A DNA stretch of 64,000 nt from Anaerolineae bacterium (lineage in GTDB: Bacteria > Chloroflexota > Anaerolineae > Aggregatilineales > Aggregatilineaceae), in assembly GCA_018432315.1 (NCBI GenBank), contig JAHDLB010000025.1, forward strand, positions 1 through 64,000. The letters run 5' to 3'. This document shows positions 1-64,000 of the stretch, piece after piece. The notes below the pieces were generated by a model. The model worked only from the letters and a program-made list of their open reading frames with translations. It searched no databases and was not told where the DNA came from. Position 1 is the first letter of the stretch. The number at the start of each line of letters is the position of its first letter. Position numbers and translations under genes: made by a program.

Positions 1-141
1 GAACGCCCGGAAATCCGCCCACCCCTTCAGCGACAGCGTCTTGGTGATCGCCGCCGTCAGCGTCGTCTTCCCGTGGTCGATGTGCCCGATCGTCCCTACA
101 TTCACGTGCGGCTTCGACCGCTCAAACTTGCCCTTGGCCAT
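1..141 (-). CDS. tuf: Elongation factor Tu, N-terminal fragment (cut by window edge)
   Basis: Only the first 47 codons are present; the rest lies left of the window. The translation begins [20 protein letters not shown] and carries the G1 P-loop [10 protein letters not shown] at residues 19-28, which is diagnostic for EF-Tu, the GTPase that brings aminoacyl-tRNA to the ribosome. The ATG is at 139-141 on the minus strand, 40 bp downstream of the fusA stop, so it is the last visible gene of the rpsL-rpsG-fusA-tuf operon. Nothing is odd in the visible part. Confidence 0.95.
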
Positions 142-181
142 GTAATGCCTCCCTCGTTCCGATTGAGCTGGAGAATCCCAG

Positions 182-2284
182 CTATTTGCCACCTTTTACG
201 ATGTCGTCGGCAAGCGACTCCGGTACGGGTTCGTACCGTTCAAACTCCATGGTAAAGCTGCCCCGGCCCTGCGACATGTTGCGAAGGTTGGTCGCATAGC
301 CGAACATTTCGCCCAGCGGGGCGTGCGCGTGAACCGCCGACACGCCGTCGCCGCGCGTATCCAGCCCGGCGATGTTGGCCCGCCGCGCCGAGAGATCGCC
401 CATGACGTCCCCGGCGTACTCCTCGGGCACGACCACCTCGACCTTCATGTACGGCTCCAACAGAACCGGCCTGGCTTTCATGAACGCGTCTTTCATCGCC
501 ATCGAGCCGGCGATCTTGAAGGCCAGGTCCGACGAGTCGACCTCGTGGTACGACCCGTCGAGAATGGACGCCTTGACGCGCACCGCCGGGTACCCGGCCA
601 TGATCCCGCTCTGGGCGGCTTCGCGGATGCCGTCCTGCACCGACTTGATGTATTCCTTCGGAATGGAGCCGCCAACGACCTTGTTCTCGATGACGATATC
701 CTCTTCCGCGTCGTCGGGCAGCGGTTCCACTTCGACGACGGCATGGCCGTACTGGCCGCTGCCGCCCGTCTGGCGGACGAACCGGCCTTCGCCTTCCGCC
801 TGCTGCGTGACCGTCTCGCGGTACGAAACCCGGGGCCGGCCTACGCGCGCGTCCACCTTGAACTCGCGGAACATGCGATCGACCAGCACTTCCAGGTGCA
901 GCTCGCCCATACCGGCGATCAGCGTCTGGCCGGTCTGCTCGTTGGTGCTGACCACGAACGTCGGGTCTTCCTCGGCCAGCTTGGCGAGCGCCTCGCCCAT
1001 CTTGTCCTGGTCGGCTTTGGTCTTCGGCTCGATCGCGACGAAAATCACCGGCGCCGGGAACTTGATCGTTTCCAGGATAATCGGGTAACTGGCGTCGGCC
1101 AGGGTTTCGCCGGTGAAGGTGTCCTTCAGGCCGAGGGTCGCGGCGATGTCGCCCGCGTGCACCTCGGTGACGTCCTCGCGCCGGTCAGCGAACATGCGCA
1201 CCACGCGGCCTATCCGCTCGCGCCGGTCCTTCGACGTGTTCATCACCGTCGATCCGGCGTGGATCACGCCCGAATAGACGCGGAAGAACGCCAGGCGTCC
1301 GACGAACGGATCGGTCACGATCTTGAAGACCAGGGCCGACAGCGGCTCGTCATCCGACGCGTGCCGCTCCTCCACCTCGCCGCTCTTGGGATTGATGCCC
1401 TGAATGGAAGGCACGTCCAACGGCGACGGCAGGTAGGCGACGACGGCATCCAGCAGCAGTTGGACGCCCTTGTTCTTGAGGGACGACCCGCACAGCACCG
1501 GCTGGAGCTGCCCGGCAATCGTCGCGTTGCGCAGCGCCTCGACCAGCTCTTCATCGGTGATCGGCTCGTCGCCCATCAGGTATTTCTCGGTGAGCGTCTC
1601 GTCCGTCTCGGCGATCTTCTCGATCATCTCGGCGCGCGCCGCTTCGGCCCGCTCCACCAACCCGGCGGGCAGCGGGACCTTCTCGATTGCCGTGCCCAGG
1701 TCATCGCCGTAGGTGACAAGCTCCATGCGCATCAGGTCGATGATCCCCGCGAAATCGGGGCCTTCGCCGTGCGGCAGTTGGATGACGACCGGGTTGGCAT
1801 TCAGGCGGTTGACGATCATTTCGACACAGCGCTGAAAGTCGGCGCCCACGCGGTCCATCTTGTTGACGAAGCAGATGCGCGGCACGCGATATTCATTTGC
1901 CTGGCGCCAGACCGTTTCGGACTGGGGCTCGACACCGGCCACGCCGTCGAAGACGACCACGCCGCCATCCAGCACGCGCAGGCTGCGCTGTACTTCAGCC
2001 GTGAAGTCCACATGCCCAGGGGTATCGATCAGGTTGATCTGGTGACCAAGCCAGGTAGCAGTGATGGCAGCAGAGGTAATCGTAATACCCCGCTCTTTTT
2101 CCTGCTCCATGTAGTCCGTCGTGGCAGCGCCGTCGTGCACCTCGCCCATCCGGTGAATCTTGCCGGCATAGTACAGGACGCGCTCGGTCGTCGTCGTCTT
2201 GCCGGCGTCGATGTGGGCGATGATGCCGATATTACGGACCATTCTCAGGTCAAGAGCAGTTTCGGTAGTGGCTTTCTTGGCCAT
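182..2284 (-). CDS. fusA: Elongation factor G
   Basis: 700-residue translational GTPase that drives ribosomal translocation and, with RRF, recycling. Visible motifs: G1 AHIDAGKTT at residues 23-31, G3 DTPGHVDF near residue 90, G4 NKMDR near residue 143, then the usual EF-G domains II-V including RETV and GGSGQYGH. The length is normal for bacterial EF-G. It sits 23 bp after rpsG and 40 bp before tuf, the classical str-operon order, so it is most likely expressed from the promoter upstream of rpsL. Long open frames on the opposite strand here are GC-driven shadows. Confidence 0.98.
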
Positions 2285-2307
2285 AATGCGTTACAGCGAT
2301 TCCTGAT

Positions 2308-2778
2308 TTACCAGCGATAGTGTGCAAACGCCCGGTTGGCCTCGGCCATACGGTGCGTGTCTTCTTTTTTCTTGATGGCCGATCCCTGGTTGTTCGCCGC
2401 GTCGAGCAGCTCGGCAGCCAGTTTTTCGGACATGTTGCGGCCACCGCGCGCCCGCGCCGCGGCCAGCAGCCAGCGCATGGCGAGCGACAGCGCGCGCGCC
2501 GGTTCCACCTCGACCGGCACCTGGTAGGTCGAACCGCCCACGCGGCGCGGCTTGACTTCCAGGATGGGCGTGGCGTTGCGGATAGCCTGCTCGAAAACCT
2601 CGATCGGGTCGCGCTTGGCGCGTTCCTCGACCAGTTCCAGCGCATCGTACAGCACGCGCTGCGCGGTGCTCTTCTTGCCGCCCCGCATCATACGATTAAT
2701 GAACATCGTGGCGTGCACGTTGTTGAACCGCACATCGGGTTCCACGACTCGTCTCGGTGGGCTGTTCCTTCTCGGCAT
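2308..2778 (-). CDS. rpsG: 30S ribosomal protein S7
   Basis: 156 residues, the usual S7 length. S7 nucleates folding of the 3' domain of 16S rRNA and lies at the mRNA exit/E-site region. The N-terminus [10 protein letters not shown] and the internal stretches [12 protein letters not shown] and [11 protein letters not shown] are characteristic of the family. It starts 24 bp after the rpsL stop and ends 23 bp before fusA, so the three genes are almost certainly cotranscribed. The rpsL-rpsG gap is too short to hold an elaborate S7 regulatory structure like that of E. coli. Confidence 0.98.
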
Positions 2779-2802
2779 CCTATTTCTCCCCAGGCCAGAC
2801 CA

Positions 2803-3219
2803 TTACTTCGGTTTCTTGGCGCCGTACTTGCTACGGGCCTGCTCGCGATTGCTGACGCCGTCGGCGTCGAGGGTGCCGCGCACGATGTGATAGCGCACGC
2901 CGGGCAGGTCCTTCACGCGACCGCCGCGAACGAGCACAACACTGTGCTCCTGCAACCCGTGTCCTTCGCCCGGAATGTAAGCCGTCACCTCGATGCCATT
3001 CGTGAGACGCACGCGCGCCACCTTGCGAAGCGCCGAGTTGGGCTTCTTGGGCGTCATGGTCTTCACCTGGGTGCACACGCCGCGTTTCTGCGGCGCACCC
3101 TTCGGCTGGCGAGTGCGGCGCTGGGTGTACGAATTGAACGTGTACTGGAGCGCCGGCGCCTTGCTCTTTTTCTTCTTCGGTTGACGACCTTTCCGAACCA
3201 ACTGATTGATCGTCGGCAT
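2803..3219 (-). CDS. rpsL: 30S ribosomal protein S12
   Basis: 138 residues; S12 lines the decoding centre. The conserved segments [18 protein letters not shown] and [13 protein letters not shown] are present, including the lysines that mutate in streptomycin-resistant bacteria in their wild-type form and the Asp that RimO methylthiolates in many bacteria. There is a basic lysine-rich N-terminal segment ([11 protein letters not shown]). It is the first gene of the str operon. The ATG at 3219 is preceded by GGAGGC about 7 nt upstream on the minus strand. Its promoter lies about 200 nt further upstream, giving a long leader. Confidence 0.98.
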
Positions 3220-3280
3220 AATTTGCCTCCACGCCTATGCCAGCTTGCTGGCTAAAACCATCTGTACTTTGGCGTAACAC

Positions 3281-3348
3281 ACGGGCATTTAAGCCCGTTT
3301 GTCCTGCATAACGCGAGGCCATCAGTACTATGGCACAGGGATGGCCTC
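3281..3348 (-). promoter_or_regulatory. Structured leader of the rpsL operon (two inverted repeats)
   Basis: Between the predicted start site near 3420 and the rpsL ATG at 3219 there are two perfect inverted repeats. One has 9-bp arms (3315-3323 and 3340-3348) around a 16-nt loop; the other has 6-bp arms (3281-3286 and 3293-3298) around a 6-nt loop. Neither is followed by a clear U-run in the minus direction, so they look more like leader structure or a regulatory site than a terminator. A ribosomal-protein autoregulatory site is a reasonable guess but is not shown by sequence alone. Confidence 0.45.
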
Positions 3349-3426
3349 ACGAACGATACCTGATCCAATTCGGTCATCATCGCCCTGGCAGGCAGGGATA
3401 ATGCCGCGTGTCGGTCAAGGACAGCC

Positions 3427-3455
3427 AGTTTAGCATTTGACCGGGGGGCTGTCAA
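3427..3455 (-). promoter_or_regulatory. Strong sigma-70-type promoter of the str operon
   Basis: On the minus strand a perfect TTGACA (3455-3450) is followed after exactly 17 bp by TAAACT (3432-3427), which has an upstream TGC extended -10 (3435-3433). The start site would be near 3420, about 200 nt before rpsL. This is the best promoter match I noticed in the window and fits the expected high expression of the operon. Confidence 0.75.
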
Positions 3456-3510
3456 GGCTCAGTGGCGGATTTTTCGCCTCCGCCAGGGGCACCCACCGTC
3501 CGGCGCGAAC

Positions 3511-3542
3511 TTGAAGGCCAGCCGGCGGTTATGGTTTATAAT
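3511..3542 (+). promoter_or_regulatory. Candidate promoter of the GH42 gene
   Basis: A perfect TATAAT lies at 3537-3542, about 74 nt before the ATG at 3616. The only -35-like hexamer is TTGAAG at 3511-3516, with a 20-bp spacer that is longer than ideal, so only the -10 is convincing. The 396-bp gap 3220-3615 thus holds two divergent promoters and the rpsL leader; no other gene is seen in it. Confidence 0.5.
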
Positions 3543-3615
3543 ACAGGCTCCGCCGCGCGTATGGAGCGCGGGACTGGTTCTATCCGTCTGGTGACGTCAA
3601 CGAAAGGCAAACCCC

Positions 3616-5544
3616 ATGCCACCTATCACAGGATGCGCATATTACCCTGAGCACTGGCCCGCCGAGCGTTGGGCTACCGATGCCGGCTTGATGCAGCAGG
3701 CCGGCCTGAGCGTGGTCCGGCTGGCCGAGTTCGCGTGGGACAAAATGGAACCCCAACCTGGCGTGTACGATTTCGACTGGTTGCAGCAGGCGATCGACAC
3801 GCTGGCCGAGGCCGGGCTGAAGATCGTGCTGTGCACGCCCACCGCCACGCCGCCCCCGTGGTTGACCCACCAACACCCGGAGATCTGCCGCGTGGAAGTG
3901 GGCGGAGTCCGCGTCAGCCCCGGCGCGCGCCGCCAGCCATGCGGCAACGTGCCGGCCTTCCGATCCGCCGCCCGCCACATCGTCGAGCGCATGGCCGAGC
4001 GGTTCGGCGATCACCCGGCGGTGATCGGCTGGCAGATCGACAATGAATTCGGCGTGGGCGAGACCACGCGCTGCGTGTGCGATCACTGCCGCGCGGCGTT
4101 CCAGCAGTGGCTGGCCGAGAAATACGGCACGCTGGAGACGCTGAACGCCGCCTGGGGCACGCAGTTCTGGGGCATGACCTATCACGACTGGAGCCATATC
4201 CCGGTCCCCGGCATCACCAACGAGCCGCAAAGTCCCTCGATGCGCCTCGACTACCGCCGGTTCTCGTCCGATACCTGGGAGCAGTTCCAGCGGATGCAGA
4301 TCGACCTGCTGCGCCACTATTCGCCGGGGCGGTGGATCACGCACAACTTCATGACCCGCCACTGGTCGCTCGACTATTGGAAGCTGGCCGAAGACCTGGA
4401 CTTCGTGTCCTTCGACAATTATCCACACGGCGTGAGCGAGCCCGCCGAAGTGAGCATGAACCTGGACCTGATGCGCTCGCTCAAGCGGCGCCCGTTCTGG
4501 GTGATGGAGCAGCAGCCCGGCCCGGTCAACTGGCACCCGTACCGCCCACCGGTCCCGCCCGGACAGGTGCGCACCTGGACGCACCAGGCCATCGCGCATG
4601 GCGCCGAAGCGGTCGTCTATTTCCGGTTTCGCGCCAGCCGGGTCGGCCAGGAGCAGTATCACACCGGTCTGCTCAAATGGGATGCCTCGCTCGACCGCGC
4701 CTTTCACGAAGCGCAGACCGTCGCCCGCGACCTGGCTGAGCTGCCGGACCTCTCGCGCCCGCCGGCCCGCGTCGGGATCGTCTTCGATTACAACGATCTG
4801 TGGTCGATCGAGCTGGAACCGGCCAACCAGAATTTCAGCTACTGGAATCTGGTCTTCGCCATCTACCGCGCCTACTGGGCCGTGAACATCCCGGTCGATT
4901 TCGTGCCGCGCGGCGCCGATCCCGCCGGGTACGACACGCTGATCGTCCCCGCGCCGATCCTGATTCATCCCGGTGAGGCCGACACCTGGCGCGCCTGGGT
5001 CGAACAGGGCGGGCGCCTGATCGTGACCTTCCGCGCCGGGGTGCGCGAGTCGAGCAACATCGCCACCGGCGGGCCGCTGCCCGGCGGCGGGCTGGCCGAC
5101 CTGATCGGCGCGCGCGTGACCGATTTCTACTCCGTGCCGCCGGGGAGTTATGCGAGCTGGCCCGATCACCGCGCGGGCAGCCAAATCGGCGCCGTGACGA
5201 ACGGGCGGACGCTGGCCTATCACACCTGGGCCGAGACGCTCGCCCCCACCACCGCCGAACCGCTGTTCGTCTACAACGACGGCCTCACCGCCGGGCAGGC
5301 GGCCATCACCCGCAACGCCATCGGCCAGGGCGAGGCGATCTACCTGGGCTGCTGGCCCGAAGATATCGCCGAGCTGGCGCGCCTGCTGGAGTGGATTCCC
5401 GGCACGGCGTCGCGGCTCCAGCAGGTTTCGCTCGTCGATGCGAACGGGGCGCCGTGGCGCCTGACGCTCAACCACAGCGGGCAGCGCGTCGAAGGGCTGG
5501 ACGGATTCGCGATTCGGTACCAGAACAAGATCGGCGAGGCGTGA
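3616..5544 (+). CDS. Beta-galactosidase, glycoside hydrolase family 42
   Basis: 642 residues; hydrolyses terminal beta-galactosides by a retaining mechanism. The acid/base Glu is E144 in GWQIDNEFG and the nucleophile is E298 in PFWVMEQQPGP. The zinc cluster typical of many GH42 enzymes is visible as C109, C153, C155 and C158. An N-terminal TIM barrel is followed by a trimerisation-like domain (FDYNDLWSIELEPANQNFSY) and a small C-terminal beta domain. No signal peptide is seen, so it is probably cytoplasmic. The ATG at 3616 is preceded by GAAAGG. It is a single-gene unit, divergent from the str operon and closed by a hairpin at 5580-5613; no transporter or regulator lies next to it. Confidence 0.93.
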   Translation: MPPITGCAYYPEHWPAERWATDAGLMQQAGLSVVRLAEFAWDKMEPQPGVYDFDWLQQAIDTLAEAGLKIVLCTPTATPPPWLTHQHPEICRVEVGGVRVSPGARRQPCGNVPAFRSAARHIVERMAERFGDHPAVIGWQIDNEFGVGETTRCVCDHCRAAFQQWLAEKYGTLETLNAAWGTQFWGMTYHDWSHIPVPGITNEPQSPSMRLDYRRFSSDTWEQFQRMQIDLLRHYSPGRWITHNFMTRHWSLDYWKLAEDLDFVSFDNYPHGVSEPAEVSMNLDLMRSLKRRPFWVMEQQPGPVNWHPYRPPVPPGQVRTWTHQAIAHGAEAVVYFRFRASRVGQEQYHTGLLKWDASLDRAFHEAQTVARDLAELPDLSRPPARVGIVFDYNDLWSIELEPANQNFSYWNLVFAIYRAYWAVNIPVDFVPRGADPAGYDTLIVPAPILIHPGEADTWRAWVEQGGRLIVTFRAGVRESSNIATGGPLPGGGLADLIGARVTDFYSVPPGSYASWPDHRAGSQIGAVTNGRTLAYHTWAETLAPTTAEPLFVYNDGLTAGQAAITRNAIGQGEAIYLGCWPEDIAELARLLEWIPGTASRLQQVSLVDANGAPWRLTLNHSGQRVEGLDGFAIRYQNKIGEA

Positions 5545-5579
5545 GAACGTCGCGCCGGGACAACCATCACGAGAAATGA

Positions 5580-5613
5580 AACCGCCAGGCCGCGTGATAC
5601 CGGTCTGGCGGTT
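5580..5613. terminator. Hairpin terminator between convergent GH42 gene and hypE
   Basis: Perfect 9-bp arms AACCGCCAG (5580-5588) and CTGGCGGTT (5605-5613), with further pairing of CCG/CGG inside. It lies between the + strand GH42 stop and the - strand hypE stop. The tail is only weakly T-rich (CGTTTGC), so it may serve both directions imperfectly. Confidence 0.6.
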
Positions 5614-5650
5614 CGTTTGCAGAACAGCGCGAGCGTCGCGGTGAACCCCG

Positions 5651-6709
5651 CTAGCAGATGCGGGGCAGAATCTCGCCCAGCGGCATATCGACCACGCGCC
5701 GCCCGCCGATGGCGGTCCGGGCGACGACCATGCCGGGATGGTCGTCCACGGCGCGGCCAATGATCGCCGCGTCGCGCCCCAGCGGGTGCGCGCGCATGGC
5801 CTCCAGCACGGCACCGGCCCGTTCGCCGGGCACCACGGCCACCAGCTTCCCCTCGTTCGCCACGTAGAGCGGGTCCATGCCCAGCATTTCGCAGGCCGCC
5901 ATCACCGCCGGGCGCACCGGGATCGCCGTTTCGTCCAGGTCGAAGCCCACCCGCGAGCGCTCGGCCAGCTCGTTGAGCACAGCCGCCACGCCGCCGCGCG
6001 TCGCGTCGCGCAGGCAGTGAATGTCCGGCGTGACGTCGAGCATCGCGCCGACCAGCGTGTGCAGCGCCGCGCTGTCGCTGACCAGCTCGGTTTCGAACGA
6101 CAGCCCCTCGCGCACGGACATGATCGCCATGCCGTGATCGCCGACCGTGCCGCTGACCAGGACGACGTCGCCGGGCCGGGCGCGGTCGGCGGCGATGTTC
6201 ACGCCGGGCGGCACCAGCCCAATCCCCGCCGTGTTGATGAACACGCCATCGCCCTTGCCCTTGTTGACGACCTTCGTATCGCCGGTCACCAGTTGGACGC
6301 CCGCGCTCTTGCACGCCTCGGCCATCGCCACGGCGATATTGCCCAGGTCGTCCATCGACAGGCCCTCCTCGAGGATGAAGCCCGCCGACAGGTACAGCGG
6401 CTGCGCGCCGCTCACCGCCAGATCGTTGATCGTGCCGTGCACGGCCAGGCTGCCGATGTTGCCGCCGGGGAAGAACAGCGGCTGCACCACGAACGAGTCG
6501 GTGGTGAAGGCCAGCCGCGCCCCGTCGATGTCCAGCACGGCCTGATCGTTCAGCCCGGCGAGGGCCGGGTTGTCGAACAGCGGCACGAACAGGTGTTGGA
6601 TCAAGTCCGCGGACAGCCGCCCGCCGCTGCCGTGGCCCAACACGATCTGCGGGTAATCGCGCAGCGGGAGCGGGCACACGAAGCCTGAGAAGCTAAGAGA
6701 TTCGGTCAA
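5651..6709 (-). CDS. hypE: Hydrogenase maturation factor HypE (carbamoyl dehydratase)
   Basis: 352 residues of the AIR-synthase/selenophosphate-synthase fold. HypE dehydrates the thiocarbamate on its own C-terminal cysteine to thiocyanate, the source of the CN ligand of [NiFe]-hydrogenase. The N-terminal GHGSGGR motif, NDLAVSGAQP, GDTKVV and the intact C-terminal PRIC ending in Cys352 support HypE over PurM or SelD. The frame opens with TTG at 6709; no in-frame ATG lies close upstream, so the true start could also be a few codons downstream. No hypA-D/F or hydrogenase gene is in the window, so it is an orphan here. It follows the membrane-protein gene by 29 bp. Confidence 0.88.
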   Translation of the reverse strand: MTESLSFSGFVCPLPLRDYPQIVLGHGSGGRLSADLIQHLFVPLFDNPALAGLNDQAVLDIDGARLAFTTDSFVVQPLFFPGGNIGSLAVHGTINDLAVSGAQPLYLSAGFILEEGLSMDDLGNIAVAMAEACKSAGVQLVTGDTKVVNKGKGDGVFINTAGIGLVPPGVNIAADRARPGDVVLVSGTVGDHGMAIMSVREGLSFETELVSDSAALHTLVGAMLDVTPDIHCLRDATRGGVAAVLNELAERSRVGFDLDETAIPVRPAVMAACEMLGMDPLYVANEGKLVAVVPGERAGAVLEAMRAHPLGRDAAIIGRAVDDHPGMVVARTAIGGRRVVDMPLGEILPRIC

Positions 6710-6720
6710 GGGGCGACATT

Positions 6721-6755
6721 CCGTTTCGATTATCGGTGCTATCTGGGTGAAACGG
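6721..6755. repeat. 7-bp inverted repeat across the hypE upstream gap
   Basis: Perfect arms CCGTTTC (6721-6727) and GAAACGG (6749-6755) flank the stop codon of the membrane-protein gene and the 29-bp gap before hypE. Inside is a second small palindrome, CGAT-T-ATCG (6727-6735). There is no T-run, so it could be a protein-binding site, a weak intercistronic hairpin, or chance. Confidence 0.35.
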
Positions 6756-8268
6756 TATAGATTTTAGCATCTGAGAGTTCCATCACCAAAGAGACGTCAG
6801 CGAGCGTGCTCAGCTCGCCAACGTCAAAATGATACGAACGCCCTTCATCGAAATACACCACATAACCGGGATGCTCCGGCCATTTGCCGGCCAATGAGGA
6901 CAGATCACCGGCTGGTTTGTCGGAATTGTAATACGTTCGCTGCGGCAGGGTGTGCGCTTCGATGCCGGCCAGAATATATAGAGCATCCGCCCGGTTGCTA
7001 TAGATCGTCCCTTCTTCCTGCAGCGACGTTTTGTTGAGATACGCGATCGTCTCGCTCTGCCGCCAGGGCCGGGTGTTGTAACCCCCGGCGCCCTGCTCGG
7101 CCTTCGCCTTCACCGAAAGGAGCGTCTCACTTATCGGGACGATCGCGAACACCAGAGCACACGGAACAGCCAACACCATTATCGCCAGTCTGGGGCGTCG
7201 CGGGAGGGTTCCGGCCCACTTCGACGCGGCGTCAAGCACAAGCATGAACACGATGATGAGCGGGATCGAAATGGGCGACAACAGACGCGTATCGATGCGA
7301 TCGTATGCCATCGTGGTTGAGGTGATCACGAGGAAGCTGGTATAGGTCACGATGAACAGGCTTAGTCGCGCGATCCGAGTCAGGCCGGCGTTGGATGAGA
7401 TTCCGCCCCGGCTCTTCCGGATGATTGCCAGAACGCCGATCATCACGGCGATACTCATCCAGCAGACAGGAAAAGCACCGTCGGGCAGGAACCAGCGAAG
7501 GATCGACGAACAGGTGTAATCGAGATTCTCGAAGAGCGAATATCTCGAAGGCGCCCTGGGACCAAACAGCGTGCCTGAAACCACCCAATTCCTGACCAAC
7601 CAGATGCCAACGGGCAGAACCGAGATCGCCCCGAACGAGAGCGAATTGATCAGCCTGGTTTTCAGTTTGTCTCGCTGAGCCAGGATGAGCATCAAGCCGG
7701 TTGCAATCAGGCTGTAACCGATGTAGCGCGTCAAACAGGCCAGCGCCGTGACGACGCCCAGGAATACCACTGCTCGCCGGTCCAGCCTCTGGCGACGGAT
7801 GACGATCGTCAAGAAGATCAGAACCAGCAGATTGAACAGCGGCTCGCTCCACGCGTACGTCGCCACCGCGATCTGTGGCGCGCTGAACAGGACGGCAAGC
7901 CCGCCCAACAGCGCCAGTGGGCCACGTACGAACCGAAACAGCACGAAACCGCCGAGGCCAACGGTACCGCCCGCAACGAGTGCCCCCAACAGCCGTGCTC
8001 CGTCTGCGGGATCGATGCCGCCGATCAGGTTGAGCAAAGCCAGAACGATGGGGAACAGGGGCGGTTGCGTGACAAACGCGCTGCCCAGATGATCTGTAAA
8101 CCCATCGCCGCTGCTCAGATTTCGCGCCACCGCAATGTATTCGACCGAATCGCGTGACAGGCCGGCACCATACGTAGCCGTGGCATAGATCACAGCCAGA
8201 GTCTCGATCAGACTGATCACGATAATGACTACAATGGCCGGATAGTTTTTCGGGATGCTCATCGCCAT
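6739..8268 (-). CDS. GT39-like multi-pass membrane glycosyltransferase (hypothetical)
   Basis: 509 residues with many hydrophobic segments from the N-terminus (AIVVIIVISLIETLAVIYA) to about residue 380, followed by a soluble C-terminal part. The first periplasmic loop has RDSVEYIAVARN, like the acidic loop-1 motif of ArnT/PMT-type GT-C glycosyltransferases, which use polyprenyl-phosphate sugars. Substrate is unknown. The gene is visibly richer in A/T than its neighbours, which suggests separate acquisition. The start MAMSIPKNYP at 8268 is the first ATG. It lies between the Kor terminator and hypE, in the same direction as both, without an obvious promoter. Confidence 0.6.
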   Translation of the reverse strand: MAMSIPKNYPAIVVIIVISLIETLAVIYATATYGAGLSRDSVEYIAVARNLSSGDGFTDHLGSAFVTQPPLFPIVLALLNLIGGIDPADGARLLGALVAGGTVGLGGFVLFRFVRGPLALLGGLAVLFSAPQIAVATYAWSEPLFNLLVLIFLTIVIRRQRLDRRAVVFLGVVTALACLTRYIGYSLIATGLMLILAQRDKLKTRLINSLSFGAISVLPVGIWLVRNWVVSGTLFGPRAPSRYSLFENLDYTCSSILRWFLPDGAFPVCWMSIAVMIGVLAIIRKSRGGISSNAGLTRIARLSLFIVTYTSFLVITSTTMAYDRIDTRLLSPISIPLIIVFMLVLDAASKWAGTLPRRPRLAIMVLAVPCALVFAIVPISETLLSVKAKAEQGAGGYNTRPWRQSETIAYLNKTSLQEEGTIYSNRADALYILAGIEAHTLPQRTYYNSDKPAGDLSSLAGKWPEHPGYVVYFDEGRSYHFDVGELSTLADVSLVMELSDAKIYTVSPR

Positions 8269-8302
8269 GAAAACGTTGGGGCCTGCTGATTGTCCGGTAT
8301 AG

Positions 8303-8343
8303 TGAGAAAAGCCCGCCCGCCGCGACGAGTCGGGCGGACGGGC
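8303..8343 (-). terminator. Rho-independent terminator of the Kor operon
   Basis: In the minus direction an 11-bp GC-rich stem (GCCCGTCCGCC pairing with GGCGGGCGGGC, one G-T wobble; arms 8333-8343 and 8311-8321) is followed directly by TTTTCTC. It lies 26 bp after the korC stop and before the next gene's start at 8268. Confidence 0.8.
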
Positions 8344-8368
8344 AGCGAATGCTCCGCGAAGCGCTGGC

Positions 8369-8929
8369 TCAGGCGTGTTGGGCCACGCCCAACTCCAGGC
8401 CGCGCGCCAGCGCGCGCAGGTTGGCCTCTTGCAGGTGAGCCTTGCGCGCGCCCAGTTTCTCGATCAGGATCTCCTCGACGGTCGCCACCTGGACCAGCGG
8501 GCGGCGGGCCAGCAGCGCCCCGAACAGGATCATGTTCGTCATGCGCGTGTCGCCCAGCTCCGATGCGAGGGCCGTCGCGGGCAGCCGCACGATCTCGATG
8601 TCGGTGCGGGTGGGCGGCGCCACCGTCAGCGACTCGTTCACGACCAGCAGGCCGCCCGGCTTGACCGGCTCCTCGTACTTTTCCAGCGACGGATTGTTGA
8701 ACACGACCGCGATGCTGGGATGCTGGCTGACCGGCGAGCCGATCGCCTCGTCGCTGACGACCACCGTGCAGTTTGCGGTGCCGCCGCGCATCTCCGGGCC
8801 ATAGGACGGAATCCACGTGACGTGCTTCTCTTCGGCCAGCGCGCAGTACGCCAGCAGTTGCCCGGCGAACAACACGCCCTGCCCGCCAAAGCCGGCAAAA
8901 ATGATCTCCTCGTGCATCATGGTTCCCAT
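8369..8929 (-). CDS. korC: 2-oxoacid:ferredoxin oxidoreductase, gamma subunit
   Basis: 186 residues matching the catalytic gamma domain of the KGOR/VOR/IOR superfamily: FAGFGGQGVLFAGQLLAYCA near the N-terminus, then SYGPEMRGGTANC. In this family the subunit contributes to CoA-dependent oxidative decarboxylation of a 2-oxoacid to acyl-CoA with reduction of ferredoxin. It is the last gene of the D-A-B-C order, 5 bp after korB, and is followed by a strong terminator. The start at 8929 is the first ATG after the korB stop; ATGs at 8920 and 8917 are alternatives. 2-oxoglutarate is the default substrate for this arrangement, but the sequence does not prove it. Confidence 0.88.
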   Translation of the reverse strand: MGTMMHEEIIFAGFGGQGVLFAGQLLAYCALAEEKHVTWIPSYGPEMRGGTANCTVVVSDEAIGSPVSQHPSIAVVFNNPSLEKYEEPVKPGGLLVVNESLTVAPPTRTDIEIVRLPATALASELGDTRMTNMILFGALLARRPLVQVATVEEILIEKLGARKAHLQEANLRALARGLELGVAQHA

Positions 8930-8934
8930 GACCC

Positions 8935-9723
8935 CTATCTTCTCTTCGCCAACTGCTCGACGCCATCGGCGATCTTGTAGTCGCCGAGCGGGTAGTACGG
9001 CACCATCTGCTGCTCGATCCAGTCCATCGCCTCCGGCGGGGTGACCTTCCAGCCCGTGGGACAGGCCGAGAGCAGCTCGACCATCGAGAAGCCAAGCCCG
9101 GCCAGTTGGACTTCGAAAGCCGTCTTGATCGCCCGCTTGGCGCGGTTGATCTCCTTGACGTTGTGCAGCGACCGCCGCACCACGTACGCCGCGCCGGGCG
9201 CGCCCGACAACAACTCCGCCATGCGGATCGGGAAGCCGGTCAGCTCCACGTCGCGCCCCACCGGCGACGAGGTCGTGCGCTGCCCCGGCAGCGTTGTCGG
9301 GGCCATCTGGCCGCCGGTCATGCCGTAGATGGCGTTATTGATGAATATCGTCGTGAAGTTCTCGCCGCGCGTCGCCGCGTGGACGATCTCGGCGATACCG
9401 ATCGCCGCCAGATCGCCGTCACCCTGGTAAGTGAACACCACGCGGTCCGGCATGATGCGCTTGATCCCGGTTGCCATGGCCGGGGCGCGCCCGTGCGCCG
9501 CCTCGGCGCCGTCGGTATTGAAGTATTTGTAGGCAAACACCGAGCACCCTACCGGCGACACACCAATCGTACGCTCGCGCACGCCCAGCTCGTCCAGCAC
9601 TTCGGCCACCAACCGGTGGGCGACGCCATGCGTACAGCCGGGGCAGTAATGCGTCGGGATGCTTTCAAGCGATTCGGGTCGTTGGTAAACGACTTTTTCT
9701 TCTACCATTGCTGTCGTAGCCAT
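8935..9723 (-). CDS. korB: 2-oxoacid:ferredoxin oxidoreductase, beta subunit (TPP-binding)
   Basis: 262 residues. The N-terminal [10 protein letters not shown] motif and the thiamine-diphosphate/Mg site [12 protein letters not shown] followed by [17 protein letters not shown] identify the beta subunit of the Kor family. It binds TPP and pairs with KorA to form the active site. It starts 13 bp after korA, with GGGAG upstream of the ATG at 9723. No separate ferredoxin domain is present in this subunit; KorD supplies one. Confidence 0.92.
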
Positions 9724-9736
9724 CGATGTCTTCTCC

Positions 9737-10807
9737 CTAGACCGCGCTGGTTGTCAGCTTGTTGTACTGGGTGACGATCTCGTCATAGATCTCTTCGGGC
9801 ATGGGCACCATGCCGCCGGTCCGCCCGTAGAACGTGACCGGCACCTGCCCGCCCGCTGCCAGCCGGACGTCGTCCAGCATCTGCCCGGCGTTCATCTCCA
9901 CCACCAGGAACGCGCCGACCTGGTCGGCCAGCGCCGACAGCCGTTTTTCGGGGAACGGCCACAGCGAGATCGGGCGGAACAGGCCGACCTTCATCCCTTC
10001 GCGGCGCGCCTGTTTGACCGCCGTCTCCGCGATGCGGCCCGACGTGCCATAGCCCACCACGATCAACCGCGCGTCGCCGGTCAGCATCTCCGTCGAGCGC
10101 TGTTCGTGCTCGCGGATGTGGGCCAGCTTGGCCTGCAGGCGGTTGTTGAGTTCTTCCAGGTCCGGCGCGTTCAGCTCCAGCGAGGTGATGATGTTCTTCT
10201 CGCGCCCATCGGCGCCGGTCAGCGCCCAGTCGCCGCGCGGGCGGCGGATCGGTTTCATCGCCGGCAGCTCCGCCGGCTCCATCATCTGGCCGATCAGCCC
10301 GTCGGCCACCACGAACACCAGGTGCCGGTATTCGTCGGCCAAGTCGAACGCCTCGACCATCAGGTCGATCGCCTCCTGAACCGACGCCGGGGCCAGCACG
10401 ATCGCGTGATAGTCGCCGTGCCCCGCCGAGCGCGTCACCTGGAAGTAGTCCGACTGTGAGGGCTGGATGTTGCCCAGCCCTGGCCCGCCGCGCATGATAT
10501 CGACCACCACGCACGGCACCTCGGACCCGGCAATGTACGAAAAACCCTCTTGCATCAGGCTGATACCGGGGCTGGAGGAGGACGTCATCGCCCGCGCCCC
10601 GGTACACGCCGCGCCGTAAACCATATTGATCGCCGCTACTTCGCTTTCGGCCTGCACAAAGGCGCGGCCCAGCTCCGGCATGCGTTTTGCCATGTGCTCT
10701 AACAATTCAGTTTGAGGGGTGATCGGGTAGCCAAAATAGGCTTCGACCCCGGCGCGGATCGCCGCCTCGGCCAGCGCCACGTTCCCCTTCATCAGTTCGA
10801 CAGCCAT
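9737..10807 (-). CDS. korA: 2-oxoacid:ferredoxin oxidoreductase, alpha subunit
   Basis: 356 residues. It contains the pyrimidine-binding domain ([14 protein letters not shown], then [15 protein letters not shown] and [12 protein letters not shown]) and a C-terminal transketolase-like domain ([29 protein letters not shown]). This is the standard KorA/VorB layout. AGGAG lies about 11 nt upstream of the ATG at 10807. The gene follows korD by 21 bp. Substrate choice among 2-oxoglutarate, branched-chain and aromatic 2-oxoacids cannot be read from motifs alone. Confidence 0.92.
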
Positions 10808-10828
10808 AAGTCTATTGCTCCTTCACCG

Positions 10829-11083
10829 TCACAGGGCCGCCGCGGCGGACGACGCCTTGACGGGCACCTGCCGGTAGACCGTGATGCACACGTCCGGGCA
10901 GGCCACCGCACAGATCGCGCAGCCCGTACAGTTGCCTTCCGGATCGACCAGCATCGCCGGGTAGTATCCTTTGGCGTTCACACGGTCGGTCGCCAGCTCG
11001 ATCACGTTCTGCGGGCAGGCGATCACACACAGGCTGCATCCTTTACAATGATCCTCGTTGATCTCGATCCGGCCTTTTGCCAT
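10829..11083 (-). CDS. korD: 2-oxoacid:ferredoxin oxidoreductase, delta subunit (2[4Fe-4S] ferredoxin)
   Basis: 84 residues with two classic cluster motifs, CKGCSLCVIACPQNVI and CTGCAICAVACPDVCI, each CxxCxxCxxxCP. It is a ferredoxin-type subunit that carries electrons from the TPP active site to external ferredoxin. GAGGA lies about 9 nt before the ATG at 11083. It follows the CoA-transferase gene by 38 bp and precedes korA, so it is first in the Kor block of this operon. Confidence 0.9.
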   Translation of the reverse strand: MAKGRIEINEDHCKGCSLCVIACPQNVIELATDRVNAKGYYPAMLVDPEGNCTGCAICAVACPDVCITVYRQVPVKASSAAAAL

Positions 11084-11121
11084 TCCAGTTATCCTCGTCT
11101 CTCATTCCATTTCTACGTCGT

Positions 11122-12462
11122 TTAGGTCTGCTCGGTAGGCAGTTCGGGAACGGTGAACTGCGGCACGCGCACGTGATACAACTCATACGCCTGCCGGGCC
11201 AGGCCCTCGCGGAAGTCCGGATGGGCGATGTCGATCAACGCGCGGGCGCGCTCGCGAATCGTGCGTCCGTACAGGTCCGCCACGCCGTACTCGGTCGCGA
11301 TGTAGTGCACGTCGTTGCGCGTGGTCACGACGCCCGCGCCGCGATCCAGCGTGGGCACGATCCGGCTCACCTGGCCGCCTTTGGCCGTGCTCAGCATGGC
11401 GATGATCGGCATCCCGCCGCGGCTGCGCGCCGCTCCGCGCACGAAGTCCACCTGCCCGCCCACGCCGGAGTAAAAGCGGGTGCCGATGCTGTCGGCACAG
11501 ACCTGCCCGGTCAGGTCGACCTGAATGGCCGAGTTGATCGACACCATCCGGTCGTTCTTGGCGATGTTGAACGGGTCGTTGATGTACTCGGTAGGGTGCA
11601 GCTCGACGATCGGGTTGTCGTCGATGAAGGTGTACAGGCGCTGCGTGCCCAGCACGAACCCGGCGATGATCTTGCCGGTGTGGAACGACTTGCGCTCGTT
11701 GGTGATCACGCCGGCCTCGACCAGGTCGACCACGCCATCCGAGAACAACTCGGTGTGCACGCCCAGGTGCTGGTGATTGCGCAGCTTCTTGAGCACCGCG
11801 TCGGGGATCCCCCCGATGCCCATCTGGAGGGTCGCGCCGTCCGGGATGATCGCCGCCACGTGATTGGCGATCGCCTCCTGTTCCGGCGACGAGATCGCCA
11901 TCTGCACTTCGGGCAGCGCGTAATCGACCTCGACCACGTAATCGATCTTGGACACGTGGATGAAGCTGTCGCCCAGCGTGCGCGGCATGTGCGGGTTCAC
12001 CTCGGCGATCACGATTTTGGCGCTCTCGGCGGCGGTCTTGGTGACGCCCACCTCCACACCGTACGAGCAGTACCCATTCTTGTCCGGCGGCGTTACCTGG
12101 ATCAACGCCACGTCCAGCGGCAGCCGGCCCGACCTGAACAGGCCCGGCATCTCGGACAGGAACACGGGCGTGAAATCGGCGCGCCCATCGTTGACCGCCT
12201 CGCGGACGTTGTCGCTGATGAACAGCGAGTTGACGCGAATGTGCCCGACCAACTCCGGCTTGACGTAATCGGCCTTGCCGATGGTCAGCACCTGGATCAA
12301 CTTGAGATCCTGCAGTTCGCGCGCGCGGTCGTTCAACGCTTCCATCACCCGCTGCGGCACAGAGCAGTTGCCGGTGATGAAAATGCGGAATCCCGACTTC
12401 AGCGCCTGGACGGCCTCTTCGGGGGTAACAATCTTCGGTTCGTATTGGCTGAGCCAGTCCAT
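11122..12462 (-). CDS. Acetyl-CoA hydrolase/transferase family protein (4-hydroxybutyrate CoA-transferase type)
   Basis: 446 residues from the ATG at 12462. Family-I CoA-transferase features are visible: ITGNCSVPQRVMEAL near the N-terminus, LQMGIGGIPDAVLKKL, and HTELFSDGVVDLVE, which contains the probable catalytic Glu that forms the glutamyl-CoA intermediate. Likely reaction: transfer of CoA between an acyl-CoA and acetate or another acid. I chose ATG 12462 because GGAGAC lies 6-9 nt upstream; a GTG four codons earlier overlaps the aminotransferase stop. Directly between the aminotransferase and korD, it probably handles the acyl-CoA that Kor makes. Confidence 0.85.
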   Translation of the reverse strand: MDWLSQYEPKIVTPEEAVQALKSGFRIFITGNCSVPQRVMEALNDRARELQDLKLIQVLTIGKADYVKPELVGHIRVNSLFISDNVREAVNDGRADFTPVFLSEMPGLFRSGRLPLDVALIQVTPPDKNGYCSYGVEVGVTKTAAESAKIVIAEVNPHMPRTLGDSFIHVSKIDYVVEVDYALPEVQMAISSPEQEAIANHVAAIIPDGATLQMGIGGIPDAVLKKLRNHQHLGVHTELFSDGVVDLVEAGVITNERKSFHTGKIIAGFVLGTQRLYTFIDDNPIVELHPTEYINDPFNIAKNDRMVSINSAIQVDLTGQVCADSIGTRFYSGVGGQVDFVRGAARSRGGMPIIAMLSTAKGGQVSRIVPTLDRGAGVVTTRNDVHYIATEYGVADLYGRTIRERARALIDIAHPDFREGLARQAYELYHVRVPQFTVPELPTEQT

Positions 12463-12473
12463 ACGTGTCTCCA

Positions 12474-13718
12474 CTAAGGTGTCGATAGCGGCACGGAAGA
12501 TGCCTGCACTTGTACGATGGCTTCCGACAGCCGCCGGATGCCCTCGATGATGCGGTCCTCCCCCACCGTCGAGAAATTCAAGCGCGCTGTGGGCGGCGGG
12601 TTGGGCCCGGTGAAGAACGCGTCACCCGGCACGAACGCCACGTTGCGGCGAACCGCCTCCTCGAACAGCGTCCGCACCGGCGTCCCGGCGGGCAGTTGCA
12701 TCCACAAGAACAACCCGCCGTCCGGGTGCGTCCATTCCACCTCCGCCGGCATATAGCGGTCCAGCGCCGCCAGCATCGCGTCGCGCCGTTTGCGATAGAC
12801 TGTGCGCAGTTCGGCCACGTGCTCGTCGATGAACCCGTCGCGGGCGACCTCGTAGATCACCATCTGGTTGAAGGTGCTCGTGTGCAGGTCGGCGCCCTGC
12901 TTGAGCTGCGTCAGCTTGGAGATCACGTTCTTCGGCGCCACGATCCACGCCGTTCGCAGGCCGGGCGCCAGCGTCTTGGAGAACGTGCTGAGGTAGATCA
13001 CGTTGCCCGTATACGAGTCGCCATTGTGGCCGGCCAGCTCCGCGTCGACGGCCACCAGCGGCTCGATCGCCTCGCCCTCATAGCGCAGCTCGCCGTACGG
13101 ATCGTCCTCGACGATGGGGATGCCGTGCCCCTGCGCGATGCGGATCAACTCGTGCCGCCGCTCGCGGCTGATGGTGACGCCCGCCGGGTTCTGGAAGTTG
13201 GGCAGAATGTACATGAATTTGGGCCCGTGCCGCAGCGCCTCGGCCAGCTCGCTGGTGCGGATGCCGTCCGCGTCGGTCGGCACATCGACGTAGCACGCCT
13301 GGTAGGCCGTGAACGCCTGGATGGCGCCCAGGTAGGTGGGCCGCTCGACCAGCACGTGATCCCCCGGATTGATCAACAAAGCCCCGATGAGACTCAAGGC
13401 TTGCTGCGATCCGGACGTGATCATCACGTTGTCAACCGACACATGCACGCCATAGCTGGATAATCGACCGGCGATGAACTCGCGCAGCGGCATATACCCC
13501 TCGGTGGGGCCGTACTGGAGCGCGTGGTGCGACTGCTCGGCCAGCACGCGGCGGCAGGCTTCTTGAAACCGTTCTACGGGGAAGTATTCGGCAGCCGGCA
13601 GGCCGCCAGCAAAAGATATAACTTCAGGACGTTGCGTTAATTTAAGTAACTCGCGAATCGTCGAACTTGTGACGCCTTTTGTACGCAAGGCGTAGCGCGA
13701 CTCCCACAAAATACTCAT
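12474..13718 (-). CDS. PLP-dependent aminotransferase, LysN/2-aminoadipate transaminase type
   Basis: 414 residues, fold-type I class I/II aminotransferase. The PLP lysine is K248 in LSTFSKTLAPGLR; SFAGGLPA near residue 36, TSGSQQAL at 101, NFQNPAGV at 174 and EDDPYGELRY at 204 fit the broad-specificity LysN/MocR-like aminotransferase group (2-aminoadipate, aromatic and branched amino acids). There is no N-terminal GntR domain, so it is an enzyme rather than a MocR regulator. It is the first gene of the operon with the CoA-transferase and KorDABC. The amino-acid substrate is not determined by the sequence. Confidence 0.87.
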   Translation of the reverse strand: MSILWESRYALRTKGVTSSTIRELLKLTQRPEVISFAGGLPAAEYFPVERFQEACRRVLAEQSHHALQYGPTEGYMPLREFIAGRLSSYGVHVSVDNVMITSGSQQALSLIGALLINPGDHVLVERPTYLGAIQAFTAYQACYVDVPTDADGIRTSELAEALRHGPKFMYILPNFQNPAGVTISRERRHELIRIAQGHGIPIVEDDPYGELRYEGEAIEPLVAVDAELAGHNGDSYTGNVIYLSTFSKTLAPGLRTAWIVAPKNVISKLTQLKQGADLHTSTFNQMVIYEVARDGFIDEHVAELRTVYRKRRDAMLAALDRYMPAEVEWTHPDGGLFLWMQLPAGTPVRTLFEEAVRRNVAFVPGDAFFTGPNPPPTARLNFSTVGEDRIIEGIRRLSEAIVQVQASSVPLSTP

Positions 13719-13856
13719 ACCTGCTTCCTTCGATCTTCTTGAACGGACAATAGTAGCGCGCCGGAAAACCCGGCTGTAACCTCTCTTTTACTATAGGTTG
13801 GCGCGTCGCACAATGCCTAGTGGCAACATGCACCAGCGCACACGCGCAGTGTCACT

Positions 13857-13887
13857 TCAAAAAAGAAGGCCAGTTTTGTGAACTGGC
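13857..13887 (-). terminator. Rho-independent terminator of the nfn operon
   Basis: In the minus direction, perfect 7-bp arms GCCAGTT and AACTGGC (13881-13887 and 13869-13875, 5-nt loop) are followed by CTTCTTTTTTG. It lies about 50 bp after the NfnL stop, so the nfn genes and the downstream aminotransferase operon are probably separate transcripts. The rest of 13719-13856 holds no gene; a weak TACTAT at 13755-13750 is the only candidate -10 for the operon. Confidence 0.85.
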
Positions 13888-13937
13888 ACCATCTCTCGCA
13901 GCACGGCAGATGCCGCCGCTCATCCGCCCCCGCGTGG

Positions 13938-15437
13938 CTATCCCGCGCCGTTCTCCCGGAACGCCTCGGGCAGCTCGTCGATGTCCCAGACGCCCGTCGC
14001 CAGGAAGTGGTTGATCGAGCGCGCCGCCTGACGCCCGTGCCCCATCGCCAGGATCACGGTCGCCGCGCCGACAGCGATGTCGCCCCCGGCGAACACGCCG
14101 CGCTTCGACGTGCGCATGGTGTTCAGGTTGGTGACCACGGTGCCCCGCTTCGGGTCGACTTCCAGGTTGTCGGTCGTGCGCGGCACCAGCGGATTCGGCC
14201 CGTTGCCAATCGCTACCACCACCGTATCCACGTCGATCGTGTGCTCCGAGCCTTCGACCACGACCGGGCGGCGCCGCCCCGACGCGTCCGGCTCGCCCAG
14301 TTCCATCCGGACGCATTCGACCTGGCACACGCGCCCCTGCTCGTCGCCAATGTAGCGCACCGGGTTGTGCAGCAGCTTGAGGATGACGCCTTCTTGCTTG
14401 GCGTGGTGGATCTCTTCGAGGCGGGCGGGCATTTCGGCCTCGGACCGGCGGTAGATCAGATAGACTTCCTCCGCGCCCAGACGCACCGCCGTCCGCGCGA
14501 CGTCCATCGCTACGTTGCCGCCGCCGACCACGGCGATGCGCTCGCTGGCGGCGATCGGCGTGTCGTAGTTCGGGAAATCGTACGCGCGCATCAGGTTGCA
14601 GCGCGTCAGGTATTCGTTGGCCGAGTACACGCCGCACAGGTTCTCGCCGGGCAGATCCATGAACCAGGGCAGCCCGGCCCCCGTCCCCAGGAAAACGGCG
14701 TCGTGCCGGTCGAGCAGCTCGTCGACGGTTTCGATCTGGCCGATGATGGTGTTGTACTCGATATCCACGCCCATTTGCTGGACGACATCGACCTCCGCGT
14801 TGACGATCGCTTTGGGCAGGCGGAACTCCGGAATGCCGTACATCAACACGCCGCCCGGCAGGTGCAGCGCCTCGTAGATCGTCACCGCGTGGCCCGCGCG
14901 CCGCAGGTCGATGGCGACGGTCAGGCCGGCGGGACCACTGCCCACCACGCCGACGCTCTTGCCCGTGTCGGCGCCAATCGGCGGCACGTCCGCCAGGCCG
15001 TGCTCGCGCTCCCAGTCCGCCGCGAACCGCTCCAACCGGCCAATCGCCACCGCCTGCCCCTTCTTGGCGAGCACACATGCCTCCTCGCACTGCTGCTCCT
15101 GGGGGCACACGCGGCCACAGATGGCGGGCAGCATGTTCGTCTCTTTGATCACGTGAATCGCACCCTCGAAGTCGCCCTCGGCGATGCGCCGCACGAAGCC
15201 AGGGATGTTCACCCCCACCGGGCACCCGATCACGCAGGTCGGTTTCTTGCACTGTATGCAGCGGTTGGCCTCGACGATCGCGGCCATGGGGAAATAGCCG
15301 AAGGGCACCTCGGAGAAATTGGCGCGCCGCACGTCCGGCTCTTGCTCCGGCATGGGCTGGCGCTCGATCTGCATCCGCTCTTTGGCTTTCAGGTTGTACA
15401 GCCGCTCGATTTCGTTGCGATCCAGTTCTTGATCCAT
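13938..15437 (-). CDS. nfnB: NfnL / GltD-like FAD-NAD(P) oxidoreductase with two [4Fe-4S] motifs
   Basis: 499 residues from the ATG at 15437. The N-terminal dihydropyrimidine-dehydrogenase-type domain has cysteines 60, 63, 68, 72 and 107, 111, 117, 121; two Rossmann domains follow (SVGVVGSGPAGLTVAIDL and RIAVVGGGNVAMDVARTAV). Such proteins are annotated as glutamate synthase small subunit, but next to an NfnS-type partner and without a GltB large subunit the better call is the large subunit of NADH-dependent reduced ferredoxin:NADP+ oxidoreductase, a flavin-bifurcating enzyme. It follows nfnS by 8 bp. An in-frame extension to 15650 has no family similarity and overlaps nfnS. Confidence 0.85.
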   Translation of the reverse strand: MDQELDRNEIERLYNLKAKERMQIERQPMPEQEPDVRRANFSEVPFGYFPMAAIVEANRCIQCKKPTCVIGCPVGVNIPGFVRRIAEGDFEGAIHVIKETNMLPAICGRVCPQEQQCEEACVLAKKGQAVAIGRLERFAADWEREHGLADVPPIGADTGKSVGVVGSGPAGLTVAIDLRRAGHAVTIYEALHLPGGVLMYGIPEFRLPKAIVNAEVDVVQQMGVDIEYNTIIGQIETVDELLDRHDAVFLGTGAGLPWFMDLPGENLCGVYSANEYLTRCNLMRAYDFPNYDTPIAASERIAVVGGGNVAMDVARTAVRLGAEEVYLIYRRSEAEMPARLEEIHHAKQEGVILKLLHNPVRYIGDEQGRVCQVECVRMELGEPDASGRRRPVVVEGSEHTIDVDTVVVAIGNGPNPLVPRTTDNLEVDPKRGTVVTNLNTMRTSKRGVFAGGDIAVGAATVILAMGHGRQAARSINHFLATGVWDIDELPEAFRENGAG

Positions 15438-15445
15438 AGACACAC

Positions 15446-16312
15446 CTACAGGGATTGGTTGGCTTGGGCGATGTGTTCCTGCGACCGGCAGCGCTGCACG
15501 TATCGCTCGTAGGCGACACGCTCCTGCTCTTTGTAAAACGCCTGGCGCTGCATCAGCTCGTCGAAATCGACAAGGTGGCCGTCGAAGTCCGGCCCTTCCA
15601 CGCAGGCGAACTTGGTATGCCCGCCGATGGTGACCCGGCAGCCGCCGCACATCCCCGTGCCGTCCATCATGATGGGGTTCAGGCTGACCATCGTGGGGAT
15701 GCCGTACTCGCGCGTGAGCAGGCTCACGTATTTCATCATGGGCACCGGCCCGACGGCGAAGACCTGGTCCGGCTTACCGCGCGTGTCGATCAGGTCGTTC
15801 AGCACGTGCGTGACCAGCCCCGGACACCCATACGAGCCGTCGTCCGTGCACACGATCACCTCGTCGGCAGCCCGGCGCATCTCGTCTTCCATGATCAGGA
15901 GGTTTTTGCTGCGCGCACCCAGGATCGCGATCACCGTGTTGCCCGCCTGTTTGAACGCCTGGGCGACCGGGTGCGCCGGGGCGATCCCGATGCCGCCGGC
16001 CACGACGGCGACCGTCCCCACGCGCTCGATGTGCGTCGGCGCGCCCAGCGGCCCCACCACGTCCAGCAGGCGGTCGCCGGGCTTGAGAGTCGCCATCTGG
16101 GCGGTGGATTTGCCCACGGCCTGCACCACGAGGGTGATCGTGCCCTGCTCCGGGTCGGCGTCGGCGATGGTGAGCGGGATGCGCTCGCCGAACTCGTCGA
16201 TACGCACGATGACGAACTGCCCCGCTTTGCGCCGGGCGGCGATCTTGGGGGCCGCCACCAGATACCGGTTGACGCTGTCGGCCAGCACCACGTTCTCCAG
16301 AATCTCATTCAC
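15446..16312 (-). CDS. nfnA: NfnS-like ferredoxin-NADP+ reductase subunit (sulfide dehydrogenase SudB type)
   Basis: 288 residues with FAD-binding beta barrel (RIPLTIAD), NAD-binding domain (VAVVAGGIGIAPAHPVAQAF) and C-terminal [2Fe-2S] site with C222, C225 and C237 (GMCGGCRV ... FACVEGP) plus the Asp at 217 seen in NfnS-type proteins. It would form the small subunit with the next gene. The usual role is coupling ferredoxin and NADH to NADP+ reduction or the reverse; close relatives act as sulfide dehydrogenase or dihydroorotate dehydrogenase electron-transfer subunits. It is the first gene of a two-gene transcript. Confidence 0.83.
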   Translation of the reverse strand: MNEILENVVLADSVNRYLVAAPKIAARRKAGQFVIVRIDEFGERIPLTIADADPEQGTITLVVQAVGKSTAQMATLKPGDRLLDVVGPLGAPTHIERVGTVAVVAGGIGIAPAHPVAQAFKQAGNTVIAILGARSKNLLIMEDEMRRAADEVIVCTDDGSYGCPGLVTHVLNDLIDTRGKPDQVFAVGPVPMMKYVSLLTREYGIPTMVSLNPIMMDGTGMCGGCRVTIGGHTKFACVEGPDFDGHLVDFDELMQRQAFYKEQERVAYERYVQRCRSQEHIAQANQSL

Positions 16313-16387
16313 GTGTGTTTGCCCCGCTCCTCATCACTAAGAGACCATTTGAGAACCCCCATCCCCGCGAACCCTTCGGGTCCGCTT

Positions 16388-16416
16388 CCCTTCCCCAACG
16401 AGGGAAGGGGAAATAA
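16388..16416. repeat. Inverted repeat CCCTTCCCC...GGGAAGGGG
   Basis: CCCTTCCC and GGGAAGGG are separated by about 7 nt, forming a strong potential hairpin between the nfnS start and the low-GC stretch. It resembles intergenic palindromic repeats, but other copies outside the window cannot be checked here. Confidence 0.45.
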
Positions 16417-16511
16417 GACGAGGTTCGTCCCATTGAGTGCTCTACCAGCGAGAAAAAAAGTGCCTCTCGAATGGCCTTTAAAGCCCGCCGGATAGTGGCT
16501 ATGGCCGCACA

Positions 16512-16682
16512 GCAGGCGTCACGCGGTTGACCATTCGGGATTAACCTATAGTCAATACTACGGGTGTAAATCAGATTTTGATAGTTCAAAATAAACCAAT
16601 CTCGTATGGAAAATATCACGTTGACGGCGCGCCGGCGCCGGTCGTGAGGGGCGCGATTCCAGTGACGGCAGGCGTCACGCGG
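16512..16682 (+). repeat. 15-nt direct repeat pair
   Basis: GCAGGCGTCACGCGG occurs at 16512-16526 and again at 16668-16682, 156 bp apart, bracketing the A/T-rich centre of the gap. The second copy is also part of a TGACG-N5-CGTCA inverted repeat (16663-16677). It may be remnant target duplications, binding sites or chance. Confidence 0.45.
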
Positions 16683-16717
16683 CGGTTCTGTGCATATCGA
16701 AACTCCGAAAAGTATTG

Positions 16718-16723
16718 TAGAAT
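16718..16723 (+). promoter_or_regulatory. Weak candidate -10 (TAGAAT) for the TPR kinase operon
   Basis: TAGAAT lies in the A/T-rich part of the gap, 199 nt before the kinase ATG. No good -35 is seen 16-18 bp upstream, so this is only a candidate. Confidence 0.25.
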
Positions 16724-16922
16724 GAATAGCGTCTTACAACACAAGCCCAATCTAAACACTTTGCAGCGGCAACGGGCCGTGCCGGACACGGGCGGGCGCT
16801 GGCGCAGCACCACTCACGCAGGCGCCGCAGACGGTCCTTTCTCTGGCGGGGATTCCCGCGTTTCACGGGAAAAGGGAAAAGCCGCCCCACGCTGACGATC
16901 GCGGGCAGGAAGCCGTATCACC

Positions 16923-19900
16923 ATGGATTTGCAGCAGCAAATCGATTCGCTCAACGAAGAAGCCTGGTCGCTCAAGGACCGCGATCCCGAGCGCAGCCGC
17001 GTGCTCTGCGAGCAGGTGCGGCGGCTGGCCTCGGGCGAGTCGCCCTACGAGGACGGGCTGGCCGACAGCCGCCTGCTGCAATCGATCCTGGAATGGGACC
17101 GCTCGAATTACCAGGAGGCGCTCTCGCTGGCGCTGGAGGCGCAGGCGGTCTTCAAACGGACCAACAACCTGCCCCGCCAGGCGGCGGCGTTGAGCCACCT
17201 CGCCGGCATTCACTTCTTCCTGGGCGAATATCTGCACGCCGTCGATCTCGGTTCGGCGGCTATCAAGCTGGCCGAAGAGAGCGGCGAGCGCGGCCTGCAG
17301 GCCGACCTGCTGAACGACACCGGCTACATCTACGCCCACATGGGCCGCTTCTCGGACGCGCTGCCGCACCTCCTGCGCAGCCTGGAAATGCACCACGAGC
17401 TGGGATCGCAGCAGGGCGAGGCCAACGTCCTGGACAGCCTGGGCAAAACCCATTACCTGATGGGCGACTATCCGCTGGCGCTGTCGTACGCGTTTCGCAG
17501 CCTGGAACTCAGCCGCGCCATCGGCTACAAGCGGGCCACGACCGAGACGCTGAGCAACATCGGCAAGATACACGCCGCTTCCAGCAACCCGGCGCAGGCG
17601 CTGGCGTTTTTCGACGAGGCCCTGTCCCTGGCGCGCGAACACGGCTACAAGCAGTTCGAAACGCAGATCCTGCTGGATATGGGCAAGGCGCACCTGTCCT
17701 TACAGGACATGGCGAAGACGCACCGGTACCTGGCGCTGGCGCTGGAAATCGCCGAAGACATTCGCTCCAAACCGGTCATGTTCGAGATCCACGAAACCTG
17801 GGCCGCCGCCTGCGAACAGGCCGGCGATTTCGAACAGGCGCTGGCGCACTATCGCCAGTTCCACGACATCAAAGAGGCGGTGTTCAACGAGAAGTCGGAC
17901 ACCGTGCTGAGCAGCAAACAGGCCATTCTCGAAGTCCAGAAACAGCTCGAAGGGCTGGTGGAAGAACGTACCCAGCAGGTCGAGCGCGAAAAACGCCACC
18001 TCGAGGCGGTGGTGCTCAACAGCCCGGTCGCGATCGTCGTGATGGACCTGTACGGCGCGATCACGTCGTGGAATCCGGCAGCGGAGAGACTCTTCGGGTA
18101 TACCGAGGCCGAGGCGGTGGGGGGCAACGTCGATGACCTGCTGGCGACCGGCGCCCTGCGCACTGAGGCGACGACGTTTTCGCAGCAGACGCTGCGCGAG
18201 AACAAGCTCATCCGGATCGTCACGCAGCGCAAGCGCAAAGACGGCACGCTGGTCGATGTCGAAGTGTCGGGCGTGCCGGTCGTGCTGGACAACCAGCGAA
18301 TCGCCGCGCTCGCCATCTACCACGACATCACCGAGCTTCAGCGGGCGCGCCGCGAGGCCGAGGCCGCCAACACGGCCAAAGGATCGTTTCTGGCCGTCAT
18401 GAGCCACGAGATTCGCACCCCGCTGAACGGTGTTATCGGCATGACGAGCCTGCTGCTCGACACCCTGCTGACCCCCGAACAGCGCGACTACGCCGAGACG
18501 ATCCGCAACAGCAGCGAGGCCTTGCTCGCCATCATCAACGACGTCCTCGATTTCTCCAAGATCGAGGCGGATAAGCTGGACCTCGAATACCAGCCGTTCG
18601 ACCTGCGCGAGTGCATCGAGAGCGCGCTCGATCTGGTGGCCGTCAACGCCCACGCCAAAAAACTCGAGCTGGCCTACCTGATCGAGCCGGGCGTGCCGAT
18701 CACGCTGCTGGGCGACGTAACGCGCCTGCGGCAGATCCTGCTCAACCTGCTGAGCAACGCCATCAAGTTCACCGAGCGGGGCGAAGTGGCGATCCTGGTG
18801 GATATGCAGCCGGATGCGGGATCGCCGCACGGCCTGCTCCATTTCTCGGTGCGCGACACCGGCATCGGCATCCCTCCCGACCGGCGCGATCACCTGTTCC
18901 AGTCGTTCAGCCAGCTAGACGCCTCGACCACGCGCAAGTACGGCGGGTCCGGCCTGGGGCTGGCGATTAGCAAGCGGCTGAGCGAGCTGATGGGCGGGGC
19001 GATGTGGGTCGAGAGCGAGGTGGGCCAGGGCAGCACCTTCCACTTCACGATCCGCGCCGAGCCTGCGCCGGTTCAGGCACGGGGGCATTTCCGGGGCGAA
19101 CAGCCCCACCTGCGCGACCGGCGCGTGCTCATCGTGGACGACAACGAAACGAACCGGCGCGTGCTGGTGGCCCAGTCGCGCGCGTGGAACATGATCCCGC
19201 GCGAAACGCCGTCGCCGCACGAAGCGATCGCGTGGCTCAAACGGGGCGACCGGTTCGACATCGCCCTGCTGGACATGCAGATGCCCGATATGGACGGCGT
19301 GACACTGGCCCTGGAGATACGCCGCTACGTCGACGCCCAGGCGCTGCCGATCGTGATGTTGAGCTCGCTCGACCGCCGCGAGATCGGGTCCGACGAAGCC
19401 CAGTTCGCCGCCTACCTCAACAAGCCAATCAAGCAGTCGGCGCTGTACGATACGCTGGTGCAGATCTTCGCCGAACAGGGGGCCGAGATTCCTGAGCGCC
19501 CGCCCAGGAGCGATCCCCAGTTCGACCGGCACCTGGCCGACCGCCTGCCGCTTCACATCCTGGTCGCCGAAGACAACGCCGTCAATCAGAAACTGGCTCT
19601 GCAAATGCTGCGCCGGATGGGCTACCTGGCGGACGTGGCCGGGAACGGCAACGAGACGCTCCAGGCCCTGGAGCGCCAGCCTTACGACATCATCCTGATG
19701 GACGTCCACATGCCGGAGCTGGACGGGCTGGAGGCGACGCGCCGCATCCGCGAGCGGTGGCCCGGCGACCAGGGCCCGCGCATCATCGCGATGACGGCCA
19801 ACGCCATGCTGGGCGATCGCGAAATTTGCCTGGCAGCGGGCATGGACGACTACCTCAGCAAGCCGATCCGCATCCACGAACTGCAAAGCGTCCTGGAGCG

Positions 19901-20303
19901 CTGGGGCCAGAAATCATCCGCTGCGCCCGCCGCCCCCGGCGCACACGACGCGCCCGCTGGCATCGACTGGGCGATTCTGGATGAGCTGAGCGTGCTCCAG
20001 GAGCCGGGCGAGCCGGATTTCGTGCAGGAAACGATCGAGCTGTACCTGGCGGACACGCCCGCGCTGATCGATGCGCTCCACCAGGCCATAGACCGGGGCG
20101 ACGCCGGCGCGCTCCACATGGCAGCTCACACCCTCAAGGGCAACAGCAACAGCCTGGGTGCGACCCGGATGGGCGCGATGAGTCTCGAGCTGGAAACGAT
20201 CGGGCGCGGCGGGTCTGTGGACGGCGCCGGGCCACTGGTCGAGCAGCTCGTGCAGGAATTCGAGCGTGTGCGGCGGGCATTCGAAACGCGCAAACGTGCG
20301 TAA
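16923..20303 (+). CDS. Hybrid sensor histidine kinase: TPR - PAS - HisKA - HATPase - REC - REC - Hpt
   Basis: 1126 residues. TPR-like helices occupy about 1-320 (for example [20 protein letters not shown]), a short coiled coil about 325-360, PAS about 360-475, HisKA with phospho-acceptor H495 in [12 protein letters not shown], and HATPase to about 715 ([15 protein letters not shown]). Two receivers follow, with D784 ([12 protein letters not shown]) and D927 ([12 protein letters not shown]), and a C-terminal Hpt domain with H1069 in [13 protein letters not shown]. No membrane segment or signal peptide is seen, so it is probably a cytoplasmic sensor that uses the TPR region for protein input. 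It is followed after 9 bp by a stand-alone receiver, suggesting a multistep phosphorelay. Confidence 0.93.
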
Positions 20304-20312
20304 GGAGATACC

Positions 20313-20687
20313 ATGACCGATTCTCCCGTCATTCTCGTCGTCGACGACAGCCCGCTCCAGCGCAAGATTTACGCGGCCCTGCTGGGATCGCACGGCTACA
20401 CGGTGGTCGCTGCGGAAAACGGGCTGGAAGGCGTGGAGCTGGCTTTGCAGCACGTCCCGGCCCTGATCCTGATGGACGTTCTCATGCCGGAGATGGACGG
20501 TCCCACGGCGGTGCAGGAACTGCGCCGCCACCCGGAAACGGCGCGCGTGCCGGTCCTGGCCCTCACCGCGCTCTCCGAGCCGGACGAGCGGGAGAGCCTC
20601 TATCAGGCCGGTTTCGATGACATCGTGGACAAAAACAGCGAACGCGACGTGTTGTTACAGCAAGTGCACCACTGGCTTTTCGGATAA
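20313..20687 (+). CDS. Single-domain response regulator
   Basis: 124 residues made of one receiver: acidic pair DD near residue 10 (LVVDDSPLQRK), phospho-acceptor D55 in LILMDVLMPEMDG, Thr in ALTALS. The usual lysine region is DKNSERD rather than KPxxxxx, a mild deviation. There is no output domain, so it should act as a phosphate shuttle or by protein binding. AAGGAG sits 5 nt before the ATG. It lies between two hybrid kinases, 9 bp after the first and 15 bp before the second. Confidence 0.9.
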   Translation: MTDSPVILVVDDSPLQRKIYAALLGSHGYTVVAAENGLEGVELALQHVPALILMDVLMPEMDGPTAVQELRRHPETARVPVLALTALSEPDERESLYQAGFDDIVDKNSERDVLLQQVHHWLFG

Positions 20688-20702
20688 AGGGTGAGAGAGC
20701 GC

Positions 20703-22205
20703 ATGATTCTCGACGAGAAAAGTATTCTCATCATAGACGACTCAGATACCATTCGAACCTACTTGCAGAACGTCCTCGTGCAAAAAGGAGCCAGTACCGT
20801 CCGGTGCGCCGCCACCGCGCAGGAAGGGCTGGCGATGTGCGCCGAGCACACCTACGATCTGATCCTGCTCGACCTGTTCCTGCCCGACACGGACGGGATC
20901 GAAGTGCTCAAGGACATCCGCGCCACGAACGACGTCAGCACGATCGTCATGATCACGGGCTATGGCGGCATCAAGTCGGCCATCGCGGCGGTGCAGATGG
21001 GCGCTGATGGGTACATCGAAAAACAGGACATCACCTCGACCCAGCGCGATCACATCGATTTCCTGTACGCGCTCGACCAGGCGATGGAGCACCGGGCCGG
21101 GGTGGCCGCGCAAAAACAGCTCGAGCAGATTCGCACCGAGCTGTACGCGATGGTCACGCACGACCTGCGCAACCCGACCAGCCTGATCCTGATGACGACC
21201 GACGTGCTGCTCTACGACGAGGTAGAGCCATCCCAGCAGCGGCAAATGATCGAGCTGATCGACACGGCGGGCCAGCGCTTGATCCGCCTGATCAACGATT
21301 ACCTGGACTTCGCCAAAATCGACGCCGGTTATCTGCGCCTGGATATGGGCACGGTCGACCTGATCCAGGTCGTCGAATCGAGCGCCCGTTTCGCCCGTTT
21401 GCAGGCCCAGGCCAAGCAGCAGACGCTGACCGTCACTGTCCCGCCGGCCCCGGTCAACGCGCGGGTCGACGCCGAGCGGCTCCGGCAGGTGCTCGATAAC
21501 CTGCTGTCCAACGCCATCAAGTACACGCCCCAGGGCGAGCGCATCGCCCTGCAGTTGTCCCTCGACGGCGGGCAGGCGGTCTTCCGCGTCAGCGATACCG
21601 GCCCCGGAATCTCGCCCGAGCATCTGCCCAAACTCTTCACCAAGTATTTCCGCGTGCCCGGCGAGACGACGCGCGGCATCGCAGGGACGGGATTGGGGCT
21701 GCTCATCGCCAAGGAGATCGTCGAGGCGCACGGCGGCACGGTCGAGGTCCAGTCGGAGGGCGTGGCGGGCAAAGGCACCACGTTCACCGTCACGATTCCG
21801 CTCCGGGGGGCAGAGGGCGAGGCGGGCGCCTCCCCGCCACCAGAGCCGACGCCCGCCGCCGTCGCAGTGGATGATTCCGCCGGGGAACAGGATTTGAAAC
21901 TGCGCGAGATATTCTGGCGGGAAACGCAGCGCCACCTGTCGATGTTGGAAGAAGCGCTCAAATCGCCGCAGCTTCTCGCCGGCAACCCGGAGCTGCTCGA
22001 CAAGGCCCGGCAGGCCAGCCACACACTCAAGGGAAATGCGGGCGCGATGCAGATGGACGCGCTGGTCGAGCTGGTCGCCCAGGTGGACAGCACGCTCCAG
22101 CGGGCGGCCAACGGGACGCTCGTCCTGGCGCAGGCGGACATCGACAGGCTGCGCGACATACTCAACCGCATCCGCGCCATGGCGGCAGACGAGGGGATTT
22201 TCTGA
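20703..22205 (+). CDS. REC - HisKA - HATPase - Hpt hybrid kinase
   Basis: 500 residues from the ATG at 20703. An N-terminal receiver (D57 in LILLDLFLPDTDG), then HisKA with H153 in MVTHDLRNPTSL, HATPase ([35 protein letters not shown]), and a C-terminal Hpt with H440 in SHTLKGNAGAMQM. It has no sensor domain of its own; the receiver likely sets its activity. I prefer ATG 20703 over GTG 20691 because GAGAG lies 6 nt upstream, while AAAGG touches the GTG. It forms the third member of a three-gene phosphorelay operon and ends convergent to the next kinase gene. Confidence 0.88.
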   Translation: MILDEKSILIIDDSDTIRTYLQNVLVQKGASTVRCAATAQEGLAMCAEHTYDLILLDLFLPDTDGIEVLKDIRATNDVSTIVMITGYGGIKSAIAAVQMGADGYIEKQDITSTQRDHIDFLYALDQAMEHRAGVAAQKQLEQIRTELYAMVTHDLRNPTSLILMTTDVLLYDEVEPSQQRQMIELIDTAGQRLIRLINDYLDFAKIDAGYLRLDMGTVDLIQVVESSARFARLQAQAKQQTLTVTVPPAPVNARVDAERLRQVLDNLLSNAIKYTPQGERIALQLSLDGGQAVFRVSDTGPGISPEHLPKLFTKYFRVPGETTRGIAGTGLGLLIAKEIVEAHGGTVEVQSEGVAGKGTTFTVTIPLRGAEGEAGASPPPEPTPAAVAVDDSAGEQDLKLREIFWRETQRHLSMLEEALKSPQLLAGNPELLDKARQASHTLKGNAGAMQMDALVELVAQVDSTLQRAANGTLVLAQADIDRLRDILNRIRAMAADEGIF

Positions 22206-22293
22206 AGCGCCGGCGGCAAAAACGATGAGCGGGATCGTCACCTGGACGCGCTGCCGGCCACTGTCGCCCCGGTAGGCCGGGCGCTCACTTGCG

Positions 22294-25200
22294 CTACTGG
22301 ATCTGCGGGAGCGTCACCGTGACCGTCGTCCCGGCGCCTTCTTCGCTCTCCAACGTGATGCTTCCGCCGTGCAGTTCGACCGATTGCTTGACGATCGCCA
22401 GGCCCAGCCCGGTGCCGGGCGTGGTGCCAACGTTGTCGGCACGGTGAAACGCCTCGAAGATGCGACCCAGGTCATGCGCGGGGATGCCAATGCCGCGATC
22501 GCGCACGCGCAGTGTGCACGTGTCTCCGGCACACGTGACGTCGAGGCTCACCGTCGTGCCGGGCGGCGAGTATTTGATGGCATTCGACAGCAGGTTGTTC
22601 AACACGTACCGCACCAGCTTCGGATCGAGGAACACCTCGGTGCAATCGCCTGTGCTCGAATATGTGACCTCGTGCTCAAGGGTGGGCAACTGCTGGAACT
22701 CCCGGACGATCTCCCTGCAAAACGCCTCCAGGTTGACCCACTCCGGCTCGAACCGGATCTTGCCCGCTTCGACACGCCCGATGGTCAGGATGTCGTCGAG
22801 CAGGTCCACCATTTGCGAAATCCCCGCGCGCAGCCGCTTGAAGGTCGTCTCGCGCTGGACCTCGGACATCCGCTCGGCATAGTTCGAGAGCAGGTCGGCA
22901 GAACTCTGAATCACGGCGAGGGGCGTTCGCAAGTCGTGCGCCGCCATTGAGACGTAATGCGACTTCAGCTCGCTCAGTTCCATCTCGCGTTCCAACATCT
23001 GCCTGAGCTGGGCTTCCATGTGTTTTCGTGTCGTGATATCGCGCACGCTGCACACCACGCCCAACAGCCGGTCGTCGCGCTCTAAAATGGGCGACATCAT
23101 CATATCCGCGTCGAAGATCACGCGCTGGTGGCAGTACATGGTCAGCTCCAGGCGCTGCGGCTGGTGCGTCTCGACGACGTTGGCGAGCATCGCCGTCACC
23201 CGGTCGGCATCGTCGGCATGCACCAGCCCGGCCAGGTGCTGGTCCACGACCTCCTCCGGCGGGCACTGGAAGACCCGGTCGAAGGTCGTGTTCACCTGCT
23301 CCACCATGCCATCGCGTCCGACCAGGATGATCACATCGCTGCTGCTGTTCAGGATGGCCTCGATCCGCTCTTTGGAGTGATTCAGCTCGGCGGTCCGCTC
23401 CTGGACCCGTGTTTCCAGCTCGTCGGCATAGCGGCGAGTTTCGTCGTACAGCCGCGCGTTTTCGAGCGCCACGGCGGCCTGATCGGCAAATGCCTGCAAG
23501 CGTTGGGCGTGCAGCGAGGAGTAAAAGCCGGGCGTTTCGCTGGACAGGTTCAAAAAACCGATCACCTCGCCGCGCACCTGGATCGGCACGCCGATGTACG
23601 ACCGCTGCCAGGACGGCCCATCAAAGCTGCGCCACGTCGGTGACTCAGCAGTATCGGGCACCACCACCGGCTCGCGAGTCCGGATCATCGTGCGAAACGT
23701 TTCGAAATCTTCGATGCGGAAGTGTTGGCTCTCGACCGGGTTCGCCACGCCGCGCTCAGTATAGCCCTTATGGCGAACGATGGTGACCCGGCCCTCGTCG
23801 ATGAGCATGATATTGGCGATGTCGTGCGGCACCACCCGCCCGGTATTCTCCAAGATGTGGTCGAGAACCTCGTTGATATCGAGCGTCTTGTTCAGGGTGG
23901 TCGCGATGTCGGCCAGGGCCTCGGCCAGCGCGCGCTGTTCCCGCTCGGCCCGCTCGATCCGCTTGCGCTCGGTGATGTCCGCCAACACGCTCATAATCCC
24001 GGTGATGTTGCCCTCAGCGTCCCGCAGCGGCGCCGTCGAGATGCTGACGTCTACGGGCGTGCCATCGCGCCGGTGCCGCGTGGTCTGGACGTCGACCAGG
24101 GACTCGCCGCGCAGAATGCGGTCCACGAACCCGCGAAACTGGGGCTGGTTCTCCTCGATGACGAACGGCAGCGGGCGCCCCATGACCTCCTCCGCGCGCC
24201 AGCCGAATACCCGCTCAGCGGCCTGGTTCCACATCACCTGCACCTTGCCCTCCGGATCGATCACGAAGATCGGCAGGGGCGACGCCTGGATCAGGGCTTC
24301 GAGGGCCTGGTTGGCTTCATACAGGGCCGCTTCCGCCTGTTTGCGCTCGCTGATGTCGCGCGCAATGCTCAGCATCACCGGCTGCCCGTCATAGTCGATG
24401 ACGCGGGTGTTGATCTCGACCGGTATGCTCCGCCCGTCGCGGTGAACGTGCGCGGTTTCGAACACCCAGAAACCCTGCTCTGCGATCGTGCGGAGCCGCC
24501 TGGGAATTTCGCCGGAGTAGCGCGGATCGTCGATATCCTCCGGGCTCATCGTCAGCAGCTCGTCGCGCGTATAGCCGAGCCGCTCGCACGCGATCTGGTT
24601 GACGTCGATGAACCTTCCCGGCAGCGTGTGGAGGAAGATCGCGTCGTTGGCGTGATCGAAGATCGAGCGGTACTTGACCTCCGAGGCGCGCAGCGCGTCC
24701 TCGGCCCGCTTGCGCTGGATCGCCAGCGCGTACACCTCGCCCAGCCGCTGGAGCGCGTCCAGGTCGTGGCCGTCGTAATCGCGCGGGGCGTTGGCGAGGG
24801 CGATCTGGCCGACCAGCTCGTCACCCAGGAACACCGGGACCGACAGAAACCGCCGCAGCGGCACGTGGCCCTCCGGCACGCCAGTGAACGCCGGGTGCGT
24901 GTCCGGCGCATTCGTGAAGAACGCCTCGCCCGTGTTGAGCGAATGGCCCCACAAGCCGGGATACGTCCCGTCTTCGTTGGGCGAAAAAACCAACCTCTGC
25001 TGACTCGCTGGCAAGCCACATTCCTCGCCGAACATGGCCGACAGGGTATAGCCCACGTTGTCGCCGGTGGCCGGATCGATCGCCGAGACGAACCCGTGCT
25101 CGCTGGATGTGAGCTGCTTGGCCTGTTGGAACACCGTGTCGGCGATCTGCTCGATCGAGGAAAAGGGCGACACCAGGGGACGGTACAGCGCGGACAGCGC

Positions 25201-25824
25201 CCTGCCAACACTCAGCTCGCGCGTCAACGCCATCTCGGCATGCTTGCGCTCGGTGATGTCGCGCGTGATGACGATCACGCTCGTCACCTCGCCGTGATGT
25301 TTGATCGGCCCGAGCATGGACGAGTACCACGTTTGAACGCCATCCGGCCCCAGCGCCTTCAGCTCGTGCGATGTCGGCTGGCCGGTTTCGAAGACGGTCG
25401 CGATCGCGTCACGGACCATCTCGTGATTTTCGGGCGCGATATAGTGGTAAACCTGGTTATGGGATGCGTCGTTCAGGCTGAGGTCTTCGGAAGCGTGGTT
25501 GATGAAGAGGATGTTTCCCTGGCGATCGACCGTCAGGATGAAATCGGGGGCGTTTTCGACCAGCGAGCGCCACTTGGCCTCGGACTCGGCCAGCGCCCGG
25601 TTCGCCGCCTCGCTGTTCTGGAACTCGCGGCGCGCGAACCAATACAGCAGGCTGGCGGTGAGCAGGATATAGAAAAGCCCCTTGGCGGACTGGAGCACGT
25701 CGCGCACATCGGGATCGGAGACCAGCAGGGCCACCAGGCGATCGGATGCGATGATCCACACAGCCGCGATGAGGACGTAAACGATGCTCAGCCGCAAGCT
25801 GGGGGATAATCCTCGGCGTTTCAT
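22294..25824 (-). CDS. Large membrane-anchored PAS/GAF sensor histidine kinase
   Basis: 1176 residues. Two hydrophobic segments at about 11-36 and 47-68 anchor it, with a very short loop between. Four PAS-type regions follow (about 80-200, 380-500, 505-630, 830-950), with GAF-like domains near 205-375 and 640-800, then HisKA with H963 in MAAHDLRTPLAVIQ and a C-terminal HATPase (LSNAIKYSPPG, DRGIGIPAHDL, GTGLGLAIVKQS). The many PAS domains suggest several cytoplasmic inputs such as redox, ligand or light. No response regulator lies beside it in the same direction. A good promoter at 25950-25979 gives a leader of about 120 nt. Confidence 0.92.
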   Translation of the reverse strand: MKRRGLSPSLRLSIVYVLIAAVWIIASDRLVALLVSDPDVRDVLQSAKGLFYILLTASLLYWFARREFQNSEAANRALAESEAKWRSLVENAPDFILTVDRQGNILFINHASEDLSLNDASHNQVYHYIAPENHEMVRDAIATVFETGQPTSHELKALGPDGVQTWYSSMLGPIKHHGEVTSVIVITRDITERKHAEMALTRELSVGRALSALYRPLVSPFSSIEQIADTVFQQAKQLTSSEHGFVSAIDPATGDNVGYTLSAMFGEECGLPASQQRLVFSPNEDGTYPGLWGHSLNTGEAFFTNAPDTHPAFTGVPEGHVPLRRFLSVPVFLGDELVGQIALANAPRDYDGHDLDALQRLGEVYALAIQRKRAEDALRASEVKYRSIFDHANDAIFLHTLPGRFIDVNQIACERLGYTRDELLTMSPEDIDDPRYSGEIPRRLRTIAEQGFWVFETAHVHRDGRSIPVEINTRVIDYDGQPVMLSIARDISERKQAEAALYEANQALEALIQASPLPIFVIDPEGKVQVMWNQAAERVFGWRAEEVMGRPLPFVIEENQPQFRGFVDRILRGESLVDVQTTRHRRDGTPVDVSISTAPLRDAEGNITGIMSVLADITERKRIERAEREQRALAEALADIATTLNKTLDINEVLDHILENTGRVVPHDIANIMLIDEGRVTIVRHKGYTERGVANPVESQHFRIEDFETFRTMIRTREPVVVPDTAESPTWRSFDGPSWQRSYIGVPIQVRGEVIGFLNLSSETPGFYSSLHAQRLQAFADQAAVALENARLYDETRRYADELETRVQERTAELNHSKERIEAILNSSSDVIILVGRDGMVEQVNTTFDRVFQCPPEEVVDQHLAGLVHADDADRVTAMLANVVETHQPQRLELTMYCHQRVIFDADMMMSPILERDDRLLGVVCSVRDITTRKHMEAQLRQMLEREMELSELKSHYVSMAAHDLRTPLAVIQSSADLLSNYAERMSEVQRETTFKRLRAGISQMVDLLDDILTIGRVEAGKIRFEPEWVNLEAFCREIVREFQQLPTLEHEVTYSSTGDCTEVFLDPKLVRYVLNNLLSNAIKYSPPGTTVSLDVTCAGDTCTLRVRDRGIGIPAHDLGRIFEAFHRADNVGTTPGTGLGLAIVKQSVELHGGSITLESEEGAGTTVTVTLPQIQ

Positions 25825-25949
25825 GGAGAGTCCTAGCGCAAACCACTACCCCCGGGTGAGTGACGGCGGGACAACAGCCAGGGCATCGCCTCCCGCGCCA
25901 CCGATCTTGTGTGATGCTGTGACAGCCCAGCACACCCACTATAGAATGT

Positions 25950-25979
25950 ATTATAGCGAAATCGCGATCCCGCGCTCAA
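25950..25979 (-). promoter_or_regulatory. Promoter of the large PAS/GAF kinase
   Basis: On the minus strand TTGAGC (25979-25974), 18-bp spacer and a perfect TATAAT (25955-25950). The start site would be near 25943, about 120 nt before the ATG at 25824. Confidence 0.6.
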
Positions 25980-26074
25980 CACCGGCCCTGCATCCGGACG
26001 GCTGGCGAGCGCGCGGCGCGCGCGTTACACTCCGCCCGTGTTCACGCCGCTTCCATGCTGGAGATCAAGCCGCA

Positions 26075-26989
26075 TTGTCCCTGCATCCTCCCGCGCGCTC
26101 GCGCCGCCTGGCCGGCGTGGCCCGCCTGACACGCGCGAAAGAGCACCTGCTGTTCACGGTCACGCTCACGCTCATGGGCGCCAACCTGGCCGTCGCAGGC
26201 CAGCCCGCCCGCCTCGATGCGCGCCTCGTCACCGTCCTGGGAGCGAATGTCCTGGCCGTGACCTTCGCCTTCATGATCAACGACGTCGAAGACGCCGGCG
26301 ACGATGCCGCCGACCCGGCCCGCGCCGCCCGCAACGCGATCGCGCGCGGCGACCTCTCGCGGCGCGCGGGCTGGCTGGCCGCGCTGGCAGCCGGCGCGCT
26401 GGCGCTGGGCCTGTACGCCCTCACCCCGCCGCTCGCCTTCGGGACCGGCGCGCTGACGCTGATCCTCGCGCTCTTGTACTCGTGGCGGCCCGTGCGCCTG
26501 AAAGCCATTCCCGCCCTCGATGTGATCGCGCACGTGTTGATGCTCAGCGCGCTGTTGTTCCTGGCCGGGTTTTTCGTCTACGACCCGGCGCCGGGACCGG
26601 CCTGGTGGGCCGCTGCCGGTGTGGCGCTGGTGTCGGCCTACGGACAGCTCTACAACCAACTGCGCGACTTCGAGCCGGACCGCGCCGCCGGGCTGCACAA
26701 TTCCGCCGCGCTGCTGGGCCGCGCCTGGACGCGGCGGCTGATGTACGTCGCGCTGGCGTTGGCCGCCGGGTGCCTGGCCGTGACGGTGGCGCGGGGCCTG
26801 TGGCCGCTGTGGCTGGCGCTCGTGCCTGTCGCGCTGGCGCCGGTCGTCGCGTGGCGGCGATCCGGCACCGACATGCGCGGGACAGCCGCCGTCGATGCCA
26901 GCGGGCGCTATCAGGGCAGATGCATGCTCGTCGCGGCTCTCACGATGATCGCGTGGCTGGGGGCGCTGGCGATCACCGCGTCGCGGTGA
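26075..26989 (+). CDS. UbiA-family prenyltransferase
   Basis: About 304 residues if it starts at TTG 26075; no ATG is well placed, and the longer open frame back to 25784 overlaps the divergent kinase and lacks similarity. The first Asp-rich motif is NDVEDAGDDAAD and the second is QLRDFEPDRAAG, the Mg/prenyl-diphosphate sites of UbiA enzymes. Multiple hydrophobic helices run through the rest. It probably attaches a prenyl chain to an aromatic or other acceptor in the membrane (quinone, haem, chlorophyll or archaeal-like lipid relatives); the acceptor is unknown. GGAG lies about 11 nt before the TTG. No quinone-pathway gene is adjacent. Confidence 0.8.
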   Translation: MSLHPPARSRRLAGVARLTRAKEHLLFTVTLTLMGANLAVAGQPARLDARLVTVLGANVLAVTFAFMINDVEDAGDDAADPARAARNAIARGDLSRRAGWLAALAAGALALGLYALTPPLAFGTGALTLILALLYSWRPVRLKAIPALDVIAHVLMLSALLFLAGFFVYDPAPGPAWWAAAGVALVSAYGQLYNQLRDFEPDRAAGLHNSAALLGRAWTRRLMYVALALAAGCLAVTVARGLWPLWLALVPVALAPVVAWRRSGTDMRGTAAVDASGRYQGRCMLVAALTMIAWLGALAITASR

Positions 26990-27010
26990 TCCCTGCCCCG
27001 GACTGCCCCC

Positions 27011-27038
27011 GGCAGGCCGGCCCGTTTCGCAGCCTGCC
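27011..27038 (+). terminator. Possible hairpin after the UbiA gene
   Basis: 7-bp perfect arms GGCAGGC (27011-27017) and GCCTGCC (27032-27038) just after the stop. There is no T-run, so termination is uncertain. Confidence 0.3.
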
Positions 27039-27055
27039 CCGGTTCATTATATAAT
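27026..27055 (+). promoter_or_regulatory. Promoter of the receiver/isocitrate dehydrogenase genes
   Basis: Perfect TATAAT at 27050-27055 with a weak TTCGCA at 27026-27031 (18-bp spacer). The predicted start near 27062 is about 50 nt before the receiver ATG at 27114. Confidence 0.55.
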
Positions 27056-27113
27056 CCGGTTACACGTTCAGCCCCCATGTGGTCACGTTCAGAACGATTG
27101 AAGGGTGAAGTAT

Positions 27114-27554
27114 ATGAAAACACGGGTCCTGGTAGTTGACGACGAGATCGATACCCTGAACCTCCTGCGCACACTGCTCGACATTGCCGGCTACGAGCCG
27201 ATCACGACCCTCAACTCGGTCGAGGCGATCACCCTGGCCGAAACCGAAAAACCGGACGTCCTGCTGCTCGACATCATGATGCCAGACCTGGACGGCTTCA
27301 CCCTGTGCCAGATGATGCGGGCGAACGAAGCGACACAGCACCTGCCCATCGTTTTCGTGACGGCCTACACCGCGCTCGATCTGGAAGAGCGCCGCAAGGA
27401 AGCCGGGGCCGACCTGCTGATCTCCAAGCCGATCGACATGGACATCCTGGTCAAGACGATCAGCAGGGCGATCGAGCTGCGCCCTGGGCGGGCCGGCGGG
27501 TCGGACGGGTCCGCGCCCGCGAGCGATGGCAAGCCCGGCGAGCGGCCCCACTGA
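27114..27554 (+). CDS. Single-domain response regulator
   Basis: 146 residues: a complete receiver (LVVDDEIDTLN, D53 in LLLDIMMPDLDG, T in FVTAYT, K in ISKPIDMD) with a short Gly/Ser/Pro-rich tail and no output domain. The ATG at 27114 is chosen over GTG 27105 because AAGGG then lies 9 nt upstream. It has its own promoter. No kinase is next to it in the same direction, but the large PAS/GAF kinase is the nearest candidate partner, divergent beyond the UbiA gene. That pairing is inference only. Confidence 0.87.
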   Translation: MKTRVLVVDDEIDTLNLLRTLLDIAGYEPITTLNSVEAITLAETEKPDVLLLDIMMPDLDGFTLCQMMRANEATQHLPIVFVTAYTALDLEERRKEAGADLLISKPIDMDILVKTISRAIELRPGRAGGSDGSAPASDGKPGERPH

Positions 27555-27628
27555 CCGCGCGCCACCCGGCGACTGTGACGCCGTGTGATTGTGCCGAAAC
27601 GACACACCAGAAAGGACAGACACCCACC

Positions 27629-28708
27629 GTGGACGACACCCAGACGATCGTTGTGATGCAAGGCGACCAGACCGGCCAGGAACTGTTGGACGAGACGCTG
27701 CGTGTCCTTTCGCCCTCCATCATCCCGCCGCACATCACATTCCAGACCTTCGACCTGTCGCTCGAAAACCGCCGGGCCACCAAGAACCAGGTGGTACACG
27801 ACGCGGCGGAGGCGGTTAACCGGCACGGGCTGGGCCTCAAAGCGGCGACCATCACGCCCGGCGATCCGGACGACGTCGGCAGCCCGAACGCGATCCTGCG
27901 CGAGGCCATCGACGCCCAGGTGATCCTGCGCGTGGGACGGCGCATGCCGCCCATCCGGCCTATCGCGGGCGTCCACGCCCCGATCGCCGTCGTGCGGATG
28001 GCGGTCGATGATGCGTATGGCGCCAAAGAGTGGCGCGAGGGCGAGGGCCTGGACGAGATCGCCTACCGCACCGAGCACATCACGCGCCGCACCTGCCGGA
28101 TCGTGGCCGAATTCGCGTTTCACCACGCCGAGCGAACCGGCGCGAAGGTCTTCGGCGGGCCGAAATACACCGTCAGCCCCGTCTACGAGGGCATGTTCAA
28201 AGAGGAACTCGACGCCGCCGCCGAGCGCCATCCCACCGTGCGCTACGATCCCCAGTTGATCGACGCGACGTACGCGCTGCTGCTCGAAACGACCGGCGAG
28301 GCGCTGGTGATCCCCATGCTCAACCGGGACGGCGACAGCATGTCGGACCTCGTGCTGAAGATGTACGGCACCATCGCCGGGTCGGAGTCGGTGATCCTGA
28401 GCTTCGACGACGATCTCCAGCCGCGCGCGGTCATCGCCGAAGCGCCGCATGGCACCGCGCCCTCGCTCCAGGGGAAGAACCTGGCGAACCCGGTCGCCAT
28501 GATCATGGCCGGCGCGACGATTCTCAGCCACGTCAACAGCGACCAGGCCCAGCGCACCTGCCGCGCCATCCGCGAAGCCACGCTCGAAGCGGTGTACGAT
28601 GGCGTGCGCACGGCGGACCTGGGCGGGCAGGCCACCACCACCGAGTTCACCGACGAGGTGATCCGGCGCGTGGGTGCCAAGCTGGCCGTGTGGGACGCGC
28701 TGGGCTGA
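27629..28708 (+). CDS. icd: Isocitrate/isopropylmalate dehydrogenase family protein, type II IDH-like
   Basis: 359 residues from GTG 27629 (AAAGGA upstream). The order of motifs matches dimeric type II (eukaryotic-like) NADP isocitrate dehydrogenase: FDLSLENRRATKNQVVHDAA, LKAATITPGDPDD, SPNAILREAI, VVRMAVDDAYG, GPKYTVSPVYEGMF, LNRDGDSMSDLVLKMYGT and EAPHGTAPSLQGKNLANP. It is shorter than the usual 400-410 residues and the first motif reads GDQTGQEL. The likely reaction is oxidative decarboxylation of isocitrate to 2-oxoglutarate, but another 2-hydroxyacid substrate is possible given the divergence. It lies between a receiver gene and the CCA-type fusion, with no other TCA genes nearby. Confidence 0.7.
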   Translation: MDDTQTIVVMQGDQTGQELLDETLRVLSPSIIPPHITFQTFDLSLENRRATKNQVVHDAAEAVNRHGLGLKAATITPGDPDDVGSPNAILREAIDAQVILRVGRRMPPIRPIAGVHAPIAVVRMAVDDAYGAKEWREGEGLDEIAYRTEHITRRTCRIVAEFAFHHAERTGAKVFGGPKYTVSPVYEGMFKEELDAAAERHPTVRYDPQLIDATYALLLETTGEALVIPMLNRDGDSMSDLVLKMYGTIAGSESVILSFDDDLQPRAVIAEAPHGTAPSLQGKNLANPVAMIMAGATILSHVNSDQAQRTCRAIREATLEAVYDGVRTADLGGQATTTEFTDEVIRRVGAKLAVWDALG

Positions 28709-28729
28709 GTAGAGCATAAGCCGGGCACC

Positions 28730-31339
28730 GTGAAGCTCATCCTGACCCACGACAACGCCGATTTCGACGCCGTAGCGTCGCTGTTGGCCGCGGCCAAACT
28801 GGACCCGGCGGCCACGCCGGTCCTGCCGCGCCGCGTCAACCGGAATGTAGAGCACTTCCTCAACCTCTACAGCAACGCGCTGCCCTTCCTCCACCCGGAC
28901 GATCTGAGGCGCGGCGGGACGGTGGAGCACGTGACGGTCGTCGACACGCAGAGCTTCTCGACCGTGCGCGGGATGCGCCCCGCCACGCCGGTCCACTTCA
29001 TCGATCACCACCCGCTCACCCGCGAGTTGAGCGAGGAGCAGCGCTTCACCGGCGAGACGGTCGGCGCATCGACTACGCTGCTCGTCGAGCAGATTCACGC
29101 CCAGCGCGTCCCGATCGAGCCGCTGGAAGCCACCCTGCTGATGCTGGGCATCTACGAGGACACCGGGGCGCTGTCGTACGGCACGACCACCGCCCGCGAC
29201 ATTCGCTGCGCCGCGTGGCTGTTGGAATGCGGCGCCGATCTGGACGTCGTGCGCGAGTTTCTCCAGCACCGGCTGATGCCCGAACAGCGCGCGCTCTACG
29301 AGCAGCTTCTCGAAAACACCGAGTCGCTCACCGTCAACGGGCACGCGATCGTGCTGGCGCGGGCCTACACCCAACAGCCGGTGGACGAGATCGCGACGCT
29401 GGCCCACAAGCTGCGCGAGTTGTTCGAGCCGAGCGCGGTCTTCGTGCTGGTGCAGCTCAACGGGGACGTGCAGCTCGTCGCGCGCGGCACAACCGACGAC
29501 GTGGACGTGTCGAAGGTTGCGACGCACTTCGGCGGCGGGGGGCACGGTCGCGCTGCCGCCGCACTGATCCGCGACCGCTCGCTGGAAGACGTCCACGACG
29601 TGATCCTGGACCTGCTGCCGCGCATCGTGCAGGCGTCGATCCAGGTGGCGTCCCTGATGTCGATGGGCGTGCAGACCATCCTCGCCAGCGAGCCGGTCGT
29701 CAAGGCCGCCGAGCAGATGCAGCGCACCGGGCACGAAGGCTTCCCGGTGCTGGAGGGCGGCAGGCTGGTCGGGCTGCTCACCCGCCGCGCCGTGGACCGC
29801 GCGATGAGTCATGGCATGGGCCACCAGACGATCCGGCAGATCATGGATGCCGGGCAGGTCAGCGTCCGCCCCGAGGACTCGATCGAAGTGCTCCAACAGC
29901 GCATGATGCGCTCCGGCTGGGGGCAGATCCCGGTCGTCGACGACCAGGATCGCCTGCTGGGCATCGTGACGCGCACCGACCTGATCAAGCGCTGGGGCCA
30001 GCACCCGGACGAGGCCCGCCGGGAGGAGATCGCCATGCGGATGCAAAAGACGCTGCCGCCCGGCATGTGGCGGCTCATCCATGCCATCGCCCGGCAGGCC
30101 CAGGCAGCCAACGTCGGCCTGTACGTGGTCGGCGGCTTCGTGCGCGACCTGCTGCTCGGCCAGCCGAACGTCGACGTCGATCTGGTCGTCGAGGGCGATG
30201 CCGTGGAACTGGTGCGCCGCCTGCGCGATGCGTACGGGGGCGACATGCGCAGCCACGCCCAGTTCGGCACGGCCAAATGGCTCCTCGATGAGTCGGTGGC
30301 ACGCGCGCTGGACGTCGATTTCGCCGGCGCGGGCTGGCCGTCCTTCGTGGACTGCGTGACCGCCCGCACCGAGTTTTACGACGAGCCAACCGCCCTGCCG
30401 ACCGTGGAGCGCGGCTCGATCAAGCTGGACCTGCAGCGCCGCGATTTCACCATCAACACGCTGGCGATCCGCCTGTCGCCGGAGCCGTTGGGCGAGCTGC
30501 TCGACTATTATGGCGGCGAGCAGGACCTGGCCGACGGCGTGATTCGCGTTCTGCACAGCCTCAGCTTCGTGGACGACCCGACGCGGATGCTGCGCGCCGT
30601 GCGCCTCGAACAGCGGCTGACCTTCGCGATCGAGCCGCGCACCGAAGAACTGATCCAGAACGCGATCCCGCTGCTCGACCGGGTGAGTGGCGACCGGATT
30701 CGCCACGAGTTCGCGCTGATCCTGGCCGAGCCGCACCCGCTGCGCGCGCTGGCCCGCCTCGAACGGCTGGGCGTCCTGGCGGGCATCCATCCCGATCTGC
30801 GCGTCGACGAGTGGGTACGCTCCGCGTTTTACGCCATCCGCTACGCGCGCGATCACCTGCCGTGGCCGTCGCTGGCCGAGTTCGACAACTGGATGCTCGC
30901 GACGTTTTCGCTGCTGACCAGCCGGCTGCCCCAACCGGAGCTCGAACAACTGGGCCGGCGCCTGCAGTTCTCGCGGCGCTACCTCGATCACCTGCACGAC
31001 GCGCGCACCGCCATCGCGCGGCTGCCCCTGCTGGGCGAGCCGCAGCCGCCCAGCCGCGTCGTCGAGCTGCTGGAGCCGCTGGACGAAATGGGCTGGCTGG
31101 TGGCCTGGGCCGCCGCGCCCGAAGCCACCTCCCGCGACGCGATCACGCGGTTCGCCCGCGAATGGCGTTTCATCAGCCCCACCCTCAGCGGGCACGACAT
31201 CCAGGCGCTCACCGGCCTGAAGCCGGGCCCGATCTACACCTCGCTGCTGCGCCAGCTCCGCGCCGCCTGGCTGGATGGCCTCGTCCAGACCCCCGAAGAC
31301 GAGCGCGCTTATCTGCTCAGCCTGATCCCCGAAGATTAA
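28730..31339 (+). CDS. DHH phosphoesterase - CBS pair - CCA/poly(A) nucleotidyltransferase fusion
   Basis: 869 residues. N-terminal DHH domain: THDNADFDAVAS at 6-17, VDTQSFS, FIDHHPL near 87 and a DHHA1-type FGGGGHGRAAAAL near 265. Two CBS repeats follow (about 305-420; EGFPVLEGGRLVGLL and GQIPVVDDQDRLLGIV). The C-terminal class II nucleotidyltransferase has YVVGGFVRDLLLG and the catalytic DVDLV near 485, RRDFTINTLA and DPTRMLRAVRLEQR. Fusions of this order are known in several phyla and are thought to repair the tRNA 3' CCA end; the DHH part suggests an added phosphodiesterase step. The start is GTG 28730, 21 bp after the preceding stop. Confidence 0.9.
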   Translation: MKLILTHDNADFDAVASLLAAAKLDPAATPVLPRRVNRNVEHFLNLYSNALPFLHPDDLRRGGTVEHVTVVDTQSFSTVRGMRPATPVHFIDHHPLTRELSEEQRFTGETVGASTTLLVEQIHAQRVPIEPLEATLLMLGIYEDTGALSYGTTTARDIRCAAWLLECGADLDVVREFLQHRLMPEQRALYEQLLENTESLTVNGHAIVLARAYTQQPVDEIATLAHKLRELFEPSAVFVLVQLNGDVQLVARGTTDDVDVSKVATHFGGGGHGRAAAALIRDRSLEDVHDVILDLLPRIVQASIQVASLMSMGVQTILASEPVVKAAEQMQRTGHEGFPVLEGGRLVGLLTRRAVDRAMSHGMGHQTIRQIMDAGQVSVRPEDSIEVLQQRMMRSGWGQIPVVDDQDRLLGIVTRTDLIKRWGQHPDEARREEIAMRMQKTLPPGMWRLIHAIARQAQAANVGLYVVGGFVRDLLLGQPNVDVDLVVEGDAVELVRRLRDAYGGDMRSHAQFGTAKWLLDESVARALDVDFAGAGWPSFVDCVTARTEFYDEPTALPTVERGSIKLDLQRRDFTINTLAIRLSPEPLGELLDYYGGEQDLADGVIRVLHSLSFVDDPTRMLRAVRLEQRLTFAIEPRTEELIQNAIPLLDRVSGDRIRHEFALILAEPHPLRALARLERLGVLAGIHPDLRVDEWVRSAFYAIRYARDHLPWPSLAEFDNWMLATFSLLTSRLPQPELEQLGRRLQFSRRYLDHLHDARTAIARLPLLGEPQPPSRVVELLEPLDEMGWLVAWAAAPEATSRDAITRFAREWRFISPTLSGHDIQALTGLKPGPIYTSLLRQLRAAWLDGLVQTPEDERAYLLSLIPED

Positions 31340-31376
31340 GGTTTAATGAGATTCTGCACGCAAACGTAAAAAATCC

Positions 31377-31406
31377 TTGAAAAACCGTTTCGAAGTGGTG
31401 TACTAT
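31377..31406 (+). promoter_or_regulatory. Promoter of the small cupin gene
   Basis: TTGAAA (31377-31382), 18-bp spacer and TACTAT (31401-31406). The start would be near 31413, about 45 nt before the ATG. Confidence 0.6.
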
Positions 31407-31457
31407 TGCCACAATCTATCGTTCGGTCTCAGTCGTCTAATCCGCAGAGAGGTGTCT

Positions 31458-31787
31458 ATGTCAGGTGCAAGCGTTCAACAAGCGAGAATCACGCGTTGGC
31501 GCGGCGGACAGCACCCCACCCTGGACAACATCACCCGCCAGATGAGAGACGAAGGTCTCCGCCCCTACATTTGGTCCAACATTCCGAACTTCCGCTATCC
31601 CGTTCGCAGTCATGGCTACGACAAGACGCTATACTGTATTCAAGGCTCGTTGGAAATAGTGTTTCCGGCGACCCGCCAGCGCATCACGCTGCGCTCCGGC
31701 GATCGTATCGATCTGCCGCGCGGCATGCGCTACGGCGCCACCATCGGGGCGTCGGGCGTGCAGTGCGCCGAAGGAAGCCGGGTATAG
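31458..31787 (+). CDS. Small cupin-fold protein with degenerate metal ligands
   Basis: 109 residues from ATG 31458 (GAGAGG upstream). The second half has a cupin core: SHGYDKTLYCIQGSLEIVF, then LRSGDRIDLPRGMRYGATIG. In typical cupins the first motif carries HxH and Glu and the second His; here only one His of the first motif is visible and the motif-2 His is Tyr, so a metal-dependent enzyme is doubtful. It may bind a ligand or modify another protein's activity. It has its own promoter and a strong terminator, so it is a single-gene transcript. Confidence 0.7.
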   Translation: MSGASVQQARITRWRGGQHPTLDNITRQMRDEGLRPYIWSNIPNFRYPVRSHGYDKTLYCIQGSLEIVFPATRQRITLRSGDRIDLPRGMRYGATIGASGVQCAEGSRV

Positions 31788-31820
31788 TTTTTCAATAACT
31801 GGATTTTGATGTACAGTTTG

Positions 31821-31858
31821 CAGGGTGAGTTCCGCGCGGACTCGCCCTGCTTACTTTT
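31821..31858 (+). terminator. Rho-independent terminator after the cupin gene
   Basis: 10-bp stem CAGGGTGAGT / ACTCGCCCTG (31821-31830 and 31840-31849, one G-T wobble, 9-nt loop), followed by CTTACTTTTG. It lies about 33 bp after the stop. Confidence 0.85.
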
Positions 31859-31894
31859 GACGTCGATCGCATATCGACAGTGGAGATGGCCCTC

Positions 31895-32515
31895 ATGCCA
31901 CGCCTGCGCCCATTTGGCCGCCGGTCGCGGCGGCGCGAAGACGACGAACCGGCTCCCTGGCTGGAGGACGAGAGCGCCCCGCCCGAAGACGAAGCGCCCG
32001 CCGATGCGTTCGACACCGGCGAGGATGCTGCCGGCGACGAGTCGTTCGAGCCGTTCGTCCCGGTCCCGGCCCGCCCCGATTATGCCGGTGACGAGGCCGG
32101 CGATTACCCGCCCGAGACACGGCGCCGCCGTCGCCGTGTTTCGCTGCCGCGCCCGCGGCGGCCCGCGCTCGACCTGGGCATCCGGTTCGGCGCGCTCGCC
32201 CTGGTGATCGTACTGGTCGGCGGCGGGATTTTCGGCACCCTGTTGAAACAGGGGCGGCTGGAGCCGGAGATCGAGGAATGGTGGCCGGCAGCGATCATCG
32301 CCGGGGCCGGGCTGTGGATGCTCGCGGCGCTGGTCCAGCGACGGATCACGTCCTTCCTGGGCGGTGCAGCCGCCGCCGGGGTGGGGCTGAGCCTGCTGAT
32401 GGATACACAGGACATCGCCGCCGCCGAGCAAACGCTGCTGGGCATCGTCCTGGCGACGGTGGGCCTGGGCATCGTGATCCGGGGTTTTCTGCTCCGCCAA
32501 CAAACCACGTCGTAA
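31895..32515 (+). CDS. Hypothetical membrane protein with acidic cytoplasmic tail
   Basis: 206 residues from ATG 31895, chosen because GGAG then lies about 9 nt upstream rather than touching the ATG at 31886. The first 90 residues are disordered-looking: basic start, a long Glu/Asp/Pro-rich stretch, then a basic run RRRRRRVSLPRPRR. Three hydrophobic segments follow (LGIRFGALALVIVLVGGGIF, AAIIAGAGLWMLAALV, and TLLGIVLATVGLGIVIRGFL). I recognise no family and no catalytic motif. It sits between the cupin terminator and the CcdA fusion gene, in the same direction as both. Confidence 0.6.
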   Translation: MPRLRPFGRRSRRREDDEPAPWLEDESAPPEDEAPADAFDTGEDAAGDESFEPFVPVPARPDYAGDEAGDYPPETRRRRRRVSLPRPRRPALDLGIRFGALALVIVLVGGGIFGTLLKQGRLEPEIEEWWPAAIIAGAGLWMLAALVQRRITSFLGGAAAAGVGLSLLMDTQDIAAAEQTLLGIVLATVGLGIVIRGFLLRQQTTS

Positions 32516-32518
32516 GCG

Positions 32519-32574
32519 CCTCACCCCTGTCCGCTGCCGCGCCGGCGGCCCTCGTTTGGCAGGGCGCGGTGAGG
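32519..32574 (+). terminator. Long GC-rich inverted repeat after the membrane protein gene
   Basis: Outer arms CCTCACC (32519-32525) and GGTGAGG (32568-32574) enclose a second GC-rich palindrome. It could be a terminator or a dispersed intergenic repeat; there is no clear T-run. Confidence 0.35.
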
Positions 32575-32608
32575 TACGTTATGCTCGAATAATCAAGATA
32601 ATCGTGTG

Positions 32609-32614
32609 TATAAT
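32609..32614 (+). promoter_or_regulatory. Candidate -10 box of the CcdA-thioredoxin gene
   Basis: Perfect TATAAT in a locally A/T-rich stretch, about 80 nt before the gene. No convincing -35 is seen. Confidence 0.4.
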
Positions 32615-32693
32615 TGGCCGTGATGGGACGCGATGTAACCGGATGTGCGCGACCGGCATCAGAATAACAGGCTATGCCGGAGGATAAGTGACG

Positions 32694-34418
32694 ATGACGG
32701 GTGATGTAACGATTGGGTTCGCGTTTCTTGCAGGATTGATTTCGTTCATTTCGCCGTGTGTACTGCCGCTCGTGCCGGCCTACGTGGGCTACATGGGCGG
32801 GCGCATCACCCAGCAGGTGACGCACACCGGCGCGGCGAGCCAGTCCCTGCGCGGGCGGTTTGGCACGTTCACGCATGGCCTGTTCTTCGTGCTCGGCTTC
32901 ACCCTGTTCTTCGTGTTCTTCGGCCTGCTGACCACGGCGGCGGTGTCCTCGCTGACCTCGCTCGGCGTGACCGAAGGCGACGTGCGCGACGGCATCGCCC
33001 GCATCGGCGGCACCGCCGTGATCCTGTTCGGCCTGCACGTGATGGGCGCGCTCAACCGCGTGTTCGGCTGGCTGCTGCGCGGCGCGGCCTGGCTCGACCG
33101 GAATCCCTACGGCAACGTCGTCTCGGCGCTGGTCGGGATCGCGGCCATCGGCGCGATCTACTGGCTGTTCGTCGAGTCCTGGTTCCTGACCCTGGTCGTG
33201 ATCCTGGTGCTGGCGCAGCTTTTCCGCGACGCGCTGAAGGCCGACACCGCCGGGCAGTTCTGGTCGCGCATCATCCTGCGCCTGCAAACGGCCCTGTACG
33301 TGGACACGCGCCGCCAGAACCAGCCCCAAAACCAGTACGGTTACCTGGGCTCGCTGTTCATGGGCGTCGTCTTCTCGGCGGGCTGGACGCCGTGCATCGG
33401 CCCGATCTACGGCACGGTGCTGATCAAGGCCGCGTCCGGCGGCTCGGTGTCCGAAGCGGGCACGATGATGACCGCCTATGCGCTCGGCCTGGGCATCCCC
33501 TTCCTGCTGACGGCGCTGGCGCTCGACCAGGCGCAGGGGCTGTTCCGCCGCCTGCAGCGCAACATGCGCACCATCGAGGCATTCAGCGGCGCGTTCCTGA
33601 TCCTGATCGGCGTGCTGGTGTTCAGCGGCCAGCTCGAACGCCTGACGCGCATCGGCGGCAGCCAGGGCGCGTTCGGCGATCTGTCGCTGAACCTGGAGAA
33701 CTGCGCCATCGCCGTGGTCGAGGGGCAGGTGCGCCTGGGCAACGCGTGGGATTGCCTGGGTGATGGTCTGAAAGAGGACTTCTACATCGCCAATCCGAAG
33801 GGGATCGATCTCGCGTCCACCGCGGCACTGTCCACCGGCAGCAGCGCGTCCTTCCCCGATCTCGCGGCGGATTCGAACGGCGAGCAGTCGCCCGGCCTGG
33901 ATGTCCCCAGCCTGGACGCGGGCGCGTCATCCGGCGCGGCGCTGGCCCAGCCGGACGATCCGGCGCCGGTGAGCGCGCCGGTGGGCCTGGAGGTCGGCCA
34001 GCGCGCGCCCGATTTCGAAGCGCAGACCCTGGACGGCGAGACGGTCGCCCTGTCGGACTATCGCGGGCAGACGGTGCTGGTCAATTTCTGGGCAACGTGG
34101 TGCGGGCCGTGCCGCGAGGAAATGCCCGACTTCGAAACGATCTACAACCTGCACCGGGCCGAGGGGTTTGTCGTCCTGGCTGTGAACAACGCGGAAGATC
34201 GCGGCACCGTCCGGGCATTCGCCGGCGAGCTGGGCCTGACGTTCCCGATCGTGCTCGACGAGACGGGCGCGATCAACGACACGCTGTACGGCAGCGCCAT
34301 CCAGGGGTACCCGACCAGCCTGCTGATCGATCCGGACGGGATCATCGTGCAGCGCTTCTCCGGCCCGGTGAACGGCGCGCAACTGCTCAACGCGCTGGAC
34401 AGCCGCCTCACAAGCTGA
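32694..34418 (+). CDS. CcdA-type thiol transporter fused to a TlpA/ResA-like thioredoxin
   Basis: 574 residues from ATG 32694; GTG 32688 is an alternative, since GGAGG at 32679-32683 is 4 nt from it and 10 nt from the ATG. The N-terminal multi-pass part has the CcdA cysteines in SFISPCVLPLVPAYVGYM and SAGWTPCIGPIYG. A long Ser/Ala/Asp-rich linker follows (about 370-425), then a thioredoxin domain with C470-GP-C473 in WATWCGPCREEMP. It should carry electrons from cytoplasmic thioredoxin across the membrane and use them directly on the outside, for example for cytochrome c or disulfide repair. No cytochrome genes are next to it. The next gene follows after 29 bp. Confidence 0.9.
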   Translation: MTGDVTIGFAFLAGLISFISPCVLPLVPAYVGYMGGRITQQVTHTGAASQSLRGRFGTFTHGLFFVLGFTLFFVFFGLLTTAAVSSLTSLGVTEGDVRDGIARIGGTAVILFGLHVMGALNRVFGWLLRGAAWLDRNPYGNVVSALVGIAAIGAIYWLFVESWFLTLVVILVLAQLFRDALKADTAGQFWSRIILRLQTALYVDTRRQNQPQNQYGYLGSLFMGVVFSAGWTPCIGPIYGTVLIKAASGGSVSEAGTMMTAYALGLGIPFLLTALALDQAQGLFRRLQRNMRTIEAFSGAFLILIGVLVFSGQLERLTRIGGSQGAFGDLSLNLENCAIAVVEGQVRLGNAWDCLGDGLKEDFYIANPKGIDLASTAALSTGSSASFPDLAADSNGEQSPGLDVPSLDAGASSGAALAQPDDPAPVSAPVGLEVGQRAPDFEAQTLDGETVALSDYRGQTVLVNFWATWCGPCREEMPDFETIYNLHRAEGFVVLAVNNAEDRGTVRAFAGELGLTFPIVLDETGAINDTLYGSAIQGYPTSLLIDPDGIIVQRFSGPVNGAQLLNALDSRLTS

Positions 34419-34447
34419 CCCGCCCGCCCTAAAGGACAGCACGCTCC

Positions 34448-35227
34448 ATGAGCAAAGCACGGCAACACAGTGAAGAAGACCTGCGCCGGATCGTCCGCAA
34501 CAACCGCTGGGTGCTGCGGCTGTCGCGCAACTGGCTGGCGATCGTGCTGGGGTTCCTGCTGGTGTATACCGGCCTGTCGCTGACCGCGCCCGTCCTGATG
34601 AAAGCCGGTTACGAGGGCGCCGCCGACATCGTCTACAAGATTTACGGCCCGTTGTGCCACCAGTTCGCCTTTCGATCCGTGTTCTTCTTCGGGGACCAGA
34701 CCTTCTACCCGCGCGCGGTTGCCGGGTCGGACCTGGGCTCGTTCGAGTCCTACGCGGCCAGCGATCCCGCTTTCGCCGGGATCGATCTCAGCGTGTGGTC
34801 GGCGGACCTCCAGCTCACCGCCCGCGCGTTCAAGGGCAACGACGACATGGGCTATAAGGCCGCCCTGTGCGAGCGCGACATCGCGATCTACGGCACGATG
34901 TTCCTGGTGGGCCTGCTGTTCATCCGCGTGCGCCGCTGGCTGCGGCCCGCGCCGCTGTGGCTCTACCTGATCCTGGGCCTGATGCCGATGGGCCTGGACG
35001 GGTTCAGCCAGTTGTTCAGCTACCCGCCGTTCGAGTTCTGGCCCGTGCGCGAGACGCTACCGCCCTTCCGCGTGCTCACCGGGGCGTTGTTCGGCCTGAT
35101 GAACGTGTGGCTGGCCTTCCCTTACCTCGAAATGTCGATGAACGACACCATCGAATCGCTCGGCGCCAAGCTGGAAGCCGCCGAGCAGCGCCTCACCGTG
35201 CTGGAGCGCAAGCGCCAGCCGCGCTGA
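34448..35227 (+). CDS. DUF2085-like membrane protein
   Basis: 259 residues with several hydrophobic segments (LAIVLGFLLVYTGLSLTAPV, IYGTMFLVGLLFI, PLWLYLILGLMPMGLD). The short motif PLCHQFAFRS resembles the CHQxPxRS motif of DUF2085 proteins, and LCERDIAIYGT occupies the place of the usual C-x-RCxGxY; the second Cys is missing. A C-terminal helical tail (about 225-259) is likely cytoplasmic. Function is unknown. It is close behind the CcdA fusion and before a strong terminator, so a thiol- or metal-linked membrane role is possible but is inference. Confidence 0.7.
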   Translation: MSKARQHSEEDLRRIVRNNRWVLRLSRNWLAIVLGFLLVYTGLSLTAPVLMKAGYEGAADIVYKIYGPLCHQFAFRSVFFFGDQTFYPRAVAGSDLGSFESYAASDPAFAGIDLSVWSADLQLTARAFKGNDDMGYKAALCERDIAIYGTMFLVGLLFIRVRRWLRPAPLWLYLILGLMPMGLDGFSQLFSYPPFEFWPVRETLPPFRVLTGALFGLMNVWLAFPYLEMSMNDTIESLGAKLEAAEQRLTVLERKRQPR

Positions 35228-35252
35228 TCGGCGTACACGTCACTGCAAAGTG

Positions 35253-35283
35253 AAGCCCCGGCTGTGACACCGGGGCTTTTTTC
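35253..35283 (+). terminator. Rho-independent terminator after the DUF2085-like gene
   Basis: 8-bp stem AGCCCCGG / CCGGGGCT (35254-35261 and 35270-35277, 8-nt loop) followed by a TTTTTT run. It separates this operon from the convergent Tad-like genes. Confidence 0.9.
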
Positions 35284-35319
35284 CATGCCTGAATAGGGGC
35301 GCCGAACGGGCTGGTGACG

Positions 35320-37455
35320 CTAGCCGCCTTCGCCGCCGAAGTCGTCCGTCTCGATCACCTGCGGCGTGACAGGCGTATTCGTGGGCGTCTTGCTCGGCGT
35401 GTAGGTCTTGCTCGGCGTGGGTGTATTGCTGGGCGTGCGAGTTGGCCCTGGCGTGTTGGTCTTGCTCGGCGTCAGCGTGATCGTCGGCGTGTAGGTATTG
35501 GTCGGCGGCAGCGTATTGACCGGCGTGTTGACCGGGTTCGCCGAGCCGTTGCAGATGAAGTTCATCTCGAAGGACGTGCCGTTGAAGTCCGAGCGGAAGA
35601 AGCCAAGATCGCCGTCGAGAGTACCCGCCGTGCCCTCGAAGTCCAGCCAGACATCGACGGCCTGCCCCGGCTCAATGTAGGCGCTCACCAGCCAGCCTGG
35701 GTCACCGGCATTGACCACCGCCGGGGAGTTATCGATGCGGCCATTCCACACAACGACGGCTCTTGGATCGAACGCGTTCGTACCTCCTACCGAAACCATG
35801 TCCAGATAAACGGAGTTACCTATCGGGCGGTTGTACGTGTTCCAGTTGATCGTGAAGCCGGTCAGCACGCCCATCGCCACGTCCGTATTCCGGATCGTGT
35901 AGTGCACCACGGCGTTGTTGTCGAAGCCGACGAACTCGTACTCGAAGTTGGTGCAGATCGGCGTCGGGGTGAAGGTCGGTGTGTGCGTGAAGGGCGTCGG
36001 TGTCGGGAAGCCTTCCAGCTCGATCACGCAGGGCGACAGGCCCGTGCCCTCGCGGTCGTGGCCGCCCCAGGTCCGCGCCAGGGTGAGCGTCGTGCCGTTG
36101 AACTGGCCCAGCGTGTACACACTGTTGAGCTGGCTCGGCCCGTTGCGGAACTGCATCTGGAAGGTCGTGATGGCGCCCGCGTCGAACCGGCGCAGGAAAT
36201 AGTTCGGCGCATCGTCCTGCCAGCCCGCGTCACCCTGCTGGATCACGGTTGGCGGGTTGAGCGAGACACCGGTCCAGAACGGGCTGCGACCGACGATCCG
36301 CGCGTTGCTGGCGTACATCTGCGTGAAGTTCGGATGCTTCTCCCATTCGACCCTGGCTTCCGTGATGAACAGCGGGCCGTACGGGTTGTCGTTGCGCACC
36401 CGGATCTGCAGGGCATCATCGACCAGGCGCGCGCTGTAGAGCGTCACCAGCGCGCAGTCCGGCGTGGGCGTCGGCGTGTTGGTTTCGGTCGGCGGCGGCG
36501 TGAAGGTCTGGGTCGGCGTGAACGTCGGCGTCGGCGTTTCGGATGGCAGCGGCGTGTTGCTGGGCAGCGGCGTCCTCGACGGCGTGTACGTCGGCAGCGC
36601 GAGCTGCGGCGGCAGGTTCACCACGCGCGTCGAGCGGAACGATTCGTTGATCATGACGCGCCGGGCCTGGAGCTGGATGTGATCGACCAGCCCCAACGGC
36701 GTGATCAGCGGGTGATTGAAGAAGACGACGATCTCGACCGCGTCCCCCGGCCCACCGGCGTCGTATTGGTTTGGTCCGATGAAGTCCTCACCGGGATTCG
36801 CCGGGATGCCCGGCCCTTCCATCAGGCCACAATTCCGGTCGCGACGATCCTCGCTGGGCTTGTAGCGGTTGTTGACATCCTCGTTGATCAGGGGCCGGCG
36901 CGAGCTGCACACCCACACGTGAAACCAACCGGATTCGTCCTCCCCGACGGCTTCCGAGTCGATCTCGGTGCCCCCTGCCGTGTGCAGGCCGGCGATGCGC
37001 GTGCCCGGCTTCAGGGACAACCCCGCCGCGCCGATTCGCCCGCGTTCCACGATTCCCGGCAGGCGAGCCATATCGACACGCAGGCCCTGGTCTTCGTCGT
37101 CACCGGGGTCGCAGTCGAAGCCCCAATGGCGGGCGAACGCCTCGTCGTGACCGCCCGTGCAGGGCACCAGCTCGTCCAGCACAGCCGCCCGGTACTCTTC
37201 GAAGCTGAGTCCATCGGGGCGCACGTACCCGATCGCCTCCGCGACCGCGTCCACATCCCACTGGCCGGTCACGGCATAACGTGCCGCTGAGCGTGCCGCG
37301 TTTTGCAGCGTAATCCATGCCTGGAAGATGCGAGCGAACTCAATGACACCGAATAACAACAGCAGCAGAATCGGCAAGGTGAGGGCGAATTCGACCAACG
37401 TCTGGCCGCGCCGGCTGCGGTGTCGCGTGACCTTCTGTTCTTCTGATGGGCTCAT
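35320..37455 (-). CDS. TadE-like pseudopilin with Thr/Pro linkers and two beta-sandwich-like repeats
   Basis: 711 residues from ATG 37455 (AGGGGG 5 nt upstream; an ATG 14 codons earlier has a poorer site). The start has the TadE signature RRGQTLVEFALTLPILLLLLFG with the Glu after the predicted cleavage region. After about 285 residues come three Thr/Pro/Ser-rich linkers (near 286-333, 484-500, 644-698) separating two Cys-bearing extracellular domains of about 150 residues. The C-terminus is acidic-Gly. It is probably a surface or pilus-associated adhesin exported by a Tad-type system. It is the third gene of a TadE/TadG/TadE trio and no Tad ATPase is in the window. Confidence 0.75.
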   Translation of the reverse strand: MSPSEEQKVTRHRSRRGQTLVEFALTLPILLLLLFGVIEFARIFQAWITLQNAARSAARYAVTGQWDVDAVAEAIGYVRPDGLSFEEYRAAVLDELVPCTGGHDEAFARHWGFDCDPGDDEDQGLRVDMARLPGIVERGRIGAAGLSLKPGTRIAGLHTAGGTEIDSEAVGEDESGWFHVWVCSSRRPLINEDVNNRYKPSEDRRDRNCGLMEGPGIPANPGEDFIGPNQYDAGGPGDAVEIVVFFNHPLITPLGLVDHIQLQARRVMINESFRSTRVVNLPPQLALPTYTPSRTPLPSNTPLPSETPTPTFTPTQTFTPPPTETNTPTPTPDCALVTLYSARLVDDALQIRVRNDNPYGPLFITEARVEWEKHPNFTQMYASNARIVGRSPFWTGVSLNPPTVIQQGDAGWQDDAPNYFLRRFDAGAITTFQMQFRNGPSQLNSVYTLGQFNGTTLTLARTWGGHDREGTGLSPCVIELEGFPTPTPFTHTPTFTPTPICTNFEYEFVGFDNNAVVHYTIRNTDVAMGVLTGFTINWNTYNRPIGNSVYLDMVSVGGTNAFDPRAVVVWNGRIDNSPAVVNAGDPGWLVSAYIEPGQAVDVWLDFEGTAGTLDGDLGFFRSDFNGTSFEMNFICNGSANPVNTPVNTLPPTNTYTPTITLTPSKTNTPGPTRTPSNTPTPSKTYTPSKTPTNTPVTPQVIETDDFGGEGG
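35376..35523 (-). repeat. Minisatellite-like coding repeat (Thr-Pro-Ser linker)
   Basis: Imperfect units such as GGCGTGTAGGTCTTGCTCGGCGTG recur across this stretch and encode repeats of the type TPSKTxTP in the C-terminal linker of the TadE-like protein. A second shorter tract lies at about 36460-36600. These are tandem coding repeats and not CRISPR. Confidence 0.7.
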
Positions 37456-37498
37456 CGAGACCCCCTTTGCACGCCTGTCAGCGTCCTTCATACTCAAA

Positions 37499-39511
37499 CT
37501 ACCGTGCTAGCCGCGTGAACATACGACTGGCGATATCTTCGAAGACCTGCGTCAGATCGGCCAGGTTGCGCGCATAGTAGTACTGGCCGCATTGTTCTGT
37601 TTGCGGTTTGCCTTCACACACGTCCGGATCGCCATAGCGCGAATAATCACCGCCGTCGTACTGGCGGTTGTCGCGCCAGTCCTGCTCCAGGTTGTTGTCG
37701 ATGAAGCCGTTGTCCCCGGCGTCGGCGATATAGCGCATCAATGGCGCAGCAGTTGGCTCCAAGAGCACTCTATCTCCGAACAGAATCGCGAACATGGCGA
37801 TGAAGTTGCCCGGCGTCCCGCCCGGCGACACCTCGACCAGCCCGGCGAAGTCCGCCATGTCGCGCGCGTAGTCGTCGGCGTCGTAACGGGTCTCACACTG
37901 CGGGTTGGTCGGGTCCGGCAGGCCGGTGTCCCAGTCGATGCAGAAATGGCGCGTGTCCGGGTCATTGTCGTTACAGATCGGCAGCGCGCGCTCGGTCTGG
38001 CTCGGGTTGTTCTCGGTGCACTCGTCCCAGTGATTGATGTGCTCTTCGTCCAGGTAGCAGAAGGTCCACCACGGGCAGTAGCCGAAATAGCCATACTGCG
38101 TCTCGTCGGTGATGTCGGGAATTGCGTTGGTGACGTTGGCCGCGCCGTCGCTCAGCACGATCATGACCCACACGGCCTCACGACGGACGTCGATCGGGTC
38201 GGTCAGCGCGTTGTTGGCCGCCAGGATGCCGCCGCCGACGTTCGTGTTGCCGCACGACGCGATCGTTTCGTACGCATTGGGCCGCAGCTCCGGCGGTTCG
38301 TCCAGGTCGCCGTGGAGCCACGCCTGCCATTCGACGTAGGCGACGTTCTGGCGCTCGCACTTGTCCCACAAACCGCTGGGGTTGATCTGTACGCCGATCC
38401 TGGTATTCAGCGTGTCGATCGCCACAGCCTCGCTGCGCAGCAGGGGGCGCAGCCGTTCGCCGCCGGATATCGGCGCGTAGGGGACGCCCTCGCGGTCGAA
38501 CGTGACCAGCACCACGCGGTCGCCGCGCACGAAGTCCAGCCGCTTGATGAACATGCGCGAGGCGTCCTTCACGTCTTTGAACGGCTCGCAGACCAGCGTC
38601 GTGAAATTGAACCCATCGGGATCGGTCAGACTCGAGCTCTGCGGTTCAGAACTCGCCAGCCCGTTTTCGTGCCCGCCATCATACATGCCGTTGCCGTTGG
38701 TGTCGTGCCAGATGAGGCCATTCGGCACCACGATACCATTGGCTTGCATCGAGCCATCGCCCACGTTGCCGGTGCCCGCGTCGTTACAGCAGCCGGCCCA
38801 CCTTCCGCGATCCGGGTCCATATCAGTGTCCGTGCCCCAACACTCGGCGCGCGCCGACGTCGGCAGCCCGCCGCCCACCGGCAGGTCCCAGCCCACACGT
38901 GTATAGCTATTCTCTTTAGTATCTGCCGACATCGACTCGGACGTGTCGATCACCAGCGCCACGTCGAGCACCGCCGTCTCGGAGACGGACGTCGTTTCGA
39001 GCGTGATCGTCCCGATGCCGATCAGTGACAGGAACGTCGTGGGCGAATCGATCTGGGCGCTCACGCGGACCAGTTTGTGCGGGTCGCCCCAGTCGCACAA
39101 CTCGGTGTTGGGCATGTGGTCCGATACCGGCGGCGGGAACAGCGACTCCGGGTGAGGGCCTTCGTCCTGAAACTCGCCGGTGCCCGCTCGCCAGTGCATG
39201 ATGTCGGTTTCGCAGGTTTCGACCAGGATGCTGTCGGGCTGGAGGTTGTGAAGCTCGATGTACTGCTGGGCCGCGATGGCGACATCGCCATAGTCGGTCC
39301 CCTCGCGGATCTGCCCGGCAGCCGCGATCGCCGCCGCATCGACCGCGCGGCGCAGCGCGGCATAGCGCACGAACAGCAGCGCGAGATCGGTGACCAGCCC
39401 CACAAACGCCACCAGGGCGATGAACGCAAACGCGAGCAGCACGATCGATTGGCCGCGCTGGCTGCGCATCAGGCGTCTGGAAATCGGGTTGTTGAAGATG
39501 ACGTTTTTCAT
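37499..39511 (-). CDS. TadG-like protein with von Willebrand A domain
   Basis: 670 residues. N-terminal TadE/TadG segment RSQRGQSIVLLAFAFIALVA followed by a VRYAALRRAVDAAAIAAAGQ helix typical of TadG. From about residue 184 a vWA domain starts with the MIDAS-type ALVIDTSESMS. The domain carries a large Cys- and Asp-rich insert that includes DTNGNGMYDGG, which resembles a calcium-binding EF-hand-like loop. A likely role is adhesion or assembly on the outer surface. It starts 18 bp after the upstream TadE-like gene and ends 43 bp before the next, so the three are an operon. Confidence 0.78.
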   Translation of the reverse strand: MKNVIFNNPISRRLMRSQRGQSIVLLAFAFIALVAFVGLVTDLALLFVRYAALRRAVDAAAIAAAGQIREGTDYGDVAIAAQQYIELHNLQPDSILVETCETDIMHWRAGTGEFQDEGPHPESLFPPPVSDHMPNTELCDWGDPHKLVRVSAQIDSPTTFLSLIGIGTITLETTSVSETAVLDVALVIDTSESMSADTKENSYTRVGWDLPVGGGLPTSARAECWGTDTDMDPDRGRWAGCCNDAGTGNVGDGSMQANGIVVPNGLIWHDTNGNGMYDGGHENGLASSEPQSSSLTDPDGFNFTTLVCEPFKDVKDASRMFIKRLDFVRGDRVVLVTFDREGVPYAPISGGERLRPLLRSEAVAIDTLNTRIGVQINPSGLWDKCERQNVAYVEWQAWLHGDLDEPPELRPNAYETIASCGNTNVGGGILAANNALTDPIDVRREAVWVMIVLSDGAANVTNAIPDITDETQYGYFGYCPWWTFCYLDEEHINHWDECTENNPSQTERALPICNDNDPDTRHFCIDWDTGLPDPTNPQCETRYDADDYARDMADFAGLVEVSPGGTPGNFIAMFAILFGDRVLLEPTAAPLMRYIADAGDNGFIDNNLEQDWRDNRQYDGGDYSRYGDPDVCEGKPQTEQCGQYYYARNLADLTQVFEDIASRMFTRLAR

Positions 39512-39529
39512 GATGCTACACCGTATCCA

Positions 39530-40504
39530 CTAGAACTCGATATCCGGCTCTGCCGCCGACACCGGGAAGAAGGCCCACACATGGATGATCTGCCCCTCGC
39601 CCACCGGCCCCAGCCGGAACCAGGGCAGGCCCAGCAACTGGTCGTGAGACCAGAAAACCTCGACGAGCACCATGCCAAAATTGGTCGTCTCGGCGATCTT
39701 GCGCGCGCGGTCGGGATCGTCCTCGAAGTTGAGCATTTTCTCGACTTCCGCCGTGGAGAACTCCGAGCCCAAACACGGCACGCCGGCGCCATAATCGTGC
39801 TGGTGGTTGCCGCGGAAGACGTAGCCGCGCACGTTGTCCCATTCCGGATCGTAGCGCGAATGGTCTTCGTCCGGGTCCATGCCGCTGCCGTTGCCGGTCA
39901 TGCGTCCCTCACCATCCGTGCCGCCCTGGAAGTCGAACGGGTCGAAAACGTCGTCATTCTGACACTCGTTCGCCCGCGCCGGATAGCGCCCCACGATTTT
40001 GACGTACGCGTTCGGGGTGCCCTTGTTGACGACCCCAAACGAGAACACCGATATCACAATGTCATCTTTCGAGTCGTCGAATTGCAGCGGCTCCATGTTG
40101 CCGATGACCGAGCAGGCCACGCCGTCGTAATAGCCGATGCTCGCGCTCTCGCCGCCGATGTAATAACCATACGCCGACAGGTCCGGGCCGGGCCACAAAT
40201 TGTGGGTTTCGAAGGCTTTCTTGTTGAACTTGTCCGACAGCAGTTCGCAGTCCATGCGGTGGTAGTTCTTCTCTTCACCATCGACCCACAACATCGGGTC
40301 GCGCGTGGCACCAAACCGGCCCGCCTCGCGCACGACGTCCAGCAGGGTGAGGTAGTTGTTGGCGTACCAGCCGATCTCGGTCAGGCCCATCAGCATCACC
40401 AGGAGGACCGGCAGGGTCAGGGTCAGCTCGACCAGACTCTGCCCGCGTGCACCGGTCGGCCTTCCGTCCAACAGGGCGAGCAATCTACGGAATGTGGCAC
40501 GCAT
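39530..40504 (-). CDS. TadE-like pseudopilin
   Basis: 324 residues. TadE-type signal GARGQSLVELTLTLPVLLVMLMG near residues 19-41, followed by a long extracellular part rich in Asp, Gly and aromatic residues (YGYYIGGESASIGYYDGV, GGTDGEGRMTGNGSGMDPDED), which may bind divalent cations. It is larger than simple TadE minor pseudopilins. It is the first gene of the trio. The 133-bp gap up to the regulator gene at 40638 should hold the promoter; TATCAT on the minus strand (40582-40577) is the only candidate -10 and lacks a good -35. Confidence 0.73.
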   Translation of the reverse strand: MRATFRRLLALLDGRPTGARGQSLVELTLTLPVLLVMLMGLTEIGWYANNYLTLLDVVREAGRFGATRDPMLWVDGEEKNYHRMDCELLSDKFNKKAFETHNLWPGPDLSAYGYYIGGESASIGYYDGVACSVIGNMEPLQFDDSKDDIVISVFSFGVVNKGTPNAYVKIVGRYPARANECQNDDVFDPFDFQGGTDGEGRMTGNGSGMDPDEDHSRYDPEWDNVRGYVFRGNHQHDYGAGVPCLGSEFSTAEVEKMLNFEDDPDRARKIAETTNFGMVLVEVFWSHDQLLGLPWFRLGPVGEGQIIHVWAFFPVSAAEPDIEF

Positions 40505-40637
40505 GATTCACCTCGACGAACGTTGCTTATATAGAAGCAGAGGTGGCGCCCAGCAGCGGGCCAGCCCCTATTTGGAATGATACCATAGTTGCTTTCGCCA
40601 GCCTGTTGTCTTTTTGTGAGGAGTTTATAAGGATTTG

Positions 40638-41387
40638 TCAGCGGGCGGGTACGCTGCCCCGGTAATCGACCGTCGCGCCGATGGCGTAGCCGCGCCCGTG
40701 GGCCGACACGATGATCGCCGGGTGTTCCGGATCGGGCTCGATCTTGCGCCGCAGGTTGCGAATGTGGTTGCGCACCAGCGCCGTATCGCCGCCTTTGGGC
40801 GGGTATTTCCACAGGTTTTCGAGCAGCGTGATCGCCGAGTGGTGCTCGTCCGGATGCTCGCACAGGTACTTGAGCAGCGCGAACTCGGTCGGGGTAAGCG
40901 TGACGGTGCGCCCATCGACGATCACCGCCGTTTTGTCGGGGACGAACTGGAGGACCGCGATCTTGCCCGGCACGCGCGGGGCCGTGCGGCGCAGCAGCGC
41001 GCGCACGCGGGCCGTCAGCTCGCGCGTGGCGAAGGGTTTGCGCATGTAGTCGTCGCCGCCACAGTCCAGGGCGCGGGCCACGGCCTGCGCGTTCTGGTGC
41101 ACGCTCAGGAACAGGATCGGCGTATCGTTGACAAACGGCATGCCGCGCAGCATGGTACACAATTCGAACCCGTTGATGTCGGGCAGGCTCACGTCGAGGA
41201 TGATCACATCGGGGCGGTGCTCGCGCGCCAGGCGCAGCGCCGACTGGCCGTCCGGGGCCTCGATGATGTGGTGCAGGTCGCGCTCCAACACGCGCTTGAT
41301 CGTCGCGCGCACATCGGGATCGTCATCCACCGCCAGGATAAATCGCTCGGATTGGGTCGAAGGGCTCATCGATTTGGGCTCGTTCAC
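40638..41387 (-). CDS. OmpR/PhoB-type response regulator
   Basis: 249 residues: receiver with DDD near 21-23, phospho-acceptor D65 in VIILDVSLPDINGF and K in MRKPF; then a winged-helix trans_reg_C domain (LTPTEFALLKYLCEHPDE, NHIRNLRRKIEPDP, VSAHGRGYAIG). It binds DNA as a dimer when phosphorylated. ATGs at residue 1 and 7 are both possible. It lies 93 bp after another OmpR-type regulator in the same direction and directly before (upstream, same strand) the Tad-like trio, so control of those surface genes is a fair hypothesis. Confidence 0.9.
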   Translation of the reverse strand: MNEPKSMSPSTQSERFILAVDDDPDVRATIKRVLERDLHHIIEAPDGQSALRLAREHRPDVIILDVSLPDINGFELCTMLRGMPFVNDTPILFLSVHQNAQAVARALDCGGDDYMRKPFATRELTARVRALLRRTAPRVPGKIAVLQFVPDKTAVIVDGRTVTLTPTEFALLKYLCEHPDEHHSAITLLENLWKYPPKGGDTALVRNHIRNLRRKIEPDPEHPAIIVSAHGRGYAIGATVDYRGSVPAR

Positions 41388-41480
41388 AGCAGCACGGTTT
41401 CATCATCTGGTCCCTAGTATAAAGGACAAACCAGGGCTGCGGACGCCCAAGCTATGAAAGACTTATGAAAATCGACCGCG

Positions 41481-42182
41481 TTAGCTCGAAATCATGTATC
41501 CGACGCCGTGTATGGTACGGATGAATCCCCCCTCGACCCTGTCGGTTTCCAGCTTGGCGCGCAGGTTGCGCACGTGCGCCCGCACCAGGTCCGGATCGCC
41601 CGTGTTGGGCGGGTAGTCCCAGACTGCCTCCAGCAGGTGCTGCGGTGACAGCACCTGGTTGGCGTGTTCCATCAAGTAGCGCAGCAGGCGATGCTCGGTG
41701 GCGGTGAGCTGCACGGGCGGCCCATCGAAAACCGTCATCTGGTGCGTGCTGGAATCCAGCGTCAGGCCGCCGATGACAATCGTCGGACTCTCGACGACGG
41801 CGTTGCGCTGCCCCCGGCGGACCAGCGCGCGCACGCGCGCCGTCAGCTCGGCCAGCTCGAATGGCTTGACCACGTAATCATCGCCGCCCGCATCCAGCCC
41901 GGCCACCACGTCATCCGTCTGCCCGCGCGCCGTCAGGAAGAGAATCGCGAGATCGTTGTACTGGCTGTCGGCGCGAACCTTGCGGCACACGGCCAGGCCA
42001 TCCAGCCCCGGCATGATGATGTCGAGGATGATCAGGTCCGGACGGCGGTCGCCCAGCATCTTGAGAGCTTCCAGGCCGGATAGCGCGCGGCCCACCTCGA
42101 ACCCTTCGCGTTTGAGCGCGCGGGATAGGGTTCCCAGGACCTCAGGATCGTCGTCCACCGCCAAAATATAAGGTTTTGTCAT
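41481..42182 (-). CDS. OmpR/PhoB-type response regulator
   Basis: 233 residues: receiver with VDDDPE, D54 in LIILDIIMPGLDG and K in VVKPFELAELTARVRAL; then a winged-helix effector (LTATEHRLLRYLMEHANQ, RAHVRNLRAKLE, IRTIHGVGYMI). Its start overlaps the stop of the kinase gene by ATGA (42179-42182), so the two are translationally coupled and very probably cognate partners. Confidence 0.93.
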   Translation of the reverse strand: MTKPYILAVDDDPEVLGTLSRALKREGFEVGRALSGLEALKMLGDRRPDLIILDIIMPGLDGLAVCRKVRADSQYNDLAILFLTARGQTDDVVAGLDAGGDDYVVKPFELAELTARVRALVRRGQRNAVVESPTIVIGGLTLDSSTHQMTVFDGPPVQLTATEHRLLRYLMEHANQVLSPQHLLEAVWDYPPNTGDPDLVRAHVRNLRAKLETDRVEGGFIRTIHGVGYMISS

Positions 42183-44815
42183 GATTCGTTTCGCCCACTA
42201 TAAATGGGTAACTGAACGATAAATTCCGTGCCCTCATTATATGTGCTCTCGACACAGATGCTACCCTGACATTTTTCGACAATTTGCTGGCAGATGTGCA
42301 GCCCCAGGCCAGTCCCCTCGCCGGTGGGCTTCGTCGTGAAGAACGGCTCGAAGATCTGCGCCCGCACCTCGTCCTCGATCCCGATCCCGTTGTCCCACAC
42401 GCGGACTTCGACGCTCGCCATGTCGGGCCGGTAGGCGCTGGCGATGCCGATCCGCGCGTCGGGAAGGTTGGCGACGGCGTCGCGCGCGTTCAACAGCAGG
42501 TTGAGCCACACGTCCTCCAACTGGCCGATGATCCCGGCCACCGGCGGCAGGTCCTCCGCCAGATCGACCGCCAGCCCGACGCTGCCGTGCTGGATGTGCC
42601 CGCGGACCAGCGTCAGCGTGTTGGTGATCGTCTCGTTCACGTCCAGCGGCTGCAACGACTCCTCCGCCGACTGCTGCCGCGCCATCCCCAACAGGCGGCG
42701 CACGACCTCGTGCGCGCGCTTGCCCGCCCGGAAGATCGCTTCCAGCGCCTCGGCGTCTTCCCGGTCCGGCGGCAGGTCTTGCAGCAGCATTTCCGTGTCG
42801 CCCAGGATCGTCGTCAGCGGGTTGTTGATCTGGTGCGCCACCGCTGCCGCCAGCTCGCCCATCGCCGACAGACGCGCCGTCTGCACCAGCTTGCTCTGGG
42901 TCCGGTGCAGCTCCTCCAGGCTGATCTCCAGGTCGCGGTACAGCCGGGCGTTGCCCAGCGCGTTCGCCGCCTGGAGCACCAGCGCCTGGGCGAGCTCCAC
43001 TTCGCGCCGCGCAAAATGCCGGTCGGCGCGCGTGTCCACCAGCAGGACCAACCCCTCGGCCTGCCCTTTGATCACCAGCGGCAGGCCCAACAGGCTCTTG
43101 CCGTGCCCCAGTTCCGTCAGGTAGCGCAGCTCGTCCGCGGGCGGCTCGGTCAAGGGAACCTGTTCGGCCAGCACCTGGGCCAACTGCGGGAAGTGCTCCA
43201 GGTCCAGGCCGGGGCGCGGCTCCTCGCGCCAGATCGCTTCGCCATACGACAGCGACAGGACGAACCGCCGCTCGGTCGAGTCCCACAGCGCGATCTCGCA
43301 CCAGTCCGACCGGGACGCGTCGATGATCCGCTGGGCCACGCGGAACAGCGTCTTTTGGTGCTGGCGGGCGTCGCGGCCCGACAGGGTGATCACTGTCTCC
43401 AGCGCCAACTGCTGGACCTGGGCCTGGACGGCACGGGAGTCGCGCGCATCGTCGAACGGGCGGTGAATGTAATACAGGATCACGACCGCCAGCGGGTGAT
43501 CCTGGGTGAACAGCGGGACGTGGACGACATGCCGCGCCAGGTAACGGTGCGGCAGCCACGCCGCCGGCGGCTGGCCCACATACGACCGGGCAGGCGTCAG
43601 GATGGCGATCCGCTGCTGCTTGAAGGACTGCTCGATCCCCGGATGGTTGGCGGCGGACAGCACCGGCCCCTCGCCGGGACGCCACAACGCGCGGGAGCGC
43701 ACCGCCAGCGTCTGCAGGTGATCGTGGTGCGGGCGCCCCTCGCCGATGTAGCATTGGGCCACATCCAGCGCGGCGATGAGCTGCCCGGCGATGATCGACA
43801 GCACGCGGTCGATCGCCAGCGTGGAGTTCGCCGCCTCGCCCGCCTGGACGAGCGTGCTCAGCTCGCGGGTGCGCAGGACGCTTTCCTCGTACAGGCGCGC
43901 GTTCTCGATGGCGACCGCCGCATGGGCCGCCAGGTCCTGCAAAAGCTCGCTGTCGTGCTCGGTAAACGTGCGGTCGGCGGATTTGTTGTTCACGCCCAGC
44001 ACGCCGATCGTCTCGCCCTTGATCGACATCGGCACGTACAGCAGCGACTTGACGAGATACTCGGTCTTCAGCTTCTGGGGCCCCTGGTCGCCCACCAGGA
44101 TCGGCTGGCCCTGGCGAAAGACCTGCCCCGCCAGCGTGTCGCGCGTTTTGATGCGGAAGTTGCGCGCCGTCTCGCTGTCGATGCCCTTGACCGCGCGGAC
44201 GTACAGCGCTTTGCCCTCGTCGTCCGGCAGCAGCAGCAACCCCTCCTCGGCGTTGCTCAGCCGGACCGCCGCATCCACCACCTGGGTGAGCAGCACGTCC
44301 AGGTCCAGCACGGCGCTCAGCGAGCGGGCCAGGTTCGACAGCGTCTGCTGCTCGATCAGGCGGCGCTCCAACAGCGCGCTGAACTCGTCACGCTGCCGGT
44401 CGTCGTGACCCGCGGACGATCTGGCGTCCGGCGGCGGCTCGCCATCGAGCACGGCCTCGATCTGGCGCAGCAGGTGGACCGTCTTCGCGGCGTGCGACAC
44501 CCAGCCGAGCGCGCCGCGCTCGGCCAGCGACTCCGGGTGGGCGTACCGCTCGTCGACGAGCGCGATCCAGCGAACCCACGGGAAATCGACCAGCAGGTCT
44601 ACCATTGCGCGGTTCTGCGAGTCGCCCATGCGCGCATCGATCAGCGCCAGGTCGAACCGGCCATTCTCCAGCAGGTAGATCGCATCGCCGGCGTTGTACG
44701 CCCGGTGAACGCTGTAGCCCGCCGTCTCCAGCGTCCCGGACAGGCGATCCATCACGTCGGGATCGCCCTCGACCAGCAGCAGACGCGTCGCGTTGAGATT
44801 GGGCAAATAATCCAT
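42179..44815 (-). CDS. REC-like - multi-GAF sensor histidine kinase
   Basis: 878 residues. Residues 1-125 form a receiver-like domain with [11 protein letters not shown], but the usual acidic pair is EGD and the K/P region is not clear, so it may be a pseudo-receiver. Several GAF-type domains fill about 150-620 ([20 protein letters not shown] and [16 protein letters not shown] are recognisable). HisKA has H661 in [14 protein letters not shown] and the HATPase ends with [15 protein letters not shown]. No transmembrane segment is obvious, so it is likely cytoplasmic. It is translationally coupled to the downstream OmpR-type regulator and lies 84 bp after a PspA-like gene. Confidence 0.9.
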
Positions 44816-44899
44816 GATCCGCTCGCATCGACGGACAAACCGCCAACCGATCAGGCAGGTTGGATATACGACGAATACGTGAGTGATATGAAGCGGGCG

Positions 44900-45511
44900 C
44901 TACTGGCTCAGACGCGCGCGGCGCTGGGCCAGATCATCCTCAATCGCCCCGTCTTCCACCTCTTCCGGCGGGGCATCGGCTTCCAGGGCTTCCATTTCCT
45001 GCGTCTCGAGGAACAGGCGAGCCGTGCGCAAACGCGACGACAGGACTTCGACCGGGCCGGACTTGGCGGCGGGTTCGGCGGGCGCTTCGGACTGCTGGGC
45101 GCGCGCCTCTGCGACCAGGGCTTCCAGCTCGTTGACCCGGTGAATCAGTTCGGAGGTTGCGCGGCGGTGCTGGTCGAGGTCGGATTCGGCCATCGCCAGC
45201 CGTTGGCTCGCGTGCTGCATCTGGCGAACGGCATGGCGCGCCGTCGCTTCGTCGTCCCGTTCCAGGGCGCGATCGGCCTGCTGATCCCAGTCCGCCACCT
45301 CGCGGCGCAGCGCGTCGATGGCGGCGGCCTGTTCGTCTTCGTCGTCCAGCGCCCGGTTGATCCGCTCGCGCAGCGCGGCGATCTCCTGGTCGATGTCGTC
45401 GCCCAACTGGTCGCGCCGGGGCGGCCCACCGCGCCGCCGGGGCTCGTCCCCGAACACGCTGTTGATGCTGGATCGAACCAGCACGTTGAACTTGCTGAGT
45501 AAATCGCTCAT
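44900..45511 (-). CDS. PspA/IM30-like coiled-coil protein
   Basis: 203 residues from ATG 45511; the longer open frame to 46057 overlaps pgeF on the other strand and lacks similarity. It opens with SDLLSKFNVLVRSSINSVFGD, like the amphipathic N-terminal helix of PspA/IM30 proteins, then a long charged coiled coil (about 38-140), and an Ala/Pro/Glu-rich tail. PspA-type proteins form scaffolds on stressed membranes. It lies upstream of a kinase/two-regulator set on the same strand, which fits an envelope-stress circuit, though no pspB/C/F is present. Confidence 0.7.
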   Translation of the reverse strand: MSDLLSKFNVLVRSSINSVFGDEPRRRGGPPRRDQLGDDIDQEIAALRERINRALDDEDEQAAAIDALRREVADWDQQADRALERDDEATARHAVRQMQHASQRLAMAESDLDQHRRATSELIHRVNELEALVAEARAQQSEAPAEPAAKSGPVEVLSSRLRTARLFLETQEMEALEADAPPEEVEDGAIEDDLAQRRARLSQ

Positions 45512-45583
45512 AACTCTGTATTGTACAGGGTTGAAATAGCGCCCGCAATGCCTGATCGCGCGAATCCTGCCCGGCGGTGGCGG

Positions 45584-45613
45584 TCGACGGAGTGCGATCG
45601 TGTGCGGTATAAT
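45584..45613 (+). promoter_or_regulatory. Promoter of the pgeF-ygg cluster
   Basis: TCGACG (45584-45589), 18-bp spacer and perfect TATAAT (45608-45613). The start would fall only about 9 nt before the ATG at 45629, so translation may begin almost leaderless, or from a later start. Confidence 0.5.
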
Positions 45614-45628
45614 CGTCTCCGGGACGGA

Positions 45629-46438
45629 ATGACACCACCAGGACGAATTGTGCAGCGCATCGAAAACAACGGATTGGTGTATTACCAGTTTGACCAGTGG
45701 GCCGGCGCCGGGCCGTTGACGCACGGGATTTTCACCCGGCACGGCGGCGTGAGTCCCGCGCCGTGGGCATCGCTCAACGTGGGCGGCACGGTCGGCGATT
45801 CGCCCGCCGCCGTGCAGGAGAATCACCGCCGCATGCTCGCCGCGCTGGACCTGGACAGCGCGCAGACGTGCACCGTGTGGCAGGTGCACAGCGCCGATAC
45901 GGTCGTCGTGCGGGGCCGCGCGCCCAACCGGCGCTGGCTTGCCCGCGCCGATGGCATGGTGACCGACCGGCCCGGCCTGCCGCTGACCATGCGCTTCGCG
46001 GACTGCACGCCGATCATCCTGTACGACCCGGCGCGTCACGTGGCGGGAATCGCGCATGCCGGCTGGCGCGGCACCGTCCTGGGGGCGGCAGTGAGCGCGC
46101 TGCGCGCCTTACAGGCCGCCTACGGGACCCGGCCCCAGGACGTGCAGGCGGGCATCGGTCCCAGCATCGGGCCGGAGCGCTACCAGGTGGGCGAAGAAGT
46201 CGTCGACGCCGTGCGCGACGCGTTCGGCACGCTCGACGGCCTGATCCGCCGGGCGGCGGACGGCAGCGCCTACCTCGACCTGTGGGCCGCCAACCGGCTG
46301 GCGCTGGAACGCGCGGGCGTGGGGCAGATCGAAACGGCGAGCATCTGCACGGCAGCCCGCACCGACGAGTTTTTCTCTCACCGAGCCGAACAGGGCCGCA
46401 CCGGGCGCTTTGGCGCAGTGATCGCCCTGACAGGATAG
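45629..46438 (+). CDS. pgeF: Peptidoglycan editing factor PgeF (YfiH/laccase-domain family)
   Basis: 269 residues from ATG 45629. Family motifs: HGIFTRHGGVS, TVWQVHSADTVVV, TMRFADCTPIILYD and GIAHAGWRGTVLGA, which hold the conserved His/Cys residues. PgeF removes L-Ser wrongly placed in peptidoglycan stem peptides in E. coli; the older multicopper-oxidase name is probably misleading. The upstream extension to 45521 is not conserved. It ends 4 bp before yggS, in the order found near cell-division genes in many bacteria. Confidence 0.92.
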   Translation: MTPPGRIVQRIENNGLVYYQFDQWAGAGPLTHGIFTRHGGVSPAPWASLNVGGTVGDSPAAVQENHRRMLAALDLDSAQTCTVWQVHSADTVVVRGRAPNRRWLARADGMVTDRPGLPLTMRFADCTPIILYDPARHVAGIAHAGWRGTVLGAAVSALRALQAAYGTRPQDVQAGIGPSIGPERYQVGEEVVDAVRDAFGTLDGLIRRAADGSAYLDLWAANRLALERAGVGQIETASICTAARTDEFFSHRAEQGRTGRFGAVIALTG

Positions 46439-46442
46439 ACCG

Positions 46443-47189
46443 ATGGATCTGACAATCGCGTCGATGACCGAACGGATCGCGGACGTGCAGGCCGAGATCG
46501 AGCGCGCCTGCCACCGCGCCGGGCGCTCGCCGGACTCGGTGACGCTGGTCGCGGTCAGCAAGACGCACCCGCCGGAGGACATCGCGACAGCGGTCCGCGC
46601 CGGGCTGCGCCAGTTCGGCGAGAATCGCGTCGAAGAGGCGATCCCCAAAATGGCGGCGGTCGCCGAGCGGGTCGACGAATCGCTGGCGTGGCACATGATC
46701 GGCCACGTGCAGAGCCGCAAAGCGCGCCACGTGACGGCAGGCTTCACGCTGCTGCATTCGCTGGACAGCGTCCGGCTCGCCGAGCGCCTGAGCCGCGCCC
46801 TGGCCGAACGCGACGGCGCGCTGGAGGTGCTGCTGGAAGTGAACGTCTCCGGCGAGGAAACGAAACACGGCTGGGACGCGTATTATTGGCAAGAACGCAC
46901 GGCAGCGCGGCGCGCCCTGTGGGACGACGTCGCCCGGATCCTGGCGCTGCCCGGCCTGGCGGTGCGCGGCCTGATGACGATGGCGCCCATCGTGGACGAT
47001 CCCGAAGAGGCCCGCCCGGTGTTCGCCGCGCTGCGGACGCTGCGCGACGCGCTGGCGAACGACTTCCCGGCGGCGGCCTGGGATCACCTGAGCATGGGCA
47101 TGACCGACGATTATCCGGTCGCGATTGAGGAAGGGGCCACGCTGGTCCGCATTGGCCGCGCCATTTTCGGCCCGCGTTTGACAACCTGA
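46443..47189 (+). CDS. yggS: YggS/PLPBP-family PLP homeostasis protein
   Basis: 248 residues, single-domain TIM-barrel PLP protein. The PLP lysine is K40 in TLVAVSKTHP; FGENRVEEA, WHMIGHVQSRKARHV, and LSMGMTDDYPVAIEEG are the typical signatures. It is involved in PLP and amino/keto-acid homeostasis and has no known enzymatic turnover. It starts 4 bp after pgeF and 45 bp before yggT. Confidence 0.95.
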   Translation: MDLTIASMTERIADVQAEIERACHRAGRSPDSVTLVAVSKTHPPEDIATAVRAGLRQFGENRVEEAIPKMAAVAERVDESLAWHMIGHVQSRKARHVTAGFTLLHSLDSVRLAERLSRALAERDGALEVLLEVNVSGEETKHGWDAYYWQERTAARRALWDDVARILALPGLAVRGLMTMAPIVDDPEEARPVFAALRTLRDALANDFPAAAWDHLSMGMTDDYPVAIEEGATLVRIGRAIFGPRLTT

Positions 47190-47234
47190 CCGGGCTCCGG
47201 CCCGTGGAGCGACTTGTGAGTAGGAGATAGACCG

Positions 47235-47498
47235 TTGAACACGTCCGCGTTTGGCGCTTTGATTGCGCTGTTCATCCAGTTGTATTCGTTTGTGATCCTG
47301 GCCCGCGTGCTGATGAGCTGGGTGAATGTCGACCCCTACAGCCCGCTGGCGCGCACCATCTTCGACCTGACCGAGCCGGTGCTCCAGCCGATCCGGAACA
47401 TGCTCCCGCCCGCCGGCGGGCTTGACTTCAGCCCCATCATCGCTATCATCCTTCTTCAGTTCCTGGGGCAGCTTTTCATCAGCGTGTTGGGCGGGTGA
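47235..47498 (+). CDS. yggT: YggT family membrane protein
   Basis: 87 residues with two hydrophobic helices (FGALIALFIQLYSFVILARVLMSW and IIAIILLQFLGQLFI) and the family stretch VLQPIRNMLPP between. YggT proteins are small inner-membrane proteins linked to osmotic tolerance and division clusters; mechanism unknown. GTAGGAG-like site upstream; TTG at 47235 is the likely start. Confidence 0.9.
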   Translation: MNTSAFGALIALFIQLYSFVILARVLMSWVNVDPYSPLARTIFDLTEPVLQPIRNMLPPAGGLDFSPIIAIILLQFLGQLFISVLGG

Positions 47499-47548
47499 CC
47501 GCCTGCGCCCCGTGCGAAGCCGGTTGGCGCTAGAAAAGGATGGTACCG

Positions 47549-47854
47549 ATGACACGTGAATTCCGAATCACCGACGCGCAGCACGGCGCGGCGTTCACCG
47601 TCCGGGTGATCACGCGCGCGGATCGCGTCGAAATTGCGGGGATCCAGGATGACGGTTCGCTGAAGATCCGCCTGACCGAATCGCCCGGCGAAGGGCGCGC
47701 CAACGCCCAGTTGATCGAGTTCCTCGCAGGCGTGCTGGAAGTGGAGCCAGAACAGATCGCCATTGTGGCCGGGCACGACAAGTCGAACAAGATCATCAGC
47801 GTCGAAGGCGTGCCGCCGGCCTGGATCGAGCAGCGCCTGGCGCACCTGCGCTAG
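47549..47854 (+). CDS. yggU: DUF167/YggU family protein
   Basis: 101 residues from ATG 47549; AAGG is 9 nt upstream, whereas the ATG at 47540 touches it. The conserved core LKIRLTESPGEGRANAQLIEFLA and AGHDKSNKIISVEG are typical of DUF167. Function is unknown in general. It completes the pgeF-yggS-yggT-yggU set. Confidence 0.9.
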   Translation: MTREFRITDAQHGAAFTVRVITRADRVEIAGIQDDGSLKIRLTESPGEGRANAQLIEFLAGVLEVEPEQIAIVAGHDKSNKIISVEGVPPAWIEQRLAHLR

Positions 47855-47875
47855 CCCGCCCGTCACGGCAGCGCC

Positions 47876-48733
47876 ATGCTGGGCATGCATTTACCTCACC
47901 GGAGGATCGCCGCGATCCGGCGCTGGGCGCTGGTGGCGCTGAGCGTCCTGCTGCTGGCCGCCTGCGGGTCGGACTCGGGCGCGGATTCGCGCCAGCCCGC
48001 CCCTACCCGCACCCTGGTCCCTCCCACGCCCACACCGACCGCGCCCCCCTTCACGCCCACCATCACGCCCACCGACCTCCCCGCGCCGTCCGCATTGGAA
48101 CCCGCCGCCACCGAAACCACCGGCGGCCCGCTGCCCGCCGACGCGCAGGCGATCATCGACCGCGCGCTGGCGGACCTGGCCGGGCAGCAGGGGGTCGATC
48201 AGGCGGACGTCCGCCTGATCAGCCTGGAGGCGATCACCTGGCCGGACGCGTCGCTCGGCTGCGGTGCCGAGCGCGAGGGCGATCCGGGCACCGTGCGCGG
48301 CTACCGGCTGCTGTTCAGCGCCGGGCGCAACCGGTATATCTACCACGCCGACCGGGGGGAAACCGTGCTGCTGTGCGAAGACGGGGACTGGACCGGCTGG
48401 CAGGGCGAGCCGCTGGCGCCCGACCCGATCGCCGAGTCGATGGTCGAGCTGGCCTCACGCGACGCGGCCCGGCAGCTCGACATCCCGCAGCGCCAGATCG
48501 CGCTCGCCAGCCTGATGGCGGTCACCTGGCCGGACGCGTCACTCGGCTGCCCCAAGCCCAACGCGGAATACGAGGAACAGACCGAGCCGGGCTACCGGCT
48601 GGTCTTCCGCGCGGGTGACGCCCCGATCATCTACCACACGAGCATTCGCCACGTGGTCCGCTGCGCGCCGGAAGAGGAAATCTTGCCCGGCCTGCTGCGC
48701 CCGCTGGTCGCCACCCCCGAACCCGCTCCCTGA
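47876..48733 (+). CDS. Lipoprotein with two tandem WPDASLGC domains
   Basis: 285 residues. A basic start, hydrophobic helix and lipobox LLLAAC give a lipid-anchored Cys30; a Thr/Pro-rich linker covers about 40-85. Two homologous domains follow with identical WPDASLGC at 122-129 and 218-225, each ending in GYRL(L/V)F...YHxD/S about 20-35 residues later. The 96-residue period shows an internal duplication. The conserved Cys pairs suggest disulfides or ligand binding. I do not know a function. No clear ribosome site is visible at 47876; ATG 47885 is an alternative. It is 21 bp after yggU. Confidence 0.75.
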   Translation: MLGMHLPHRRIAAIRRWALVALSVLLLAACGSDSGADSRQPAPTRTLVPPTPTPTAPPFTPTITPTDLPAPSALEPAATETTGGPLPADAQAIIDRALADLAGQQGVDQADVRLISLEAITWPDASLGCGAEREGDPGTVRGYRLLFSAGRNRYIYHADRGETVLLCEDGDWTGWQGEPLAPDPIAESMVELASRDAARQLDIPQRQIALASLMAVTWPDASLGCPKPNAEYEEQTEPGYRLVFRAGDAPIIYHTSIRHVVRCAPEEEILPGLLRPLVATPEPAP

Positions 48734-48739
48734 ACGCAC

Positions 48740-48763
48740 GCGGGCCGGTCGAAACCAGCCCGC
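48740..48763. terminator. Hairpin between convergent lipoprotein and NACHT-like genes
   Basis: GCGGGC (48740-48745) and GCCCGC (48758-48763) with extra GG/CC pairs in the loop. No T-run on either strand; it may still separate the two converging transcripts. Confidence 0.4.
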
Positions 48764-48796
48764 AATCGTCGTCTCCCAACCGGCGCTCTCGCCGGA

Positions 48797-51403
48797 TCAG
48801 GTCAGGCCCGGCAGCGGCTCGCCGAGCCGCAGTTGCAGATCGGCCAGGGCCGCATACGCGGCGCTGCGCACATCCGGATCGCGGTCGCGCAGGGCGGCGT
48901 ACAGCGGTTTGAGCGCGGGCACGTGCCCCAGGTAGCCGAGCGAGCGGGCGGCCAGCGCTTTGTAAACCGGCTGGCCCTCTTGCAGCACGCGGATCAGCAC
49001 CTGGCGCGCATTCGGCCCGGCGGGCACGCCCTCACCGCGCTCGGCGGCCCACTGGATCAGCCAGGTCTGCGCGTCGGCTTCGGGCAGCGAGCGCGGCCCG
49101 CTGCGCTCCGGCGACAGCGCCCTGGCGAACGCTTCTTCCGCCGCCGCGCGGACGTACCACTGCTCGTCTTCGAGCATGGCGCGGTACAGCGCGGCCACCG
49201 CCCAGCCGGCGCCGACGCGGCTCAGGCCGTACACTGCCGCCCGGCGGATCATCATGTCGTCGGCGGCGATCCCGTCGCGCAGGATGGCGTGCCCCTCGCG
49301 GGGGATGGCGGCCAGCGCCTCGGCAATCGCCCGGCGCAGGTCCTCCGAGCCTTCCAGCAGCCCGTGGACCATCACTTCCAGCGCGCGCTCGCTGCCGATG
49401 GCGCCCAACGCGACCGCCGCCGCAAGCCGGATCTCGCGGTGATCGTCGTCGAGCAGCGGCGCCAGGTCTTTGACCGTCTCGGGATCGCCCAGCGCCCCCA
49501 GCCCGATGCACGCCAGCCGCCGCACGTCCAGGTTCGTGGCGCGCAGCGCCTGGCGCAGCACGTAAGCCACGTTCGGATCGCGGGACGCGATCAGCGCCGC
49601 CAGCGCGCGGTCGCGCACGGCAGGGTATTGGTCAGGCGCCATCAGGGCCGCCGCCAGCCGCTTGAACACGTCGCCGCGCCAGGGCACATCCGGCGGCGCG
49701 TCCGGCAGCCAACGCGCCAGCCCAAACAGGTTGGTATACAGCAAATCGGGCGAGACGCTCAGCCGGCGGTAGATCGCCGGCAGCAGGTTGAGCCGCGCCG
49801 CCGCGAACGCAAACGCGCCATCCCAGGCGGAGTCGAGCGCCATCTCGGCGGCTTTTTCGCTGCCGGCCTCGGCCAGCCATTCGCCCGCCAGGAAATTGGC
49901 GAACTGGACGTGCGGCAGGCTCACCGTGTCGCCCGCGCGGGCCACCAGCAGGCCATCTTCCTCCAGCGCGGCTACGAGCGCCGTGCTGTCCGGCGCTTTT
50001 TTGCCCTCTTCGGCGCGCGCAGCAGACAGCGCCTGGGCCAGCTCCGCGCGCGAGACCGGGCGCCCCGCCTCGACGATCCGCACGGCCAGATCGGGCAGGC
50101 GGTCGCGCAGGTCGTCCTGGGACAGGTGGCGGGCGATCCAGGCGTCGTACCAGCCCGCGCGCCCGGCAACTCGCGTGTCGTTCGCCAGCCCGGTCCAGAT
50201 CTTCAGCGTGACGTCGAGCACGCTCAGCCCGCGGTTGCCCACCGAGATACGGCGCAGCACCTGCTCATCGGGCGGGCCGGCCTTGCGCTTGCCGTCGGTG
50301 CCGAGCGTCCACGCGGCGCTCCACCGCTGGACCAGCTCGGCGTAATGGTCGTCGTGCCACGCGCGCAGATAGGCCGGCGTGAATCCGAGACTCGCCAGCG
50401 GATCGAAGCCATCAACGGTCCCGGCGGCGACGATCATGTTGTGCCCGTACTGCGCCATGAATTCCCGCAGCCAGGGCATCAACAGCTCGCGCGCGGATGG
50501 TGACAGCTCGTCGAAACCGTCGATCAGGACCAGCGCCCGGCCCTGTTCCAACAGCGGGTATACCACGCTGCCGATCACCTGCCCGGTGACGGCTGTCACG
50601 TGGCGCTGCACGGCCCGCACCAGCGGTTCCGCCGGGTCGAGCGCCTCGCCCTTGCCATAGACGGCGGGGTCGAACTCGAAATCGGCCAGGTGGGCCAGCA
50701 CCGGCATCAGGTCGCGCAGGTCGATGACCGGTTGGACCTCGGCGGAAGGCGCGCCTTCGGCCTGGCCCTGTTCGGCGCGCACGTTGTGGAGCTGTTCCAG
50801 CGCCCGCGCCTGGATCTGGGCGCGTTCCTCGGCTCGCTGGCGCCGCTCGTCCGCGGACAGGTGCTGCTCCTGCTCCAGCAGGGCGCGCTCGGTTTCGTCT
50901 TCGTCCGGCGCGAACGACACCTCACCGAGCGCCATCAGGGCCAGCGCCGCGAGCGCCGTGCTGGTGCCCATGCCCGGCTGGCCCAGGATCGCCACGTGGC
51001 GATCACCGGCACCCAGGTCTGCCAGCGAGATCGTCTCGATGTTGAAATTGGCATAGCCCTGCGGCAGGTCGTGAACCAGCGGCACCACGTCGTACACACC
51101 GGTCCCTTCGGCTTCGTCGTCGGGCGAATTCACCGCGCTGACGGCGGGGATCAGGCGTGGCTCGACCAGGATGTCCGACAGGTTGACCAGCCGCCCGGCC
51201 ACGTGGCGCGCCTGCACGTGGCGGAGCAGATCCCGCTGGTAGCGGGCCGCCGCCGAACGCCCCACGAACTGCCGCGTGCCTTCGATCTGCGACCCGGCGG
51301 TTTCCTGCATCCGGGCGATGCGGGCGCGGGCGCGCCACACCACCAGCGACAACCCCGCCGCCGAGGAAAAGCCAATCAGGAATGAGAAGGGATCGAAGCG
51401 CAT
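48797..51403 (-). CDS. Membrane-anchored NACHT-like NTPase with C-terminal HEAT repeats; P-loop lysine missing
   Basis: 868 residues. A hydrophobic N-terminal helix (about 6-24) likely anchors it, followed by a charged coiled-coil region. The P-loop reads GQPGMGTST at 141-149, where canonical NACHT/STAND proteins have GxxGxGKST; the lysine is Thr147. Walker B is LVLIDGFDEL at 291-300. A winged-helix/helical region lies about 400-560, and from about 590 to the end HEAT-like repeats recur (AALIASRDPN, GLGALGDPETVK, ALGAIGSERA). STAND proteins usually sense ligands and oligomerise on ATP; without the lysine, nucleotide hydrolysis is doubtful. It starts 12 bp after the zinc-ribbon gene stop. Confidence 0.75.
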   Translation of the reverse strand: MRFDPFSFLIGFSSAAGLSLVVWRARARIARMQETAGSQIEGTRQFVGRSAAARYQRDLLRHVQARHVAGRLVNLSDILVEPRLIPAVSAVNSPDDEAEGTGVYDVVPLVHDLPQGYANFNIETISLADLGAGDRHVAILGQPGMGTSTALAALALMALGEVSFAPDEDETERALLEQEQHLSADERRQRAEERAQIQARALEQLHNVRAEQGQAEGAPSAEVQPVIDLRDLMPVLAHLADFEFDPAVYGKGEALDPAEPLVRAVQRHVTAVTGQVIGSVVYPLLEQGRALVLIDGFDELSPSARELLMPWLREFMAQYGHNMIVAAGTVDGFDPLASLGFTPAYLRAWHDDHYAELVQRWSAAWTLGTDGKRKAGPPDEQVLRRISVGNRGLSVLDVTLKIWTGLANDTRVAGRAGWYDAWIARHLSQDDLRDRLPDLAVRIVEAGRPVSRAELAQALSAARAEEGKKAPDSTALVAALEEDGLLVARAGDTVSLPHVQFANFLAGEWLAEAGSEKAAEMALDSAWDGAFAFAAARLNLLPAIYRRLSVSPDLLYTNLFGLARWLPDAPPDVPWRGDVFKRLAAALMAPDQYPAVRDRALAALIASRDPNVAYVLRQALRATNLDVRRLACIGLGALGDPETVKDLAPLLDDDHREIRLAAAVALGAIGSERALEVMVHGLLEGSEDLRRAIAEALAAIPREGHAILRDGIAADDMMIRRAAVYGLSRVGAGWAVAALYRAMLEDEQWYVRAAAEEAFARALSPERSGPRSLPEADAQTWLIQWAAERGEGVPAGPNARQVLIRVLQEGQPVYKALAARSLGYLGHVPALKPLYAALRDRDPDVRSAAYAALADLQLRLGEPLPGLT

Positions 51404-51415
51404 AGCAGGTCCTCT

Positions 51416-52117
51416 CTACAGCGCGATCAGGAGTCGCCCGCAGCTCGTACACGTGACCAGTTCGTCACCGTGGCGCACCTCCTGGACCACGTTGGCCGTC
51501 GCCCGCACGCCGCAGGACGTGCACGACTCGCCTTCCAGTACCGCCACGGCAACGCCGCGCTTGTTGGCGCGCAGCGTATCGTACAACTGGAGATTGCCCT
51601 CCGAGACGTTCTGCAGCGCCGCCTCGCGGTCCGCCTTCAGCTTTTTGATGGTGCGCTTGAGCGCGTTTTTCTCGCCGGTGAGCGCCTCTTCTTCGCCGGC
51701 GCGGTCCGCTTCGAGCTTGCCGAGGCGCTCGGTCGCCCCGGCGAGCGCGGCTTGCAGGTCGTCGATCGCGATCATCGACTCCAGCAGGGCGTTTTCGCGA
51801 TCGGCCCGGCGGCGCTTGAGCTCGTCGATCTTGCCCTCTATGTCCTGGAGTTCCTTCGGGTTGCTGACGTGCCCGCCGTACAACCGATCGTTCAACTGCG
51901 TCGTCTGGCTGGTGATCGACTTGATCTCCAGGTTCAAATCCGCCGACTGCGCCTCCTGCTTGTGCAGCGAGTCTTGCAGGGCCGCCACCTCGGCGCGCGC
52001 CTCGCCCAGGCCGCCATCCTGTTCGAGCACGGCGTTGATCTCGCGCACCCGCCGGCGCTGCGCGTCCAGTTCGAGATCGATCTTTTGCAGGCGGTACAGG
52101 GCTTTGATCTGGCTCAT
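51416..52117 (-). CDS. Coiled-coil protein with C4-type zinc ribbon (DUF164/CT398 family)
   Basis: 233 residues. A long coiled coil covers about 5-185 (many Leu/Glu/Arg heptads), then a zinc ribbon with C199, C202, C223 and C226 (CTSCG twice). Members are widespread and usually have no assigned function; some bind flagellar or RNA-related partners. It is the first gene of a two-gene unit with the NACHT-like protein and divergent from the glycan cluster. The 166-bp gap 52118-52283 holds no other gene. Confidence 0.85.
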   Translation of the reverse strand: MSQIKALYRLQKIDLELDAQRRRVREINAVLEQDGGLGEARAEVAALQDSLHKQEAQSADLNLEIKSITSQTTQLNDRLYGGHVSNPKELQDIEGKIDELKRRRADRENALLESMIAIDDLQAALAGATERLGKLEADRAGEEEALTGEKNALKRTIKKLKADREAALQNVSEGNLQLYDTLRANKRGVAVAVLEGESCTSCGVRATANVVQEVRHGDELVTCTSCGRLLIAL

Positions 52118-52283
52118 GGAATTCCTCGCGGGCTGGCGGAACCGGTGGCTCGATGTACAATGAGCATAGCGTTAATGTCGCTAAAGCATAAATTGACAAG
52201 GCGCATTATACTACACCAGAATCACACGGCAAACCTGTCAGCTTGGTTTGGCTTTACCCGTTCTGCAACCAGCGAGGTCGCCT

Positions 52284-53981
52284 ATGCAAACGCTGCGCTC
52301 CGTATATGTTTCGACCGCCGAATGGCGCTGGGTGATCGTGATCAGTGGCATTCTGGTGGGGTTGACGCTGGTTCCCTATGCCTGGGCACTCGCTACCAAC
52401 GAAACCGCGGACGGGTGGCAGTTCATGGGTATGCTGTCCAATCCGAAGGACGGCGCGACCTACCTCTCCAAGATCGAGCAGGGGCGCCGGGGCGCGTGGC
52501 TGTTCGAGCTGCGCCACACGCCCGAAAGCCACAACGGGGCAGGCTTCCACACGTTTTACATCTTCCTGGGCCACACGGCGCGCGTCACCGGGCTGTCGAG
52601 CCGGCTCATCTTCCACATCGCGCGCGTGGCAACCGGGCTGTTCATGTACATCTCGATCTACCAGTTGGGCGCCACCATCTGGGTGCGGCTGCGGCCCCGC
52701 CGGCTGTTTTTCACCCTGCTCTCGGTCGGATCGGGGCTGGGCTGGCTGCTGCTGCTGCTCAACCCGGACCGGCTCGCCGCCGATATGAACATCCCCGAAG
52801 CCTTTCCGTTCTACGCGGCCTATACCAACCCGCATTTCCCGCTGAGCATCGCCAGCCTGGCGCTGATCGCCGCGCTGTACATCATCGTCTTCCGGCGCGG
52901 CTTCACCGATCCGCCCAGCGTGGACAACGGCGGGTTGGGATTGATGCTGCTCGCCATGCTGCTCGCGCTGATCCAGCCGACCGCGCTGGTGCCCATCGGG
53001 GGCGCGTTGGGGCTGTACGTGATCGCGCGCTGGTACCTGACGAAGGAATTCCCAAGCCACGAACTGCGCTGGTCGGCGCTGCTGTGGCTGCCGGCGATTC
53101 CGTTCGCCGTGTACGATTTCGCCGTCTTTCGCTTCAACGACATCATGGGCGAGTTCAACCGGCAGAACCAGACGCCCTCGCCCGATCCGATCCTGTACGT
53201 ATTCGGCTACGGGCTGCTGTTGATCGTCGCTATACCGGGGCTGGTGCGGGCCGTGCGCCGCTTCGAGCGCGACGGCGACCAGTTCATGCTGCTGTGGTTC
53301 GCGGTCAACGTGATCGGCCTGTACGCGCCGTTTAGCTTGCAGCGTCGCCTCGCGCTGGGCCTGATCATCCCGATCGTGTACTTCGCCGTGCGCGCGCTCG
53401 AAGATTACTGGTTCTACATCGTGCCGAAAAACTGGCGCGCCCCGGCCATGATCGCGCTGATCGTCTTCGTCGTGCCCAGCAACCTGATCGTGCTCGGCAT
53501 TCCGCTGGTGGGCGCGGTCGCCAGCCCGGAGCGCGGACTTGACGCCGGGCTGCTGATCGACACCGACTACTGGGAACAGATCCAGTGGCTGGACAAAAAC
53601 GGCCAGAACGATGCCGTGGTGCTCGCCGCGCCGACCATCAGCCTGTGGATCCCGGCGTATACCCGGCAGCGCGTGGTGTACGGGCACGAGTTCGAGACGG
53701 TGCCCAACGACATCCGGATCCAGCAGGTCGAGGACTGGTACCGGGGCGTGGATTGTGACACGCTGCTCGGCGACGGCCTGCCGTTCCAGGTGCGGTACAT
53801 TCTGTGGGGCCCCCAGGAACGCGATCTCGGGTACAGCGACGAGGACGAGGACGGCGACGAGTCCCGGCGCTTGCTCTACCCCGACACCGGCAAGTGTGTC
53901 GAGCAGATCCCCGCGAGCCGCATTGCAGAGGAAGTGATTCACGGTGATGTCACCCTCTACGTCCTGGCCGGCGCCAACTAA
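52284..53981 (+). CDS. Multi-pass membrane protein, family A (envelope glycan cluster)
   Basis: 565 residues from ATG 52284 (GAGGT upstream). Many hydrophobic helices from residue 10 to about 440, then a soluble extracellular-type C-terminal domain. The first loop has GWQFMGMLSNPKDGATYLSK, matched in the gene at 56051 by DWQFGGMLFGADDGYSYLAK, so the two are paralogues. They resemble GT-C-type glycosyltransferases in layout but no specific family is certain. It overlaps the next gene by about 35 nt, so translation is probably coupled. Confidence 0.7.
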   Translation: MQTLRSVYVSTAEWRWVIVISGILVGLTLVPYAWALATNETADGWQFMGMLSNPKDGATYLSKIEQGRRGAWLFELRHTPESHNGAGFHTFYIFLGHTARVTGLSSRLIFHIARVATGLFMYISIYQLGATIWVRLRPRRLFFTLLSVGSGLGWLLLLLNPDRLAADMNIPEAFPFYAAYTNPHFPLSIASLALIAALYIIVFRRGFTDPPSVDNGGLGLMLLAMLLALIQPTALVPIGGALGLYVIARWYLTKEFPSHELRWSALLWLPAIPFAVYDFAVFRFNDIMGEFNRQNQTPSPDPILYVFGYGLLLIVAIPGLVRAVRRFERDGDQFMLLWFAVNVIGLYAPFSLQRRLALGLIIPIVYFAVRALEDYWFYIVPKNWRAPAMIALIVFVVPSNLIVLGIPLVGAVASPERGLDAGLLIDTDYWEQIQWLDKNGQNDAVVLAAPTISLWIPAYTRQRVVYGHEFETVPNDIRIQQVEDWYRGVDCDTLLGDGLPFQVRYILWGPQERDLGYSDEDEDGDESRRLLYPDTGKCVEQIPASRIAEEVIHGDVTLYVLAGAN

Positions 53982-56058
53982 GCGAGCGGGCCTGGCCTGG
54001 ACTGCCGCCTTGGCGTTGGGACTGGCGGCTTTTTTGTTCGGGGCGGGCCTGGGGCCGGACAGTCTGCCGTTTCCGCCGCGCTCCGACTTCTCGGACGCCG
54101 TCACCAGCCACTGGCCGAGCGCCGTCTTTCTGCGCGACTCCGTGCGCGAGGACGGCACGTGGCCGCTGTGGCGCCCCCTGATCATGAGCGGCAGCCCGTT
54201 CGCGGCCAACCCGCTCAACAAAGTCTGGTACCCGCCGCAGTGGCTCGTGCTGATCGTCCCGCCCATCCTGCACCTGAACCTGCTCGCGTGGCTGCACCTC
54301 GTCGCCGGGGGAGCCGGGGCGTGGTTGTGGAGCCGGGGCTCCGGCCTGGGACCGTGGCCCGCCACCCTGACCGGCGCGGGATACGCGTTCGCGCCGCGCA
54401 TCATGGCGGCGGTCGGCGCGGGCCATCTCGACCTGGTCTACGCGGCGGCGTGGTTCCCGTGGCTGCTGTGGGCCATCGACCGGCTGGCGCGCCCCGTCCC
54501 CGCCCGCGGATCGGTCGCGGGGTTGGGAGCCATCGCCGCGCTGTGCTTCCTGGCGGACGTGCGGCTGAGCGCCTATTTCTTCGCCTTCGCGGCGGCTTAT
54601 CTCGCGTGGCGCTGGCGCACCATCCCCGGCCTGACGCTCCGCCGCCACGGGACGCGCATCGCGCTGGCCGCGCTGCTGGCCGCCGGGCTGAGCGCCGTCC
54701 AGTGGATCCCGCTGCTGCTCTACCGCGCCGGCCTGTCGCGGGCGGACATCACGCTCAACGAGGCCGCGCTGCACAGCCTGAGTCCCGGCCAGTGGATCGG
54801 CCTGCTGATCGGCGATCATGGCGGCGGGTGGGAGACGCTGGTGTATATGGGCGTCAGCACGCTGCTGCTGGCGCTGGCGGCGCTGGCGCTGCGCCCGCGG
54901 GCGCTGGCGTTTTGGGGACTCGCGCTGGCGGCGGTCATGCTGTACGCGATGGGCGATCACTCCCCGCTATGGGTCGCGCTCAACCGGCTGATCCCGCCGC
55001 TGCGCTGGTGGCGCGTGCCGCCGCGCGCGTGGTTCATCGCCGCGCTGGCGCTGCCCTATCTGGCCGGGTGGGGCGCGCAGCTTCTGGCCGAACGCCCGCC
55101 CGATCGCAAGGCCGCGCGGCTGGGCGTCGCCGGGCTGTTGGGCGGCGGGCTGGTCTGCGGGATCTTCAGCAGCCTGACGCTTTCCTCGTCGCTGGAACTG
55201 ACCGCCCTGCTCGGCACGTTCGCGCTGCCGGCTGCGGCGCTGGTGCTGCTGCTGGCGATGCGGCGGGCGCTGCCGCCGCGCGCGATCATGGCGCTGTTCG
55301 CGCTGGTGGTCGTGGGCGACATGCTGTGGATCGACCGGACGCTGATCGACGGGCGCCCGCGTGACACATGGCTCGACCCGCACCGCGAGCTGGCCGAATT
55401 TCTGGAGGCCGATGGCGCAGCGCGCGTTTATTCGCCGAGCTACAGCCTGCCGCAGCAGGCCGCCGCCCACTGGTCGATCGCGCAGTTCGGCGGGGTGGAC
55501 CCCTTCCAACGGGCGGCTTACGTCGGCGCGTTCGAAGCAGCGACCGGGGTCGCGGCCCAGGGCTACAGCGTCACGCTGCCCGCCTACGATCTCGCGGGCG
55601 AGCCGGGCGCTGACGGGGACGGCGACGGCGAAGCGGCGATCCTCGCCCGCGCCAACCGCGAGGCGCCCATCGACGCTTCGCTGCTCGGCCAGTGGCTGGT
55701 AACCCACGTCGTCGCCGCCTTCCCGATCGAGGCCGATGGGCTGGCCCCGGCAGCGCAGATCGGCGATGTCTACGTCTACCGCAACACGCTCGCGCCGGAC
55801 GTGACGCTGGCCTGGGACGGCCCCAACCGTGTGACGGTCCGCGCCGCCGCGCCGTTCGACGGGACGCTCTACGCCGTGTCGAACGGGCGCTGGCGGGACG
55901 CGGACGGCGATCTCCCCGGCCTGCCCGGCGCGGTGGCGGCTCCGGCGCGCGAATGGGCCTACCGTTACGACCCGTCCGAGGTCTGGATCGGGCTGGCGGC
56001 GGGCGGCGGGCTGTGCGCCGCGGCGCTGGCGGGCTGGTGGGTGGTGCGCTATGCCTGA
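53947..56058 (+). CDS. YfhO-like multi-pass membrane protein, family B
   Basis: 703 residues from ATG 53947 (GTG 53944 also possible). Typical YfhO layout: an N-terminal helix, a loop with SDFSDAVTSHWPSAVFLRD and GSPFAANPLNKVWYPPQW, then many helices and a long extracellular C-terminal domain. YfhO-type proteins are thought to move sugars from polyprenyl phosphate to lipoteichoic-acid-like or other glycans, but substrates here are unknown. Its paralogue is the gene at 57687. The gene starts inside the end of the family-A gene and overlaps the next by 8 nt. Confidence 0.78.
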   Translation: MSPSTSWPAPTKRAGLAWTAALALGLAAFLFGAGLGPDSLPFPPRSDFSDAVTSHWPSAVFLRDSVREDGTWPLWRPLIMSGSPFAANPLNKVWYPPQWLVLIVPPILHLNLLAWLHLVAGGAGAWLWSRGSGLGPWPATLTGAGYAFAPRIMAAVGAGHLDLVYAAAWFPWLLWAIDRLARPVPARGSVAGLGAIAALCFLADVRLSAYFFAFAAAYLAWRWRTIPGLTLRRHGTRIALAALLAAGLSAVQWIPLLLYRAGLSRADITLNEAALHSLSPGQWIGLLIGDHGGGWETLVYMGVSTLLLALAALALRPRALAFWGLALAAVMLYAMGDHSPLWVALNRLIPPLRWWRVPPRAWFIAALALPYLAGWGAQLLAERPPDRKAARLGVAGLLGGGLVCGIFSSLTLSSSLELTALLGTFALPAAALVLLLAMRRALPPRAIMALFALVVVGDMLWIDRTLIDGRPRDTWLDPHRELAEFLEADGAARVYSPSYSLPQQAAAHWSIAQFGGVDPFQRAAYVGAFEAATGVAAQGYSVTLPAYDLAGEPGADGDGDGEAAILARANREAPIDASLLGQWLVTHVVAAFPIEADGLAPAAQIGDVYVYRNTLAPDVTLAWDGPNRVTVRAAAPFDGTLYAVSNGRWRDADGDLPGLPGAVAAPAREWAYRYDPSEVWIGLAAGGGLCAAALAGWWVVRYA

Positions 56059-57694
56059 GCGAGCCACGGTCTCGGCGCGGGAATGGCGCTGGGCGATCCT
56101 GTTCGCCGCCGCGGTGATGGTCCTCACGACGATCCCCTACGTGGCCGGGTGGCTGGTGCAGGACGACGACTGGCAGTTCGGCGGGATGCTGTTCGGCGCG
56201 GATGATGGCTACAGCTACCTGGCGAAAATGCGCCTGGGCGCGCGCGGCGACTGGCTATTCACCGTCCGCTATACGTCCGAGCCGCACGACGGCGCGCTCT
56301 TGTTCCTGCCTTACATCCTGCTCGGCCACCTGACCGCGTTGGTCGTCGATTCCCAGGGCGCGGACCTGACTCCCGCGCTGGCGGTGACGTTCCACGTGGC
56401 GCGGATCGTGTGCGGCTTTGGACTGCTGCTGGTCGCCTACCGGTTCGCTGCCGCCTTCCTGCGCCGTCCGCACACACGGCGGCTGGCGCTCGTCCTGATC
56501 GCGCTGGGCGGTGGGCTGGGCTGGCTGTTGGCGCTCGCCGGGCAGGGGCACCTGTTCGGGTCACTGCCGGTCGATTTCTACGTCCCGGAGGGCTACAGCT
56601 TCCTGATCCTGTTCGGCCTTCCGCATCTGGCCCTGGCCCGGAGCGGTCTGCTGGGCGGATTCCTGCTGCTGTTCGGCGCGCTGGGCGAAGCGGAGCCGCG
56701 CCGCTGGCTGCCGCGGGCCGCGCTGGCCGGGCTGTGCTGGGCAGTGATGGGGCTGTGCGTGCCGTTCTACGTGGCCGTGCTGTACGCGCTGCTGGGCGCC
56801 TGGGGACTGGCGGCCTGGATCGCGCAGCGCCGGTTCCCCTGGGCGCTGTTCTGGCGGGCCGCGGTGGGCGCGGCGGTTGCCCTGCCGGTGCTGCTCTACA
56901 GCGCGTTGGTCTTCGCCGCCAACGACGTCCTGGCCGAGTGGTCGAGCCAGAACCGGCTGCCGTCGCCGCACGTGCTGCACGCCGTCGCCGGCTACGTCGT
57001 CCTGGCGATCCCCGCGCTGTGGGGTATCCGCTGGGCGTGGCGCAAGAGCGCCCGCCGGGGTGATCTCCGCAGCCTGCTGCTGGTGGCGTGGGTCGTTAGC
57101 GCGCCGGTCCTGGTCTACCTGCCAGTGAACGTGCAGCGCCGCCTGGCCGAAGGCGTGATCGTGCCGCTGGTCGTCCTGGCCGTGGCCGGGCTGCGCCTGA
57201 TGAGCCGCCAGCGGCGGCGGCGCGCCCTGGCGCGGAACGTCGTGCTGGCCCTCGCCCTGCCAACCGCGCTGCTGCTGTGGCTGGGTGGGCTGGTCAGCGC
57301 CCTCGCGCCGGACCGCCCGCTGTTCCGCCCGCGCGCCGAGATCGCCGCGCTGGAACGGTTGGACGCCGCCGCGCCGCGCGATGCCGTCGTGCTCAGCTCG
57401 AAGGAGACCGGCAACGTGGTGCCCGCCTACACCGACCTGATCGCGTACGTCGGCCACGGGCCGGAGACGATCGACTCGGGCCGGAAAGAACAGCAGGCGC
57501 AGGACTTTTTCGCCGGAACGCTCGCCGCGGACGAACGCCGCGCCCTGCTGGACGCGGTCGATGTCGTCTTCTACGGGCCGCTCGAAGTCCCTGAGGACGG
57601 TGCGCGCTCCCTGGACTGGGCCGCCGGGCTGCGCCTGATGCCGGGGTTCGCGCCGGATGATCCGTATGTCGTCTACGAGGTGCCGCATGACTGA
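56051..57694 (+). CDS. Multi-pass membrane protein, family A' (paralogue)
   Basis: 547 residues; aligned by eye with the gene at 52284 over the first 200 residues (REWRWAILFAAAVMVLTTIPY against AEWRWVIVISGILVGLTLVPY, and FHVARIVCGF against FHIARVATGLF). Many helices, then a short soluble C-terminal domain. It overlaps the previous gene by 8 nt and the next gene starts in its last codons (ATGACTGA), so translation is tightly coupled. Function as for family A; unknown substrate. Confidence 0.7.
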   Translation: MPERATVSAREWRWAILFAAAVMVLTTIPYVAGWLVQDDDWQFGGMLFGADDGYSYLAKMRLGARGDWLFTVRYTSEPHDGALLFLPYILLGHLTALVVDSQGADLTPALAVTFHVARIVCGFGLLLVAYRFAAAFLRRPHTRRLALVLIALGGGLGWLLALAGQGHLFGSLPVDFYVPEGYSFLILFGLPHLALARSGLLGGFLLLFGALGEAEPRRWLPRAALAGLCWAVMGLCVPFYVAVLYALLGAWGLAAWIAQRRFPWALFWRAAVGAAVALPVLLYSALVFAANDVLAEWSSQNRLPSPHVLHAVAGYVVLAIPALWGIRWAWRKSARRGDLRSLLLVAWVVSAPVLVYLPVNVQRRLAEGVIVPLVVLAVAGLRLMSRQRRRRALARNVVLALALPTALLLWLGGLVSALAPDRPLFRPRAEIAALERLDAAAPRDAVVLSSKETGNVVPAYTDLIAYVGHGPETIDSGRKEQQAQDFFAGTLAADERRALLDAVDVVFYGPLEVPEDGARSLDWAAGLRLMPGFAPDDPYVVYEVPHD

Positions 57695-60038
57695 TCGCGA
57701 CATCCCCGCCTGGCTGCCGTTCGCCCTGCTGATCCTGGCCATGGCCGCGCTGTTTCCGGGCGTGCTGGCGGGCGAGGTGCTGTTCTGGGGGCTGCCGTCG
57801 CTCCAGTTCTACCCGTGGCGCGAATACGCCTTCGAGCAGGTCGCCGCCGGGAACCTGCCCGCGTGGAATCCGCTGGTCGGGGCGGGCGCGCCGCTGCTGG
57901 CGAACTACCAGACCGCGGTCTTCTACCCGCCCAACTGGCTGCACCTGCTGCTGCCCGACGCGCACGCCATGTCGATCGTCGCCGTGCTGCACGTGCTGTG
58001 GGCCGGGCTGGGGATGTGGCTGTTCAGCGGGGCGCTGGGCCTGCCGGCGTTCGGGCGCGCGTTCAGCACGTTGGCCTACGCGCTCTCCGGCTACCTGATC
58101 GGGCGCGCGGGGTCGTTCCCCACCGCCGACGCCGCCGCCTGGATCCCGTGGATCTTCTGGCTGGCGTGGCGCGTCGCCACCGGCGGGCGCTGGCGCGACG
58201 CGGGCGGGCTGGCGCTGGCGTTCGCCATGCAGCTCCTCGCCGGGCACGCCCAGACCACCTGGTACAGCGCGGTGGCGGTGGGCCTGTTCGCCCTGTGGAT
58301 CGCGCTCTGGCTCCGGCGCGGCGATCCGGCTCCCCAGCGGGCGGGCGCGCTGGCGCTGGCCGGGCTGGCGGCCCTGCTCGGCGCCGGGATCGCGGCGATC
58401 CAGTTGCTCCCCACGGCGGAATACCTGCTCGAATCGCAGCGCTCCGGCGGGCTGGATTACGACACGCTCACCAACCTGTCCTATCACCCGCTGCGGCTGG
58501 TGACGTGGCTGAACCCGAATTTCTTCGGCTCACCGGTCGATGGCTCGTACCTGACCAAAGGCAAGGGCGCGTTCTTCGAGGATCACGCCTATATCGGCTT
58601 TTTGCCGGTCATCGCGGCGGGCGCGGCAGTGATCGGCTGGCTGCGCCTGCGCCGGACGCCGCCCGGCGATCGCGCCTTTCGCACCATCCCGTTCTGGGCC
58701 GGGCTGGCGCTGCTGGGCCTGTTCTTCGCCGGGGGCAAGCACAACCCGCTGTTCCGCACGCTGTACGACGTCGTGCCCACGTTCGACGCCTTCCGCGACC
58801 CGGTGCGCTGGCTGATCCTGCCCGCGTTCGGCCTGTCCGTGCTGGCCGGGATCGGGACGGAGCATTGGGGGCGCGGCAGGTGGATCGTCTTCTGGTCGCG
58901 GCTGGCGGGGGCCGGGGGCGCCGGGCTGGCGATTATGGCGCTGGGCTTCGTCACGCTCTCCGATCCGGAGTCGGACACGCTGCGCGTGCTGTCGTGGAGC
59001 ATGGCCGAGTTGGGCTGCTGGATCGCGGTCGCCGCGCTGCTCACGCTGGTCAAGCCGGACGCGGCCACGGGCACGAGGCCGGGCCTGTGGCGCACCACCG
59101 TGTTGATCTTCGTCGCCATCGATCTGGCCTGGGCCGGCGCGGGGCTGAACCCGACCGTCACGCCGGACTATTACACCGGCGAGGTCGCCATCGCGCGCCC
59201 GGCGGGGCGGATTTACTGGTTCGAGGATACCGAAGACGACGTCACCTTCGGCGGCGACGAAGACGCGCCCAACTCGCCGCCCGGCTATTTCAACCTGGGC
59301 GACTACCGCATCGCCCAGGACGACTGGCGGGCGGTCCGGACGTCGCTGCTGCCCAACCTGACCATGCTCGACGACGTGGCGACGCTCAACAACAACGACC
59401 CGCTGCTGCCGGGCAGCTTCAGCCGCTACGTCGCCCTGATCGAGGACCTGGGCCCGGCGGCGGGATCGCTGCTGCGCGCCGGCGGGGTGAGCCACGTCTT
59501 CGGCCCCGCGCCCGATGGCTGGCGGGGCAGCAACCCGGCCACCGCCCCGGACGATCCGCTGGCGGCGTGGCTGGTACCGGACGCCCTCTGGCTGGCGGAT
59601 GACGCCGCCATCGAAGATACGCTGCGCGATCCGGCCTGGGACCCCCAGCGAACCGCCATCCTGCGCGGCGCTCCCCCCGCGGGCGCGCCGGTCGCCCCGC
59701 TGGCAACCGGCGCCGCCACGTTGATCGACGAGGCCCCCACCCGGCTGGCCTATCGCGTGGAGGCGGACGGCGCGGGCGTCCTGGTACTCAGCCGGGCGTG
59801 GTATCCCGGCTGGCGCGCTGAGCGCGACGGGGAGCCGGTCGAGCTGCACCGGGCCAATCTCGCGTTCATGGCCGTGGCCGTCCCGCCGGGCGAGAGCACC
59901 GTCACCCTGAGCTACAGCCCGACCCACTGGCGGGCGGGCGTCGCGGTGTCGGGGATCGCGCTGGCGCTCGTGATCGGATTGGCCGCGTGGGCATGGGCGC
60001 GCGAGCGGCGGGCAAACGCGGGGGAACCCGATGGCTGA
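57687..60038 (+). CDS. YfhO-like multi-pass membrane protein, family B'
   Basis: 783 residues from ATG 57687; it overlaps the previous stop by 8 nt. Early loop YPWREYAFEQVAAGNLPAW and NYQTAVFYPPNWLHLL follow the YfhO pattern and match the family-B gene at 53947 (YPPQWLVLI). Many helices, with an extracellular C-terminal domain ending in a final helix (VAVSGIALALVIGLAAWAWA). Acidic and Asn-rich stretches near 500 could be substrate loops. It is the fourth of the A-B-A'-B' set and overlaps the GT2 gene by 8 nt. Confidence 0.8.
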   Translation: MTDRDIPAWLPFALLILAMAALFPGVLAGEVLFWGLPSLQFYPWREYAFEQVAAGNLPAWNPLVGAGAPLLANYQTAVFYPPNWLHLLLPDAHAMSIVAVLHVLWAGLGMWLFSGALGLPAFGRAFSTLAYALSGYLIGRAGSFPTADAAAWIPWIFWLAWRVATGGRWRDAGGLALAFAMQLLAGHAQTTWYSAVAVGLFALWIALWLRRGDPAPQRAGALALAGLAALLGAGIAAIQLLPTAEYLLESQRSGGLDYDTLTNLSYHPLRLVTWLNPNFFGSPVDGSYLTKGKGAFFEDHAYIGFLPVIAAGAAVIGWLRLRRTPPGDRAFRTIPFWAGLALLGLFFAGGKHNPLFRTLYDVVPTFDAFRDPVRWLILPAFGLSVLAGIGTEHWGRGRWIVFWSRLAGAGGAGLAIMALGFVTLSDPESDTLRVLSWSMAELGCWIAVAALLTLVKPDAATGTRPGLWRTTVLIFVAIDLAWAGAGLNPTVTPDYYTGEVAIARPAGRIYWFEDTEDDVTFGGDEDAPNSPPGYFNLGDYRIAQDDWRAVRTSLLPNLTMLDDVATLNNNDPLLPGSFSRYVALIEDLGPAAGSLLRAGGVSHVFGPAPDGWRGSNPATAPDDPLAAWLVPDALWLADDAAIEDTLRDPAWDPQRTAILRGAPPAGAPVAPLATGAATLIDEAPTRLAYRVEADGAGVLVLSRAWYPGWRAERDGEPVELHRANLAFMAVAVPPGESTVTLSYSPTHWRAGVAVSGIALALVIGLAAWAWARERRANAGEPDG

Positions 60039-61032
60039 CTCCCTGCCCACTGTGACCGTGATCATGCCGGTCTATAACGAGGCGGCGACGATCGAGCGCG
60101 CGCTGGGCGCGGTGCTGGCGCAGGACTACCCGCCCGACCGGTTGGACGTGCTGGTCGTCGATGGCGGCTCGGACGACGGCACGCTCGACGCAGTGCGGGC
60201 CATCGCCGGGGACGATCCCCGCGTCCGGATTCTGCACAACCCGGCGCGCCGGCAGGCCCACGGGCTGAACCTGGGCATCGCCGCGGCGGAGGGCGCGGTC
60301 ATCGTCCGCGTGGACGGGCACACGTTCGTCGCGCCGGACTACGTGCGCCGGTGCGTGCATCACCTGGCCGCCACCGGCGCGGAGCACGCCGGCGGGCCGC
60401 TGCGCGCCGCCGCGCACACGCCATTGGGTCGGGCCATCGCCGCGGCGTACCGGTCGCCGTTTGGCGTGCCGAGCCGCTTCAGCACCAGCGCCCGCGCCGG
60501 GTTCACGGACACCGTCCCCCTGGGCGCGTGGCCACGCGCGGTTTTCTCGCAGGTGGGCGGCTTCAACACGGATCTAGCTGCCAACGAGGACTACGAGCAC
60601 AGCTACCGCATCCGGCAGGCGGGCGGGCGCGTGTACCTCGCGCCGGACATCCGCCTGGAGTACCTCCCCCGCCAGACGCTGGGCGGGCTGGCGCGGCAGT
60701 ATTTCCGCTATGGGCGCGGCAAGTGCCAAGTGCTGCTGCTGTATCCGCGCAGCGCCCGGCCCCGGCACTTCGTCGCCCCGGCGTTCGTCGCGGCGCTGGC
60801 CGCGGGCGCGCTGCTGGCGCCCGTCAGCCGGACGGTGGCGCGGCTGTGGCGGGCGCTGCTGGCCGCCTACGGGCTGGCGTCCGCGATCGCGTCGATCGAT
60901 ACGGCCCGCCGGAGCGAGTGGCAGCACCTGCCCCGCCTGCCGCTGGTCTTCGCCACGATCCACCTGGCGTGGGGCGCGGGCTTCTGGATCGAGTGGGGCC
61001 GCCAACTGGCGCCAGAACGCCGCCGCCGATGA
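60031..61032 (+). CDS. Glycosyltransferase family 2
   Basis: 333 residues. GT-A core: VTVIMPVYNEAATIERAL, LVVDGGSDDGT, an IVRVDGHTF in the DxD position, and NEDYEHSYRIRQAGGRV, with a C-terminal helix or two. Resembles ExoA-type succinoglycan/exopolysaccharide transferases that use nucleotide sugars in the cytoplasm. It overlaps the previous gene by 8 nt and the next by ATGA at 61029-61032. Donor and acceptor are unknown. Confidence 0.9.
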   Translation: MADSLPTVTVIMPVYNEAATIERALGAVLAQDYPPDRLDVLVVDGGSDDGTLDAVRAIAGDDPRVRILHNPARRQAHGLNLGIAAAEGAVIVRVDGHTFVAPDYVRRCVHHLAATGAEHAGGPLRAAAHTPLGRAIAAAYRSPFGVPSRFSTSARAGFTDTVPLGAWPRAVFSQVGGFNTDLAANEDYEHSYRIRQAGGRVYLAPDIRLEYLPRQTLGGLARQYFRYGRGKCQVLLLYPRSARPRHFVAPAFVAALAAGALLAPVSRTVARLWRALLAAYGLASAIASIDTARRSEWQHLPRLPLVFATIHLAWGAGFWIEWGRQLAPERRRR

Positions 61033-62447
61033 GTTCCTCACCCAGGCCACCCAGGCAGCGCCGGATCGCCGGGCGCCGCTTCGTGTTGGTCGCGGGCGAT
61101 CTGGCCGCGATTCTGCTGGCGGTGGTACTGGCGCTGGTCATCTGGGTGATCGTCGATGGGCGCGGCCTGGGGCTGTCGTTCATCCTCGGCCATCTGTACT
61201 GGTTCCCGATGCTGGCCGGGCTGTGGCTGGCCCTGGCGCACGCCAACGACTTTTACAACCGGCGCTTCTCCGCCCGGCTGGATGCCAGCCTGCTGCGGCT
61301 GGGGCAGGTCACGCTGCAACTGGTGATCGTCTACCTGGTGATCTTCTTCCTGTCCCCGCGCGACGCCCTGCCCCGGCTGTTCATCCTGTATTACGCCGCG
61401 CTGTCGTTCCTGCTGATCGCCGTGTGGCGCGCCGTACAGCCCACTGCCCTGAGCCGGACCGGCGCGGCCCGGCGGTCGCTGATCGTCGGCGGCGGCCCGG
61501 CGGCCCGCACGCTGATCGAGACGTTGCGCGCCGAAGCGCCGGGCGACTACGCGCTGGCCGGGGTGATCGTCGATGCGGGCGAGACGCTGGCGCCGGACTT
61601 CCCGCTGGCGCCGGCCCTGGGCGCCGCGAGCGACCTGCTCGACATCGCCGGGCGCGAGCAGGTCACCGAGATCATCCTAGCCCAACAGCGCGACCTGTCC
61701 GCCGGGCTGTTCCGCGCGCTGATGGACTGTACCGAGCAAGGCTACCGGGTGGTGCCCATGCCGCTGCTGTACGAGCAGATCACCGGGCGCGTGCCCGTCC
61801 AGCACGTCGATCAGCGCACCTGGACGACCCTGCTGCCGGTCGAGACCAACGCCCTGTTCGATCCCTATCCCGCCATCAAGCGCTTCGCCGACGTGACGCT
61901 GGCCCTGGCCGGGTTGGCGTTGTTCCTCCCGGCGCTGCCCGCGATCGCGCTCGCCATCCGGCTGGACTCGCCGGGGCCGGTCTTCTTCCGGCAGGCGCGG
62001 GTCGGCCAGGGCGGGCACCCGTTCCAGATCGTCAAGCTGCGCTCGATGATCGACCACGCCGAGCAGGTCACCGGCCCCACCTGGGCCAGCGACGCCGATC
62101 CGCGCATCACGCGGGTGGGGCGCTTTCTGCGCAAAACCCGCCTGGACGAACTGCCGCAGCTCGCGAACGTGCTGCGCGGCGAGATGAGCCTGATCGGCCC
62201 GCGCCCCGAGCGCCCGGAGTTCGTCGCTCACCTCAGCCAGCGCCTGCCGTTCTACCGGGCGCGCCACGCCGTCAAGCCGGGCATCACCGGCTGGGCCCAG
62301 GTGCGCTATCCGTATGGCAACAGCGAGCAGGACGCACTGGTCAAGCTGGAGTACGACCTGTTTTACATCCGGCACCGGTCGCTGGCGCTGGACCTGCTGA
62401 TCATCCTGCGCACGATCGGCAAAGTGATCGCCATGCAGGGCACCTAG
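61029..62447 (+). CDS. Polyprenyl glycosylphosphotransferase (exopolysaccharide initiating sugar transferase)
   Basis: 472 residues. Hydrophobic helices in the first third, a Rossmann-like central domain (SLIVGGGPAARTLIETL), a late hydrophobic hairpin, and the C-terminal bacterial sugar-transferase domain: FFRQARVGQGG, KLRSMI, RKTRLDELPQLANVLRGEMS, GPRPERPEF, KPGITGWAQVRYPYG. It transfers a sugar-1-phosphate to undecaprenyl phosphate, the first step of many exopolysaccharides. Last gene of the six-gene cluster; it overlaps the convergent gene's stop by 4 nt. Confidence 0.93.
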   Translation: MSSSPRPPRQRRIAGRRFVLVAGDLAAILLAVVLALVIWVIVDGRGLGLSFILGHLYWFPMLAGLWLALAHANDFYNRRFSARLDASLLRLGQVTLQLVIVYLVIFFLSPRDALPRLFILYYAALSFLLIAVWRAVQPTALSRTGAARRSLIVGGGPAARTLIETLRAEAPGDYALAGVIVDAGETLAPDFPLAPALGAASDLLDIAGREQVTEIILAQQRDLSAGLFRALMDCTEQGYRVVPMPLLYEQITGRVPVQHVDQRTWTTLLPVETNALFDPYPAIKRFADVTLALAGLALFLPALPAIALAIRLDSPGPVFFRQARVGQGGHPFQIVKLRSMIDHAEQVTGPTWASDADPRITRVGRFLRKTRLDELPQLANVLRGEMSLIGPRPERPEFVAHLSQRLPFYRARHAVKPGITGWAQVRYPYGNSEQDALVKLEYDLFYIRHRSLALDLLIILRTIGKVIAMQGT

Positions 62448-63568
62448 CCCGACACCAGGAACAGCAGTAGCACGATCCACAGCGTGCTGTAGACCAGCGG
62501 GCGCTGGTGCTTGTGCTGCGCCGCATAGAGGACGACCATCAGCACCAGGCCGGGAATGAACCGCAGCAGGCCCAGAAACTCGCGGTAGGTGGAGAACGGC
62601 ACGAACGGCATCACGGCGGCGTTGGCGAACAGCAGACAGGTGTACGGCCCCCAGTGCTCGCGGCGCAGATCGCCCACCGTGCGCCACAGCGCCCACAGAC
62701 TCGGCACGACCGCCGCCGGGATCACCAGCAGGCCGAGCACGACCAGCGCCGCCAGGCTGCCCTCGGTGCCGATCTTGAGCACCCCGGCGAAGGGGATGAT
62801 CTCGAACGGAGTCGCCTTCGCCCCGCCGGAACCGATCCCGGCGCCCCCCAGCCAGTCGGCCAGCGCGATCTGCCACGCTGCGAACGGGATCCCGGCGACC
62901 AGCGCGACGCGCGCGGCCTCGCGCCAGCGGCGGTTGAGCGCGAAATGCAGCACGTATCCCGCCACGAACAGGGCCGTCACTTCTTTGGCGAACACGGCCA
63001 GCGCCAGCGCAATCGATGCCGCCCACGGGCGATCGCGCAAAGCGAACCACAGCCCCGCGATGACCAACCCGTAGGCCAGCGCCTCGGTCGTGCTGAGCCG
63101 CACCGCCATGAACACGCCGATATACAGCCCGTAGCTGAGCGCGAACCAGCGGCTGGCCTTGGCCGCTACCAGCAGGTCTTCGAGCAGCGCCGTCCCGCCC
63201 ACCAGCGCGACCAGGTTGACCAGGGCCAGCGCCCACGGAATCAGCGCCGCCTGCCCCAGGCTGAGCGCGCGCGCCAGGATCGGCAGCAGAATGCGCTGCA
63301 TCCGGTAGGCGGGCGCGTCCAGGCAGGGCGGCGACCCGCCCGGGTCGCGCGCGATGTAGTAGGCAAACTGGCCGTCGTAGCCCTCGGAATCGGCGGGGCA
63401 GTCCGTCCCGTCGTGCCCGGCGCACTGGCTGAAGCACTCGCCCAGCGTGACGAACGTCTTCGGGTCGCCGCCGTTCAGGGCCAGGATCACGCCCAGGTAC
63501 AGGACATTCGCGATGAGGACGATTTTCCACGGGCGGAGACTGCGTAGATGGCGCGTATAATGAGTCAT
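62444..63568 (-). CDS. GT-C-like multi-pass membrane protein
   Basis: 374 residues from ATG 63568 (GAGG upstream). An early extracellular loop has SEGYDGQFAYYIARDPGG, similar to loops in membrane glycosyltransferases of the GT-C type, then about ten hydrophobic segments. Cysteines in the first loop (CFSQCAGHDGTDC) may form disulfides. It converges on the glycan cluster and is divergent from the alkyltransferase-like gene, only 27 bp away. Likely a surface glycan enzyme, substrate unknown. Confidence 0.65.
   Translation of the reverse strand: MTHYTRHLRSLRPWKIVLIANVLYLGVILALNGGDPKTFVTLGECFSQCAGHDGTDCPADSEGYDGQFAYYIARDPGGSPPCLDAPAYRMQRILLPILARALSLGQAALIPWALALVNLVALVGGTALLEDLLVAAKASRWFALSYGLYIGVFMAVRLSTTEALAYGLVIAGLWFALRDRPWAASIALALAVFAKEVTALFVAGYVLHFALNRRWREAARVALVAGIPFAAWQIALADWLGGAGIGSGGAKATPFEIIPFAGVLKIGTEGSLAALVVLGLLVIPAAVVPSLWALWRTVGDLRREHWGPYTCLLFANAAVMPFVPFSTYREFLGLLRFIPGLVLMVVLYAAQHKHQRPLVYSTLWIVLLLFLVSG
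63556..63561 (+). promoter_or_regulatory. Candidate -10 box of the alkyltransferase-like gene
   Basis: Perfect TATAAT inside the first codons of the divergent membrane-protein gene, about 35 nt before the ATG at 63596. No good -35 upstream. Confidence 0.35.
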
Positions 63569-63595
63569 AGAACCTCGCAGCATGGGGAGATGCAC

Positions 63596-63973
63596 ATGGA
63601 CACTTCACCGACATTCAACCAGTTGGTCTACGCGCTGGTGCGCCATATCCCGCCCGGCATGGTGCTCAACTACGGGCGCGTGGCCTATCTGCTCGGCGTG
63701 CCGCGCGGGGCGCGGGCGGTCGGGTGGGCGCTCAGCCTGCTCCGGCACGGTGACCAGGGTGTGCCGTGGCACCGGGTCGTCAACGCGCGCGGGCGCGTCA
63801 GCATCAAGGGCTCGCCCCAAAGCGCCGCCGAACAGCGCGCCCGGCTGGAGGCCGAGGGAATCGCGTTCGACGAGCAGGGCTACCTGGACATGGAGGGCCA
63901 CCTGTGGAACCCCACGCCCGACGAGGTGGAGCGCATCCTCCGCGAGGCGCGCGCCCGGCTCCAGGGCCAGTGA
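63596..63973 (+). CDS. Alkyltransferase-like protein (ATL), MGMT family without the acceptor Cys
   Basis: 125 residues from ATG 63596 (GGAG 6 nt upstream; ATG 63590 is too close). The MGMT active-site motif PCHR reads PWHR here (W58, H59, R60), as in ATL proteins, which bind O6-alkylguanine and hand it to nucleotide excision repair instead of dealkylating it. The tyrosine Y26 and the Arg in RGARAVG that flip the base are present. A helical C-terminal extension follows. No other repair gene is next to it in the window. Confidence 0.9.
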   Translation: MDTSPTFNQLVYALVRHIPPGMVLNYGRVAYLLGVPRGARAVGWALSLLRHGDQGVPWHRVVNARGRVSIKGSPQSAAEQRARLEAEGIAFDEQGYLDMEGHLWNPTPDEVERILREARARLQGQ

Positions 63974-64000
63974 CGCCCGCCGTCCCTGCCCTATGATAGC

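Follow-up and report, generated by a model that had tools for sequence, protein, structure and literature searches.

The window analyzed here, a 64,000-nucleotide stretch of contig JAHDLB010000025.1 from an Anaerolineae bacterium, encodes an 868-amino-acid membrane-anchored protein with a predicted NACHT fold and C-terminal HEAT repeats (positions 48797 to 51403, minus strand; intact open reading frame [ORF] with an ATG start). It is an old, vertically inherited core protein of the Anaerolineae (Chloroflexota), in which lysine and arginine have replaced one another several times at one position of the P-loop, and the threonine found there in the window is a one-off of this genome. We tentatively propose, giving the proposal rather less than an even chance, that the family is a housekeeping branch of the NLR-like NACHT proteins, spread through the class and turned membrane scaffold, in which nucleotide would be a structural or slow-switch cofactor, P-loop-lysine catalysis would have been given up repeatedly, and a CT398-type zinc-ribbon protein would serve as partner at the envelope.

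One clear orthologue was present in most of the 61 genomes searched in the taxonomic order, at about one copy per genome. The gene was detected in 69 of 298 sampled genomes of the class and, in a sample of the phylum, was confined to Anaerolineae; the phage and plasmid records searched did not contain it, and no paper on the family was found in open-access publications. One locus (L097), whose record is titled Pleurocapsa minor, a cyanobacterium, lies on a 1.02-Mb contig with the gene order of the Anaerolineae, and this metagenome-assembled genome is probably mislabelled.

An AlphaFold2 model computed from a 46-sequence alignment (pLDDT 87.6, pTM 0.87) predicts a long N-terminal helix (residues 5 to 64), a P-loop core with strands at 136 to 140, 233 to 238, 290 to 295, 323 to 328, and 342 to 346, then a helical domain, a winged-helix region at about 430 to 495, and HEAT helices up to residue 860. 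The best fold matches in the PDB were NLRP3 (9gu4; Z 19.7, rmsd 4.3 over 405 residues), NOD2 (5irn; Z 19.5), and NLRC4 (Z 18.4). These matches span residues 46 to 616 approximately and score well above the repeat-protein rows, pointing to a NACHT-type NBD-HD1-WHD-HD2 core. The first-pass annotation, which had named structure prediction as a check on the NTPase-type fold, is upheld on this point. The Pfam NACHT match is weak (16.5 bits for the window protein against a cut-off of 26.7, with 28 of 46 family members matched at an E value of ≤0.01, the best at 1.1e-6), and it is the predicted fold that identifies the core; a profile search with the sequence of the NACHT region only found no convincing match among PDB chains. 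Since the window protein both misses the Pfam cut-off and lacks the P-loop lysine, we refer to it as NACHT-like, not as a canonical NACHT NTPase.

The remainder of the proposed architecture, a membrane-anchored NACHT/HEAT protein, is likewise consistent with the data. Hydropathy, charge pattern, and the model helix place a membrane anchor at residues ~5 to 24 (positions 51332 to 51391, minus strand), continuous with the 5-to-64 helix, and 81 of 93 aligned rows have a 17-residue window of mean hydropathy >1.2 within their first 75 residues. Positive charges follow the hydrophobic stretch, so the body of the protein is predicted to be cytoplasmic. The C-terminal HEAT repeats (residues ~541 to 860; positions 48824 to 49783, minus strand) are recognized by Pfam (HEAT_2, 7.1e-31) and by the model helices, and by column entropy no other well-conserved stretch in the family is as long as the one in this array.

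The P-loop of the window protein reads GQPGMGTST (residues 141 to 149; positions 50957 to 50983, minus strand) in both the ORF translation and the family alignment column, departing from the GxxxxGK[ST] pattern by a Thr for the Lys. Thr147 is encoded by ACC (positions 50965 to 50963, minus strand) within the string GGC ACC AGC ACG. The Walker B motif, LVLIDGFDEL (residues 291 to 300; positions 50504 to 50533, minus strand), conforms to hhhhD[G/A/S]h[D/E][D/E]. Both motifs are as the first-pass annotation described them, an altered P-loop next to an intact Walker B, and both can be read directly from the ORF.

Of the 90 rows in an alignment covering the class, 48 have Lys at residue 147 and 41 have Arg; Thr occurs in the window protein only, confirming that the lysine has been lost in this genome. 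The last glycine of the P-loop (Gly146) and Asp295 were invariant, residue 148 was always Ser or Thr, and Gly296 of Walker B was kept in 80 rows. A separate collection of 60 homologues, taken from named genomes that largely represent the same organisms, gave Lys 34, Arg 25, one unreadable sequence, and Thr again in the window alone. With Lys or Arg at this column in all 89 homologues whose P-loop could be read, Thr147 is not an alignment slip. The same residues rule out the suggestion that the Thr might be conserved, all 16 homologues from the same family of organisms having Lys, an outcome that the first-pass annotation had itself named as a refutation. It follows that a conserved nucleotide-independent scaffold cannot be argued from Thr147; what survives of that idea is its other half, altered nucleotide use, which the Lys/Arg exchanges make plausible for the family at large.

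These exchanges were traced on a phylogeny from which the P-loop columns had been left out. Five changes between Lys and Arg are needed, well-supported branches forcing at least four, and the clades with Arg are both deep and stable. The window Thr is confined to a terminal branch; in the 25-row clade to which this branch belongs (SH-aLRT 99), every other row has Lys. Such repeated, long-lasting swaps make relaxed or altered nucleotide use plausible family-wide. In control proteins, chosen by NACHT score, a choice that favors Lys, the lysine was kept in each of the 20 other NACHT proteins from relatives that could be read and in the eight other NACHT-like proteins checked in the window genome. 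Raw counts also hinted that Arg147 might go with decay of Walker B, E299 being kept in 39 of 48 Lys rows versus 21 of 41 Arg rows, a link that the four independent contrasts are too few to establish as significant once relatedness is taken into account.

The strongest competing interpretation is that the protein is an ordinary ATP-driven STAND switch in which Lys and Arg are functionally equivalent and Thr147 is either a loss confined to this genome or a change that has been compensated. The uniform Lys of the same-family relatives would fit, as would the NLR-like predicted fold and the conservation of Ser/Thr148, Asp295, and, for the most part, His498 (positions 49910 to 49912, minus strand), which by sequence position corresponds to the winged-helix (sensor 2-type) histidine and is H in 81 of 90 rows. 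Against it, the Arg clades are long-lived and the two residues have changed places several times, a pattern that other NACHT proteins from these genomes do not show, and the usual sensor 1 Arg was not seen: columns 327 to 333, which by sequence position, not superposition, come after strand 323 to 328, contain no conserved Arg in the 90 rows. On balance we consider an ordinary switch rather unlikely.

It is quite improbable that Thr147 reflects an assembly or sequencing error or a gene in decay. Its genus is represented by one genome, so Thr147 has no close relative to confirm it, but turning either Lys codon (AAA or AAG) into ACC takes two base changes, which a single-base error fails to explain. 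As to decay, the reading frame is intact and private changes are not in excess: the window protein deviates at 11 of 199 clade-invariant columns, compared to 4 to 16 in other lineages represented by a single genome.

The surroundings of the gene are conserved in families of the class that are only distantly related. A divergent multi-pass membrane protein (positions 52248 to 53981, plus strand), seen upstream at 56 loci and without a convincing Pfam family, is followed by a zinc-ribbon gene and the NACHT-HEAT gene, both in the same direction, and then by convergent genes in the order lipoprotein-like gene, yggU (DUF167), yggT, yggS, and pgeF. In the window, the lipoprotein-like gene, a downstream neighbor at 28 loci, occupies positions 47876 to 48733 (plus strand) and the ylm-type pgeF-yggS-yggT-yggU cluster, assigned by Pfam and by its class-wide order, positions 45521 to 47854 (plus strand). 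Several of the loci compared are truncated by a contig end, and the neighborhood differs in some clades.

Other genes nearby may be recorded. The divergent membrane protein opens a run of large multi-pass membrane proteins (positions 52248 to 60038, plus strand) that contains two repeated pairs and ends in a YfhO match (positions 57657 to 60038; 2.9e-17); the block is kept upstream in many Anaerolineae loci. Adjoining the ygg cluster, a PspA/IM30-like coiled-coil gene (positions 44900 to 46057, minus strand; 1.3e-5, below cut-off) has a longest-ORF start that overlaps pgeF. Further away are a response regulator and GAF-domain histidine kinase pair (positions 41481 to 44815, minus strand) and TadE-like plus Tad/VWA-type genes of Flp pilus assembly (positions 37499 to 40504, minus strand).

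The zinc-ribbon gene (positions 51416 to 52117, minus strand) lies 12 bp upstream of the NACHT-HEAT ORF on the same strand, ORF and Pfam data agreeing with the first-pass annotation. Its 233-amino-acid product combines a CT398-type coiled-coil hairpin with a C4 zinc ribbon (Zn_ribbon_9/DUF164), both above the Pfam cut-off (CT398_CC, 54.8 bits; Zn_ribbon_9, 35.5 bits), and the four cysteines of the ribbon (CxxC...CxxC) are invariant in 24 rows. No other Zn_ribbon_9 gene was found in the window genome. The co-conservation of the two genes, which the first-pass annotation proposed to check, stands as a common and old pairing, not as an obligate one, since the zinc-ribbon family is more widespread (253 of 298 class genomes versus 69 for NACHT-HEAT) and was not detected in some NACHT-HEAT genomes (e.g., G023, G025, G031, G036, and G070). 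In another, G069, the zinc-ribbon gene is on a different contig from the NACHT-HEAT gene. In some of the clades where no zinc-ribbon gene is adjacent, the place directly upstream of the NACHT-HEAT gene is taken by a response regulator of the OmpR type (L151, positions 1720 to 2457; L157, positions 5401 to 6102).

Some bacterial NACHT proteins are antiphage (PMC12169576) and the predicted fold is NACHT-like, but an antiphage role of the bNACHT type is highly improbable for a gene that is about single copy, vertically inherited, and fixed in its order, with no copies found in phages or plasmids, no nuclease or other effector domain in the Pfam search, and no PADLOC model match apart from HEAT repeats and weak ATPase hits. 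A mobile or defense gene is accordingly unsupported by the PADLOC, phage, and plasmid searches.

We prefer to regard the protein as a membrane scaffold or a slow nucleotide-binding switch with a housekeeping role and no essential need for hydrolysis, Thr147 going one step further in this genome, a reading that in our judgment has an even chance of being right. The protein would be tethered to the inner surface of the membrane, with the HEAT array binding a partner that in many lineages is probably the co-encoded zinc-ribbon coiled-coil protein, and its work would belong to an envelope or housekeeping job. A housekeeping role, read from gene order and inheritance alone, fits better than an immune sensor because the gene is single copy and its order fixed. 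Nucleotide may remain bound and stabilize one state, given that Gly146, Ser/Thr148, and Asp295 are kept, as is the WHD histidine in most rows. Fast hydrolysis would be nonessential, as suggested by the repeated interchange of the P-loop Lys and Arg and the persistence of the Arg lineages. In the window genome, Thr147 probably lowers binding further in a protein that does not appear to be decaying. Precedents from other P-loop proteins are indirect and point both ways. RAD51 K133R binds ATP and does not hydrolyze it (PMC8934640), while NLRP3 K232A has hydrolysis reduced 3-fold and ASC specks abolished (PMC9633759). The NLRP3 result, in line with the dependence of canonical NLR switching on the P-loop, is the main argument against dispensable hydrolysis: as a dead P-loop kills NLRP3 function, the Arg members may still be active. 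Lys and Arg are also both basic, and Arg could support catalysis here.

Bacterial NACHT proteins have mostly been studied as immune sensors, and a syntenic, about single-copy, class-wide NACHT-HEAT protein would represent a nonimmune use of the NLR-type core. The natural Lys/Arg/Thr series in its P-loop also offers ready variants for asking what hydrolysis serves in STAND proteins.

Compared to known systems, the window protein resembles the animal NLRs of the STAND class (NLRP3, NOD2, and NLRC4) in its predicted NBD-HD1-WHD-HD2 fold, its DGxDE-type Walker B motif, and its WHD histidine. It differs from them in having HEAT repeats instead of LRRs and a membrane anchor in place of a CARD or PYD, in the exchange of the P-loop Lys for Thr (and for Arg in many relatives), and in that the conserved sensor 1 Arg was not seen in the Anaerolineae family; sequence identity is only ~12 to 15% over the matched region. 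With the antiphage bNACHT proteins it shares a central NACHT-type core. Neither the patchy, mobile distribution nor the effector domain characteristic of that group was found in the NACHT-HEAT family, which is a class-restricted core gene of about one copy with conserved synteny, and nothing found groups the window protein with antiphage bNACHT. The zinc-ribbon partner has the coiled-coil hairpin and four-Cys ribbon of CT398, HP0958 (FlgZ), and MSMEG_4306 (Zn_ribbon_9, DUF164; CdsZ in NCBIfam), and it falls far under the NCBIfam CdsZ cut-off (39.7 of 275 bits). CT398 and HP0958 have been linked to RpoN and to type III/flagellar export (PMC5947703), whereas the partner described here is co-encoded with a NACHT-HEAT gene.
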